A stretch of 64,000 nucleotides of DNA from contig OY997589.1 in assembly GCA_963921825.1 (NCBI GenBank), positions 43,782,638-43,846,637 on the forward strand. The letters are read 5' to 3'. Origin of the DNA: Erodium maritimum (Eukaryota > Streptophyta > Magnoliopsida > Geraniales > Geraniaceae). A program made the position numbers and the translations under genes. This document shows, piece after piece, positions 1-64,000 of the stretch. The notes below the pieces were generated by a model. That model was not told the origin of the DNA. It did not search any database and worked only from the letters and a program-made list of their open reading frames with translations. The stretch's first letter is position 1, and every line of letters starts with the position of its first letter.

Positions 1-260
1 GTCCAATATCATGTCCCACATGATATCTATGATCAGACTCCGGAAGCCATAAAGAGCCATCTTTCATATTAGTCGCCTCTAGTGAAGCTTTGTTGACTAG
101 GGACTCATCGAGTGTGATCCATCTCGATCTATGGTTTTATTCGCATGGTGGGCATAGATCAGAACACACATCGATATATTACTCCAACACATAAGTAATA
201 TAAAGTCGTTTTAATTTTATTTCTAACAGTGATATATACACTTGGACATTTAGACTAACA
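1..260. mobile_element. LTR fragment, inverted partner of the LTR at 783-2470
   Basis: Positions 1-260 are the reverse complement of about 783-1090 with scattered differences. The copy ends at 260 in ACTAACA, matching the TGTTAGTC that opens the other copy, and runs off the left edge of the window. It is a fossil LTR. The superfamily is probably Copia, but no coding part can be assigned to it here. The two copies face away from each other, so they are not the two ends of one element. Confidence 0.6.
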
Positions 261-349
261 CTTTTGTCATGAACTCCAGAAGAGTCATGAGATTGACGTT
301 AATCAGAATCACGTAGTGAAAATCCAGCAGGTTTGGTTCACTATTATTT

Positions 350-480
350 GGGCAACATCAGTTTTGGGAAAGACGGCATGTAGACTTTCTCTTCCAAGTC
401 TCCTTTAAGAAAGACGGCATTCACATCCATTTATTGTAGCTCAAGGTCATAATGAGCGACTTTAATAATGGCTTGTAAAA
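350..480 (-). pseudogene. Copia reverse transcriptase remnant
   Basis: The minus strand reads MDVNAVFLKGDLEEKVYM, which matches the Copia RT block MDVKTAFLNGxLEEEVYM. It is a fossil piece of the element that continues at 2512-7011. The neighbouring 261-350 is not recognisable as RT. Confidence 0.75.
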
Positions 481-541
481 ATTAAATCGGATCTTTAATA
501 TTCCTTTTGTTAGAATGTACTTGATATAATCATTATTGGTT

Positions 542-582
542 ATATTGTGTTCATGGAGTGAACGTTCATGTGTAGGTTATCA
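542..582. repeat. 41-bp direct repeat, left copy (pair at 2471-2511)
   Basis: A 41-bp block beginning ATATTGTGTTCATGGAGTGA is identical to 2471-2511. The two copies bracket 583-2470, which contains the LTR at 783-2470 plus about 200 bp of unassigned DNA (583-782). Reading the Copia fossil across one copy is continuous, so the interval looks like an insertion with a far longer flanking duplication than the 5 bp usual for LTR elements. Confidence 0.8.
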
Positions 583-782
583 CCCCTCCTAACTATTGCC
601 CATTTATTCTGGAATCATTTTTTTAGGAGGGACAATTTTACATATTTCTGCCAAATCCTTCTATTATTAAGTACGACTGGTACCATTTCGATGTGTTTTG
701 ATTTTTTCGAACAAGAGAGGTTTGATGCTTTTGAATTCATTGTATTAATTCTACTTTCTACTTGCAGTATGCTCTTTATGAT

Positions 783-2470
783 TGTTAGTCTTAGTGCCCG
801 TAGTTCAATCCTAAATGTCCAAATGTATATATCATCGTTAGCAATAAAATTAAAGCGACTTTATATTACTTATGTGTTGGAGTAATATATCGATGTGTGC
901 TCTGATCTATGCCCACCATGCGAATAGAACCATAGATCGAGATAGATCACACTCGATGGGTACCTAGTCAACAAAGCTTCACTAGAAGCGACTAGTATGA
1001 AAGATGGCTCTTTATGGCTTACGTTCTGTTAGTCATTGGAATGGGATTCCAGAGTCTGATCATAGATATCATGTGGGACATGATATTGGACGACCCGCCC
1101 TGAATATGTGCCATAGATTAAGTCATGAACATATTCAGTGTTGTAGCTTGTCATGTATCCTTAGACCAAGGAGTCTTTGTGATCGCTATGTAGTCAACAA
1201 CTGAGTTTGACCTGAGCCTAACGTTGTCCGTAACAGGGCTTCCATAACGGCCAGGATTAGCTTGGGGACGGGCTACATGAGTGACACGAAAGACGGCTAA
1301 GGGATTTATCCCTCATACTAAGGTATGGGAAAGATATCGGTTCTCGGCCACTTGATCGAGAGTGACTGGAAGAATAGCATGGCCATGCACATGATACTGG
1401 GTATCATATCTTCAGTCATCTCACATATCAAGGAACGGTGATTGAGAATAATAAGGATGACGGCTCTATGCCTTATCTCAATCAGGATATCGGAGATAAA
1501 AGGATAATGACAGGGACGACGGAAAGGTTAGAATCGACAGGGTCGATTCGTTATGTAGTGTCAGGCAATACTAAAGTCTCGTTAGTTGCCACTTAAATAG
1601 GATCAAGTAAAATGGGATTTTACGTTGATCTATTGACATGCATAAACCTAAGGGTCACACCGGAGGATGAAACTCATTGACACATTTATGGAGAATGGCC
1701 AAAAGGGAGTTGTCTCGGGACATGACCAAAACTGGGTTTTGGGTCATGTGCCCGTAAGTGAATAGGACTTTACGGATCAAGACAAGGCTTGGAGTCTTGG
1801 GATTGATCGCGTCGGATAATGTTGGACATTTCCGGTATGGAAGGCATGGAGGCGATGAGCGAATCACGGGACCTCGTTGGAAATGGTCACGGGCCATGTT
1901 CCAAGAGGCCCATGAAAGGCCCATGCAACCAAGGCCCATGGAACTAATTAATCAAGTCTTGATTAATTAGTACTAAGTAAGCAAGACAAGGATTAAGGTG
2001 TTGGTGATTCACCACCTAACCCAATCTTGTCTTGCCATACTTTGTCCTATTTACACCTTACTTGACACCATACTTGTCCCATGCCTTTAGTTGGACAAGT
2101 ATGGGTTTTGTTATGTTTAAGTCATCTTTTTTCAACATAACAAACACAAGACAAGAATAGGAAACACATTTTCTCTCCCTCTTCCATGGCCATTTCGGGT
2201 TTGGCTAGTTTCCTCCTCCATTTTTGTGTTCTTGAGTCCTCAAAGAGAAGAACTACGTGGCTTTGATTCCCATGTGGATACGTAGGCGTCTTGGAGACTC
2301 AAGCCAATCATTCGTTAACCGGTGTTCTTGTTTTGGTAAGAACTAGTGCTGAATTTTTCTCTTGTTAATCCATTCTTTGTTAGTTGTTTCATGGTTCTAA
2401 TTGTCTCTTGGTTTTCATTGATTTTCCGCTGCGAGTTGGTTCATCTCCAACCCTACCTCGAGACCCAACA
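783..2470. mobile_element. Probable solo LTR inserted into the Copia fossil
   Basis: About 1.69 kb with LTR-type ends, TGTTAGTC at 783 and ACCCAACA at 2470. The first 300 bp are repeated in inverse orientation at 1-260. No gag or pol lies inside and no primer site follows either end, so a solo LTR is the simplest reading. A 5-bp target duplication is not evident; instead a 41-bp direct repeat flanks the wider interval. The open frames inside look like chance. Confidence 0.55.
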
Positions 2471-2511
2471 ATATTGTGTTCATGGAGTGAACGTTCATGT
2501 GTAGGTTATCA
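2471..2511. repeat. 41-bp direct repeat, right copy (pair at 542-582)
   Basis: Identical to 542-582 over 41 bp. It begins directly after the ACCCAACA end of the inserted LTR and lies within Copia-derived sequence. Confidence 0.8.
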
Positions 2512-2686
2512 TCATTGTCCAATGTTTCAACAATGATTTGATTCCTAACAACATTCAGAAGAGGGGTAAAGAAATATGAACCTGAACTTCTTGAATGCTT
2601 ACGTGTTTCACTTAACACTCACACTAATATCTCCATTCATAATGTATAACATTATCGATATCTTTAACGTCTTTCGGCACACCATT

Positions 2687-3013
2687 CTACCATGTAGATC
2701 CAGGTGTTGTGTATTGAACAACAATTCCAAGTTTGAGGAGGAATTTGGCAAAAGATCCAGGGTGTTTCCCGGTTTCATCACATCTGCCATAAAATCCACC
2801 ATCTTTATCTGACATAATGATTTTCTCATTCATATCTAATTGTCTCTCAACTTCAGTAATGAACACTTGTACAATATCCAAATAGAGATTTATCATGCAA
2901 TAGATAGAAGTAGCAATAACGAGAATAATGATCGATAAAGGTAATAAAGTACATTTCACCTCCAAAAGTTGGAATGTCGAAAGGTCCACAAATGTTTGTA
3001 TGGATGATTTCAA
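2687..3013 (-). pseudogene. Copia integrase remnant
   Basis: The minus-strand translation carries EKIIMSDKDGGFYGR and GIVVQYTTPG. These match the Copia integrase core around its second catalytic Asp (RSDxGGEYYGR) and the H/GIxxQxTxPGTPxQNG block. Part of the fossil ending at the 6481-7011 LTR. Confidence 0.85.
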
Positions 3014-3509
3014 GAAGTTGTGTATTTCAAGAAGTAAGAGTCGTGACTTTATGACTAGCGTTCAGTTTCTCCATAAACATGCAGGTTAACGTAGTTTATA
3101 AAGTTCATCAACTAGAATTCCAAACCAATGTGACAAGAATTTTGAAATAAATTTGAAAGTTCCATCTGCATGATACATTTTAAAACCAAAAATGGTCCTT
3201 TTAAGGATCATTTTCTTGCTTCGTTTTACCTACTTTTAGAACGTTTGCCTAATAAATTTTTCGCTTATAAAAAAAAAATACATTTTAAAACCAATTTTAT
3301 CAAGTTCTCTTACGGAAAATGATTTACGAGAAATAAATGGAACTTAAAGATTTTGAAATAAATTTAAGCAAAATCCATTTTATTTCTCAAAATGAGACGA
3401 TAAATACCAATAGGTTTCACTGGTCTGTCTTTGTTTTCCATAAAAAATAAAATTCACTTGGCCTTATGGTTTGATCATTAAAAAAAATACCTACATGGAA
3501 TTAGAAACA

Positions 3510-4330
3510 TGGACATTTGCACCACTATCAATCCACCAATTTGAAGCACAAGTGGGACTGGATTCAAAAATCTTACGAAACCCGAAAGTTACCTTTCATT
3601 TGGAAACATCCCTCCATTTTTTGACAATCCTTCTGAAAGTGGTCAAGTTTTCTACAAAATTTGCATTTGTCCACTTTTGTTGCCTTCTTGATTGCTTTAT
3701 TGGTGTCATTTAGCCTGAGTGGTGCTCTTTTCAGGCTTGAATGCCATATGTACCCAGCTTTAGGTTCAACTTCTTGAATATGATGGGTAACATTTACCCC
3801 TTCACAGTTCAGTATGACTTCCTCTTGTACCAGTTCATTAGCCAATTCATTCACTGCCTATTATGGCATTATAATGAATTTGGAATGGTCCATACTGAGG
3901 AGGCAATGTACTTAGGAGCCGTTAGGTTGGTCGTTTCAATGAAATGTTCATGCATAAGTCGTGTGCCATCAAACTTCATGGTTGTAAGATCTTCCATAAG
4001 CTTCCCTACAAGGGGTTTATCTGCAGTCCTAAACCGTTCTTTCAAATCTTCTAGATAAATGTTAATGTTCTCTATGGTAAAAGAGAACTCTTAATGTTGC
4101 TCAGAAATTGTCACCCTAACGAACATAAGCTTAATTTGTTCAAATTCTTCCAAACTTTATGGAAAATCTTTTCAACCTCAGTACTAGATACAATAAGAGG
4201 AGCTGGCTATTCTAAATGAAATGTCAGATCCAAATCAAGTACTTCCAAAGTGAACTCAATTTTCTCTTTCCATTCTGAGAAGTTGGTCAGTAAGGATTGG
4301 AACGATAGAGATTATGGATGGAAAATTAGC
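3510..4330 (-). pseudogene. Copia gag and protease remnants
   Basis: Near 4180-4290 the minus strand resembles the gag start motif of plant Copia elements (WKEKIEFTLEVLDLDL). At about 3640-3680 lies a zinc knuckle, CKFCRKLDHFQKDC (CX2CX4HX4C). At about 3520-3560 is the protease signature WWIDSGANVHVSNS, with its catalytic DSGA. The order gag, knuckle, protease, integrase is that of Ty1/Copia. The region is a fossil. Confidence 0.82.
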
Positions 4331-5085
4331 AGGTGAAGATGCTACAATTTATAGAGATACAACAAGCATTTAAGTAGGCAACAAACACACATAACATAAT
4401 TGAAATATTACAACAAAAAATTATGGTTTTCTGTGGATAGTCAACATATTATACAATAGTTGCAATATTCAAAATTAACGTAATTGAGTAATGTATTATC
4501 AGTTAATTAGACTATCAAGTTATCTGTGAATATCCTTGGTCTAAGCATATACAAAACTCCATAAGGTATTGACTCAATCATATGTTTATAATCTACATGT
4601 GGGTAACTAAATACTACACATGTTGATCAATTTTGCATACATAATTATGGTAGAAACATGCAAATAGAAAATCATTATAGGGTAAGTCCATTGTGGTGAT
4701 CCCTAACCTAAATGTTTGCAGTAACAATCATACAACATACAATAATTGTTACAATGATTACTATATTTCAAACATCACGCATGTCATTATGTTAAAAAAG
4801 ACTTAATAGAACTTCTTTAATTTAACATGCAATTAGCAAAATTGTTATAGGTAAGATCACTGTGGTGATTCTTAACCTGAATTTTGCAAAATCAACAACA
4901 ATTATACAACATACTATAATTGTTACGATGAATAAATATGATGTTTAAAATACCATATGTGGGATGAATGTCTTTATATTCAGGAAAACTTAAGAACTTC
5001 TCAAGTAAGAAAAGTTTTTTTACCAAATTCTTAATTTTGAAAAGTTTAAGACTCAAAACATAAGCGCGGAAACTTTAGAGAGTCA

Positions 5086-5472
5086 TGGTTGTAATTTTCA
5101 AAATAATGGTGCGATAATCATAATTTTCAAAATAAAGGTTCAATAATTTTTTTGATATAAAATTGCATTTATCATTAGTTTCGAAATAAAATTGCATTAA
5201 TCATAAACTCCGAAAGAAACTGCATTATTCATAAGTTTCGAAATAAAAAAATTGCATCATAAGTTTCAAAATAAATTGCAGGGTAAACTACAAATACATA
5301 CCCTGAAGTTGTCACGTTTAACCGATGATTACCCTGAACTTTAAAGTTAACTGAAGCATACCCTGAAGTTACGAGTTGTAACTCAAAACCTCTCCGTCAG
5401 CAAAAATGACGAAAATACTCTTAACTACACTTCAATAATTATGTTAAAAAAATTATTTAAAAATTACTTTTG

Positions 5473-5516
<44 letters not shown>

Positions 5517-6010
5517 TGACTTCATTTTTATTTAAAAAATCACTTCATTTGTATTTTAAAAAAATCATTTAAAAAAATCATTGAGGGTATTTTCGTCATT
5601 TTAGCTGACGAAAGGGGTTTTTAGTTACAAGTTGTAACTTCAGGGTATGCATCAGTTAACTTTAAACTTCAGGGTAATCACCGGTTAAACGTGACAACTT
5701 CAGGATATGCATTTGTAGTTTACCCTAAATTGCATTATACATAAGTTTCGAAATAAATTGCATTATTTATAAGTTTCGAAATAAAAAAATTGCATCATAA
5801 GTTTCGAAATAAATTGCATTATACATAAGTTTCGAAATAAACTGCATTATTCACAAGTTTCGAAATAAAAAATTGCATCATACGTTTCGAAATAAATTTC
5901 ATTATGCATAAGTTTCTAAATAAACTACATTATTCATAAGTTTCGAAATAAAAAATTGCATTATACATAAGTTTCGAATAAAAATGCAATAATCATGATC
6001 TTCGAAATTA
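5086..6010. repeat. Degenerate ~29-bp tandem repeats in the Copia leader
   Basis: The unit cataagtttcgaaataaa plus ttgcattat, with small variations, recurs many times at about 5086-5280 and 5727-6010. A MITE splits the array at 5281-5725. From 6060 to 6365 a different degenerate repeat built on actgttcatccgaa follows. Together these fill the long leader between the primer site and gag. Confidence 0.75.
5281..5725. mobile_element. Mutator-type MITE with 9-bp target duplication
   Basis: A 445-bp element that folds back on itself. It starts GGGTAAACTACAAAT and ends with the complement ATTTGTAGTTTACCC. The flanks TAAATTGCA (5272-5280) and TAAATTGCA (5726-5734) are identical 9-bp direct repeats, as expected for Mutator-like elements. 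The long arms surround a (TA)n run at about 5474-5512. It has no coding capacity. A truncated end of the same family lies at 51655-51686. Confidence 0.9.
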
Positions 6011-6466
6011 AAGTGCAATAATAATGATTTTCGAAATTAAAATCCATCCAAAAACATTTTTTATTCGAAAAGTCACTTTTCACCCGAATTTTTTTTAAAT
6101 TGGAATTACTGTTCATCTGAGGAAATTTTGTTTAAAATAATGTTCATGGAAGTATTGTTCATACGGGGGAATTCTTTTTCGAAAATACTGTTCATCGAAG
6201 GTGCTGTTCACCCGAATTTATTTCCAGAAATACTGTTCGCCGGGTTACTGTTCATCCCAAAAAATATTTTTTTTTCGGGAATATTGTTCATCCGATTTTT
6301 TTATATATATATAAAAATCCGAATCACTTTTCATCCTGAAAATTACTATTCATCCAAACAGTTAAGACATCTTTTGATCATAAGCATAATAGATCTTTAA
6401 AACATGCATCAGAAATCATGAAACAATTATATTTACATGAAGAAAAAATTGTGTGCCCTAAACCGT

Positions 6467-6478
6467 GCTCTGATACCA
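6467..6478 (-). promoter_or_regulatory. Primer binding site of the Copia element
   Basis: The minus strand reads TGGTATCAGAGC two bases inside the LTR end. This is the standard plant Copia site complementary to initiator tRNA-Met. Confidence 0.85.
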
Positions 6479-6480
6479 CA

Positions 6481-7011
6481 TGTAAGTCATAATTTACATG
6501 AACACTAAATCGTGGGCATCGCAATCAATCACATAATAAATAGATGGAGAGGGTTTCAGGAATACCTATATTCATGGTTGTGGATGCACTTGTAGATGAT
6601 ATTGGTTGGACATAAGGGACTTGTATCCTGAACGTACTCGGATTGCCTACGTACTCCCCATAGTATATGAGAGATCAAATTCCACGTAGTTCGCTTTCTG
6701 AACTTCGGTTTATCTCCACTTCTTGTACACTCCTTTAGGTGTTTATGTACTGTATACTACTTATGATGGAATAAGTTACATGTATTTATAGGTGAAGAGA
6801 AGACCAAGATTCATTATTAGGTTTTCATTGGGATTCAATATCTATCATCCATCAAAGTAGAAATTGAATAAGGAAAGACTTCTTTACCAATCAATTGATA
6901 AACACCATTAACTAAAATAGCACGTTTTCTAAAAATGATGAGTTTCTAATTGACCACATAATAGGCAAGAATATAATATATTTAATACCCATAATTAAAT
7001 ATATTCTAACA
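6481..7011 (-). mobile_element. 5' LTR of the Copia fossil (531 bp)
   Basis: On the minus strand it starts TGTTAGAATATATT at 7011 and ends GACTTACA at 6481, directly before the primer site. A TATA-like CTATAAATACATG (minus strand, about 6782-6795) is a plausible LTR promoter. No second LTR of this family lies in the window. Confidence 0.85.
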
Positions 7012-8150
7012 ATGGCCTGAGAATAGCCAAGAAAACAACATATATAAAGTTGCTTGTTATGAGCATTTTGTGTGTTTGCATGGTATAATTCATAAGTCGT
7101 CTCCCTTTTGTAGACGTTACATGCCAACACGAACAACAAAGCCCGAGGGCGGAAGGGGACCAAATGTAGTGGCGAAATCACGTTGAGAAAGTTAATGTTT
7201 CTGGATTTTTTTCGAGGTTTAGTCGGCCTAGGCGCGAAAATCAGAGACACCGATCCGACTGATGCTACTCGGATGGTTCTAGTCGGACGTCCGACTTAGC
7301 GTGGATTAAGCGGCCTAGGCGGACCGTGGCGGGACCAGGCGGAGCTAGGCGGTGCGATTGTAGTTGCTTTGAAAACTTGATGCCGACGACCGTGACGAGG
7401 GCTGAGACGATGCTGCTCGAGATCCATTATCGTATTGGTTTAATTTGCATAAGAACAAGTTGTAGAAATATAAAAAAATCGAGTTGCTAAGGAGATGAAT
7501 GAAAAATAAGTATGATAGCAAAATGAAAGCGATATGGCGGAACTTGGAAGCAATATGAGTATTAGGGTTTAGACTATTAAAAGAAATAAACTAAAAGGAG
7601 AATAATTAATTAGGAATTAATTATCCATTAATGACCATATCAAAAGAAGAAGTTGTAGAGACCATCTTACCATGTACGGAGTGGAGAAATAAACGACGGG
7701 AGGCGGTCACGATTGTGGAAAATGAAAAACATGGACTTATGGTTTGAGATTAGGTTTTGGTTGGGCTTACAATTTAAATTAGGTTTTGGTTGGGCTTACA
7801 ATTTAAATTGGGCTTGGAATTAGATTAGAGTTGTTTTCATATTAAACATGGAAATGAATATTTGTATTAATACTTTTTATTTTATATAAATATATACAAT
7901 ATAAATATATTTATTAATTAATATAATAATAAATAAATTCCGACTAGTCCTCGTCTAGCGCTTAGGGGTCCTCACCGCCCGACTAGCGCCTAGCGCCTTT
8001 TACAACCTTGGATATTATTATATTTTTAACCATCCGGTATGCAATATTGATTTTCAATGCCAATAATTTATGAATGCAGATCGTAGTGGCAACAATGCGT
8101 TGCGAGGAAATTACAAATGAGAAATGTGCTTCCTTTCCTTCAAATGAGGT
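7012..8150. repeat. Unclassified repeat region with CGGCCTAGGCGG-type motifs
   Basis: No gene is visible. Two blocks, about 7200-7385 and 7935-8012, are rich in GGCCTAGGCGG / CTAGCGCCTAGCGCC motifs and end in similar edges (TTTGAAAACTTG and TTTTACAACCTTG). They look like two edges of one GC-tailed repeat family around AT-rich filler. I cannot assign a superfamily. The 112-aa minus frame at 6912-7250 crosses the LTR edge and is not a gene. Confidence 0.4.
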
Positions 8151-8306
8151 ACTTACTTCTTCTTCTTTTTTTGATAGGCGATGAAATTATTATTACAGGA
8201 ACCCAATGTGGATTCCTGAAAAGGGAATACCCAACCAATTACACCAAAACAATTTAGGCCAAAATAATCAAACTAAACAACTTAACTGTCAAAAACATCA
8301 AAAAGC

Positions 8307-8817
8307 CTAACCACCTGCAAGCACCATGCGCCGTCTGAGCATAAGGCACGACCTAGGGGCCGAATTCCACTGTTCACACGAAATATTCTGCACCAGATCA
8401 CCTGATAGGGATACAATGCTAAACACGTGAGGCTTGATCTTCTCAAACACCTCCGAAACTAAAAGAACAGTACTCCTGAACACCACATTGTTCCTCTGTA
8501 ACCAAATGGGCCAACACGTGATGTAACACACTTTCAACCACACCGGGCTCCTCATCAAATCTGTAACTGATTGCCCAGCCCTCACAGGCCATACGAAAAG
8601 AACTAGGCATCACAAAAGGCATCGACCACCACGAGAAGATTAGACCCCATACTTTCCAAGAACAATCACAATGCAAAAGTAGGTGATCTAAGTCCTCAAA
8701 GTGCTTCAAGCAGAAGGAACCCAGCATGTCCGGTTTTAGATTATCAAGCGCCACCCGAATACACCGCCTCTTCTGGACAGCATTCATCCCCCTAACGTTC
8801 CAGGAGATGAATTTCAC
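8307..8817 (-). pseudogene. LINE ORF2 remnant: endonuclease start joined to zf-RVT tail
   Basis: The frame starting at 8817 opens KFISWNVRGMNAVQKRRCI, the canonical start of the APE endonuclease of plant L1 ORF2. After about 31 residues it passes into CLKHFEDLDHLLLHC followed by WKVWGLIFSWW, the zinc-binding region near the ORF2 end. Around 800-1000 residues, including all of the reverse transcriptase, are absent. The rest of the tail (IWLQRNNVVFRS) continues in the second frame, 8585-8307, so a frameshift lies near 8500. No function is expected. Confidence 0.82.
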
Positions 8818-9838
8818 TATACTAAAAGATTAATACAGTAGAGAAGAGGGGAGAGAGATTCCCTCCTCTAACTCGTCATCAGTGTAGAAGTCTGCAGGAT
8901 CCTCCTGGAACTCGGGATCCACTAAGTCACCTAACTCAAAATCCAAAGCCTCAATTTGTTCTGCCGCTTCCGGATTCCCAGTTAAAGCCTTTCGACTAGC
9001 TTAATCAACTTCCATTTTCTATCTCTGTCGGCATTCTCCTTGCTTAATGAACAGCTCCTAGATGCGTAAGACCTATAGACAAAGTTCGGTTTACCTGAAG
9101 CAAACAGATCACGGTGGAGTGCCTTGCCGGCCCGAGAGCCTTGAGGCCCACGCAAGAGAGAAATTGGGCTCGGGCTGTTTCGACTATGAGAGTCGGAGAC
9201 TTTACTTAATGACAGTGAATCACGTCTAGTTTCTTTCAACTTCAAAACGCTCCCCGGAGGAGGAAAACAGGTCGTATCGTTCAAATCAAGGTCTTTAACC
9301 TTATTATTCGATCCAGATCAGTCTCAGAAGCCGGCAGATTCAGTACTTTATGTGCTTCAATTGTATATGTTTTTCCTTCTAACTACAGAATACGATAGAA
9401 AACTTGAGCCTGTGCATTCAATTTCAGCAACAAGTAGTTGGAATCCAGCAAATGTGAGGTTTCATCTCGTAGAGCTAGAACAAAGGTTCCCAGCGAATTC
9501 CCCAGCTCTTTAAATGTTGACATACATCATCCCGAAATAGGTATGCTTGAGACCTTCTCCCAAGAAAATCAACCTTCATAATCGAGTCAAGCCTTTGCCC
9601 AATCGAACATGATGAAAGAAGACGAACTCTACTTCCAATTTGAGTTGAGAACGCGCGACAGGGTATCATGATCAGAAGATAGGAACAGGAAGATCTTGTT
9701 ACCCAGAAACTTGATTTGTAAATCAAGAGGCTCTTCCAAATTTATACGATTCTGAAGGTCTGATAATGAGAAGTCTTCTCGTGCCACACCCAGAATGCTT
9801 GCCTCAGACCAAGGAGCAATGTAATTTGATGGAGTACC

Positions 9839-10525
9839 TTAAAAATTCGGGCAAGAATTTGAGTCCACCTTCTGTAGCACTGGAGCAGAACTGCTCGTTT
9901 CTTTTGGTCTCCATACCTGAGACGTCACAGGCTTCCCCAATCGATTACTCAACTTCTCCGGCCAGGCAAAGGCCATGAATAACCGGTAATCTTTCCAATG
10001 CGTACCATTGCAAGCCTTCACAAGCACCTCTGCTTCTTCCCTTGAACGAACTGACACAAAACCGATGTATCGTCCCCCAGCGTTCTGTCTCTTACAGACG
10101 AAAACCTTGACCACTGGAACGAATTGTTCCAACCAGGACCTCAGTTTAACTCGATCTGAATCAGACGGTAGATTACACACGAATAACTTGCAAAGCTCAA
10201 TCGGAACCAACGGAGCATTTGGCTTGACCCTGCTTGTTTTGGCCTGACTCGAAACTTTCTCCCTTACCTTTGTGTTTGGCATAACAACTTCGCACGGACT
10301 AACTGGCGTCTGTTCTTCACGATTAACCGAGCTTGTGATTGGAACTTGAGCAGAATTTTCCAATCGACAAATCACGGAGGAGAGTTTGGGAACCCGAAAC
10401 AACTTCCCTTCGATCAATCTCTCGTGGTAAATAGGTGCCTTCTCCATCTCTGCCGATTTCGACTTCGACAATTTTCCTCTGCTCGCCGACTTATGGATCC
10501 ACGGGACGGAGTCCCTTAGCAACAT
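9839..10525 (-). CDS. LINE ORF1 protein with RRM
   Basis: A 228-aa frame from ATG at 10525. Residues about 112-185 form an RNA-recognition motif: the RNP2-like KLFVCNLP and the RNP1-like GGRYIGFVSV are both visible. RRM-bearing ORF1 proteins are typical of plant L1 elements, where they bind element RNA. The N-terminal part is basic and rich in Ser and Lys, with no other domain I know. The frame ends at 9839, while ORF1-like sequence appears to continue in other frames to about 8980, so it is probably truncated. The related ORF1 at 23398-25047 helps identify it. Confidence 0.75.
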   Translation of the reverse strand: MLLRDSVPWIHKSASRGKLSKSKSAEMEKAPIYHERLIEGKLFRVPKLSSVICRLENSAQVPITSSVNREEQTPVSPCEVVMPNTKVREKVSSQAKTSRVKPNAPLVPIELCKLFVCNLPSDSDRVKLRSWLEQFVPVVKVFVCKRQNAGGRYIGFVSVRSREEAEVLVKACNGTHWKDYRLFMAFAWPEKLSNRLGKPVTSQVWRPKETSSSAPVLQKVDSNSCPNF

Positions 10526-10699
10526 AGGCCGCTACTGCCGTCAAAGGACGGTCGGGCAACCCTGACTGGCTTCGCTGTGGCCGGAAATTTCAGGCGAAGT
10601 CGACGATCTCCGGCGCCCAGCTGAACCCTATAGGGCTCGCACGTTTTCTCCCAATTTCACTCCACGCGCGGCGCGTTCACTCCGGCTTTTCTATTCAAA

Positions 10700-11500
10700 T
10701 CACATTTTTACATGTTCAAAACTTAAATTTAGGTACAAACATCCGTCAATTCTATACCCATAAAACTATCCCACGACTTAATTGCATTTCAATAGGAACT
10801 TGGTTAAAATTTGTAAAATGTTTATAAGAATAAGTTTATTATCTCTTTTAACATGCACGAGTTATTTACAAAGTTGTATTAGTTCTAACACTTTTGGGAA
10901 CCTAATTCAATTTAAAGATTCAACAAATATAAGGTTGTTAAATGGGATTTGTTAAGAATATGTTTTTGTCTAGTATGATGTCTGTACTTTTACACCTTAA
11001 TGATTTTTATATTTGAATAATTTTTTCCGTATTAACTATTCTCAGGTCAGACGCAACCTTGATTAAGTCAAGATGTTGTTGGTTTGGTTTTGGTCATCAT
11101 AAGCATTGGCATCATAGACACTCTCCTAATCCTCGAGAGAGTGTTTAGGTCAGCTCTCCATTAATTATGATTGCAAGAGAGTTGGAGGGAATGTAGGAGT
11201 GATCGATTTTTGTTCATGTAATTGTTATTTGTGTGTTCATCCAAATCTCATATGAAGTTTGATCTTTTATGTTTGGGGTTCGGGTTGGTGTGTGCAGGTG
11301 GTTCCACCGTTGATAGTTTGATTTATATATTTAGGAAACTCTCCTAACACACTCCTCTAATATGTGTGATAAACATGATTTGTATTGATTTGTTTTGTTT
11401 GGTCATGTTATTGAGTTTTGTTGTTACTTTTGGTGAGTTACAGATGTAATAAAAATTAGTAGGTTAAGATAGCTTTATTAAACTTCTTTATGTTATTATG
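10700..11500. other. Intergenic DNA, nothing identified
   Basis: AT-rich DNA with no frame, repeat or RNA gene I can support. The stretch at about 11100-11340 is less AT-rich but holds no recognisable coding block. Confidence 0.5.
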
Positions 11501-13766
11501 TGTAAGAACCGCTCCCGGTCAACGCCGGTCAAATCGACGGAAAAACAGGAAAATTTAAAAATATTGGACATACACCTAAATGGACCTAAGATTGACCCCG
11601 AAGGTCATATCGGACTTAAGTTGACCCCGATATCGACCAAAGTGAGTTCTGGGGGACTCAGGGCAACTTTTTGACCAATTTGGGATGTTGACTTTTTGCC
11701 GGAAAAGTCAACCGAGCGACGTTTTGGTCCGTTCGAGGCCCGTTTTGGATCCAAAAAGCTTAGCCGTCGTTACAGCGGTCTTAGTTGAACCGTTTCTTTG
11801 TAGCACGGGAAATTTTGTAATTTCTTGGAAAATGGACCCGTTCGGGGCCCGAGACGACCGAATTTCGCGAATCTGACAGAAAAGTATTTACAAAGATATT
11901 TTTTAAAGAGGTGGGACCCACTTGCCACTTGTCACACAAGTGGTGGTAGTTGTTATTTTGAACAAAACAAAAGGAAGACAACATAGGGGTGTTCGGCAAT
12001 TTACAAAAAAAAAAGGAGGAGGAGAGAGAAAAAAGGAGAAAAAGAAGAGAGAAGGAGGAAGGAGAAAAGGGAAAAGAAAATGAGGGTTTTTGACGATTTC
12101 CCGACGATCCGACCGACGAATCGTCTCAACGACTGCGGATTCGAACTCCCCTCATCATTCCCTACGGTGAGAACCCAATTTTTTCTCGTTTTGGTACGTT
12201 TGAAAATTAGGGTTTGAGTTTAAACGAGTCAAATATGGTTGGGTTTTGCTTAGAATTGGTTTAAAGATGAATGGTTGAGGTTTGGGGTTCGTTAGGAACG
12301 TTTTGGGGCGAAAAGGAAATTTTCCCATTGTGGCCGTGTGGGGCCCACTTCGGGTTTTTCGTGTTCGGGTGGTTTTGGATCCCCGAATCGATAATTCGCA
12401 CCCGGAACAAATTATGGGATTAAATTGTGGAAATTGGAAATTTCGGGTTTAGAAACTTTAAACGCGAATTAAATCGCTCGGAGGTCGAAAATTGATTCTG
12501 TTGATTGCGTTGGAACACTTGAATTATTTTAGGATCGAAGAAATGAAAACGGGAATTTTCGGAGCCCCGAAAGGGCGTTTTCCGATCCCGGGCAGATTCG
12601 CCGAGCCGGGCGAATCGGGCTTTTCCGGGCCCTTTGTTGACAATGTCGAGTAATTGGGAAGTTTGGGGTGTTGAACCCGTATGTTACTGTTTGTGTGTCG
12701 TGGGTGGTCAGGTGTGCCTTTGGGGTGTTGAACCCGTGTGTTACTGTTTGTGTGTCGTGGGTGGTCATGTGTGCCTTTGGGGTGTTGAACCCGTATGTTA
12801 CTGTTTGTGTGTCGTGGGTGGTCAGGTGTGCCTTTGGGGTGTTGAACCCGTGTGTTACTGTTTTGTGTGTCGTGGGTGGCCATGTGTGCTTGTGCGGTGT
12901 TAAACCTATATTGTCGTTATTTGTTGAACCTTTGGTGATGACTGTTATTGCATGGAGGTTGGGGCCCGCCTGACAGAAAAGAGGTGCCACGGGGTCGCGC
13001 GCGTGGGGGTTGGCTAGCCTTCCGACTAACCATCGGTAAAGTTATGCATTCTTCTGCGATGAAGGGCGGCTCCCCTTCCGACTAGCTATTGGAAAAGTAT
13101 CGATGTATATATCGCAAACAGGTCGACCGCTTGGCCCGACTGCGTGTCGAGGAAAGTTGCGTGGGGCAGGCTCAAGCCCAGCCGGTTAGCAACCGGCACT
13201 GAGTAGCTGGAGTGCGATCCTTTGTGATCTTGATTGTTGTGTGCGATCCTTTGTGATCTTGGGTGTTGCGTGGTTATTATTTGCGTTTTGGGTTGAGGTC
13301 GTAACTGATGTGTCGGGTCTACTTTACGTGTCCGGGTTTTGAGTTGGTTGGGAAAGTTTAATAGTTGTTTTGCGTAACCGTCAGTCTAAATTGTGTTTTT
13401 GGGGTAGTAGTCCCCGGGGTTTTCGGGTTCCCGACATTTCTGCTGGTATGTCGTGGTCAACCCGGTATCCGTGGCGGTGAGCGAAATGCTCACCCCTGCT
13501 ACTTTTCCTGCAGGTACTGGTCGTGAGACGGACTAGGAGAGCCCTCGAAGCTTGAAGAGCTGGGAGCGGGAGTACGGGTTTTTGGGAGTCTAGCGACGTA
13601 CATGTTGGTTTTTGTCCGCTTGTTTTGGACGCTTTTCAGTTGTAAAATATTGTTTTTGTTTAACATAAGTGGTGTTTTTAAGCGGTTTATTAAATTTTTT
13701 GAAAATTATTTTATTGTTTCACCGTTTGCGTTCCGGGTTCGGTCCTATCGAATTCGGGGCGTGACA
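11501..13766 (-). mobile_element. Solo LTR (2,266 bp) with 5-bp target duplication
   Basis: It starts TGTAAGAACC at 11501 and ends GGCGTGACA at 13766. It is flanked by the identical 5-mers TTATG (11496-11500 and 13767-13771), the mark of LTR-element integration. Nothing internal remains, so this is a solo LTR left after recombination. Read on the minus strand it begins TGTCACGCCCC, a start common among plant Gypsy LTRs, so Gypsy is likely but not proven. The same family occurs in opposite orientation at 15243-18149. Confidence 0.88.
12662..12890. repeat. 57-bp minisatellite, four copies, inside the LTR
   Basis: Copies begin at 12662, 12719, 12776 and 12833 with TTTGGGGTGTTGAACCCGT. They are nearly identical to one another, and the long parallel frames on both strands here are products of this repeat. 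The other LTR carries a larger array of the same unit at about 16065-16410. Confidence 0.92.
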
Positions 13767-13771
13767 TTATG

Positions 13772-14566
13772 TAATTTGATGAATTCTTTTTTGAATCTAT
13801 TAGATTAAAAGAGCAATGATAGTGTGTACATGTAAGCCAAAGTTTTAATTGTAAAAATGATTTCAATAATGTTTTTGATGTGAAAATTGACATCAATTTC
13901 TATACTCAAACTTTGGTTGTTTTTTTGGTTGGCTTTTGGTGTCTTTAAGTTCAAAGTATTATTGAGTTGGAAAAGACTTGAACCACTAATACCGCCTTCA
14001 AAACAAAACATAAATTGTACACTTCTAACAGTTGGATGAGAAATATCAATTCTTATACCGTTGTGCCTCCACCTAATAAGAATTAAAAGTGATATCAAAA
14101 AGGGAAAAAAGTAATACAAAAGGAAAAAATAAAAAATTATTTTTAACAATTATATTTTATCTTTTCTAGAAAAAATAATAAAATAAAAGTAATGAGCAAT
14201 AAATAATTTAGTATTTATTTAATTATAATAAATAATAATTAATTATTAATATTATTAATTATTAATTAAAACATTAGTGAATTATTAAAATTAATGATGA
14301 ATAGGGGTATAATGGTATTTTAACTCATATGTTAAAACTTAATTCAACTGTGAAGGACAAAATGATCATTTCATGTTTCTCTTTTAATTTTTATTAACAG
14401 AAATCAATGACTAAAATTCAAGTATCGTAAATATAATTTTTAAACATTAAATGATATAACACATGTGATCACCAATACTTTAAGACAAGTCTTTGGTCCC
14501 AAAATAAATAAGCATTGAAAAAATCTTTTAACCACAACATGGACTCCATGATAAGGGTTTAAATAA
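13772..14566. other. AT-rich DNA without a recognised gene
   Basis: Very AT-rich, with poly-A and poly-T tracts and short ATTAATTA repeats at 14220-14290. The 114-aa minus frame at 13805-14149 is low in complexity and shows no family resemblance, so I do not call it a gene. Confidence 0.5.
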
Positions 14567-14969
14567 GGTAAATTACACATAATCTCTTTTAGTATTGGTT
14601 TATTTTTAGATACCCCATTAATTATTATTTTTATTTTTACATTTAACCTCCTTAACATTTTTTTCTTTTCAGTTTAGTCCAATAGACATCCAAAAACAAA
14701 CAGAAAAAGGTATGTGCAAGGCATATGACTTTACATTTTTCAAAAATGTCCAAAGTGCCCTTATATCTTTTAAAACTCTTACGTCCATGTCCACACTTCA
14801 TCTCGCCTCCATCCAATCACCTCACCATACCTCGCCTCGCCGCCACACGTCCACCTCACGCAGCCACATAATCTCCTCTCTCTACACCTCTTCCCTAGGT
14901 TGCTTCTTTTTTTTGTTTTTGATTTCATTTTTGATCCACCTCCAACACCACGATCAAGAGAAACGAGGA

Positions 14970-15140
14970 GGGAGCAGTTGTTGAGGCTCGCTGCGATTGT
15001 TCTGGTTAACATGTTCTGGAGGTAAAGCTCGATGAAGGTGTTTTGGGGGTTTTGGCAGAGTCCCGTCGGAATCGGGTCGGAGAATCTGTTGGAGCTGAGG
15101 TCGAGTGTGGCTAAATTGGGGATTTTTTTTACAGCGAATC
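14970..15140 (-). pseudogene. BRI1-like leucine-rich repeat fragment
   Basis: The minus strand encodes about 55 residues of LRR: NLATLDLSSNRFSDPIPTG, then LCQNPQNTFIELYLQN and SLNNCSLLVSLD. The consensus LxxLDLSSNxFSxxIP and the LCxNxxN...LYLQN insertion match the extracellular LRRs of the brassinosteroid receptor BRI1 and its close relatives. No kinase, signal peptide or flanking LRRs are present. It is a fragment, probably carried by a transposon. The DNA around it, rich in CACC and CGCC at about 14800-15240, may be captured as well. Confidence 0.75.
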
Positions 15141-15242
15141 CGGCAAAGCACAAAGATCGGCTCCACGCCTCGCCTCCACCACACCACACCCTTTACGCCT
15201 CCGCGTGCGGTGTTCCTGCGAGCCCCAACGGCGAGCCCTCCG

Positions 15243-18149
15243 TGTCACGCCCCAAATTCAGTAGAACCGAACCCGGAACGCAAACTTTTAAAACAATAAA
15301 ACACTTTCACACATTTTAAATAAATCATTTTAAAACCACCATTTACTTAAACCAAATAATTATTTACAAATCAAAAGTACGTCCCAACAAGCGGACAAAA
15401 TACAAGTGTACGTCGCTAGACTCAAAAGTAAACCCGGACTCCCGCTCCTAGCTCTTCAAGCTTCGGAAGCTCGCCTAGTCCATCCTGCGACCTGTACCTG
15501 TAGGAAAAGCAGCTAGGGGTGAGCGTTCGCTCACCACCACGGATAACAGACTGACTACGGCATACTTAGCAGACAATGCCGGTAACACCAACAACAACCC
15601 GACTGACACACACAAACTGTTACTTTCCTCAACCGACTCAACACTCGGACCCATAATGTAGACCCGACACAACGATTGACGACTTCCTCCAAAGACACGA
15701 CAGACAACCACGCAACACCCAAGATCACTAAGGATCGCACACCAAACAAGATCACAAAGGATCGCACTCCAACTGCTCAGTAACCCCCACGCCCTTTACT
15801 GATCCCTGTCAGGCCAAGCAGTCGACCTGTCGTACTTTTCCCGACACAAAGTCGGATCAGGCTATCGACCTGTCACCCCAATCCACGCACGCGCGGCCAG
15901 GACCCCTTTCCTCACGGGCGGGCCCCCTACCCCGTCTGAACATGCAGACGCGTGCGATCACAGGACCCCCGTTATTATGAAGCGGGCCCCCAACCTCAGG
16001 TAACCACAATCACAATCACAAACAAAGTTCAACAAACAGCAACAACACCGGTTTGACACTCCACAGGCACTCATGGCCACCCAAGACACCAACGGTAAAA
16101 CACGGGTTCAACAACCCCACGGGCACTCAAGGCCACCCAAAACACCAACGGTAGAACACGGGTTCAGCAACCCTACGGGCACTCATGGCCACCCAAGACG
16201 CCAAAAGTAAAGACACGGGTTCAACAACCCCACGGGCACTCATGGCCACCCAAGACTCCAACAGTAAAGACATGGGCTCTCATGGCCACTCAAGACACAG
16301 CAGTAAAATACGAGCTCTCATGGCCACCCAAGACACAACAGTAAAATACGGGCTCTCATGGCCACCCAAGACACGAACATTAAAGTACGGGCACTCATGG
16401 CCATCCAAGACACAAATTAAACAATCAACCTCCGGGCATAACCAAATGCCTCCAGTAATTCTAATATCAATAAGTTCACTGCTCCTACCACACTACTAAG
16501 TGTCACATGCAATTCTATTGTTCGATACGCTCCCGTATCATACGACACCACCCGGTGTCGCCTGCCTTTCTAATATTCGATAAGCCTACTTAACCCACGA
16601 CACCCAAGTGTCACATGCATTTCTACTGTTAACTTTCCCTAGTCAGGGCCGAGATCCGGCTACTTTTCCCTACCTCGTATGCTTTCTCCAAAAGCGCACA
16701 AACAAGCTCCGGCGTGATCCCGATCACTCGCCTAGCTTTCCCTTTCCTCTGTCTGCGGCACGATCTAATAAGAACACAATTTTAAATACTTTTACGCTTG
16801 CAGGCATAAACTGAGATTCAATAAACTTGACGCCCAAAAGTAACCCCGACAATGTCGATCACTCCCAAACTTCCCAATTACTCGACATTGTCGATAATGG
16901 ACCCGGAAAAGCCCGATTCGCCCGACATGGCGAATCTGCCCGGGTTTTGAAAACGTCCTTCCGGGGCTCCGAAAATTCCCGTTTTCGTTTCTACGGTCTT
17001 AGAATAATTCAAGGGTTCCTATGCACTCGACGGAATCCAATTCCGACTTCCGAGTAATTTAATTATCGTTTCAAGTTTCTAAACCCGTCAATTACAACTT
17101 TTACAATTTAATCCACCCGAACATGAAACTCGAACACCCGAGCACGTGGGCCCCACCCGACCCCCTTTGGCCGTGGGTGGCTAGGGCCGGTCCACCAAGG
17201 TGGTGGCTGGTCCTAACTCCGGCCATCCACCCTACAAAACCGGCCAGCCACCATACACAGTGGCCAGAGCTCGCCCGAGCCTCCGGTCACCGGAAAACGT
17301 TCATCTCTTCGCTCCAAAACACCTCCAACAAACCCCACACCTCAAATCATCCATATTCAACCCATTTCAAACCAAACCCTAACTTTTAAACTTAACGAAA
17401 TGAAAATCGGTTAGATGCTCACCGTAGAGAATGACGGTGTGAGCTTGAATCTTCTATCGTTGAGACGATCCAATGGTTTGATCGACGGGAAACGTCACAA
17501 AACCCTAGCAAGCCTTCTCTTTTTCTCTCCTCTCCTTCTCTCTTCTTTCTCTTTCTAAAACCTATTTTTTTTCCTTTTGTTTTGAATTGGCCGAACACAC
17601 CTCTGCTCATTTCCCTTTATTTGTTCAAAACTAACACAAACTTTACTAATTTACAAAACTAACACTAAAGTCTCATCACTTGTTTTGTTCAATAAACCTA
17701 ACACCACCACATTTGTGACATGTGGCAAGTGGGTCCCACACCTTTTTGAAAAATATCTCCTAGATATTTTCCAATCAGATTCGCGAAATTCGGCTGTTTC
17801 GGGCCCCGAACGGGCACTTTTTCCAAGAAATTACGAAACTTCACGGGCTACAAGGAAACGGCTCAATTAAGACCGCTGCGATGACGGCTAAGCTTTTTGG
17901 ATCCAAAACGGTCCTCGAATGGACCAAAACGTCGCTCGGTTGACTTTTCCAGCGAAAAGTCAACATTTCTCAAATTGGTCATAAAGTTGCCCTGAGTCCC
18001 CCGGAACTCACTTTGGTCGATATCGGGGTCAACTTAAGTCCGGTATGACCCTCGGGGTCAAATTTAGGTTCATTTAAGTGTGTCTAAAATTTTTAAATTT
18101 TCTTGTTTTTCGCAGATTTGACTGGCGTTGACCGGGAGTGGTTATTACA
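15243..18149 (+). mobile_element. Solo LTR (2,907 bp), same family as 11501-13766, inverted
   Basis: It starts TGTCACGCCCC at 15243 and ends GTGGTTATTACA at 18149. The flanks are CTCCG (15238-15242) and CTCTG (18150-18154), a 5-bp target duplication with one difference. Sequence matches the reverse complement of 11501-13766 throughout. Much of the size difference comes from the larger minisatellite at 16065-16410. No internal region remains. It sits about 100 bp from the BRI1-like fragment. Confidence 0.85.
16065..16410. repeat. Expanded minisatellite in the second LTR
   Basis: Variant units containing ACTCATGGCCACCCAAGACA and acgggttcaacaacccc repeat at least six times. This is the inverse of the 57-bp unit at 12662-12890. 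Several units are shortened, so the spacing is irregular. Confidence 0.85.
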
Positions 18150-18626
18150 CTCTGACTCCCTTGTTCCTCCTCGCCACTACAGTTCCAGTCTCAGATTTGA
18201 TTCTGTTTTTTTTTTCATTTTCTTTTTATGATTTTCATCTGATACAAAAAGGGACAAAAAAACAAAAAGGCCAAAAAGATACGAACATGAATTGTTCATG
18301 GATGTTCATTGATGTTCATCTACCTTTCATATTTGATGATTTTGGTTGGGTAATCATACGAACCCACATATGTTCATTCTCCTTGTTTTCTTATTTGATG
18401 ATAAAGTAAAAAGTAGTTCATTTAATTAATGAATATAAAATAATTGAATAAAAATAATTATATAAAAATTAATGTTATTAAAAATATTTATAAAAAAAAA
18501 GAAAATCTGAAAATAGAAATAAAAATATTATTATGAGTTAAATAAAAAATTGAAGAAAAAGGGTTATAAAGAAACAAAGTATTTCTGAAAATTAAAAATT
18601 AAAATAAAATAAAAATAAAAATACTA

Positions 18627-19018
18627 GGGAAAATTTCACTTTAACACCCTGTCAAATATTTAATTTTATTTTGATACCTTAGCATAATTTTTTAACACTT
18701 TCATACCCTAACCAAACTTTTAATTTCACTTTCATACCCAGTTGTTAGATTCTGTTAACTCACCATCCAAAATAGGTAAAATGTCCAAAATACCCCTAAC
18801 TATTACTCAAATTTTCAAACGCATGTCATTGATTCAGAATTTGAAAATAAGTGAAATGACAATAATACCATCCATTGTTAGGGTGTTAAAATGAAAATTA
18901 TGTCAGGGTATGAAAGTGAAATTAAAAGTTTGGTTAGAGTATGAAAGTGTTAAAAATTTATGTCAGGGTATCGAAATGAAATTAAATGTTTGACAGGGTG
19001 TTAGAGTGAAATTATCCC
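18627..19018. mobile_element. Mutator-type MITE with 9-bp target duplication
   Basis: A 392-bp inverted-repeat element from GGGAAAATTTCACT to the complementary AGTGAAATTATCCC. The flanks AAAATACTA (18618-18626) and AAAATACTA (19019-19027) are identical 9-mers. The arms contain repeated 'caccctgtca / cataccctaacc' phrases. Non-coding. Confidence 0.9.
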
Positions 19019-19558
19019 AAAATACTATTATCAATTAAAAAATATTCTGAAAAAAATGTTAAGAAAATAAAGAAAACAATTTAAAATTTTAATAAATAAT
19101 TTTTTTGAATGGCATACTTTGAAAATTTGAAAGTTAGACAAGGGTAACATTGACATTTTAAGTTTGTAGGAGTTAATGGAAATGTTTTGAAAAATTGATG
19201 GTTTATGAGGGGTATTTTGAATATTTGATGTCTATTGGATGAAAAGTTAACGGCGTTATACTAAAGTGAAAAAAAATAAAATTAAAAGAGTTAAATATAA
19301 AAAAGTAGTGAAGAAGGTGATGTGAAAATAAGACAGATTAAAAAAAGTATGAGCCTATTGAGAGAAGTTCGCTACAATGAATCGAAAACTATCCCACAAA
19401 ATCATTATCCTTATAAAATGGGTAAAAATATAGATTATTTAAAAAGACTCACGGAAATGAGAAAGGCCATAAAAAGCGTGATCCATCCAATTCCAGATTG
19501 TGGATATCTATCCCTCTTCTCCTACGACTTCAATTTGCCCACATCACCTTCCGGCGAC

Positions 19559-21962
19559 ATGGCAGCCATTTCCGCCGTCGCCGTCGCCGTCAGCCACTCT
19601 TTCTCCTCCCTCAAAACCTTCTGCTCTAGAAACGACTCCTTTTCCATCAGAATCCCATCAACCACCGCGCGCATTTCACTCCAATTCTCGTCTTCTCCAT
19701 TAGCAGCTCCGTCTCGCCAGTGGCGCGGCCGGAGGATCACTGCCGCCGTCGAACAGGAGGAGGAGGCTGGTGTGACAGCGCCAGTGGAGGTGGAGGAGGA
19801 AGGAGAAGAGGTCGCTCCTCCTCCTGCTGAGGAGGTTGTGGGAGCTTTGAAGACCAAACTTTACTTCGGAAACTTGGCTTACAGTATCGATAGCTCCCAG
19901 CTTGCTGGCATAATTCAGGAGTATGCAAATCCTGAGTTGGTTGAGGTATTATTAGATTGACTATCCTATTTCTCACAATTTCCCTCATTTCTATTTTGTT
20001 GATTGGGATGTATTTGTTTTGTTCAATTTCATGCCCAAATGCTTGTGGTTGTTGGGGTCTGCATTTGGCTTTTAAACAAGTTGCTTTTGGGTTGGCTATT
20101 CATACTGTTCTGGATGAATGCAATTATTAGAGAACCAACTCAACTAAAAGCTCAAGCGGACAAGCTCGTTTACGAGTTTGGCGATGAATAATGTAGAAAA
20201 AAGATGAGCCAATTGAGAAGAGTGATAAGAGCTGGTCCATTTTAGACAAATTTGATAAATAGAAAATAAATTAGAATTTTTCTCATATTAGAGGACCAAC
20301 TCAACTAAAAGTTCAAGCTGATAGTTGAAAGCTCAATTATAGTTATATTCTAACCGTAATCTCTTACACCCACCCACGGCCACGGATATGGGGTATTATG
20401 AGTAGAATTCTTATGTTGTTACAGGTCACACTAAATCCTTAGCTACATCAGGGGATTGTTTCTCGTCTTCCATGTTAGATCATGCTTTTTTCAGAAGCTG
20501 TGGATTTTTGCGGACACTACAATTGGCATGCTTGAACTTCGTTTCTCTTTGCACTTAGCACCTATTGAGCCTTTGATGTGCTCTTACTGGTAGTAACAGG
20601 TTGAGTTCTTTCTGAAACCACATCAAAGAGTTGAGTTTGTCACTTCACAAGCATGTCTAGCTGTTGCTCAAGTTCTAGCTTCCTTCTCTGTTATGAAATA
20701 CAGATTATTTGTATGAATGTCCACGCCATAAAATGAACAAGTTTAAAACAGAGCAGCAGAAGATATAAATCAGTGTGGGAGAAGTCATTCTTTTTCTTTT
20801 CGCAATCCTTTGATTGAACTCACTGTTTATTGATGTATGGGAATGTTGATAGGTTCTTTATGATAGAGAAACTGGAAAAAGCAGAGGGTTTGCATTTGTG
20901 ACAATGAGCAGTATTGAGGGCTGCAATGCAGTTATTGAGAATCTCGATGGACGTGTAAGAATCATCTCTCTGTTTCATATTCCATGTAATAGAAATGATC
21001 ATGCATATAGTAAAGTTTAATTTCCATTACGTGTTAAATATTGAGTTTCCAGTAAAAGAAATGTTGGGATTTCAGGAATATATGGGCCGGCAGCTACGAG
21101 TGAACCTTGCTGACAAACCAAGAAGTAGAGAAGAAGCTCCATATCCAGAAACGGAACACAAGCTTTTTATTGGTAATTTGTCGTGGTCAGTTACTACCGA
21201 AAGCTTGATGCAAGCTTTTAAAGAATACGGAGACGTGGTTGGAGCCAGGGTTCTATACGATGGCGAGACAGGAAGGTCACGTGGATTCGGCTTCGTGTCC
21301 TTTGCAACACGATTAGAGATGGAAGCCGCCCTTGAAGCTCTCGATGGAGTGGTATTACTCTCCTCCCCTACATTATTAATAGGGATAATTGCAAAAAAAA
21401 GTATAAAGAAGTATTCATTTTTTGCAAATCGTAGCCTGTCTTTTTTATAACTGCAAAAAAGTGCTTTGAACTTGCCTTTTTGTTGCATAGAACTTGTTTC
21501 AAAATGACGATTTTACCCCGTAAAAAAACTAGTAAACACTAAAAAAAATCCCGAATTTTTACCTCCCTTAATTTCCTTCCTTTTTGTACGTTGAGGAAGA
21601 AAATTAAGAGAGATGAAAGTTCTGGATTTTTTGTTTGTTCTTTACTTGTTATTTTCTAAAGGGTAAAATCTTCTGTTTGAAATAAATTTATACAACAAAA
21701 ATGCACATTGAAGACATTTTATTTGAAATATTAAAAAAGAGGGCTAGGATTTTTTAAAACTAAATACCTTAGGGGTTTTTCTTTTCTTCAACTATACAAA
21801 TTTAGTCTTGAACGTAAGAGACGTCAATTTAGTTCCCCAACTTGTAAAAATGGGTGGAGGAATTGGCCATTTGCGCTAAGAGGACATTGTTGTTTGATAT
21901 TATTGTAGGAGTTAGAAGGACGAGCCATACGAGTTAGCGAAGCTACAGGAGGAAGACGATAA
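19559..21962 (+). CDS. Chloroplast RNA-binding protein (cpRNP) with two RRMs
   Basis: Coding exons are 19559-19945, 20853-20954, 21076-21351 and 21909-21962. All junctions are phase 0 with GT-AG sites, giving 272 aa. The first ~65 residues are rich in Ser, Ala and Arg with few acids, as in a plastid transit peptide. An acidic linker follows (VEQEEEAG... VEEEGEEV), then RRM1 (RNP2 [12 protein letters not shown]1 [10 protein letters not shown]) and RRM2 (RNP2 [12 protein letters not shown]1 [10 protein letters not shown]). This is the plan of nuclear-encoded chloroplast ribonucleoproteins, which bind and stabilise plastid mRNAs and affect editing. The wording of RRM2 and the tail ([14 protein letters not shown]) is closest, from memory, to Arabidopsis At1g60000. 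ATG 19559 is chosen because the transit peptide starts there; the open frame upstream is AT-rich filler. Intron 1 carries a TRIM. Confidence 0.9.
20125..20355 (-). mobile_element. TRIM-like mini-retrotransposon in intron 1 of the cpRNP gene
   Basis: It has ends of about 70 bp as direct repeats (attagagaaccaactcaact and attagaggaccaactcaact) and internal phrases (gatgagccaattgagaagag) shared with the element at 45663-45993. The flanks GCAAT and GTAAT are 5-mers with one difference. There is no coding capacity; it is a fossil of a terminal-repeat retrotransposon in miniature. Confidence 0.7.
21377..21908. other. Intron 3 of the cpRNP gene with a MITE-like edge
   Basis: The intron contains GGGATAATTGCAAAAAAAAG at 21377, an opening like those of the 50759 and 58227 MITEs. 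No matching right end or 9-bp duplication is visible, so at most this is a truncated copy. Confidence 0.35.
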
Positions 21963-22699
21963 AGAGAATCTAAAATAGCAATTTGTGAGAAAGATGAACT
22001 TAACATCACCGGAGTATTGTCCTATTTGTTCTTTGTTGTGTTTATATAAGTCATCTTCACATTCGGATAGTCTATTCTATGTATGGTGTAAGTAGAGGCT
22101 GCATCGTCAATTTGGATGAAACTCACTTTTAATATTACTATTCCTCGGAAAACTAATCCTTCTCTTCTTCCATGCTCGTTTATTCCTTTATATTCAAATC
22201 AAGGGGAAGTTATAGTTTGTAATAGGAAGTTATATAAAAACTGACCTGTGGAAATCAATACGTACTCGTGAAAGGGAAAATCGCAAAGTCCCTCATTTGG
22301 TTGTACTCAATACGGATGATCACATTTCTGATAAAAAAGAATACGGACTGTGATCGGAAAAACGGTCGGTATCATAATGTTCCTTCTCGGTCTAGTAGCA
22401 ACGTCAATGTACCGACTGTCGATTATAACTGGTGAAACGGGTAGTGCCATCCCACGTCACAAGCCTAAGGCCAATCACGTCGCAAGCTTAGTTTAATGCA
22501 ACATGCACGAGCAACCCGGTCATTGAGTTGTAGTCCTGCTGATTTTCATTCCTTCGGCTGATGTCTTTTTGTTACACTACATATTAATTTATGTGGTAGT
22601 CGGGTGATGTCGTTCGAGGTCTTGGTCTCAGTGTTGATGTGCTTCTTGAGTTTGTTTAAGTGGATACCCTGTTTTACCTTCCTTAATCTAGGATGGTAG

Positions 22700-22966
22700 T
22701 CATGGATCAAGACCTACAAGAGGAATGGTCTTACGGTTACGGCTTCTGGAGTAGGTCCCACCACCCTCAACCTTCTTGTTCCAACAGATGCTCACCCCCT
22801 TTCGTCGCTCACGCGTGTTACCCTTAGGCATGTCGTTTCAGTTGTCAATGGAGAACATTCAGGTCCTAAGGGAAGCAAGTTAGACGAGTGGGCAGACCAG
22901 GTGGCGGACGCCGCTTATGTCATGGACTTGTTCGAGGGTCTTGATCGTGCTCTCGTTCCTCCTTAA
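22700..22966 (+). other. Unrecognised 88-codon open frame, no start codon
   Basis: An open stretch ending at TAA 22964-22966, without ATG at its beginning, reads ...TTLNLLVPTDAHPLSSLTR... and ends MDLFEGLDRALVPP. It is GC-richer than the surroundings and has a protein-like composition. I do not recognise it. It could be a captured gene fragment or part of a degraded element. The rest of 22000-23230 shows no other feature I can support. Confidence 0.3.
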
Positions 22967-23234
22967 TCGATCTCCGTCGCCGCTCTAAATCAACTTTGGT
23001 GGTGTCCTCCATTCACCAAATGTCATTTTAGGGTTTTTCTTATCTTTGAATGATGAACGCCCGAAGGAGAGTATTAGTCACATCACGGCTAGGTTTGCGG
23101 AAAGCTTAGGGGTTTGACTGAGAAAGGGTTCAAGAAAATTGAGGTGGTGTTGGGTCCTCATTATGGTAGTGGGGTTACTAGTCCCATTAGGGTTACTTAG
23201 GTGTGACTTTCTTGTGTTGATGCTTTTGCTTTTT

Positions 23235-25060
23235 GCTTCTTTTTTTTTGGATAAGCGCTAAAATTTTATTGATGGTCATTCTCCAAGGAGGAAAAGCCAA
23301 AGAACAAGTACCACGATTACAAAAATCTCCATAAGAGAAAACAGGGAACAAACCCTTAACAAAGACGACCAGAAACATCCAGCCAAAATGACTTCCTCTA
23401 GTCTTCCTCATACCACTCGCTATCCGAGGTCGGTACACTTGAAGTCTTTTGATTGAAAGCTCGAGTCTTTGACCTGAGAGATTGGGTACGAGATACCAAA
23501 TTGGACTTAGGACGTCCTTTACGGGGCTTAGTCGCAATGGCTTCCTCCACCCACCCATCGATCGATTGCAAAGCTTTTTGGGACACGTTCTCAATGCTCA
23601 ATGGATGGAAGCTTCATGCCAAACACTTTATAATCCGAAAGATATGGGGGGGGGGGGGGGGGGGGGGCTCTCCGGACGAAGGATCCTTCCATGGGCCAGA
23701 CTCTCCGGACAAAGGATCCTTCTCTAAATCCATATTACCCTCCAACTGTGAAGTTGAAGATGGGTTAGAATTCAAAACAGGCCCAACCTCCTGAGACCTA
23801 CCTCCTGTTGGGCTCAGCTCACCACTACCCATCACCACCATTTCTCGTGTTTCTGAACCAGCAGCATCCAGCTTGAGCGTGTTGCAAGTATTGCCGACTG
23901 GGCTGGAATGATCGTGGCCCAAATGACCAACCTGGTCCGCAAGTACACAAGCCGGCTCCGGTCCATAACTTACTCCGTCTTCAACCTGCTCAACCACAAG
24001 TACGCGACTCGTTTCGTCGTTACGATCAGGACACTGCGAATCCAGTTGAGCCGAGATACCTGGAGACGCAACTCCTCGTCGACCGATCTCATCTCCGGCA
24101 GCCGTGTCCGACGCGAACACCTGAACTTGATTCCCATCGACTGGTTCTGACGTGGGTAACTGAGCTTCCCCACTCCATTCTCCCCCATTAGAGTCGATCA
24201 ACCCAGTTGAAACAGAACTCTGTTTCCGGGTAACCAAAACAGAGCAAGTGCTCTGTTTTTCACAACCCACAGAAACACGTTCTGGCGAAGCTGTCCTTGG
24301 TATCCTGCAACGAGCAGTGGCAACAAACAGCACATGCCCATTAATTTTGTATTCGTTTAAACCTTCAATTGCCTGATCCGCAACGACCTTGGAATCAAAC
24401 CGAATGAATCCAAAATACCGACCTTTAAGGTTCGGTCGTTTGAGAACACACACTGATAAGATCTTGCCAAAAGGGCTAAAGACATTCCGAGTCCAGTCTG
24501 CCGACGACTCGAACGGAAGGTTGCACACGAACACTTCGTCCTCCACGAGCTTACCCAACCTCCGTGATCGATTCCGACTCTTCACTGTCAAAGAAGCTTG
24601 TTCATTCACAATCTGGGTCGACATATGCAGATCAGGCACCATAGGGTCAGCTTTCCCATTCGAAATGGGAACCAATGGGTCAGCTTTTGAAACCGTTTTG
24701 GTAGCCGGAATGTTTGCCTTCTCCGGAACGATCTCTATCGCGTTGATCCCACCTGTATCGAAGGGAATCAAAGGTTCCTTGATCCCATCAGATACAACAA
24801 CGTTGGAACCAACTTGTCTCATCTACTTGAACCCAGCAGAAGAGGTCGTAGCCTGAACATCATTTTTCCGGCGACTACGCAAACCCTGTGATCCCTTCTT
24901 TACTGTGTTGCTAAGCCTTCTCTTCTTCACTCCGTTGATTGCTTCCTCGTCAGTCCCATAGAGGATTGAACAATACTCCTTGTACGAGGCGATCAAAACA
25001 GAGCAAAAGGAATTAAAATGGCAAGATAAAACGGTAAAAAAATCCAATTTTTCATACTGT
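23235..25060 (-). mobile_element. LINE with ORF1 and almost no ORF2
   Basis: A minus-strand L1-type element. The A-rich 3' tail is the T-run at 23241-23250, next to the phrase AATTTTAGCGCTTATCC typical of these LINE ends. ORF1 fills most of it, and the 3' untranslated end follows within about 150 bp, so endonuclease and reverse transcriptase are missing. The element has the same domain plan as the LINE at 8155-10690. Confidence 0.8.
23398..25047 (-). pseudogene. LINE ORF1 (RRM) with two in-frame stops
   Basis: One reading frame runs from 25047 to 23398 and is cut by stops at 24823-24825 and 23614-23616. The central 402-aa piece (ATG 24822) holds an RRM at residues about 90-170, with EVFVCNLPFES as RNP2 and KGRYFGFIRF as RNP1. 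It is followed by a long low-complexity Ser/Gly/Glu region and a proline run encoded by 22 consecutive C on the minus strand (23646-23667). The last piece (SIDGWVEEAIATKPRKGRP...) is the basic C-terminus. It is the ORF1 RNA-binding protein of an L1 element. The RRM resembles that of 9839-10525 more than that of 35431-37782. Confidence 0.82.
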
Positions 25061-25289
25061 AGAAAAAGAGAGAATTTTGATTTTATGATATTTATATAAT
25101 ATTTTTAAGAGTTAATTACATTTTCCTACATACACATGCACACACTGAGGATGACAATGACATAGTATAACAACAACTTTCGGAGGAAGGACTCTTTCTG
25201 GTGTACAAGTATTACTAACAAGAGATAACAAATAAGTCTCATATATAACAAGACAATGGAAGAGTTCTAGGAGAGTTTGGCTAATCATC

Positions 25290-28200
25290 TTCAACATCAA
25301 GAAATGGCGATTGGAAGCTTGGAGAGGGTGGGTGATCGTTGGGATACAGTTCCTAATTTGGAGAAGGACGATCTGACACTCAAGTTAACTCTAAAAGCTT
25401 GTAGTGGAGGATTCACAAACTTCCTCGTAGGTGATGAAATAATTGGAAGAAGTATATGTGGATTCCAATCTTTTCAATGGAGATCAATTATTCTATAAAA
25501 AGCAACAAAATGGTGAATGGAAACAACTGAAATATGTGGTGGTTTCATAAAAAAAAATTGGGAACGGAGGTTGATGCTTCTTCTCCCATGGGCTATCCTC
25601 CTCCTAGTTTTGATAATATCATACCAGTTACTCTCCAAAGGAAAAGGAAACTGGTTTGTTTCCAAGATCAACGCTCTCATCCCATTTCGCAATCTGTAAA
25701 GAAATGGTTTTCTACTTTTGTGCTTAATATTCACCCACAATTGTAATGTCTCTTGGCTGGAGAATGTCTTTGGCAGATTGCAAGGTTATTGCAAGGCGTT
25801 GGTAGCTCCAAGACCAAACCCTAAAGGAAGGTGGTATGGATTTATTTTCTTTGAAAAATCTAATATGTAGAGTGTCATTTCGAAGTTTAATGTAGTTATG
25901 GTAAAAAAAAACTATAAGCTCTTTGTTACAGAAGCATGTGATAGAAGCACTCCCTTGTCTCGAAATTTTTTGTCTCTAGTAGAAATTTCTCTTCTAATGC
26001 ACAACCTACTCATTCTAGTAAGACTACAACAAGAACTTTTGAAGATTATCTCATACGAGGTTCAATTGTAACCTCCCAAGCAAAAAACTTTCAGCATGCT
26101 CACTTGATTATAGCTAATCTTAACCTAAAGGAAGATGCTTTTATGAAGGAAATAGTTTTAGAAGGAGTCTGTGAAATCTCTAGAGTATAAAGCTTTGTTA
26201 GTATATTGTCCTGATTAGCAATTTGACAGAGAAATGATGTTTGATGGAGGTTCTTGGCTCCAATAATGGCTTACCGTTATCCTAGGTATAGAAAGTTATT
26301 GTTTGAATAAAGGGAAGCTTGTTTGGTTTTCTATTCTAGGAGTACCATTGCAAGGCTAGTGTGAAGAGACATTTCAAGCCACTTTAGCTCATTTTGGAAT
26401 GGTAGAATTCACACATCCCCTCTCTAAAGCTGGAGTCATTGTGGATGTGGCTTATGTGTTGGTTGGTACTTTCAATTTGAGTTCTGTTTTGAATGAAGTT
26501 CATATTTTTTTGGGAAATGATTCCTTCAAAGTCTAGAATTCCTCTATAGAATCAATGCTTGCTCCTTCAATCGGCCAGACCAATTCCACTTCTTTCTTGG
26601 TTTTCAGTCTTTTAATGGTTCTTCCTTTGATTCTTTTTCATCCCTTGAGGACTCTAGTTCATACTTGATTTCTTCTGAGTTTTCTTTAAAGACTACAGAG
26701 GAAATTAATGGTGGTCTTAATTTTGAAAAGGCCCTAAGCACTAACAAAGTTGCTGAAGAAGTTATTACACCTACCACTTTTGAGTATTGTGAAGCCAATA
26801 ACTCTCATTTATTACCCAACAATCAAAATTCGGATTTCATGGTCATTATAGTCACCATGGATCCCTCATATATTGTTAAATCTACCTGTCAGGAGGTTGA
26901 AGCTATTCTTGACAAAATTGATATTATTTCTCCCCTGGATATTAGTTTGGCTGGAGAGGAAGTTGGTCTAATTCCTACAATGCCTGTTCTGGAGCATGAG
27001 GACATGCACTCTTCCTAACTAAAGGAGCTACTAGCTTCTACTACTCAACTATCCTTAATCGAGTTGGTTACTGAGCAAATTGTTTCTAATGGAAAAAGTA
27101 AGCCCCTTGGGTGGATTAGTAACTTCCCAACCTGCAAACTCGATTCTATTTTAGGAAAAGACTGCCTCAAATCATTTGGTTACAAATATTCTAACTATGA
27201 AAAGGACACCTTCAGAAGAGAATTTAATGCTGGGAGGAGACTCAGATCAAACTCTTACTCCTTTAAGTGGCCCAAAATCTTTGAAAATTGGTATGATATT
27301 AAATGCTTCTAACTTTCCTCAAGATTCCCTTTGTCACTTGGAATCTCAGTCATTAGGGCCTCAAGGACTAGATAGCTTGAAAAGTGTAGATTTTTTGAAT
27401 TCTGAACACCAAACTTTATCTCAAAACCCTCCATTTTCCTACAAAATCATATTAATGAAGTTTCTGATTTTTTAGGTCTCAAAACCAAAGCACCTATAAG
27501 GTGCCTTAAGACAAAAGCTAAGAAGAAAAAAGAAACTAAATCTGGTTTCTCCCACACTTATGAAACCAGGTCTAATCTATTGGCCACCCAGCCTTTGAAG
27601 TCTAGACCTACTAAATCTCCTAAGCTTCCTTTTCTTGATAAAAAGTCTGAATCTAAAAGGGCGTGGGGTTTTGGTAAAGCTATTGGATTGAGAGCTAAAG
27701 ACTATGAGGAAGCCATTTTAAATCATCTTAGTGATTTGGAGGATGGGAATAATCTGAGAGTTAATCTTGGTGCTTGTAGTGATGATGATTTTGTAGGTCT
27801 TGCAAGAGACTCGGACTCAGATTCTAGGTTGGACAACAAACCCATGAAACTCCTCCCATGGAATTTAAGAGGCTTATCCTCTGTTAAAAAAAGAGGACTC
27901 TTAGTGACATGTTAGGCAAGCAACTCCACAATTTTGTTTCAATCCAAGAATCAAAATTGGAGACTATTCTAGATAATTTTCTCAGATCTTGTGGACTTTC
28001 TTGGGGGTGGGATTACATCTATCTACCTACAATTTCTAATATTGGAGGGTTGATTTCTATGTGGAACAATAAATATTATACTATGGTGGATGGGAAAAGA
28101 TTAGATGGTGCTCTTTTTTGGATGGGGTTCTCTAAAGAAGCTAACAAAGATTGTTGTCTCATCAATGTCTATGCTCCTGGTACTAAGAGAGAGAAGAAGA

Positions 28201-30854
28201 ATTCTCTGGAAAGTTTTGGAAGATCAAGCTTATTCTCTTGGTCCTGACAAGTTGTTAGGTATGGTTGGGGATTTTAATGTCATTCTAAAGTATAAGAAGA
28301 GATCCTTGATCAGAAGATGATGCAGAGATATAGATCTATTGTATTCCATGGTTCGAAACATAGGTCTAATTGATTTACCCCTTTTAGGTGGTTGCTTTAC
28401 TTGTTTTGGACCAAGATCAAGAGCCTCAAGGATTGATAGGTTCTTTTATCTACTGATTAACTATCTTGTTTTGGTTCTCTCACACAATCATGTCTACCAA
28501 GATGCATTTCAGATCACAAGATAATTATTCTCTTTGATAAATTTATTGATTGGGGACCAAGAAACTTTAAATTTTTGAACATCTGGACTGAAGATTCTAG
28601 GTTCTTGTCAGTTGTTCAGTCATTCTGGTCCTTTTTTCAAGTCTTAGGTCCTCCTTTTGTGTTCTGGAAGAAATTAAAACTCTTAAAGTAGAAGCTCAAG
28701 AATTGAAATACTCAGGTATTTGGTCTGCTGAAAAATCAAATAAACTCTCTAAGGCTTTCCATTGATAATCTTGATTCTTTGGTTGAAATAGAGCTTTGTC
28801 CCCGACTGAATGTGCTGATCGTGGAGCTTAAAATGCCTTGCTAATTGCGAAAACAAAACTTCTCTCTAAACTATGGAGCCAAAAGGCTAGAAAAAGGTGT
28901 TTTTTTAAGGTGATAAGGGTTCAAAATTCTTTCACATGGTTGCAAATTTTAATGGAATTAGAAAGAAAATTTCTCAACTAATGATTAATGATGCAGTAAG
29001 CTCTAATCCAATTGTTATTAAGTAAGCATGTTCTGATCACTTTAGGGCTAAATTCATTGCCCCTCTTGTATATAAGATTATCTTATCTTATCTTCATTCC
29101 TCTACTCTCTCTCAAGACCAAGTAGAGTGGCTTAAGAAACCTTTTCTTGAGGAAGAAGTATTAAATGCATTCATGGCTTGTAGTGGAGATAAAGTAACTG
29201 GTCTTGATGGGTTTATATTGCTTTTCTTTCAAATTTTATTGTCCTATCTAAAAACTAGATGTTCTATATTACTTAAAAATAAGTATGATGGGAAGTCCTT
29301 ACAAAATTCTTTCTAAATTATTGGTAACTAGACTGAAAATTGTTACTGGAATCCTTGTTGGGGATGAGCAGACAACGTTTATCGCAAGAAGACATATCTT
29401 GGATAGAATCCTAGTTGGTTCTGAAGTGGCTTCTCATGTAAAAAAAAAAGGTATCAAAGCCTGGATTTTTAAAGCTGATTTTGCTAAGGATTTTGATAAT
29501 ATCTATTGGTGCTAAGTAATGAACCTACTAGCAAAAATGGGTTTTGTCACTAAATAAAGGCTTTGGATGATATCATTACATAAGGCTCATGTGTCTATTC
29601 TAATCAATGGGACCCATAGCCTTGATTTTCAAATGCAAAAGCGGTTTAAGGCAAGGTTGTGCACTTTCTCCCTTGATTTTATTCCTGGTAGCTGAAGGTT
29701 TGAATAAGTTCATGAAGGTTGCAGTACACAATGGTTTTATTAAGGAATTTATGTAGGACTAAGAGGACCCTCTATATATCATCTTCAATTTACAGATGAC
29801 TCAATATTCTTTATTAATGCCTATGTGGAAAATGTTTCTTGTCTCAAGTATGAACTCTCAATGTTCCGTTTAGCATAAGGTCTTATTGTCAATTACACAA
29901 AGTCCTTACGGTCCATTTAAATTTGGATGTGGAGGAAATCAGACTTATATGCATATCTTGGACTGTTCTATTGGTTCTTTACCCTTTACCTACTTGGGTT
30001 TCTCCCTTGGATCTAACCCAAAAAGATTAAAATCTTGGAAACCAATCATATAAAAGTTCAAAAACTCTCTTGGACTGTGTGTGACAGGCCAAATTGTTGT
30101 CTTTTGGTGGGAGAATTACCTTACTCAAATCTACCTTGGGAGCTCTTCCTTTATATTACTTCTATGTTTTCAAAGCTCCTAAAGAAGTGATCAAGGAAAT
30201 GAAAAGCTGACAGAGAAGTTTCCTCTAGCATGATTCTCCTATTTCTAAACTCTTGGATGAATATGGCATTACTAGCAAAGTGGTGGTGGATGTTTTCTTT
30301 GGAAAGAAAGTCTCTCTGAAAGATGGTCAATTTGTGCCAAATTTGATTGGAATTTTAATGGATGGGACCTCTCAAAATTCTATAAGTTAGAAAATAACAA
30401 CTTCATGAATTACATTTTGACTCATATGAATGACGTTGCCATCGATGACTATTTTGGGGTTAAGAGTCTGTAGTGGATCATTTACAGAGGTGACAAAGTT
30501 TTTTTAGGGATGATATTTGGTGGGAAGATCATTGCTTCAAATTCTTATTCCCTAGACTTTACCCTCACTCACAAAAAAATATATAGCATAATGGTTTAGG
30601 CCTGTGATAGAGATGTTTAGGATCTGGACTTTAGGAGAACTCTAGAGGAATGGAGGAACATGAATGGAGTGTATTTTCTATAATACTCAATGGTATACAA
30701 CTTGGTCCTCATGAGGATAGATTGGCTTGGAGTCTTGACAAAAATGGGTTCACAATAAAAAAAATTGTATGCTTTGCGTGCACATCAAGGCACCAACAAT
30801 TCAAGTTGGACTGAGAATCCCTAGTCTTGTTGCATTCCTCCTGAAATAGTTGCC
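25290..30854 (+). mobile_element. Old plus-strand LINE, 5' part (resumes at 38017)
   Basis: A strongly decayed L1-type element spread over all three plus frames. In order: an ORF1 start (about 25530-25740); a DUF4283-like block (26240-26520, HFGMVEFTHPLSKAG); the basic ORF1 end (27580-27850, KRAWGFGKAIGLRAKDYEEA); endonuclease (27850-28520, PWNLRGLSSVKKRGLL and GGCFTCFGPRSRASRIDRF); reverse transcriptase (28900-30200, with FKADFAKDFDN near 29470); and part of the ORF2 tail. Many stops and frameshifts are present. The closest relative in the window is the minus-strand LINE that splits it. Confidence 0.85.
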
Positions 30855-30858
30855 TTTT
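30847..30858. repeat. Target-site duplication of the nested LINE, left copy
   Basis: TAGTTGCCTTTT occurs here and at 38009-38020. The last T bases merge with the T-run that is the poly(A) tail of the minus-strand LINE, so at least 8 bp are certain. Confidence 0.8.
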
Positions 30859-31780
30859 TTTTATCAACGAATGCATATTATAAAGACCCTCTTCTGAGGT
30901 AGAAAACGGTTACAAAAAACCCCATCTGACTACAGATTGGAGAAGTAAAGGATGTAAGAAATCAATTTGGAAAATGATTTAGAGATAAGAAAGCAAAAGA
31001 GTAGAAAAGGCCATAGGATGTTATAAGCAAGCCTTGATGCGAGTTTGAATTGATGATCAACTATAGATGGTTGATGATCAAATGCTGAGAGAGTTAACTT
31101 TGTTGCCAAGGTGAACCAAAAATTCTGCAACCTTCAGTTAGGTTTTTCAATGGATGAGTTGATGGAGACTTGATTGTGGTACCGAGCTGGTGATGTTGTA
31201 TGCTTCAGAGGATAAAAAATGTCAATGATAGTGCTGATGAAGCCTTGAATGTAGAACAAAGCTGAAGTTGTTGGATGCTGAATGTAGAACAAAGCTGAAG
31301 TTGTTGAGTGCGGCATTGAGAGGTAAGCTGGTTCCAAAGGCTTTAGAATGATGAGGCAAGAGAGATTGAAATGGAAGAGGGATGAGTTTAGGGATGCTTG
31401 TCCCCCAAGCTACTGGTTGCTTGCAGCCCAAGGATACACTTTTGTGGATTAAGAAGATTAGAGAGTTGTGGAGGCTGCCTAGAGAGCTGAGGAAAAGCAA
31501 TGCAGAGTAGAGATCTGAGAGGCAGGAACCTGAGGAAAGACAAACAAGGAACAAAAGAGGAAAGAAGACTCTCAAAGCTAAGAAAAAACTACCCTCACTC
31601 AAAAGAGAAAAGAACAGACCACCACACCAAAGGAACAAAAACCCCAGGGACACTCCCAGCCTCACAAAACCTAAAAGCCTCACAACCAACCACCCAAACC
31701 CATCCCAAGCCCAAATCAACCCCAGAAAGCAAAGAATCTCCAGACTGATTAGCTTCATACCAGTTGAGGAAAAGCCAATG

Positions 31781-34700
31781 TCATTTCCTTCTTGCACAAT
31801 CCTTAGGCATGGTGGTCCAATCTTGAATTGTGAAATGGTAGTTTGAGTTGAAGGAAGCCCATTCCCAGCCATAAACCTTGTTCAGTATCTTGTTGAAAAT
31901 TGTTTCAGGTGGTTCATCAACACCACTAAATAAGAAAGAATTTCTTGCTAGCCAGAGTTGCCAAAGAGTAACCTGGAGGATACTTCCCCAACATCTTTTA
32001 AGTTTTGAAGGAACCAGACCTGACCAAGAACAGAATAGTTGCTTGACATCAGCTGGACAAATCCACTGAACTCCCCACCATCTGCAGACTAATGTCCAAG
32101 TAATCCAAGCTTTTGAGCAGTGAAGGAGGATGTGTGCTCCATCCTCAAAATCCCAGGAGCACTGAGGGCAGATTAATTGTTGCAGGGATAGATCCATACC
32201 CCTTCCATCTAGAAAGCATTTTGATGGTATTGCTTCTAGACAGGCAAGCCAAGAAAAAGCACATAATTTTGGGGGAATGTCAGAAGTCCAAACCTTAGAG
32301 GTCCATTCCACAGAAGAGTTGTTTTGTTGAGCAAGTAAGGTGTATATTCTGCTCACTGAGAAGACTTTTTCATCTAATTTCCAGCAAAGTTTATCCTCAT
32401 CTGAGCTTAAGACTGTAGAGCTAAGAATGGCTGAAAGTGATCCCCACTCCAGTATCTCCCTGCCCATTGCAGACCTTCTGAAGTTGAGATCCCAATCTCC
32501 ATTGGTTCTGATCTCAGCAATGGATTTGAATTTGGAATTTGACAAGGCAAAAAGTCTGGGAAATAATAATTTGAAAGGTACATCTCCCCACCAATGATCT
32601 TGCCAGAACTGAATTATATTGCCTTTGCCTAAAGTCCAAGTAAGACCTTTATCACCAAAGCAATCAGCAAATCTCTCATCTTTGAGAAGAACTAGGAAGT
32701 GTGAGATAAAACTTGGTCTTCCTATCTTAGTGAACTTTGATAAATCCCATTCATTGTAGTTCCAGCCCATTTTAGCACAGATGGTATGCTTCCAAAGTGA
32801 GTTTTCTTCCAATGCAAATCTCCACCACCATTTTGCTAGTAGAGAAATATTCATCAACTGCAAGTTTTTTATTCCAAGCCCTCCCAGTTCTTTGGATTTG
32901 CAAATTTGATTCCAACCAACTTTGCAAAAGACCTTGGAAGGAGCATCACCATGCCAAAGGAACCTTCTTTGCCAACTTTCCAATTCCTTGAGGACTGCTT
33001 TTGGAGCTTTGAGTAGGGAGAAGTAGTATAAAGGAAGAGCACTGAGAGTTGTTTTTATTAGAGTAATCCTTCCTCCAAAGGATAGCATTTTTGCTTGCCA
33101 CAGTCCAAGACTTTTTTTGAATTTGCTGATGATGGGCTGCCATGTGATGAGTCTTTTGGAGCTGGCACCCAAGGAGAAGCCAAGATATGGCAATGGTAGT
33201 TTATCACAGCTACAATTTAGAATTGATGAATAATGTTGTGCTTCTTCTGGAGATAAATTGAGTGGGATCAAGGAAGATTTGTTGTAGTTGACATTGAGGC
33301 ATGTCATGAATTTAAAGATGGAGAGAGTATTTTTCAGGTTTTGGGCTCCTTCTGTGGTTGCCTTGATGAAGAATAGTGATTCATCTGCAAATTGTATATG
33401 TGAAATGGTTGGCCCATTAGATCCTAAAGAGATACCTTGGAATTGATCATGTAGTAGTCCAGCTTGCATGATTTGGTTTAAAGATTCTGCAGCTAAAGCA
33501 AAGAGAAGGGGGGATAGAGCACATCCCTGTCTGAGCCCTCTAGATAACTTGAAATCAGATGATGGGGAGCCATTGATAAGTATAGAGACATGTTCTCTAA
33601 ATCAAGAAATCATCCAGAATCTCCACTGAAAACCAAAGCCCATTTTCTGCAGTAACTTCATTAGATAGAGCCAGTTGAGTTTATCAAAAGCCTTTTCAAA
33701 GTCTGCTTTAAAGATCAGAGCTTCCATCTTTGAGTGTTTGATCTTGTTGACCACCTCATTAGCCACTAAAACTCCATCCAGGATCTGTCTCCCAGCAATG
33801 AAGCTTGTCTGTTCAAACCCAACCAAGGAACTGACCACCCCTTTTAGCCTTGTGGATAGCAATTTTGTGAGGATTTTGTAAGGGCCAGACATTAGACTTA
33901 TTGGTCTAAAGTCATTAAAGGTGGGAGGGGCATCACATTTGGGAATGAGAGTGAGGAATGAAGAATTCAAACCTTTTCCCAAATGGCCTGTCCTATGAAA
34001 GTATTGGATAAAGTTGACCAGATCCTCCTTGATTTTTGGCCAACAAACTTGATAGAATCTTAAGGAGTAACCATCAGGACCAGGAGCCTTATCTCCAACA
34101 CAGGCCATTAGGGCCTTTAGAATTTCATCTTCAGTGAAGGATCTTTCAAGTTCAGCAGCTTGATATGAGGAGATTGTCTTGAAGTTCATATTATCAAGAT
34201 TTGTATGATTTGAGCCTTGTTCAGTGAATCTTGCACTAAAGTGTGAGGCTGCAGCAGCTTTGATTTGATCTGGATCTTCTAATAGCACATCATTGACCAA
34301 GATCTGAGTTATTTTCTTCCTGGATCCTTGAAAATTGGCTAGCCTGTGATAGTATTTGGAGGGTTTGTCCCCATCATGATGCCATTTTCTCCTTGCCTTT
34401 TGGCTCCATAATTTGGCTTGTAATTTGAGTTTAAGTCTCAAAGCAGCTCTCTTGAATCCTCTCTCGGAATGTTCAGTAGGGGTGAGATCTCTATCTTCAA
34501 CAATTGTATCTAGATAGTCAAGATCTGAGTTGAGGGCTTTGATATCTGTATCTAGAATGCCAAAGACTTGAGTGTTCCAATCCTTTAGATTTTCTTTTAG
34601 AAGCTTGAGTTTTTTTCCATAGGAGTAGGCGAGGTTGGCCTGTTATTTGGTATGATGACCAGAAGAGTTGGACATCCTTGAAGAATCTAGCATCCTCAAG

Positions 34701-35425
34701 CCAAATGTTCATAAATTTGAAGGGTCTTGGGCCCCAATCAATTTGTTCATCATAAAGGAGTAAGGCTCTATGATCTGAGATACCTCTTGAAAGGCATTTT
34801 TGTGTAAGATTGATGTAACAAGGTATCTATCAATCCTTGATGCTTGAGAGCCAGGAGCAAACCAAGTGAATTTGCCTCCATTTAGTGGTAGATCAATCAA
34901 GGCTAGGCTATCAAGAAGGCCTTGGAATGAAGCAATATCACTGAGAGAGGCCCTTGCACTGGATCTTTCATTTCTATCTAGGACTGCATTGAAGTCACCA
35001 GCTAAAACCAGTAGTGGTGGAGGAGGAGTATCAGTAAGAGCAGCAATTAAATCAAGCCATATGGTCTTTCTTCTTCTGCTATCACAAGGGGCATATACAT
35101 TAACTATACAACAAGGATCACCAGAAGCTTTGATCAAGCCTAACCAGATTAGAGCTCCATTGATCTTCTTAGTCATAGAAAGTTGGAAGGCAGATGTTCT
35201 CCAACACATAATTAAACCATCAGATAGTCCAATAGAAGGAATATAATCCAATTCCCACCCCCAATTCATTCCACATGAACTGAGAAAGGTTGTAGCAGGA
35301 GCCAATAATTTTGATTCTTAAATAAGAACCATGGAGGGTTGTTGCTTGCGGATCACGTCACCCAGAGACTTCCTCTTTTGAGAGGAAGAGACTCCTCTTA
35401 GATTCCATGAGAGGATCTTTATTTG
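31781..35425 (-). pseudogene. LINE ORF2: endonuclease, reverse transcriptase, zf-RVT
   Basis: The endonuclease opens ILSWNLRGVSSSQKRKSL near 35420 and runs through GLIMCWRTSAF and GGKFTWFAPGSQASRIDRY to 34709. An in-frame stop lies at about 35320. The next open piece is 34441-33602 with DKAPGPDGYSLRFYQ, PISLMSGPYKILTKLLSTRL and FKADFEKAFD, the palm domain of the reverse transcriptase. A stop near 33600 separates it from 33469-31781, which holds HIQFADESLFF, where family members normally have FADD; a stretch matching LRQGCALSPLLFA lies between them. The C-terminal zinc-binding region is CPQC...HILLHCS...WW at about 32040-32150. A frameshifted gap lies at 34442-34708. The enzyme is probably inactive. 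Confidence 0.9.
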
Positions 35426-35430
35426 TAGGT

Positions 35431-37782
35431 TTATAAAGAAGGAAAAGGAGTGGGCACATTACTCACAGCCAAGGAAGTGTCTGACCCTAAAGGATTCTGA
35501 TCTGCAATAACATCCTCTTGGGTAAGTAATAGTCTTTCATCATCAAGAGAGGCAAGTTCCTGGAGGATTAAATGTTCACTGTAATCAGCTGTAAGACCTA
35601 TTACTTTTCCAAACGACCAAGCCTTTTTAGCTTCATTGATCTGTCCCTTTGAGAGGTAAGTCTTTGGAGAGGAAGAGTTGTCTTTGTATTTGGATCTTGT
35701 TGGATAAACATGAGGTGTGTAACTGGTCTTGGTTTTCTTTCCCTTGCCTTTGTTTTTGGAGAGATGGGGGAATTTTGAATCCTCAATTTCTATAATATCT
35801 GAAAAATCTTGGGTCAGGTTTTGTGGGGTCAGCTTGAGGGTTTTGCTGTCACTTCCAAGCAAATCCAACCCTTGTGTTTCCCTTTGCAGCTGTTGGAGGT
35901 GAGTTGGAGGTGATTGTTGAGCTGAATATACTTCTTTTGGGGCAGGAGCATTTAATGTTGCAGGTTCCAAAGCCATGCCATGTATGGTAGAGAGAGGGTT
36001 TACATTTTGGGTCTCCCCCAGCAAAGAGTCTTGATTATCCATTGTACTCTCAAGGTTGGGATGGGGTTGAGCTAGTTGGCAAGTAACTGCAAGAGTTGTT
36101 TCTTCAGTGAGATGGGGTAACTGAGTTAGGGGGGCCAATTGGGGAGTGTTGGAGCAGAGAGTTTGAGAGCTTGCAAGTCCAAGTTCATCCACAGTATCAA
36201 AGGTATCTTTTACCACTTGATTGAGAATAGAAGTGGTAATGAGAAGAGACTGGGATGGATCTAACGGATTTTGTTCAGCAGTAGAATCAATGAGGGTTTG
36301 ATATGCAGTAACTGCTTTAATGCCAGAGTGATAAATGTGTTGGACTTTACTCAAAGGATCAGAAGAGTTAATGGGTTGATCCGAGGTTGTTGGTTTATTA
36401 CCACCCAGTTGTGAGGACAATAATTCTTCAGAGTATGAGTTATGGAGAGAGGCATCAGAATCAACATCACCTTCAGAACTTTCTTCATTAGGAACCTGCA
36501 AGCTTTGTAACAAAGAGATCTCTTCTACAGAAATAGACTGAACCCAAAGTGGAAATGATTATGTACCTAATAATATATTTGCTTCAGCAGAGATTTGGGC
36601 ATAAGATGTAGAATGTATTAGAACATAGGCTCCCTCTATGAATAAACCAGCAGCTGTTAATGGGTGAGTGTAGACAAAGGTGCCAAAGTTGGCAGCTGTT
36701 GTAGCAAAAGATTCATCACACCATCCTTGGTAAGGTAAGCCTCTGATTTTGACCCAAGTAAAATGACCACCATACTTACAAAGAAGATCCTTTCCAGGAA
36801 TGAAAGAGAGCCAATTCTGTAACCAAGCTCCATTATCTTTCAAGAATTCCTCCTCAAGCTCATTGTTTTGACACTGGATAAGAAGAATGTTAGACCCCAG
36901 ATCCTTAACCTGAATCTCACATACTCCTTCCATGATGAGGTCTCTAGTGATAGAAGCAGCATTGTGATTTTGAAGGGCTATTGCAAGGTGGGCTTTGTGC
37001 ATAAATTGTTGGTGTGAAGTAACCACAGATCCTTGATTTGCAGGAGGTTTGAAGGCATGTGGGAGTTGTGATCTATGGTTATTCTGATTGCTTCTTGCTT
37101 CTGTGACAAAGAGTTTGCAACCATTGATGGTATAGCCATTAAAGAGGGAGATTGCTTCCATCAATTGTTTCTGATGATGGAAGTAACAGAAACCATACTT
37201 CTTACCCAGCCTGCTTGGATTGGCAGGAATATGAACTTTTAGGATCCCCCTAATTTCTGCAAAGAGAAGTGCAAGCCAATCTTGTGTAGCTTTAAGAGGA
37301 ATATTGTGAACATAAGCTACAAATGAATCACCCCTGTTTTGTTGAAAGACTGGGTTTGCTCTGGGATGTGTTTGAGGGTGTTGAGTGGTAAGCAATATGG
37401 GTTGGATAACTTTGTGAGAGGTGTTGTGATATTGATTGTCCTCAACTTGATTATCCTCCAATGAGTAGGTAGGGGTTGCATCAAGACCTGAGAGAACAGG
37501 TTTGAAAAACCTGTCATAGAACATCTTTTGACCATCTAATAACTTTGTGCAACCTCCTGGGGAGTATTCTTGGGTTTTATCAGTTGAAGAGGAAGAAAGA
37601 GCTCCCTGAAATCTTCTTCTTCTTGATCTGAGCAGTTTCTTTGGCTGATTTTCAAAGCCCGGAGGAGGTCCTACTGAGGAGGAAGAGGTTGTCTTCTTAA
37701 GTGTGCTAGCTTGTTCTTTGAGTTTAGAGGACAGAAGTGGCGCTTGCTGGGATCCACCCATAAGTTCTTCTAAGGAGAGCAT
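35431..37782 (-). pseudogene. LINE ORF1 with RRM and DUF4283-like domain, one in-frame stop
   Basis: The frame from 37782 to 35431 is interrupted only by TAA at 36559-36561. Residues about 150-230 form an RRM (FVAYVHNIP as RNP2-like, KKYGFCYFHH as RNP1-like). Residues 260-400 form a DUF4283-like block (DNGAWLQNWLSFIPGKDL, GLPYQGWC, FGTFVYTHPLTAAG). After the stop come a Ser/Gln-rich linker and a basic C-terminus (KGKGKKTKTSYTPHVYPTRS) ending shortly before the endonuclease of ORF2. RRM plus DUF4283 is typical of plant LINE ORF1 RNA-binding proteins. The start at 37782 is the longest fit, and a short leader precedes it. Confidence 0.88.
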
Positions 37783-38008
37783 TGTTGCTGGTGTAGCAGA
37801 GGTTGCTTGTTGCTGGTGGAGCAGAGGTTGCTGGTTGATGATCCAAAGAGATGAGGATGGTGATCCGGTGTTAAGAACACCCTGGATACTACACCAAAGT
37901 AGAGAATAGCCCTCTTGCCGTTAAGAACTAACCCCTTGCATCAAGAACATGAAGAACAGAGAAGAAGAATGGTTGAAGAATGATGCAGTGACACTTGAAG
38001 ATTATTGT

Positions 38009-38020
38009 TAGTTGCCTTTT
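38009..38020. repeat. Target-site duplication of the nested LINE, right copy
   Basis: TAGTTGCCTTTT, matching 30847-30858. Confidence 0.8.
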
Positions 38021-38540
38021 GTTGGCTAGCTTGCCTTTTGTTGGCTAGCTAGTCTTGAAGATATCTCATCCAAATGTTTTTTGAATAACACTTTAGGATA
38101 TGGTATGCCCTGTGTGCTCTTGATATTTTGAGAATGCCTCACATATTTTATTACACCGTTCAAGGGCTTGGAAAGTGTGGAGTTTGATTGCAGTTTGGTG
38201 GTGATTTCTTGGGTAATCCCAGGTAGATTCAAACTTGTAATCTTCTTATACCTAAATTCAAATCTCCATGGATTAAAATCCTACGATCTTGTTCTTGGAA
38301 TTTAGAAACATCCTCATATTCTAATGTGTGACTGAGGAGAATTTCTCTAAATTCTGAACCAGGTTTACTCTTGGGAATGAGCTAATATCAAATCATTTGG
38401 TTTCTATTTTTCATTCCAAATTTCCCAAGGTCATGTGTTAAGAAAAAATCATCTTATCTGATTTTTGCTAAACTCTTGTTTATTTGGGTGTTTTTAACCA
38501 TATCAGTTACTTGCTTAGGGCTGATCTGTCATTGAATTTT
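38017..38540 (+). mobile_element. Old plus-strand LINE, 3' part
   Basis: Directly after the duplication the plus strand reads SLEDISSKCFLNN. This is the counterpart of CLEAIPSKCFLDG in the younger LINE and continues IPPEIVAF from before 30847. A short local duplication (ttgttggctagcttgcctt) follows the junction. The true 3' end is not clear; sequence up to about 38700 could belong to it. Confidence 0.75.
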
Positions 38541-38980
38541 TGTACTATAACTCTTGTTGTTGGAGCAGAGGTAAAGACTTTTTTTTGCTCTCCATGATTT
38601 GGTGTACTCAGTGGGTTTGGGCTGTAGATTTTGATGCAGCTCTATGTTGTGCTGATGTAATTTGCTGTATGCTCTTAATTTTTAGATCTATATTATATGG
38701 GTGAAATCATCAATTTCACATAAACTTACACAAATTGATTATAAATTTGAACAGTCATAGAAAAAAAAAGAGTACAACAAGCTGTACTTTTTATAATAAT
38801 AATAATAGTTTTGTGTGAGATGAGTAACACATGCATGTGCATATGCAATGGTAATACTGAGTCAAATGAATAAAATCGAAGGGAAGAGGGAATTGGCACG
38901 TGTAATAGAAATAGAAATAGAAATAGAAAATAGAATAAAAAGGAGAAAAGAAGATGAAAAGTAGGAGGACAGTTAAGGTG
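38541..38980. other. Upstream region of profilin
   Basis: No gene. Contains a CACGTG box at 38897-38902 and a short AAATAG repeat (38904-38931). The old LINE probably ends within 300-500 bp of the profilin gene. Confidence 0.5.
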
Positions 38981-38986
38981 GGCATT

Positions 38987-38999
38987 GATATATATATAG
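38987..38999 (+). promoter_or_regulatory. TATA box of the profilin gene
   Basis: GATATATATATAG lies about 80 bp before the start codon at 39075, suggesting a transcript start near 39020. A G-box core, CACGTG, is 90 bp further upstream. Inferred from sequence and spacing. Confidence 0.6.
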
Positions 39000-39074
39000 C
39001 CCTGAGCAGATGAACGTTTGCATCCACCGAATCCACAAGCCCTGTTTTTGTTTTCGCATCACCCACCGTAGAAA

Positions 39075-39625
39075 ATGTCGTGGCAAACCTACGTTGATGA
39101 GCACCTCATGTGCGACATCGAGGGCCAGCATCTCAGCGCCGCCGCCATCACCGGCCTCGACGGCGCCGTCTGGGCCAAGAGCTCCACCTTCCCTGACGTC
39201 TCTCATCGACCCTTACTCTTCTACTAGCGTCTTCCATTTATATATCTGTTGATTCACAATTAATTAATTCATGTACTGCAGATGAGCGCCAACGAGATCA
39301 ATTTGATCCTCAAGGATTTCGATGAGCCTGGCACCCTCGCTCCCACCGGCTTACACTTTGGCGGCGCTAAGTACATGGTCATCCAGGGCGAGCCTGGCGC
39401 TGTCATCCGCGGCAAGAAGGTCATTTCCATTTCTTCCCAACTAGGATATAATTATAATTGGACCTTGGAATTTATATGTTATCGTTACAGGGTCCCGGTG
39501 GGATTACCATAAAGAAGACTGGGCAAGCACTCATATTTGGGGTGTATGACGAACCAATGACCCCGGGGCAGTGCAACCTGGTCGTCGAGAGGCTCGGGGA
39601 TTACTTGGTCGATCAGGGCATGTAA
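39075..39625 (+). CDS. Profilin
   Basis: Three coding exons, 39075-39197, 39282-39419 and 39491-39625, give 131 aa, the normal length of plant profilins. Introns are 84 and 71 bp with GT-AG ends. The product starts [15 protein letters not shown] and has the central [19 protein letters not shown] and AVIRGKK. It ends [12 protein letters not shown]. These cover the N- and C-terminal helices that form the poly-proline groove and the actin and phosphoinositide surfaces. Profilin binds monomeric actin in the cytosol and, with formins, feeds filament growth. Residues around the first junction ([16 protein letters not shown]) differ from common profilins but keep the length. The ATG at 39282 opens exon 2 and is not a separate start. 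Confidence 0.96.
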
Positions 39626-40800
39626 CCCTCGCTCCACCGCTATGAGGATCCATTTTTGTTGCCTTCTTTTTCTTCTTCGCCCTCCAACTTGATCTAGCTT
39701 CAACTTTTTTTCAATTCTCTTGGCAATATTATTATGTCTTTGGAATTCCTTGCGATTATAAGTATGAATAACTTCTTTGTTGATTATATACAATTTCTTT
39801 CTTTCCTATTATATAACTACTTTAACTCTCATCTCTTATTTCCACATTGCATTGCATTGCATTGCATACTGTTTCTCCATTGCTTGCAAAACAACACAAA
39901 AAAATGATCAAGAGATTTTTGAAGGGCTGATTTTTCCTATTAACTTTTTTTTCAAGATAAAAACTAATATTTCACTCATAAAAATTTAATTATTTACATT
40001 AGATTCAATCAGATTATAAGGTGGTTAAATGACATATCCACAAGATATTATATTCTTGAAAATGACCCAAAACTGTGACAATGCGCCTGAATACTTAATT
40101 CTTAATTGAACAATACTAAATTGCTGTGTAATCATTCGTCTCGCATCTATTCTTCGGTTTCACAATACTCATTACCGAAAACACTCTTTCAATAGAAACC
40201 ATTGCAACTAGCAGAGAACAAATGATCAATTAAACGGTACACCAACGAAATCAAACCAATAGCGTATTATTGCAGGAAAAAACATTCGGAACAAGAAAAA
40301 CGGAAATAATTACTCCATGTCCTAACCTCACCTTTCGTTTGTTACTAAATCTTAACCCAAACAAACGTAAATTGTCATGTAGTAACAGTGACCGCATTTT
40401 CTGTCCAAAAGTTTAACGGCCGTTTAGTGAGTAACAGAAAAAGTTTATAGTTCAGAGTTATGATTTGAGAATAACGAAAAGGTTTGCGTTATGATTTAAG
40501 AATAAACGAAAGGTCTACTTTATGATTTGAGAATAAACGAAAAGTAGAAGTTTCTATTTTAGGAAAGTTTTAGAGCATGTGACTGGTATTTCACGGCGTT
40601 AGTCACACTTAACATATTTTGATATATTTTGAGAATTAATAAGATAAAACATGTTACTATCTGATACATTTCATATATGTGGGTTATGATTTAATGTTTA
40701 ACTTTAGTACAACGAGAAGACATGGAGTTCTTTCTAAATTTAAATTAAAGAAAAAAAAATTCATTATCTCGCAGTCATACTGACAATTTAATTAATATTA
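39626..40800. other. Intergenic DNA downstream of profilin
   Basis: No gene found. Holds a (TTGCA)n-like tract at 39847-39865 and a roughly 35-bp repeat (tttatgatttgagaataa-acgaaaggt), three copies at about 40455-40550. Confidence 0.5.
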
Positions 40801-40984
40801 TGGGCAGATACAGTGCTCGGGAGATCATACAGGCTCCTTCCCTTAGACGAGGAGTCCTTAGATATAGTGCTCGGGGGAACATTCCCCAAGTCGAGTGGTA
40901 AGCTCGGTGATGATTCAGTCTTGTCTGTCGGATACGGCTTCACCTGGTTTGTGTTTCTATTTCTCGTGTGTGCCCCCCTCAAAA

Positions 40985-41836
40985 ATAGGATTTTTTTATA
41001 CTAAAAATGTACGTTTTCATTAAATAGAGTTCAAACGACAATAGAAGTGCATTAGGGAAACCCCTGACCATAGTAAAAGAGTTATTACATGATATTGAGC
41101 CCCCTAAAGATACACACAACTCTGTGGCAAATGAACCGACACATGCGGTTTTTTGAAAAGTCATAAAGGCCAACTTAAACGAAAAAGAAATTACAACGAA
41201 ACTGATGATTGTTGCTTAAGGTAATGCCTAGCTGCTGCATACTCTGTAGAGTACGACCAAACCTGCTATCATCAGCTTCAAAGAGAAGCAGACGAAGTCA
41301 ATGACTGTTGCTCAAGGTATTGCCTAGCTGCTGCATACTCTGTAGAGTGCGACCGAACCTACTGTCATCAATTTCTAAGGGAGGAGAGCAACGATGATAG
41401 ATGTGATTAACATATGCCTCTCGGTAAAAGTATCTGAATCCTTGGGTAGAAGTCCTGAATCTTTGCTCACTATTTATTAACCTTGCAAAAAAGAGCAAAA
41501 CAGGTAAAATAAAATAAAAATCCAGTCGATCATCCGAACCCAGACCCGGGATAGAGATCGAGAAGGAGGCCTCGATGGAGGCCAAGGAGGTGGATACACC
41601 GATGGCGGCTTCAAATGTGGTGCAGGGGCGGCTCAAAAGAGGGGATTCAGACAGACGGCGGTGGTGATCGTGGGGATGTTATGAGAAATTGGGAGCGGGC
41701 GATTCATAGATACTGCAGGCGGCGGAGCAGAGGAGGAGGGACGCCATAAAGACGGAGGTAGATTGCCGAATTGATGTCGGGAGGGTCCAAGTCTTTTCAA
41801 AGGAGAAGCCTTCATTGGTGCTAGCGGTTGTAAAAC
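40985..41836 (-). other. Possible retrocopy or degraded transcript unit, unrecognised
   Basis: On the minus strand a frame from 41815 (MKASPLKRLGPSRHQFG...) to 41633 and a second from 41636 to 41298 overlap. The unit closes in TATAAAAAAA at about 40990, like a poly(A) end. A ~90-bp segment (ctagctgctgcatactctgt) is duplicated at about 41213 and 41305. I do not recognise the protein. It may be a retrotransposed copy, a LINE 3' part or a non-coding transcript. Confidence 0.25.
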
Positions 41837-42160
41837 CCTAACAGAAATCTTAAAACTTTTTTGTATATAATCTCTAAATTAAAAAATGAAAATATTTTAA
41901 TTTTATTTATTCTTTAGATTAATTTTCATTACTCAATTCGAACTTCTTTTATATTAAATAAAAATAGTATAAAAGTAGAGTGGTTAAAGAAAACTAAAAT
42001 ATAGATATGAATCTCAAATGTTTTGTCTTATATCCAATCCAAAAATATTTTAAAATATATTTATAGTATAAATTTTTTATATCAAAACTCTTTCTCCTCT
42101 CATATCCTTAAAAAGAAAACAAATAATACAAATTACTTTGAAACAAGTCTTTAAATTTTA
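41837..42160. other. AT-rich intergenic DNA
   Basis: No gene, repeat or RNA that I can support. It forms the left flank of the MITE at 42161. Confidence 0.5.
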
Positions 42161-42620
42161 GAGAAAATATCATATTGGTACCCTTAATTATACGTTTTTA
42201 ACACATTGGTACCCTTAACTAATTTAATCCCTAAAAAGGTACCTTAAGTTTCCAATCAGTAACATTTTAGTATTTTCCGTTCATTTTTGGATTGAAAATA
42301 GTCATGGTGGTGGAAATGAAGACTGGGGAAGAAACAGAATGAAGGAGGCGTATGTATGAAATAAAATAGGGGAGATGAAGGTTGCATAGGAGAAATTAGG
42401 TAAAAGAATAATTAGGGTTTGAACTTAGAGGGGTATTTTTGTCATTTTTTAAAGTTTAAGGTCATGTGCATTGCACATGACCATTTTCCGACCAAAAATG
42501 GACGGAAAACACTAACGTGTTACTGATTGGAAACTTAAGATACCTTTTTAGTGATTAAATTAGTTAAGGGTACCAATGTGTTAAAAACGTATAGTTAAAG
42601 GTACCATCTGATATTTTCCC
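42161..42620. mobile_element. Mutator-type MITE with 9-bp target duplication
   Basis: A 460-bp inverted-repeat element opening GAGAAAATATCAT and closing ATATTTTCCC. The flanks TAAATTTTA (42152-42160 and 42621-42629) are identical. The arms repeat 'ggtacccttaa' phrases and match each other well over at least 130 bp. Non-coding centre. Confidence 0.9.
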
Positions 42621-43168
42621 TAAATTTTATAACTGGCATGGAGAACTCCTTATAAGCTCTTGTTGAGGCTTTTTCTGTTAGGATTCCCTTCAAACCGTTA
42701 GTCACTTCATCGTTGACCCCTTTTCGCCACCACCGACGTGTTTGTATTGACAATGAAAGTGTTTTATAAGATTTTTAAAATATGAAATACTGATACAGAT
42801 TTTTAAAATATGAAATACTGATACCACGTATTGAAATAAATAGTCGTCTATTGTTTCTTTATGCAATATTAATATTTTTAATACTATTTTACAGTTACTG
42901 TCATAAAAAAAAAATTGTGCCCCGCCCCCACTGGAAAAACTAGATCCACCACTGACGGGACCCACCCTTTGCCATACAACCATTCAGAGCAATTCATTAC
43001 GAGTTCCTTAAAACTACATACACTGATCCAAGAACTCATAATTTTCCATTCCGAGAGTTAGCAAGTATATGTATGGTTCGGAAGTGTATTTTGAGTAAAT
43101 GCCTACCAAGTTTGAGTTCTACCTTGCAGTTTAAATGTAATGTTCAAGCCTTGTTGCGGTCACAGCTC
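42621..43168. other. 3' flank of the TPR gene with repeat remnants
   Basis: A 28-bp phrase (agatttttaaaatatgaaat...) is duplicated in tandem at 42769-42824. The stretch 42907-42953 (GCCCCGCCCCCACTGG...GATCCACCACTG) resembles the edge of a DNA transposon, but no partner end is clear. The rest is probably 3' UTR and flank of the gene at 43169-48275. Confidence 0.4.
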
Positions 43169-46100
43169 CTACATTGAAAAGTTATCTTGCCTCGCCGTGT
43201 CTTCTTTCTCATCCTCCCCTGCTTGCCATAAGAATCGAGCATATGCTGCAAGAACATTGCTGAAAACACCACAAAGAACCGTTCAATTACTTGTCACTTA
43301 TGTGTTGGTGGACCAATAATTTTACTCTTCATGAGATGTTGAGAGTTTCATTTTACTCCATACTGTCTTCCACAGCCGAACACAGTGCACACATATATGT
43401 CCAGTTTTGGCAAATCTATGATCTAAGTTTCAGTTATCATAACTTAATGTCTCCAAAGCAGTGACCGTAAGTTACTGTCAAGTTATAAGATTTACATGCT
43501 AGGTGGGATGAAGTAGGTGGAACACACTCAGCTTCTTTATGCACAGAAGGCTATATTGTAAGAAATCATACCTATCTTTAGGAGCAGCTTGAACGGCTCG
43601 TTCAAAATAGCACATGGCCTTCTCTCGGTCATTATGAAGTTCCCACACCAAGTTAGCATATTGAGAGATGATTTCACCATTTTCAGGATTAGCTAGTAAA
43701 GCATGTGAGCCATGTTCCTCAACTCCGTCAGAATCTCTCTTGGACTGTCAATGGAAACACTTTATTTAGGTATGACAATGATTAGCCTAAACCTAAGACC
43801 CAACAAGGAACTGCAAGACTGATTCTAATCAACCACTCTGGAAGACTTAAATTGGTTCAAGCAAACTATTTTGAGATTCACATATTCTAATATCTTGCTC
43901 ATAGCTGTCAATCTAGATGGTCTGGGCTCTTGGATCGTCAAGATGGAAGGCTCAGATTTAAAAAAAAAACATTGATGGCATGACTTGTAAATATGCAGAA
44001 CTATGAAAATATAAAGTAAATTCTGAGATTGGCAATAGCATCTTCGGTAAGAAAAAATGGGTGTCTAAATGCATGCAGATATGTCAATAGACAAAAATAA
44101 ATCTTGAGTTCTGTACACATTTCTTTTCTAATTAGCTACTTCTTCAGGAAATTGAATTATATTACCCAATCTGAAAAGCATGTAAAAATGGATGTATATA
44201 TGCATGCAGATATGTCAATGGACAAAAATAAATCTTGAGTTCTGTACACATTTCTTTTCAAATTAGATACTTCTTCAAGAATTTGAGTTATATTACCCAC
44301 AATCTGAAAAGCATATAAAAAGAAAAAGAGCTGGAACTCGCCTGTAATACCTTGGTGTAATTTCTTAAAGTCAGTGGGTGGGAAGGAAATTCATCAATCA
44401 TCCTCTTACAATAATCCTCAACATCACCACTGCCTTCAATGCTTGGTAAAGATACATCAGCACCACCATTGACCCGTTCACTTAGTTCTTTGGAGGTTAA
44501 GTTTATAGGTTCATGCACCCTGTGCAGTTCTTCAGTCTAATAAATCCTGAAAGCATTAGATTAGAACCTTACCCAACAATGTGTACAATAAGCCTTCATA
44601 GAGCCATGAACGCTAGGAGAAACAGACAACACCTGAATGTAATTTTGCTGACCTTCTTCATCATCATCAACTTCCCATAGGAAACGAGCATAAGCGGCAA
44701 GAATATGGCTGGAAACCAGAAGATACAGGTGAGTAAGTTTGCACTCGTAATCTGACTTCAATAATTTTACAAGGTTACTAATACAGCCAAAAAATAACTG
44801 CGGAGAAGATGCATGATGCATCTTAACACAAATTTAATTGATTTTGAATAAGGTGGGTGCATACAATCATATAGAAAGCACACACCTATCTTGAGGAGCA
44901 GCTTCGGCTGCACGTTCAAAGTAACACGAGGCTTTGAATTGGTCATGATGAAGTTCCCACGTCAACTTAGCGTATTGCAGTAAACTCTCGCCATCTTCAG
45001 GACTTGCTAATGTAGCACGGAAGTAGTAATCCTCAGCTTTATGAAGATCTCCTTTAGACTGCCAACATCAAGTTAAAACTAAATTAAGTTAAAATTTCGG
45101 CCAGAAGATAGAGTTGGTATTGGTAGAATTAAGAAGTTGCAAGTTAAGATTATCATTTCCTATAGGTTTTAACCCCGACATAATTTATTGGATCCGACAA
45201 CTCCATGGCTTTAATAAGGTGGTCAAAGATTATCATTTCCTTGATGCTAATTTTAGTCACATATGGCAAGTCTAACAAATGCTTAGGCCTAACCCTATGA
45301 CTGGAACAAAAAGAATAGCATGAGTACTCAACGTCAACCACTCAATCGTTAAATCAGCAAAGAATCAAGTAAATGTGGCATTGTCTTTCTAAGACTACCA
45401 CTATAAAGCTGATCAGATATATAGACCAGAAAGCGAGATTACTACAACCATCCCAACAGGCCAGCAGTCTGAGCCAGTTAAAATCTATGATTGTTTGCAT
45501 ACTCTAGATGAAAACTAATGTAGCACATCCATCATTTTCAGAGAGGAAAACCTATTATGCTCAACTGTAGAGAGCAATATAAACTTGGAGTTCAACTTTA
45601 TACTTATTTTCTAATTTCATCTTCAAGAACTTAACTTACATCAATGAATTTCAAGAGCAGATTATTAGAGAACCAATTCAACTAAAAACTGAAGCTGATA
45701 ATTGAAGGCCCAACTATAGTTTTGTATTCTAACATGCGCCCTCACGGACAAGCCCGTTTACGGGTTTGAATGTGAAGTATTGAGAACAAGAGATGAGCCC
45801 ATTGAGCAGAGAGATAAGGGTTGGCCCATTAGGGGCAAATAAATAAGTAGAGATGAAATTAATATTTTTGTAGATAGTGGGATTTGAACCTGTGTCCGTG
45901 AGGAACCTGGTTCAAATACCATATTCGAGGACCCACTCAACTAAAAGCTCAAACTGATAATTGAAGGCCTAACTATAGTTTTATATTCTAACAGAGATAA
46001 AAAGAAAAAAAAACGAACTTACCTGCAATACTTGTGCATAATTTCTTAAAACCAATGAGTTGGGAGGAATTGCATCAGCCATCCTCTTATGATACTCCTC

Positions 46101-48275
46101 AACATCACCACTACCATCATGGTTTGGCAAAAATGAAGCAACACCATCAGTGACCAGTTCACTTGGTTCTTTAGTGGTTATGTTCTCAGGTTCGTTCATG
46201 CAGTATGCCTCTTCAGTCTGATATCAATTCTGAAAGTATTAGAATCTCACCAAGGACATGGAATACAACAATCATTCTTAGCCATCACATTCACTACTAG
46301 GTGAAAAGACAGCACCTGAATGCAATTATTTTGTGATCCATCTTCTTCATCCTCATCTATTTCCCAGAGGAAAAGAGCGTATGCAGCAAGAATGTGGCTG
46401 AAAAGCAGAAACCCAAGGTCAGTGAGTTTGCAGTGGGTAGTCTCATCTTTTTTACTTGATCTGCATTATTGCTGCCCACAAGATTTCAACCTGAGATCTT
46501 GCTTGTCCAATGGTATATTCAAACGCAGTCTAGTATTAAACCATGTGGAAGGTTCATAATTACAATGTGCAATTTATTTCTGAATTACAAGGTTAACACA
46601 GAAAGCACTCACCTATCATTAGGAGCAGCTCGAGCTGCACACTCAAAGTAACTTGACGCTTTATATTGATCGTGATGCAGCTCCCATGTCAATTTAGCAT
46701 ATAGCAATAAAATCTCTCCATCTCCAGGATCTGCTACTGTAGCACGAAAGTAGTAATCCTCGGCTCCATTAAGATCTCCTTTAGACTGCAAGTATAAAGG
46801 CGAAGTACAGAAATATCACACTTTAACTGCACTAAAGTTTTAATGCTTAGGTACGATAAGAATTAGAAAATACTCAGTCTAACAATATGATATACTATGT
46901 CGTTTTTATAATGAAATTCTTTATTTGATCTAACTATTCGTGTCACAAGAAGCTTACCTTTCTTAAAAAAGAAATCTGTGAGGCTTTATTTGACTATGCA
47001 ACAACTAACAGGTGAGTTCCTGTTCTCAAAATGAATCTACGGTCCTTAGAGACGTACACTACACAAACCTGAACTTCTCGTTCTGTGAGGCTTTATTTGA
47101 CTATGCAACAACTAACAGGTGAGTTCCTGTTCTCAAAATGAATCTACAGTCCTTAGAGACGTACACTACACAAACCTGAACTTCTCGTTAGCTCAGTATA
47201 TCCTTATTATTGCCAGTCACTACTCTAATGACTCTGGATCTCCAAAGTTTATTTTTATATTGTTTTATGGCACTCAAGACACTTTTTTTTTTTTGCATTG
47301 GCACAAGCTCCTCAGACAAGCCCCAGTCACGCCATCTGTCACTGCTGGGGGTTAGACAGTGAAATGTCACTAGCGTTGCTGATGTTCTCAGCACTGGAGA
47401 ACCCAGGCATCAAATTAAGCTGCGTAAGTCCATTTCCCTAAGAGTATTTTGTTCAGGTACAACACTGATCTCCCTTAACCCAAGGATATACCAAGTTCAG
47501 CCAATGGTTAGGCTTATACGTAAGAGTAAACAATCAATAACAAAACCAGTAACAACCAAAAGGGCAAACAGAATGCTAGCAATCGTATACCATTGTTGTT
47601 GAGGACAAGGAAGTTTCTAAAGCAAAAACAAGTATACTTGGCATTACCCATCAAAAAAGAGAAGACCGATCTTATTGTACAGAGGACTTTGTTAAACTAC
47701 TAGAAGCATTGAACAGTGATATTAGTGAATTACAAATTCAATATTGGAATCTTTGATGGCACAGAGATCGTAGTTCTGATAAAAAGAAACAAGGATAACC
47801 CACATATTGTATAAGATATTTCAGCTGATAAAAAGATATTCAAATGGGGATTGAGTCTACTGACAATAATGGATCTTAAGCTCAGTACAAACATTTCTTC
47901 AATAATGTCATAATGCTTCGTGAAGATGATTTACATTGTGCACTGAAATCTGATAGCAATAACAGGTCAAATAACAAATTAAACTGAACTGACCTGTAAT
48001 AGTTGACCATAGTTTCTTAAAAACAAGGAGTTGGAAGGAAATTCATCAACCATCCTCTTATAGTATTCCTCAACATCAACATCACAGTTGAAGTCTGGAA
48101 AAGTTAAATTGACAATGGGAGGACAACTAACACGTTCAACTTCTCCTTCAATAGTCAAAGTCTGGATTCCATTCAAACCTTGAGAAAAATCTTTTTCTTC
48201 CCCTCTATCTTGTTGAGTCAGCCCCATACCTGCATTCACGAAACTGAAACCATCAGCATTAATGTTCTCACCCAT
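43169..48275 (-). CDS. TPR/HAT-repeat protein with three tandem modules
   Basis: Nine coding exons on the minus strand: 48275-47994, 46785-46613, 46397-46316, 46217-46023, 45058-44886, 44708-44633, 44536-44342, 43744-43572 and 43259-43169; about 479 aa. The order repeats three times: a helical EEYYKRMVDEFPSNSLFLRN unit, then SKGDLNGAEDYYFRA...LTWELHHDQYKASSYFE, then HILAAYALFLWEIDEDEE. Lengths repeat exactly (173 nt in exons 2, 5, 8; 195 nt in exons 4 and 7). Plant TPR-like relatives usually carry one such module, as I recall, so this gene arose by internal duplication. The role is unknown; TPRs bind partner proteins. There is no signal peptide or membrane segment. Intron 7 has a GC donor at 44340-44341. 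A 5' UTR exon probably ends at 48821. The start is ATG 48275; the open frame extends upstream but has no earlier ATG. Confidence 0.85.
44056..44318. repeat. 131-bp tandem duplication in intron 7 of the TPR gene
   Basis: Two copies, beginning about 44056 and 44187, share gcatgcagatatgtcaat...aaatcttgagttctgtacac with a handful of differences. Confidence 0.85.
45663..45993 (-). mobile_element. TRIM-like mini-retrotransposon in intron 4 of the TPR gene
   Basis: Terminal direct repeats of about 70 bp (45663-45733 and 45927-45993) begin TGTTAGAATA on the minus strand. Next to the 5' repeat lies TGGTATTTGAACC, a primer-site-like stretch; next to the 3' repeat lies a purine-rich GTGAGGGCGC. The flanks CAGAT and GAGAT are 5-mers with one difference. 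No protein is encoded. This layout fits TRIM elements; a second copy is at 20125-20355. Confidence 0.75.
46975..47188. repeat. 107-bp tandem duplication in the first coding intron of the TPR gene
   Basis: Copies at 46975-47081 and 47082-47188 begin TCTGTGAGGCTTTATTTGAC and are almost identical, so the duplication is recent. Confidence 0.93.
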
Positions 48276-48963
48276 TGTAAAAGTTGACTTCAAACTTCAA
48301 AGCCTCTCTCAGATGATCATCTGGCTGATTCTCGCCTTGTTTCTTCACACCCACCATCCATACTATATATGCAAAAAGATGGGTCCATGTGCAACAAGGA
48401 CTTATTGGGCATGTTTGGCTTATTACAAGAACTACAAGCTAGTACTTCTAAGTCCGTTCAGGTAAAACACTACTTTCTCGATTGATCGCAGATAACCCAG
48501 AACAACAAACAAGTTGTGAAGTCATTTTGTGATCTCTATTTGCTGGTCAATTCATAACAGTCATTTTTTTTTATCTCTGTCTGCTAGTCAAATCAATTGC
48601 AGACTACTATTTTTTCAAATTCAATCGCAAGAGAAATTTCAAAATCGTGGCATCAAATCAAACATCATGATTCCTCGAATGTCTATACATACATGTGAGT
48701 CAACTTCTAGGGCTAATTTTCAACATCACATGAAATGAATAACGAAATGGGCATTCGAATTATTAGATGCAAAGCTAATTGTGGGGAAAATTAAAGAGAA
48801 ATGAAAGAAAAGGAGCAGACCTGAGGGCAGAGAGGCACGAAACGACGAAGAACTGAAGCAGATCCGAACTTCTGATATAGCTTATCGTTTTTCATCGGAG
48901 AAGGAGACGCCACGTGTCACTTTATAGTAATACTGAAAAGAAGGAGAAAAGATTTAAAATGTT

Positions 48964-49036
48964 TGGAGATGCGGGGTATCGATCCCCGTACCTCTCGCAT
49001 GCTAAGCGAGCGCTCTACCATCTGAGCTACATCCCC
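48964..49036 (-). tRNA. tRNA-Ala (anticodon AGC)
   Basis: A 73-nt cloverleaf on the minus strand: acceptor GGGGATG...CATCTCC with A as discriminator, D-arm GCTCAGATGGTAGAGC, and anticodon arm CTCGC-TTAGCAT-GCGAG with AGC. The T-arm is CGGGG-ATCGATA-CCCCG. The A box (TAGCTCAGATGG) and B box (GATCGATACC, with the loop A for the usual T) are present. It is intronless and nuclear in type. It lies about 70 bp from the likely first exon of the TPR gene on the same strand. Confidence 0.97.
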
Positions 49037-49904
49037 ATTTGTCCAATACATATTCTAAAATATTCAATTACTATAAAAGTAGATTTGTCTCGAATTTCCG
49101 TTAATTTATTCCGACTCTCACTTTCTTTCCTATGGTTGAAATCTTACACAAAACCAAACCAGAGTTGTTAAATAAACACTATTCTTTACCAATGTTGTTG
49201 TGGAACTTCTTTTTGCCGCTATCTAGGAACAAACCTCGATTCATCAAACAACCATGAGAGAGATTGTGTAAAATATATGATATTTTTTCTAAACAAATTT
49301 GTACACTAGTTTTTAAGATAAAATGGTTCATAAAAATATGTCATTTCAGAAGAAAAATACGAAATATTTTGTGGAGCATGAATAAAGCCTTACTTAGGGT
49401 GATGTCGGAGATATTTACAAAAAAAAGTGTAATGTACGATATTTGTACTTTGCGCTTCTTAACTAATGTCATTCTCATGGCTCTTTTGGAATTTATGATG
49501 GTGCGATAATGTTTTATAGATTAAGGTTGTTGAAACCAAAATGTTGAGCCAAACAAGAATGTTTTCACACGTGGCTTAATGGTTCTTCTAATACATGTGC
49601 TATATGAGGAGAAATCAAATACAAATCATGTCTTAACCTAAAATCTAGAGAATCAATCTAAACCATCTATTTTAAGAATGAAGGGATGAGATGCAATTGA
49701 GTGGTTGACTTGTTGACTGCAAAAAAAGCAGTACTTTTTAGTAAGTGGGAAGGGCTTTTTAGTAAAACTATCATATTACTTTTTTTTACCAATTCACTAA
49801 TTTAATTTTTCTCACTTCGTTTGAACTCCGGTTGGCTTCAAACTTGCGCCATTAGTTTTGTTTTTCAATGGCTTTCTATCAAGATCACTCATGAATATAT
49901 TTTT
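49037..49904. other. AT-rich intergenic DNA
   Basis: No gene found. Frames here are short and of biased composition. Confidence 0.5.
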
Positions 49905-50410
49905 AAGAACGAAAAAAAAAATCGGGGCTGATTTTTTTTAAAAAAAAATTATACATGAGTAATTTTTATCAACACTTTAATCTGGTTTTATCAACTCTTT
50001 GCACTGGGTTTATCACCTCATTTCCAAAATTGATCATGATTTTATCACATCATCACGTGTTTTTTATGAACACTGGTTTTATCAACACCAAACACTAGGT
50101 TTTATCATTAAATTACGCGTGTTTTATCACCCCCATCACATGTTTTTTTTGAAGCACGAAAAAAAGAATTATTTCGGGGCTGATTTAAAAAAAATTATAT
50201 CTAGGTAATTTTTATCAACACTTTACATTGGTTTTATCAACACTGGACACTAGTTTTATCACCTCATTTTCCAAAACCGAACATGATTTTTATTACCTCA
50301 TCACGTGTTTTTATGAACACTAGTTTTATCAACACTAAACACTATGTTTACAATTAAATTACATATGTTTTTATCACTCCATCACATGTTTTTTTATCAA
50401 CGCTAAATTC
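49905..50410. repeat. 252-bp tandem duplication rich in 'ttttatcaacac'
   Basis: Two diverged copies start about 49905 and 50157, sharing cggggctgatttt (49923, 50175) and repeated tttatcaacac phrases. A (CA)n(TA)n tract follows at 50459-50492. Non-coding. Confidence 0.75.
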
Positions 50411-50459
50411 TAGTTTATCACACTTATTATCAAAATTGAACATGGTTTTTATCACACTT

Positions 50460-50492
<33 letters not shown>

Positions 50493-50758
50493 CCATGTAT
50501 ATTTGGTTGAAATACAAAGAATGGGAGGAATAAAAATGGATGTTCATATTATGAGTCTTGTTTATAAATGTGGTCCGTAAATGTGTTCTTCATATGTTCC
50601 ATATATAATCATGGACTTTATTTATATTTTGATAAGATTATTATTCTTTGATTTGGAGTTAGCTTGTTTTACAACACGTTATCATCGCGAGTTGTTCTGC
50701 TGTTCAGGTATTCAAATTTCATATTATCATAAATTTGATTCGTTGATACTATTTATTA

Positions 50759-51113
50759 GGGATAATTGTCAAAACATGCACTAAAGTTTCGTCCACAAAT
50801 GAAATAGTGCACAATGTTTCGTCCACGTTGTGTGGCTACCCTAAAGTTTCGTCCACGAACATTTGTTAGTAAAATTACTTATGAAACCTAAATCAGCAAA
50901 TTACTTTAGGGTAGCCACGCAACGTGGACGAAACGTTGTGCACTATTTCATTTATGGACGAAACTTTAGGGTAGCCACATAGCGTGGACGAAACGTTGTG
51001 CACTATTTCATTTTGTGGACGAAACTTTAGGGGTAGCCACACAACGTGGACGAAACGTTGTGTACTATTTTATTTGTGGACGAAACTTTAGTGCATGTTT
51101 TGACAATTATCCC
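50759..51113. mobile_element. Mutator-type MITE with 9-bp target duplication
   Basis: A 355-bp element from GGGATAATTGTCAAAACATG to the complementary ...TTTTGACAATTATCCC. The flanks TATTTATTA (50750-50758, 51114-51122) are identical. Inside, the phrase 'gtttcgtccacgttgtgtggctacccta' recurs in both directions; its right arm has three tandem copies. Same family as 58227-58589. Confidence 0.92.
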
Positions 51114-51926
51114 TATTTATTAACAATACTCCTGAAATATATATGTGCTCGTTCCATACTTATTTGGATCTGCTTTTTATATCCCATAAGTATGATCTGT
51201 GATCGCCAATATATATTGGATCTTTCACATCAGAAATTTGATGTTTATCATATATAGTTGTGTTTCATTGTTGATACTCGAAATTTTGAGATTTGTTGAA
51301 ACCGAAGCATTTGGACCTGAAGTTCCAAAATGCAAAAACTGCATGTTAACATGCAGCTTGGCTTAGGGCCTGAAGCTTGCAAACTTTCTATGCGAGTTAT
51401 ATGAGTAATTTTGTTACTCTATGGGTTCACTCGTCGCATGGTCATTTTATGAATGGGTTTGTGAGTTCGCATATTGGTAGCCTGGAGTTTACAAATATGA
51501 TGATATATATTGGACCAGAAGTTCCAAATGCATAATACTAGCGGACTGATATATGTTGGACCAGAAGTTCCAAATACATGATACCAGCGACCTGACGTAT
51601 TTTGGGTCGGAAGTTCCAAATACTCCACACCATCGGAGTAGGTATCAATTATAAAAAACTTTAGGGTAGGTATTTGTAATTTACCCTTATTGTAATTAGT
51701 TGGTACATGTTTGTTTCCATTTTTAGATCTTGACATTTCTTGTATAGATGTGTATGTGTAATACCATTATGAATTACTACGAAATAAGAAAAAATATGAG
51801 GAAAAAACTCTCTTTACATGGTAGCAGAGCAATGAGGGAGGATTTCATCCCTGCTCCAAAGTCCCGGAAGTCTCGGCCACGACTTCCGGCCACCAAACCA
51901 GTTGCTTTTTCAACATGGGCACCATA
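51114..51926. other. LTR- and MITE-derived debris next to the gene-capturing element
   Basis: At 51655-51686 lies one end of the 5281-5725 MITE family (TTTGTAATTTACCC). At 51805-51829 CTCTTTACA is followed by TGGTAGCAGAGC, which looks like the end of a plus-strand Copia LTR and its primer site. From 51480 to 51610 a phrase (ttggaccagaagttccaaat) is repeated three times. No gene. Confidence 0.4.
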
Positions 51927-52328
51927 GATAAGAAGAAGTCGTGTTCCTTTTTTCAAAACAGGGACCTAGGCTTTAGTGACTATTTTCTCTTCAGTTGGGC
52001 CTCGACATGTAAGCCCATGAACACCAACTTGCGGTCCATTAATTTCTACGATCCTAACAATGCTCTCCCCTTCAATAAGACTTGTCCTTAAATCTTCTTT
52101 AAACATGCCATCCTCAGTCTCGTTCCAGAAAAAACACCTCCCACATAACAAATTGTAAGTCCTTAAGTCTTCTTTAATGAACACTCTTGTAGTATTTAGA
52201 GCATCTGAGACACTACAATTTCTTTCTCCAACTATAAAAACAGTCACTCCAAAAGATAGCTCTGACAGTGGTTCTTGTACTTTCTCCTTATCAATCATGG
52301 AAATAATTTTCTGTAAGCATGCTCTGAA

Positions 52329-52700
52329 CTACTGATACATAATCCTCAATGTAAAGTTTCCTTCAGAAATCTTTTGTAGAAGCTTAGATTGTTGACCCCT
52401 GAAAACGACTTCATGATTTTTCCATAAATCTAAGCTTATCTCCCTTTTCCATATTTCTGCTAACAATTGGGTTAACATCAAACTCTTCAAACTCATCCCT
52501 GTGTTTTCTTTTCCAATAATAATAACATGCCTCTTTGTAGCTGCAATAGTACTAAGTGCACCATTTCCGTTTGCGTGGTCCTCCCTTTTGGTAATAACAA
52601 ATGTTCCAACCACAACACCTTTCTTGAATGCTTGAGCATGATCGAATGCAGCTTGGCCAGTACTGACGTTTATTACAAGAGCAACAAGATCTGGTTTAAT
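52329..52700 (-). pseudogene. Captured SRP54 fragment
   Basis: The minus strand reads IKPDLVALVINVSTGQAAFD, HAQAFKKGVVVGTFVITK and GALSTIAATK. These correspond to the SRP54 G domain (KPDLVIFVMDSSIGQAAFD, then AQAFK, [20 protein letters not shown]). It ends LLQKISEGNFTLRIMY, the start of the M domain. SRP54 is the GTPase of the signal recognition particle. The fragment lies inside the LTR element and covers only part of the protein. It is a fossil, not a working gene. Confidence 0.88.
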
Positions 52701-53804
52701 GTACTTACTGAATTGAGACTGGTACTTCTTAAGTTCATCTTCAATCAACAACTTCATGTGTGCAACAACATGGGCACCATAGATATGCTTTTGGAAAACT
52801 TTAGCATCAAGTTGTGTGCACACCTTGTTAGAACCAACAAACCTCTTCTCACTATGATGAAAAACAAGTTCACCATCCCATCTACTTTAAGAATACCAAA
52901 AGTTGAATTTTCAATTGTTGTTCTAGGGAGACTAGCATCAAGAGGAACATAAAAGGGTCTTCTTCTCTTTCCTGGTTCAACATAAAAATCCTCCCAAACT
53001 GCCTCAGTACTACTCTCATATTGGCTATCCTTCTCTTGCATTTCTAGTACTCGGTGGCCCAACAATAATCCAATAAAATAAGTGAGGCTCACTTCAAGGA
53101 CAAATTGAGGTAGTTCATGAGAATAAGCAGTTTCAAGGGTCATATCTCCAACCATGATGGCTTTACTTTGCTTTGGAGTGTTCATTGATGAAATGATAGA
53201 CCAAAGGTTCCCAAACAAGAAGAATCTAAAATCCATGTACGCTGGTAGTAGACTCATAATCATATACCCACCTTCCTCGAAAACCCAATCCATTAACCAA
53301 TGAGGAATCTGCTCTAGATAAATTTTGAACTTGTTGTTGCCATTTATTGAATACTCTTCTATCTTGTACTGATATACTCCTTTGATCTTCTTTAAATAAC
53401 CCCAAAAGCTTGGATCTCCATAAGGTTCCCATGAATCCCCATGCACTGGTTTATCATACCGGAGCCCTTTGTAGTTAAGAGAGTAGGAAAACTATTAAAT
53501 CTCTCAACTAAATCTAAACCCAAGTTTATGATCAATGTATATCCCGTCTGAACATCCACCCTTCCTTGTAATGCATAACCACTAGTGATCTTTCCACAAT
53601 CCCTCAATAAGATGATCCCCCATAAGCCATAGTTGTACTGATCGGTTTTGACCTCACCCCAACAACCATCCAGAGTAATCACGGTGGTAAACTTATCCTT
53701 TGGAAGCTTAAGATGATCTGTCAATTTCAATGAAACTTTTGATCTGCACATATATATATCTACCTTTCTCCTTGCTAGATGTAGGCATAGAGACAATTTA
53801 ACCT

Positions 53805-54025
53805 TTTCAAGCTTTCCATGAATTCCGGAGAACACACCAATATCCCCATCACGGAACTCAAGTCTTTCAGCATCAACGCATGAAACTAATATTGCATTGT
53901 CATTGTTAATTGAGCCAATTATACCTGTGTGAGGTTCCTCCACATCGACGTCCAGAGTAGTGAATTCGTGTTTAGAGTAAAAAAACACATAACCAAAAAG
54001 ACCTCTAACTTCAACGTTGATGAAG
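53805..54025 (-). pseudogene. Captured ubiquitin-activating enzyme E1 (UBA1) fragment
   Basis: The minus strand reads [11 protein letters not shown], then [16 protein letters not shown] and [20 protein letters not shown]. These match the E1 segment [44 protein letters not shown]...DERLEFQDGDLVVFSEVxGM. E1 charges ubiquitin for transfer to E2 enzymes. Only about 70 residues are present, joined to unrelated sequence on both sides. A fossil in the LTR element. Confidence 0.9.
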
Positions 54026-54129
54026 ACTATTGATGGCCTATTGTTGTAACAATAATAATTGGGTTTAGGCTTATTTTTAAGGGGTTCAGTCAGCATCTTG
54101 ACAACAGTAAGAACACTTGTCCCAAAATC

Positions 54130-54470
54130 CTTAACTTCTACAGTATTCTCTGTCTAGATAACTTTACAACCCATGTTTTCAAGAACCTTAACAAATTTAA
54201 CATCACCATATATACTGCTTGTCCCACAACCTCGAACAGTGACAATCTTACTAACAATTGCTACACCACCATAGAAATAACTATCACTTGAAGCATTACC
54301 TTTCACATGAGTGTTTCGAGGAGTTATGTATTTTTGACCCCCTTGGATGAAGAATCAGTGCCCTGTATCACAATGCTCCAAGGTGACTCCAAAACGTTCC
54401 ATTAACTTCAAAATCATCTCAACATAATAAATTGAGATTAACTTATCAATAATCTCAATTTTCATGTCCG
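54130..54470 (-). pseudogene. Captured EPSP synthase fragment
   Basis: The minus strand reads [31 protein letters not shown] and, further on, [18 protein letters not shown]. Plant EPSP synthase (shikimate pathway, plastid) has [26 protein letters not shown] and [28 protein letters not shown]. About 110 residues of the enzyme's middle are represented and no intron is visible across them. It is a fossil in the LTR element and directly upstream of the E1 fragment. Confidence 0.9.
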
Positions 54471-54639
54471 AACGAGTTGTCAAAACTGTGATTGCATTGT
54501 TAGGCTCTTGCAACTTCTGAAAGGAAGCAAATACTCTATTCTTACCCACATCACTCATTGAGAACATAAAATTGCTAGATAAATTCCCCAGCTCGGCATC
54601 AATATTACCAGACCCAATCAAATAGAAATTTGGCACGAC

Positions 54640-55000
54640 CCTAAATTGTAATGCTATGTTCTGCACCTCCCACTTAATGGTCATAAGAAAAAGATAAACA
54701 AGATGTCCAATAACATAAGAACCACCCAAAATCATCATCTCCTCAAGAGTAATTGTTGTTCCACTCCAAAAAAACACAAGACCCTTAGTATCAGCATGCC
54801 TCCTCTCAACAATCCCACATAAAACATTCATCAACTAGGTTATAGCCCCGAAGTTCCCCAACCCTATTCATGATCAAAGGCTTAAAACCATATCTCATAT
54901 ACCCATATGATAACATTTCACAATAACTCATATCAACACCAATGCTGGACGGCCATATGATAACACCATTAGTTTGCTTAACTAGCTTGAAAGGGTATAA
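54640..55000 (-). pseudogene. Plant-mobile-domain-like fragment
   Basis: The minus strand reads [21 protein letters not shown], resembling the plant mobile domain motif (F...GExTITLEDVxxLxGxxVxG) of MAIN-like proteins and of some transposons. An adjoining frame reads YCEMLSYGYMRYGFKPLIMN. It could be another captured gene piece or an old coding part of the element. Confidence 0.5.
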
Positions 55001-55182
55001 TTCGAATCAGATAAAAAATACATCAATCATGTTGTGTGCAATCATATTTCCGTCATTCATGAAAATAATATGGTACCCATCGTCCATGACTTCTGGTTTT
55101 ATCAAAAACCTCATCTCTGCTATCTTCAGCTCACTTTCAGGTTGAAGCTCAACTGTCATGGTCGCATTTTTGCAAGGTTCAA

Positions 55183-55401
55183 CTACGAAAAATATATGAG
55201 TGACAACAAAACTCGATCCGTTCCCAATAATGCCTCAATTTCTTGTTGCTGCAACTTCTTCTTCTTTGCTTCAGCTTCCACTTTTGCTTGTATTTCAGCC
55301 AACAATTTGGCTTTTATCTCAACCTCTATTTTTGTCCGGAGTTCGGCCTCCCTCTTTGCTTCTAGTTCGACTTCCCTCCTTGCTTTGAGTATAACCACCA
55401 T
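55183..55401 (-). pseudogene. Coiled-coil stretch in the LTR element
   Basis: A minus-strand frame is dominated by alternating Glu, Lys, Arg and Ala (RREVELEAKREAELRTKIEV...), predicting a charged alpha-helical coil. It lies just downstream of the primer site, where gag would be expected, but has no zinc knuckle. Gag remnant or captured piece cannot be decided. Confidence 0.45.
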
Positions 55402-55664
55402 TAGTGAATGTCGCTGTTTTTCGACCTCAAAGTCTCCTCTCAGTTTGTACTCATACGAACGTCAATCGTTGAGACGTTCCACGATGTCGTTCAACTCGAC
55501 TCGGAGACCTTGTTCCAGCCTTCATGGAATCCTTCCATGTTCCTCCTCCTTCTTCCCCAAATGTGTAATCAAATCCTCTGGACTTGGTCACACCTTTGGA
55601 TCTCCTTTTCTATCCACGAAATCTGCAAAATCAGCTCAGATATCTCCATTGTTGTTGAATCGTT

Positions 55665-55677
55665 GGATCTGATACCA
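55665..55677 (-). promoter_or_regulatory. Primer binding site of the gene-capturing element
   Basis: TGGTATCAGATCC on the minus strand, one base inside the 5' LTR end. Similar to the initiator tRNA-Met primer sites of plant LTR elements. Confidence 0.8.
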
Positions 55678-56119
55678 GTGTAACGGTTTCGAAAATATAA
55701 CCCCAAAATATGAAAGAACACTGAAACTAAAATTTGAAATTGAACGGATAAGTGGTGAATTACAGAAAGAGCGTGACATTTCTTCAAGCTCACTTCACCT
55801 TGCTCCAAGGTCTGCCTCTCACTACAATACTCTCGTTACCCAAATACAGAAACCCTAACCCCTTACAAATACCCTCTCCATTACCTTTTTGCTGGTCCCC
55901 TCCTTTGCATAAGCTGCCTTCTTTTGACTGGCTATCCTTTGTACCCACGAGCTCCTCTTTGTCCTCTTCCTCAGCTCGCGCATCATCCGCACGAAGAAGT
56001 CGTGTTCCTTTTACAAAACGGCGACGTAGACTTTAATGACTATTTTCTCTTCAGTTGGGCCTCGACATGTAAGCCCATGAACACCAACTCGCGGTCCATT
56101 AATTTCTACGATCCTAACA

Positions 56120-57040
56120 GAATCTGAGAAAATTTCACCTTCTTTTGTAAAAACAAAATCCTAGGTGGTGACTGTGGACTAAATGAACAAAAATCATTTT
56201 TCACTACCAAATATAATCAGTAAAAAGAGGATATAAGACACCAAAAAATTTCTCAACCATTTACATCATTTTTCACTACCAGTAAACCTCCCACAACCAT
56301 TTCATACCAAACCCAAAACATAATCAGTAAAAAGAGGATAGAAGAAACCAATTTTTTTTCAAAAACAAATAACCCAAACATAATCGATTCCCCAAAATAT
56401 GAAGGTTTCATTTAAGCTTTCATCAATTCCCCAAAATTCAAATCTGTACAAAAAATCGTCAACCAAATCAAGGTCCTCCTCATATACAAAAATGAAGATT
56501 TCAAAAACAAAAGATGAGGATGAAGAATAAAATGCAGATCTGAACAAATCTTAAACACTAAACTCAAAAGACATCGTTGAACAGAGAGAGGTATCCGGTG
56601 AGCTCCTCCAAGGCCGATCTCCTTCGTATTCTCCGAGCAAGGAACGAGGCGAGAGACAGATCCGACGAGGTGAAGGCGAGCTCCGTTGGTCGTGAACAAC
56701 TAAAGGAGTAAGGTTGAGAGAAGAGAGAGGGCAAGGGGCGACAATGAACAACAAGAGGAATGATGGTAAGAGAAGGGAGAGTAAACGAGGGTTAGGCTAG
56801 TGTAATTTAGGGATGTTTAAGTTTAAAGGACATTTTTGTCATTTTCAAAAAATCCAAGAATATGTGATGTGCACGTGGTTGGTTTCCATCCAAAATGTAA
56901 CGGAAGTGGACTTAAGTGAAAAAAATTAAAGTTAAGAGTGTTAAATGTCAAAAATAATAATTAAGAGGGTGATGTGAAAAAAAGACGATAATAAAATATG
57001 TTATGTATAAATTTCCCTTTATCCTGCGTAGAATTGTTGT
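56120..57040. mobile_element. Right part of a MULE-like element without assigned left end
   Basis: The stretch 56840-57016 (tgaaaaaaattaaagttaag...taaatttccc) matches the edges of the putative element at 14567-19330. Its interior (56200-56760) includes GC-richer DNA around 56590-56700 with no protein I recognise. The LTR element at 51927-56119 may have landed in this unit. Confidence 0.35.
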
Positions 57041-57821
57041 GCAACCATTATATGCTCCTGCTCTTCGTGTTTAGCCGGTCAGTCTCGTGCACCAGCCCCT
57101 AGCGGATCGGATCTGCACCCGTCGACGTCGTGTACCTCACCCCGATACCGAGCTCCGACATCAGAGACTGGCCGCGAGTAGTTCCTCGATCGTCGTTGTT
57201 TATTTTGTTGTTTACCTTGCTTATTGTTTATTAGGTTTGTGTTTGTCCTCCCTGTCAAAATCTCATATATCAGGTAGGTGTAGCTGTTGTCATTGGTGGC
57301 GTGTCCGATCAAATTTTTTATCGGCAATCTCTCCGTAGAGCCGATAAGAAAGACTGACCTGGTAGTAATTGTTTTCTTGGCGTTGTATCGCCCGCCTCAA
57401 AAGCTATTCATCTCACTGATCGTTCCTCGGGTTCCCGATCAGTAAATACAACGCTTATTATGTTTGATATATGTTCCGTATGTAAAGTTTATTAAGTTAT
57501 TAATGAATAATTCTTTCTCTCATAAAAAGAAAGAAAAGAATTGTCGTGCAGCTTAAGTTGATAAGGAACGAACGGACAGTACAAAACAGACACACTGACA
57601 TTCTCTCTCTAAAGACAAAGGCTTCTGCTTCCTTTCTGCTTCTGGCGGGAAATAACAACAGTCCCCTTTTTGTATATTTTATTTTATTTAATTTCATTTC
57701 AAACAAAAACCTTAAACCCTGATTAAAAAACCCCTCAACCCTAGAAATGTCTCAATCCCTGTTTCTGTAATCGAAGAAGACGAACAAGTTGAGCTTCTTC
57801 TTCTCCTTAAATCTTCTCACC
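57041..57821. other. 5' flank of MSH1 with LINE-like debris
   Basis: 57100-57540 is GC-richer and closes in an AT-rich tail (...tcataaaaagaaagaaaag), resembling a short 3' fragment of a LINE on the plus strand; this is weak. The MSH1 5' UTR probably begins between 57560 and 57750. No clear TATA box. Confidence 0.35.
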
Positions 57822-60800
57822 ATGTATTGGTTTACAACCAGAAACGCCATCGTTTCCTTTCCCCGCTGGCGCACCCTCTCTGTCCTGCGTCGATCGTCAC
57901 TTCACAAATACATTTCTTTCGCTCCCACTCCGTTTCTCCTGTAATCTCTTTCTATCCTTGCATGTTTGTATTTGGTTTTTATATGTATTTATATGTTTAT
58001 GCCTCAAGAATCATGGCGGTTATTAAGTATTGCAACTGTCTCTCCTTATATGGCCTTTATTACTTTTCTTCTGTTTGTATAGCTGGTTATTTTTGAAAAG
58101 TTTTGCTTTTATGCTTGGATTGAAATTTGAGGATGCATCTTATTTGATGTGCAAGAGTTACTCGTTACAAATGATGTTTAGGATAAGGGCAGACAAGTAA
58201 CTGAAAAGTGTGTCTTATTGCTTAAAGGGATAATTGTCCAAAACTACCTTTAGGTTTCGTCCACAAACGAGTTGATGCACAAAGTTTTGTCCACGCTTTG
58301 TGGGTGCACATAAGTTTTGTCCACGCTTTTTTGGGTGCATTGAAGTTTTGCCCACGCTTTTGTGGGTGCATTTAAGTTTTGTCCATGCTTTGCGGGTGCA
58401 TTGAAGTTTTGTCCACACTTCTATTCAATCCGGGAAGCACTGCCGAGACCATCATTCTGAGCATCCCTATTACGTCAAAACCAAAAAAGTCGTGGACAAA
58501 ACTTCAGGGTAGCCACACAGCGTGGACGAAACTTTGTGCATCAACTCGTTTGTGGACGAAACTTTAGGGTAGTTTTGGACAATCATCCCTTGCTTAAATA
58601 TGCAAATCCATTGGAAATTTTTGTACACCCTAAGAATGTTTTCTCCCCTATTCAGACTATTGATTCTATCTCTTCCCTTGCACGCTTTTACATCATAAAT
58701 GTTTTTGATAAACTGTCCATGTGTGCGTTTAGGGTTTAAACGAAGTGGAGGCGGGTGACCCAATTGGGGGCTAAAGCTTTCCCATTACCCATTTTCTCCA
58801 TTCACATTTTCTACTTACATTGTATCTGAAGCCCTGTTCTCTGTCTCTCAATCAATTTTAATAATTATTTTGTGATTTCCTATTTATTTCATTCTGCAAC
58901 TATATAGTAAAATACTTCCTTTTTGCTACATCAGCAGGCAGTCCAATCAGACTTATTGCTTCAAAGATGTGAAAGTTTCGAGAGGAACGAGGAAGGCAAC
59001 CAAGAAAGTTAAAGAACTCAAACTTACCTTGGATGATAAAGATCTTTCTCACATGATGTGGTGGAAGGAGGTTTGGTTCTTTACCCGGTTTTCATAGTGT
59101 GTGCTCTATGATTTCCCTGAATTTGGTTATGATATTATTTTGTTGTTGCTTTTTTATTGCAGAGGATGGATGCATGTAAGAAGCCCTCTACCATGCATCT
59201 AGTTAAAAGACTGTCATATTCCAATTTGCTAGGCTTGGATGTTAACTTGAAAAGTGGGAGGTGAGCTATAATGATGTCGAAGCTGGTTAGTTATTATATC
59301 GACCACATGTGTAATGGCCAAAGAATACCTTCATGATTTTTATTATTTACATTTTCTGATTTCTTTCATCTGAGGCCACATGTTTTGCCATTTCCATTAT
59401 CAAGTTGTATTGTATACTTTCTTATTTGGTCTTATTTCTGTTATATAGGTTAAGTAATTGCAGCTGAAATTGGTGATGTTTTTATTATGCTTTAGATGAT
59501 TAAAATTAATTAGTGATGATGTAGTGTTATGTCTAATTGGAGATAGTGAGTCACTGCATTAAAAGGCCTGCAATGGCCAATTTAAACTTATAAAAGTTTT
59601 TCAGAGTTGTTTGCTAGGGCATATGTGTTTCCTATTGTTCAATTTTTTTCTTCTTATGATGGATGTTATTCCATCCATCACATTATCAATTCCAACTGTG
59701 ATTTTTTTTTCCTATCAAACTATATTTATTTGAATATTTTATGTCATGTTTAAGTAATGGTGTGTGGTTAATCTCATTGCTGTCACCATTTAGTTCATTA
59801 AATGTAGTTTGAGGGATGTTGCGTACTATAGAAGAAAAACCAAGAGCGGCTTAGTTGCAGGAAAATCAACTTCAAATTTGTATGGAATTAATTACAAAAT
59901 GCTTGTATGAGCACTTATCTAAATAGTGCATTAACTAATGAGCAACCATAAGTATGATATATGTTCAAATAAAAAGCCTCTTATATGGATAAGTTCCTTA
60001 GATTGCTCCGTATACCTGATGCTACACGTAGAACTTACCAAATTGAACCAACTACTTCCCAAGATGAACAAGGAAGTCTGTGTAACCTAGCATGACTCAA
60101 CATGGTCATACCCCTTGATTGTCTTTTTCTATTCTGCAGATGGTGCATTGGCGGGTCTTTTTGTTTTGCATAAGCTTTCTTACTTTTAAATTTTGTTTCA
60201 ATTTTGTGTAATAGAATTGAGATAATATATGCATACCAACGCCTAGTTTGGCCAAATGGTTAATTGCTTGAGTCCATGGCCCAATGCCCAGGGCTCAAGC
60301 CTAGCAAGCCGCTGCATTATCGAGCAAAAAATGTATTTGCTGCTTCCGAATCATATCACAGAACCATCAAGAGTATATTTTCTATGAGACCGTTATGTCC
60401 AATTGAAAAGTTAATGACATCTGTGCATCATCTGGTACCTTTCTTGCTTTTTTTAATTTGTTTTTAACCTGCATGATTGAGACTACTTGAAAGACTTGAT
60501 ATTGTAAAACTCATATAATTTTGTTGAAAATGACATAGCCTTTGAGGTCTATCTGGATAACAAAAAAATAATACTTTATTTGGAAAGTAAAAGACTAATG
60601 CTTAATTTTGTAAGAATTACATAGAATGTTGAAGTTCCGATTAGTGCGTGGTGCTAAAGTAGTTCATAATAAAACAAATGGAAGAAACTCGATCCAGAGC
60701 TTAAATGGAGAAAGGTCTGCTATATTGTGTCTAGTGTTTGCTGTTGGTCGCTACTTATATGCTAAAACTTTAAAAGGTATATACTTAATGTTTTCATGTT

Positions 60801-63395
60801 TGTTAACAAATAAACTGAAAGGCAAAATTATTATCTTTTATTTTCCATGTAATCTTAGAATTCCCTTTTATACAAGTTGACATGTCCAATTTACTCTGTA
60901 TGAGTGGAAGAACTTTTGGTTCCCTTATTATTAATATTAGCAAAGATTGTTTCTTATAAATAAAGTTGACACAGTTTGACTTGTGTTCAATGTAGTCTGA
61001 AAGAAGGAAATCTCAATTGGGAGATGTTGCAGTTCAAGTCAAAATTTCCACGTGAAGTTTTACTATGCAGAGTATGTTGATATCTTGTTAATGTTCATTT
61101 TATGAATTCTGTTGCTGCTTTTTTATTAGGGTAAATTACGTTTGACTACCCCAAACTATACGCGTTTAACGTTTTACTACCCCAAAGTTAACTCGTAACA
61201 ATCACCTACCCCGAACTAACGTTTAGTAACGACGTTACCCCCTGCCATCCACTTTTCCATCTGTTCACTGTTCATATTTTTAAAAATTCCGAAACTGCCC
61301 TTAGAGATATAACCCTTAAACCAATTCCAACCCTAAAACCACCTCCAACCCTAAATCAAACCCTAAAACCACCTCCATTCCTAACTCCACCCTTATTTAT
61401 TTATTTTAATTAAAATTGAATTATTATTTAAAATATATCATAATTATTAAAATAAACGTACAATACAATTATTTTGAAAATTTAAAATTTTAATTTTAAT
61501 ACTATTATTAATTTCACTTTTTTCCTTTCTAATTTTCCTAAATTATTTTTTTGATTATTTTTCATAAATTATTTTTTTTGAAAATTTATAATTTTACTTT
61601 TATATCAAATTGTAATATCAAAAATAAGATTTTATTTTATTTTAATATCCTTTTTTCCTTATTGTTTTTTTCATAAATTCTTTAATTAATTTTAATTCAA
61701 TTATTATTATTTTCTTTAATTAATTTTTATTCAAATATTCTTTAATTAATTTTCAGAAATTTCAACCAAAAATTTCAATCCATAAATTTCAACCAAAATT
61801 TTCAGAATCAATTTAAACCAAGAAGAAAAGGGAATTTCAACCAAAAAGAAATGGGAAATTGTTGTATTAGGTGGTTCATCTTCGTCTTCGTCTGAGGCAA
61901 AAATCATGGACGAGGGGCAGGGGTTGGGCCTGAGGGAAGGTGAGTGGACAGGGGATGACCGGTAAGGGGACGGGGGCGGTAGATCTAACCGGTGAGGGGA
62001 CGGGGCGACAGATCTGGCCGGTTGGAGGACGATGTTTCGTGGAGGACTACCAGCGGCGAAGGTGGAAGGCTGGCTGCAGGGCAAGGCTGGCGCGTGGGTG
62101 GTGACAGTGAAGATGAAGAGGATGGATCGAAGATGAAGATGATGGGTTGTGTTTGAAGAGAGAGAATCAAATGGTTTAACTTTGAAGAGAGAGAAGCAGA
62201 TGGGTTGGGTTTGAAGAGAAGGGGGTGTGTGGCTGCGTGGAGTGTGCATAGTAGATTAGGTTTATTTATTTATTTATAAATTATTATATTTAGTTAGAAA
62301 AATATATTTCAAATAAAAGTTTAATCAGATTTTAAAATTAATAAATTATATTAGTTTTTAGTAATTTATAGGTATATTATTTTTATAATATTATTTAATA
62401 AATATTTGAAAATATATATTTACAAAATATTTTATAATTTATTTAAAATCTGATAAAAAAATCTGATTTTTAAAATATTTGTTAGGATTTTCAATTTTTT
62501 TTAATATGTAGAAGGGTTTGAGGGTAGGATAAGATTTGTGTAAATTTCAATACTAACCGAGGGTATTTTGGTCATTTCACAAAAATTAACAGACATGGAT
62601 GGGTAGGGGGTAACGTCGTTACAAATGGTTAGTTCGGGGTAGGTAATTGTTACGACTTAACTTTGGGGTAGTAAACCGTTAAACGCGTATAGTTTGGGGT
62701 AGTCAAACGTAATTTACCCTTTTTATTAACTTGTATTCCATATAAGAAAATACATCTAAGTTGCCTCAGAGGAATGTTGTTTTCACATTATTATAGTAAT
62801 TAGTGATTAGGCAATGATGGGTTTACAAACACATTCCTGTTTCAGGTTGGGGATTTTTATGAAGCCATTGGAGTAGATGCATGTATCCTTGTCGAATATG
62901 CTGGTTTGAATCCCTTTGGTGGTTTGCGTTCTGATAGTGTCCCAAGAGCTGGTTGTCCAGTTGTGGTATTGTATCTATGTTCATATACTTGCTCTATTGA
63001 TTGTGTTCAAGTAAATCTATGTATTGTATTTAATCCCATTGGCTACTTGTTCTTTTGGAGTTCCTCTCACCCTCTTTCATTTGAAGAAGATTGTTTCATC
63101 ATATAATTCCTCTTAAATTAATTAACTAGAGCTTTTTAGGTAATTCTTAATATGTTATTTTCACATGTAGATGACATTTATCCACCAGAGTACTGTTGTG
63201 ATCGCTAATTTGACTTTTAAGTCCTCTGTAGTACTTCAGTGGTGTACTTAAGCATGCTTTCTAAGTTTTTTATATAGTTTACGCTTCATTGTATTTTGAT
63301 TAGTTGATCCATGTGAAATTAATCTCCTATTTGTTACAATTCTGCAGAACCTTAGACAAACTTTGGATGACTTGACACGAAATGGATATTCAGTG
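57822..63395 (+). CDS. MSH1: MSH1, organellar MutS homologue (5' part, exons 1-6)
   Basis: Exons 57822-57940, 58938-59070, 59163-59260, 60996-61071, 62846-62965 and 63348-63395 join in frame to 198 codons; the gene runs off the right edge. Residues 1-40 (MYWFTTRNAIVSFPRWRTLS...) are Arg/Ser-rich and lack acids, a dual mitochondrial-plastid targeting peptide. Then come DLSHMMWWKE, CKKPSTMHLVKRLSYSNLLGL, LNWEMLQFKSKFPREVLLCR and VGDFYEAIGVDACILVEYAG, the MutS domain I with its mismatch-recognition GDFYE motif, followed by LNPFGGLRSDSVPRAGCPVV and NLRQTLDDLTRNGYSV. These agree closely with Arabidopsis MSH1. MSH1 suppresses illegitimate recombination in mitochondrial and plastid DNA. The ATPase and GIY-YIG domains must lie beyond the window. 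Introns 1 and 4 carry MULE-type insertions. Confidence 0.94.
58227..58589. mobile_element. Mutator-type MITE in MSH1 intron 1
   Basis: A 363-bp element from GGGATAATTGTCCAAAACTA to the complementary end ...GGACAATCATCCC. The flanks TTGCTTAAA (58218-58226, 58590-58598) are identical 9-mers. The left arm repeats 'gtgggtgcattgaagttttgtccacgcttt' four to five times. Same family as 50759-51113 by ends and by the 'tcgtccac' motif. Confidence 0.92.
60237..60330 (+). mobile_element. Possible tRNA-derived SINE head in MSH1 intron 3
   Basis: TTTGGCCAAATGGTTAATTG resembles a pol III A box and GGGCTCAAGCC a B box, spaced about 45 bp apart as in tRNA-derived SINEs. No clear tail or flanking duplication was found. 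Confidence 0.4.
61129..62719. mobile_element. MULE-like element (1.59 kb) in MSH1 intron 4
   Basis: It starts GGGTAAATTACGTTTGACTA and ends with the exact complement. The terminal inverted repeats are about 125 bp and roughly 95% alike by eye. Identical 9-mers TTTTTATTA flank it (61120-61128, 62720-62728). The interior is AT-rich except for about 61860-62240, a GC-rich block whose 167-aa minus frame is Ser/Pro-rich and unrecognised. No transposase, so non-autonomous. The well-preserved arms suggest a recent insertion. Confidence 0.93.
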
Positions 63396-63529
63396 GTGAG
63401 TATAGGTATATATGTTGATGTTTCTTCTAATATAGTTTATATTTTCTAATCAGTGTCAACCACATGAGTAAGTTTCCTGTATTTCTTATGTCTGTATAGT
63501 TGCTTGTATGGTTTTCTACTACTCTTTTT

Positions 63530-63850
63530 CTTTGGAACAAACATAAGCATCCAGAAAACATAAGGCACTGAGGCATATAGAACACACCCACCCACTCAAC
63601 CCAACTTTCTCAAGTAAGCTACATATGAAGGCTTTGTGCAGGCACATGCCCTCTCTTGCAAAACAATCTCCAACTCACCCTTGATCTTCTTCACAACATC
63701 ATCAACAGTATTGCTTATGCCTTCAAACACCTAAGGTTCCTTTCACCCCAAATAGAGTGCATAATAACTGTCACGGTTAGAAAGGCCACCTTCTTAAGAA
63801 CTTTTTATGCTTCCAAATGTAAGTTGAACCAACATTGAAAATCTGGAGTT
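63530..63850 (-). mobile_element. LINE 3' fragment in MSH1 intron 6
   Basis: The minus strand reads VAFLTVTVIMHSIWGERNLR, like the VYxIWxERNxRxF block at the end of plant LINE ORF2, followed by an ISNTVDDVVKKIKGEL-like stretch. The T-rich run near 63525-63535 may be the tail. A 5'-truncated copy. Confidence 0.55.
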
Positions 63851-64000
63851 CAATTTTAGTTAGATTTGAGGGTCAGTAGTGGTTTTTGATGCTGTAGCTA
63901 CCTTGTATCTGTAATTGAAAATAGTGGACATATTGAAGTAGATATTTGAAACATGATTAGTTATAGGCAGTTGAAGCGGAGGAATGCTACATTGAGTATT

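Follow-up and report, generated by a model that had tools for sequence, protein, structure and literature searches.

A plant LTR retroelement in Erodium maritimum carrying fragments of five firm and up to eight host genes, probably captured from spliced mRNAs

Introduction

How do fragments of unrelated housekeeping genes come to lie head to tail inside a single plant LTR retroelement? The question is raised by positions 51927-56119 of a 64-kb window (the whole stretch of Erodium maritimum DNA analysed), where a first-pass annotation made from the letters proposed three gene fragments, of EPSP synthase (EPSPS), ubiquitin E1 (UBA1) and SRP54, between a pair of LTRs and left behind by the capture of spliced mRNAs. 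Published plant LTR elements, as far as the accessible parts of the literature describe them, usually hold one host fragment, and the richest hold about three. We therefore asked what the element is, which host sequences it contains, whether these came from spliced RNA, and whether they were joined into a reading frame.

Results

A non-autonomous LTR framework

The features described here lie on the minus strand unless stated otherwise. The 5' LTR (55679..56119) is 441 bp long and runs from TGTTAGGATC to CCGTTACA, with the TG start and CA end on that strand. The 3' LTR remnant (51949..52059) comprises the LTR's first 111 bp only; it is broken at 51949 and its CA end is lost. In a sequence comparison of 56009-56119 with 51949-52059, the alignment is gap-free with 104 of 111 bases identical, and both copies begin with TGTTAGGATC, which bears out the proposal that the two ends are LTRs of one element. 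The divergence K is 0.066, a value from a single 111-bp pair on which insertion dating rests. One base past the 5' LTR lies the primer binding site TGGTATCAGA (55668..55677), which we take to be complementary to the initiator Met tRNA, and the polypurine tract GAAGGGGAGAG (52063..52073) ends three bases ahead of the 3' LTR remnant; both had been named as part of the frame. The annotated end at 56119 stands. The annotated start does not, because the LTR stops at 51949 and 51927 falls inside a 20-base exact copy (51911..51930, no strand assigned) of 52766-52785 in the RPL5 piece. This copy, near the broken LTR end, may be repair filler or the product of a template switch.

A six-frame Pfam search at E up to 1 returned no reverse transcriptase, RNase H, integrase or protease family, in line with the annotated absence of pol. 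The three plus-strand frames of 51900-56119 gave 0 Pfam families at the same threshold, and the host-gene matches are confined to minus-strand frames, that is, to the element's sense strand, again as annotated. There is no second copy of the element within the window, and a search of viral contigs with the LTR start and a chimeric piece gave 0 matches and 0 confirmed relatives. With its LTR pair, primer site and purine tract and no pol found, this is a non-autonomous LTR retroelement; its length of 4,171 bp, truncated LTR included, is too great for a TRIM.

Cargo of host gene fragments

An ATG at 55649, 18 bases downstream of the primer site, opens a leader coding region (55183..55649) in which frames shift and stops are present. 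Its part at 55461-55183 is rich in Lys, Glu and Ala and coiled-coil-like. No Pfam family matches the leader at an E below 0.04, and the leader's best NCBIfam match is a TolA-type low-complexity model (0.0019), whose 17.5 bits fall short of the 59.45 cut-off. A coding-like stretch at 54806..55234 (frame 0, one stop) has no significant family in Pfam or NCBIfam; toward its 3' end it may include the upstream portion of the fragment that follows.

From there the cargo reads, in sense and head to tail, plant mobile domain (PMD), UBA1, EPSPS, UBA1, iPGAM, GH100 invertase, RPL5, SRP54 and CPN60. The annotated count of three genes was thus too low. Its three fragments were recovered by protein searches at 1.1e-40 (EPSPS), 7.4e-22 (UBA1) and 6.4e-11 (SRP54), at positions close to those proposed; GH100 invertase (8.5e-26) and RPL5 (7.5e-20) are also firm, making five genes, and the weaker matches to PMD, iPGAM and CPN60 are probably three further host fragments, for a total of up to eight.

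The probable PMD fragment (54690..54834) matches Pfam PF10536 at 6.7e-07, scoring 29.2 bits where the curated cut-off is 34.9, and the ~25 codons that separate it from UBA1 match no family in Pfam or NCBIfam. The first UBA1 piece (54475..54594; 40 codons, frame 1) matches TIGR01408 at 9.3e-07 and is 55% identical to an approximate Arabidopsis reference. The EPSPS piece (54133..54474; 114 codons, frame 1) covers residues 196-309 of PDB 7pxy_A, a chloroplast chain to which it is identical at 71 of 114 positions (1.1e-40), and has two stops, at an Arg and a Trp position of that chain. UBA1 returns at 53806..54132 (frame 1); this second piece matches NCBIfam TIGR01408 at 7.4e-22, as a fragment far under the model's whole-protein cut-off, and E1 chains in the PDB at about 1e-9, its initial ~20 codons being only weakly alike. 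The probable amino end of iPGAM (phosphoglycerate mutase; 53632..53805, frame 1) has no match in Pfam, PDB or NCBIfam and was recognized from 21 of 34 residues identical to an approximate sequence of the amino end of Arabidopsis iPGAM (E 4e-12); part of the iPGAM 5'UTR perhaps lies ahead of it.

Two pieces of GH100 alkaline/neutral invertase come next, at 53405..53631 (frame 1; Pfam PF12899 4.1e-14, model 116-188) and 53157..53407 (frame 0; PF12899 8.5e-26, model 229-313), the second with 38 of 85 residues identical to CINV1 (1.7e-18). They are separated by an internal gap of ~40 model positions and their joint is out of frame. RPL5 (uL18) is also in two pieces, 52884..53155 (frame 0; RPL5 chain 7.5e-20) and 52690..52880 (frame 2; RPL5 chain 2.1e-16), the latter starting three bases after the former and continuing the same protein. 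The SRP54 piece (52330..52688, frame 2) covers the GTPase domain and beyond (Pfam 6.4e-11) and matches an SRP54 chain at 2.7e-14 over 137 residues; judged against an approximate reference sequence, frame 1 is the better fit for its middle stretch. The matches of GH100 and RPL5, and of RPL5 and SRP54, adjoin or overlap. The comparison chains for EPSPS and RPL5 are presumably from plants, and we take the SRP54 chain to be non-plant. The last, probable piece, CPN60/HSP60 (52164..52334; frame 2, one stop, an 8-residue in-frame gap), matches the NCBIfam GroEL model at 0.0086. At E up to 1 in the PDB (best 0.19), 17 of its 18 matches are 60-kDa or GroEL-type chaperonins and the remaining one is glomalin, and it scores 90 against an approximate reference, where 2000 shuffles reached a maximum of 42.

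The EPSPS piece lacks two introns and is nested in UBA1

According to the accessible part of the wheat EPSPS work, the primers assign KGGQKYK to exon 4 and LEMMGA to exon 6, and the splice sites are reported to be the same in wheat, rice and Amaranthus palmeri. The codons that match these motifs are found at 54342 and 54183, 53 codons apart, the same spacing as in the protein. The EPSPS piece thus leads from exon 4 into exon 6 with introns 4 and 5 both absent, and so came from spliced mRNA. Together with the host-gene matches and their shared sense orientation, this supports the proposed capture of spliced host mRNAs by the LTR element.

In addition, EPSPS interrupts UBA1: one UBA1 piece precedes it, and UBA1 from TIGR01408 model position 107 follows it, picking up in order ~8-28 codons downstream of the first piece. 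This nesting and the in-frame joints described below were absent from the first-pass annotation.

In-frame joints and a deficit of stops

The gene-to-gene joints are in frame in 8 of 8 cases, or in 8 of 9 with the GH100 internal gap included (P 0.001). The 8 of 8 count is biased because it was in following the open frame that iPGAM, CPN60 and the first UBA1 piece came to light; excluding iPGAM and CPN60 leaves 6 of 7 (P 0.007), and the strictest count, which also excludes the first UBA1 piece, is 5 of 6 (P 0.018).

The frame contains 3 stops in 808 codons, a total that includes ~20 codons of possible 5'UTR and an SRP54 part perhaps read in another frame. In simulations, neutral decay predicts 8.8-14.7 stops (P 0.0003-0.024, all nine settings), and neutrality that began only with the last insertion predicts 2.0-3.1. 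The simulated codons were drawn from base composition, over segments that overlap by a few bases, with reference letters from printed alignments that carry no organism names. The neutral target identity of 0.66-0.74 is the identity of EPSPS and RPL5, raised by a guessed host divergence; GH100 and SRP54 were excluded from it. EPSPS and RPL5 alone have 2 stops against 3.4-6.1 expected (P 0.03-0.33), so that neutrality stands in 8 of 9 settings, and a conservative-substitution test was weak (P 0.025-0.225). We dropped a claim of selection from these two genes by themselves because P fell below 0.05 in only 1 of 9 settings.

The chimeric frame is today interrupted by stops and frameshifts. Its in-frame joints and stop deficit fit a frame that was open until about the last insertion, a reading of the sequence that has statistical support from the joints and the 808 codons and that EPSPS and RPL5 alone do not show.

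Discussion

From the framework and the cargo, we consider it likely that this locus is a decayed, non-autonomous LTR retroelement of a plant, pieced together in its interior as reverse transcriptase switched repeatedly from one spliced host mRNA to another; the mRNAs were presumably co-packaged in the virus-like particles of a helper. The element RNA and several cellular mRNAs would have been packaged together in particles supplied by a helper element. A tRNA primer would then start minus-strand synthesis, which would jump to the 3' end and proceed upstream, with reverse transcriptase switching between RNAs at several points; one such excursion could have led from UBA1 mRNA to EPSPS mRNA and back to UBA1. 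Because the ends of the LTRs would survive the switching, as would the primer site and the purine tract, the product would have been able to integrate and move again. Captures may have occurred in one or several rounds. The frame could have been retained because its translation stabilized the RNA or aided packaging in cis, or because the protein itself had a role.

Other origins leave different traces. Chance similarity as the source of the host matches was rejected on E-values down to 1e-40. Gene fragments are frequent in DNA transposons, according to the accessible part of PMC13317346, and a Helitron, Pack-MULE or other DNA transposon might have taken genomic fragments, with an LTR element inserted around or beside them; yet EPSPS without introns 4 and 5 and the single orientation of all fragments, matching that of the LTRs, led us to reject this, and no inverted pair of at least 20 bases has its arms at the element ends, and the LTRs are immediately flanked on their inner sides by the primer site and the purine tract. 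We regard such capture at the DNA level as very improbable. Successive insertion of separate processed pseudogenes into one LTR element would account for pieces that are all exon-like and decayed, but the pieces are internal mRNA fragments, the GH100, RPL5 and SRP54 matches touch or overlap, and the sense strand of 52060-55678 has no run of at least 6 A; we rejected this origin too, and find it scarcely credible.

The in-frame joints and few stops are also the expected trace of a translated host fusion gene, chimeric or domesticated, that arose first and from which an LTR element took up one spliced mRNA in a single event. Against this, internal fragments of unrelated enzymes with UBA1 split by EPSPS form an order implausible for an ordinary gene, and the ATG stands 18 bases past the primer site as though the frame were the element's own, making a prior host fusion unlikely. 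Harder to set aside is the possibility that the mRNAs were captured by template switching and the cargo decayed neutrally throughout, the joints and few stops being luck. It shares its capture part with the preferred explanation, so the likelihoods we give the two overlap. Frameshifts and stops do exist, EPSPS and RPL5 alone are compatible with neutrality in nearly all settings, and the strictest joint count reaches just P 0.018, while the joint P values (0.001-0.018) and those of the stop deficit agree in direction against it; we hold neutral decay throughout to be a serious possibility, though not the expected course. We are similarly tentative, inclining to doubt, about the further suggestion that seven or eight unrelated host mRNAs contributed to a single long frame of roughly a thousand or more codons, which was held open over several transposition rounds with the chimeric polyprotein or its translation under selection.

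If built by template switching, five to eight spliced fragments, one of them nested, would be a direct record of reverse transcriptase quitting and rejoining a template. If the frame was truly held open, it would offer a route for building multi-domain genes from RNA, retained long enough for trial, and would bear on exon shuffling without recombination at introns; with a long frame under selection, the element would actively shuffle exons instead of passively carrying debris. Further copies would make the order of capture and the selection of the frame directly testable.

The first-pass annotation remarked that plant elements with several host genes are few, and the published cases are in accord with this as far as the accessible parts of these sources go. 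In maize B73, 425 intact LTR elements have gene fragments, and under the conditions of that survey not one of them combined pieces of two or more standard nuclear genes (PMC2774510); the accessible passages of PMC3726574 on gene-carrying LTR elements of rice and sorghum do not describe a multi-gene mosaic. These elements likewise hold host gene fragments. Two TRIMs contain exons of more than two genes, among them soybean GmaRetroS15, with pieces of three host genes between its LTRs, one from a 5'UTR and another covering exons 5-9 without introns (PMC4717578). The likeness lies in several host-gene pieces between LTRs with introns absent; gene-carrying TRIMs, however, measure 1,172-1,449 bp against 4,171 bp here, and the accessible text of PMC4717578 does not mention the frame at the joints of GmaRetroS15. 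The model of LTR-mediated retroposition, in which template switching occurs between element RNA and mRNA (PMC5408686, citing Tan and coworkers) and repeated switching is possible in theory (PMC5408686), invokes the same mechanism; in the present element, reverse transcriptase would have had to switch many times, among five to eight mRNAs.

Among the closest cases is also Bs1 of maize, which the accessible part of PMC13317346 describes as an LTR retroelement containing parts of three host genes and a novel chimeric gene. Like Bs1, the Erodium maritimum element has segments of several host genes inside an LTR retroelement, and it may have had a chimeric frame; its five firm host genes lie in sense, with missing introns shown for the EPSPS piece, as in an element of the Bs1 type. 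It differs in holding five firm and up to eight genes against three, one nested in another. We found no LTR element with the same gene combination or as many genes in the open-access literature. That plant LTR elements capture exons of several genes without the introns is already known from Bs1 and GmaRetroS15 in the sources as accessible. An element that combines five to eight genes, the nesting of one inside another and fusion in frame exceeds the published cases that we found in that literature.

Architecture and surroundings of the element

The element lies on the minus strand. Its 5' LTR (56119-55679) is 441 bp long with TG...CA ends, and one base after it the strand reads TGGTATCAGA, which we take to be the end of a primer site for initiator-methionine tRNA. 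At the other end, a purine tract, GAAGGGGAGAG, stands three bases before a 3' LTR remnant (52059-51949), an ungapped minus-strand copy of the first 111 LTR bases with 104/111 identical. These features bear out the 5' LTR with primer site and the 3' LTR remnant with purine tract described in the first-pass annotation. The rest of the 3' LTR is missing past 51949, and beside the break 51911-51930 is an exact 20-base copy of 52766-52785, within a piece of the ribosomal protein gene RPL5 (uL18); this copy looks like filler DNA that would have been taken from a nearby template in repair.

Adjoining the 20-base copy, 51640-51910 on the plus strand looks like the 3' terminus of some other LTR and, after it, what we take to be a primer site (TGGTAGCAGAGC, near 51820), directed into the element; this LTR-like sequence has a single other match in the window, a weak one of 82 bases (5310-5233, 68%). 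The tail of the element contains a near-identical 18-base direct repeat, with one copy (52085-52102) preceding the purine tract and the other (52160-52177) at the edge of the piece resembling chaperonin CPN60. Two foldback structures, 50750-51122 and 58225-58591, flank the element, one on each side, and share GTTTCGTCCAC-type repeats. Elsewhere in the window, a broken LINE-type element (31781-37920, minus strand) carries an RRM/DUF4283 ORF, an endonuclease and a reverse transcriptase with zf-RVT, and two further minus-strand RRM ORFs (9839-10531 and 23614-24822) resemble the one that precedes the reverse transcriptase of this LINE. Possible exons at 19301-21450, with a second ORF containing an RRM (1.3e-20), belong to what we take to be a chloroplast RNA-binding protein gene, and two tRNA-Ala (AGC) genes are predicted at 13153-13232 and 48963-49037.

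Host genes carried by the element

When the six translated frames (stops as X) were searched against Pfam at E up to 1, the three minus frames matched EPSP synthase (EPSPS), alkaline/neutral invertase (GH100), the plant mobile domain (PMD), SRP54 and RPL5, with weak matches to ubiquitin E1 (UBA1) domains (E 0.16, 0.2), while the three plus frames gave no Pfam match at that threshold. The EPSPS piece aligns ungapped over 114 residues to a chloroplast chain in the PDB (1.1e-40). UBA1 is present as two separate pieces (NCBIfam TIGR01408, 7.4e-22 and 9.3e-07), as are GH100 (Pfam, 4.1e-14 and 8.5e-26) and RPL5 (RPL5 chain, 7.5e-20 and 2.1e-16), and SRP54 was found at 6.4e-11 (Pfam) and 2.7e-14 (SRP54 chain). 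On these E-values, the assignment of five host genes, EPSPS, UBA1, GH100, RPL5 and SRP54, is firm. The first-pass annotation had named EPSPS, UBA1 and SRP54, all of which stand, and its count of three has to be extended by GH100 and RPL5.

A PMD fragment is probable (6.7e-07, under the curated Pfam cut-off). A probable phosphoglycerate mutase (iPGAM) piece, with no match in Pfam, PDB or NCBIfam, is identical at 21/34 residues to an Arabidopsis reference sequence (E 4e-12; score 96, maximum of 2000 shuffles 49). The probable CPN60 piece reaches E 0.0086 in NCBIfam and scores 90 against a reference sequence (shuffle maximum 42); in the PDB, with an E limit of 1, it matches 18 chains (the best at 0.19) through one query stretch common to all, 17 of them named 60-kDa or GroEL-type chaperonins and one glomalin. 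The order is leader, an unknown segment, PMD, UBA1, EPSPS, UBA1, iPGAM, GH100, GH100, RPL5, SRP54, CPN60 and purine tract.

Spliced templates and proposed template switching

In a published set of wheat EPSPS primers annotated by exon, DRFYIKGG and KGGQKYK belong to exon 4 and LEMMGA to exon 6, and the splice junctions are reported to be shared with rice and Amaranthus palmeri. The translated primers yield those residues, and the element's corresponding codons, at 54342 and 54183, are 159 bases apart. Because this spacing equals that in the protein, introns 4 and 5 are absent from the EPSPS piece. Intron sites were mapped for EPSPS alone; the alignments of the other fragments are free of intron-sized insertions, so that the earlier claim of intronless fragments holds for these EPSPS introns and, at the level of alignment, for the rest. 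Between the GH100 pieces, ~40 model positions are missing, with a frame change, at 53405-53407; this gap might be one skipped exon. Most Solanum alkaline/neutral invertase genes are reported to have four or six exons. Poly(A)-tailed pseudogenes appear to have left no trace, since no sense-strand run of six or more A was found inside the element.

The first UBA1 piece aligns to TIGR01408 positions 60-124. Its last ~25 aligned positions extend into EPSPS, which starts at residue 121 of that frame, and UBA1 proper thus ends near model position 99. The second piece starts at position 107. Because the first ~20 codons after EPSPS are weakly alike, we give the loss between the pieces as a range, 8 to 28 codons (against a reference sequence). 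A reverse transcriptase that leaves the UBA1 RNA and then returns to it in order would be expected of switching between packaged RNAs. The GH100/RPL5 and RPL5/SRP54 joints are tight, with adjoining matches that abut or overlap.

A probable chimeric reading frame

Numbered from 56119, frame 1 holds PMD, UBA1, EPSPS, UBA1, iPGAM and the first GH100 piece, frame 0 the second GH100 and first RPL5 pieces, and frame 2 the second RPL5 piece, SRP54 and CPN60. All 8/8 joints between different genes are in frame, or 8/9 with the GH100 internal gap counted (P 0.001). Since it was by following the open frame that we spotted iPGAM, CPN60 and the first piece of UBA1, we also made stricter counts, which gave 6/7 without iPGAM and CPN60 (P 0.007) and 5/6 without all three (P 0.018). 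The remaining frame changes fall inside pieces, as expected of later indels.

The assigned segments contain 3 stops in 808 codons, and the same stretch read in a single frame throughout contains 33-60, whichever of the six frames is taken. When neutral decay is simulated up to the estimated divergence, the predicted number of stops is 8.8 to 14.7 over nine parameter settings (P 0.0003-0.024); the expectation falls to 2.0 to 3.1 if constraint was absent only since the last insertion (half of the LTR divergence, K 0.066, being assigned to each lineage). Weighing against frame retention, EPSPS and RPL5 alone have 2 stops against 3.4-6.1 expected, a deficit that reaches P < 0.05 in a single one of the nine settings, and their substitutions exceed the neutral expectation in conservativeness only slightly (P 0.025-0.225). 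Retention of the chimeric frame is likely but not proven.

Age of the captures

At substitution rates that we assume to be 1.3e-8 and 7e-9 per site per year, K 0.066 dates the insertion to 2.5 and 4.7 My, respectively. Compared with chains whose identity to one another is 79-89%, the cargo reaches 61-63% (EPSPS) and 52-61% (RPL5), and GH100 matches the reference CINV1 at 38/85 residues. In the simulations, the assumed neutral part of this divergence is reached at 0.14-0.20 substitutions per site. Since this exceeds the per-lineage LTR value several-fold, the captures probably predate the present insertion, and it is also probable that the mosaic had already moved by then.

Comparison with known elements

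The first-pass annotation held that few plant elements carry several host genes, and the literature consulted agrees: among 425 intact gene-carrying LTR elements counted in a maize survey, none held fragments from more than one standard nuclear gene under the conditions used there (PMC2774510), Bs1 carries three genes (PMC13317346), and two TRIMs have exons from more than two genes, GmaRetroS15 having three, exon-only (PMC4717578). A review regards several template switches as possible in theory (PMC5408686). The earlier remark that this gene combination was not known to have been described also holds, as neither it nor an equally rich mosaic was found in the open-access literature searched. 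For this reason, and with five firm host genes in the Erodium maritimum element compared with three each in Bs1 and GmaRetroS15, the element is, as far as could be seen, an extreme, new form of the multi-gene-capturing LTR element already known.
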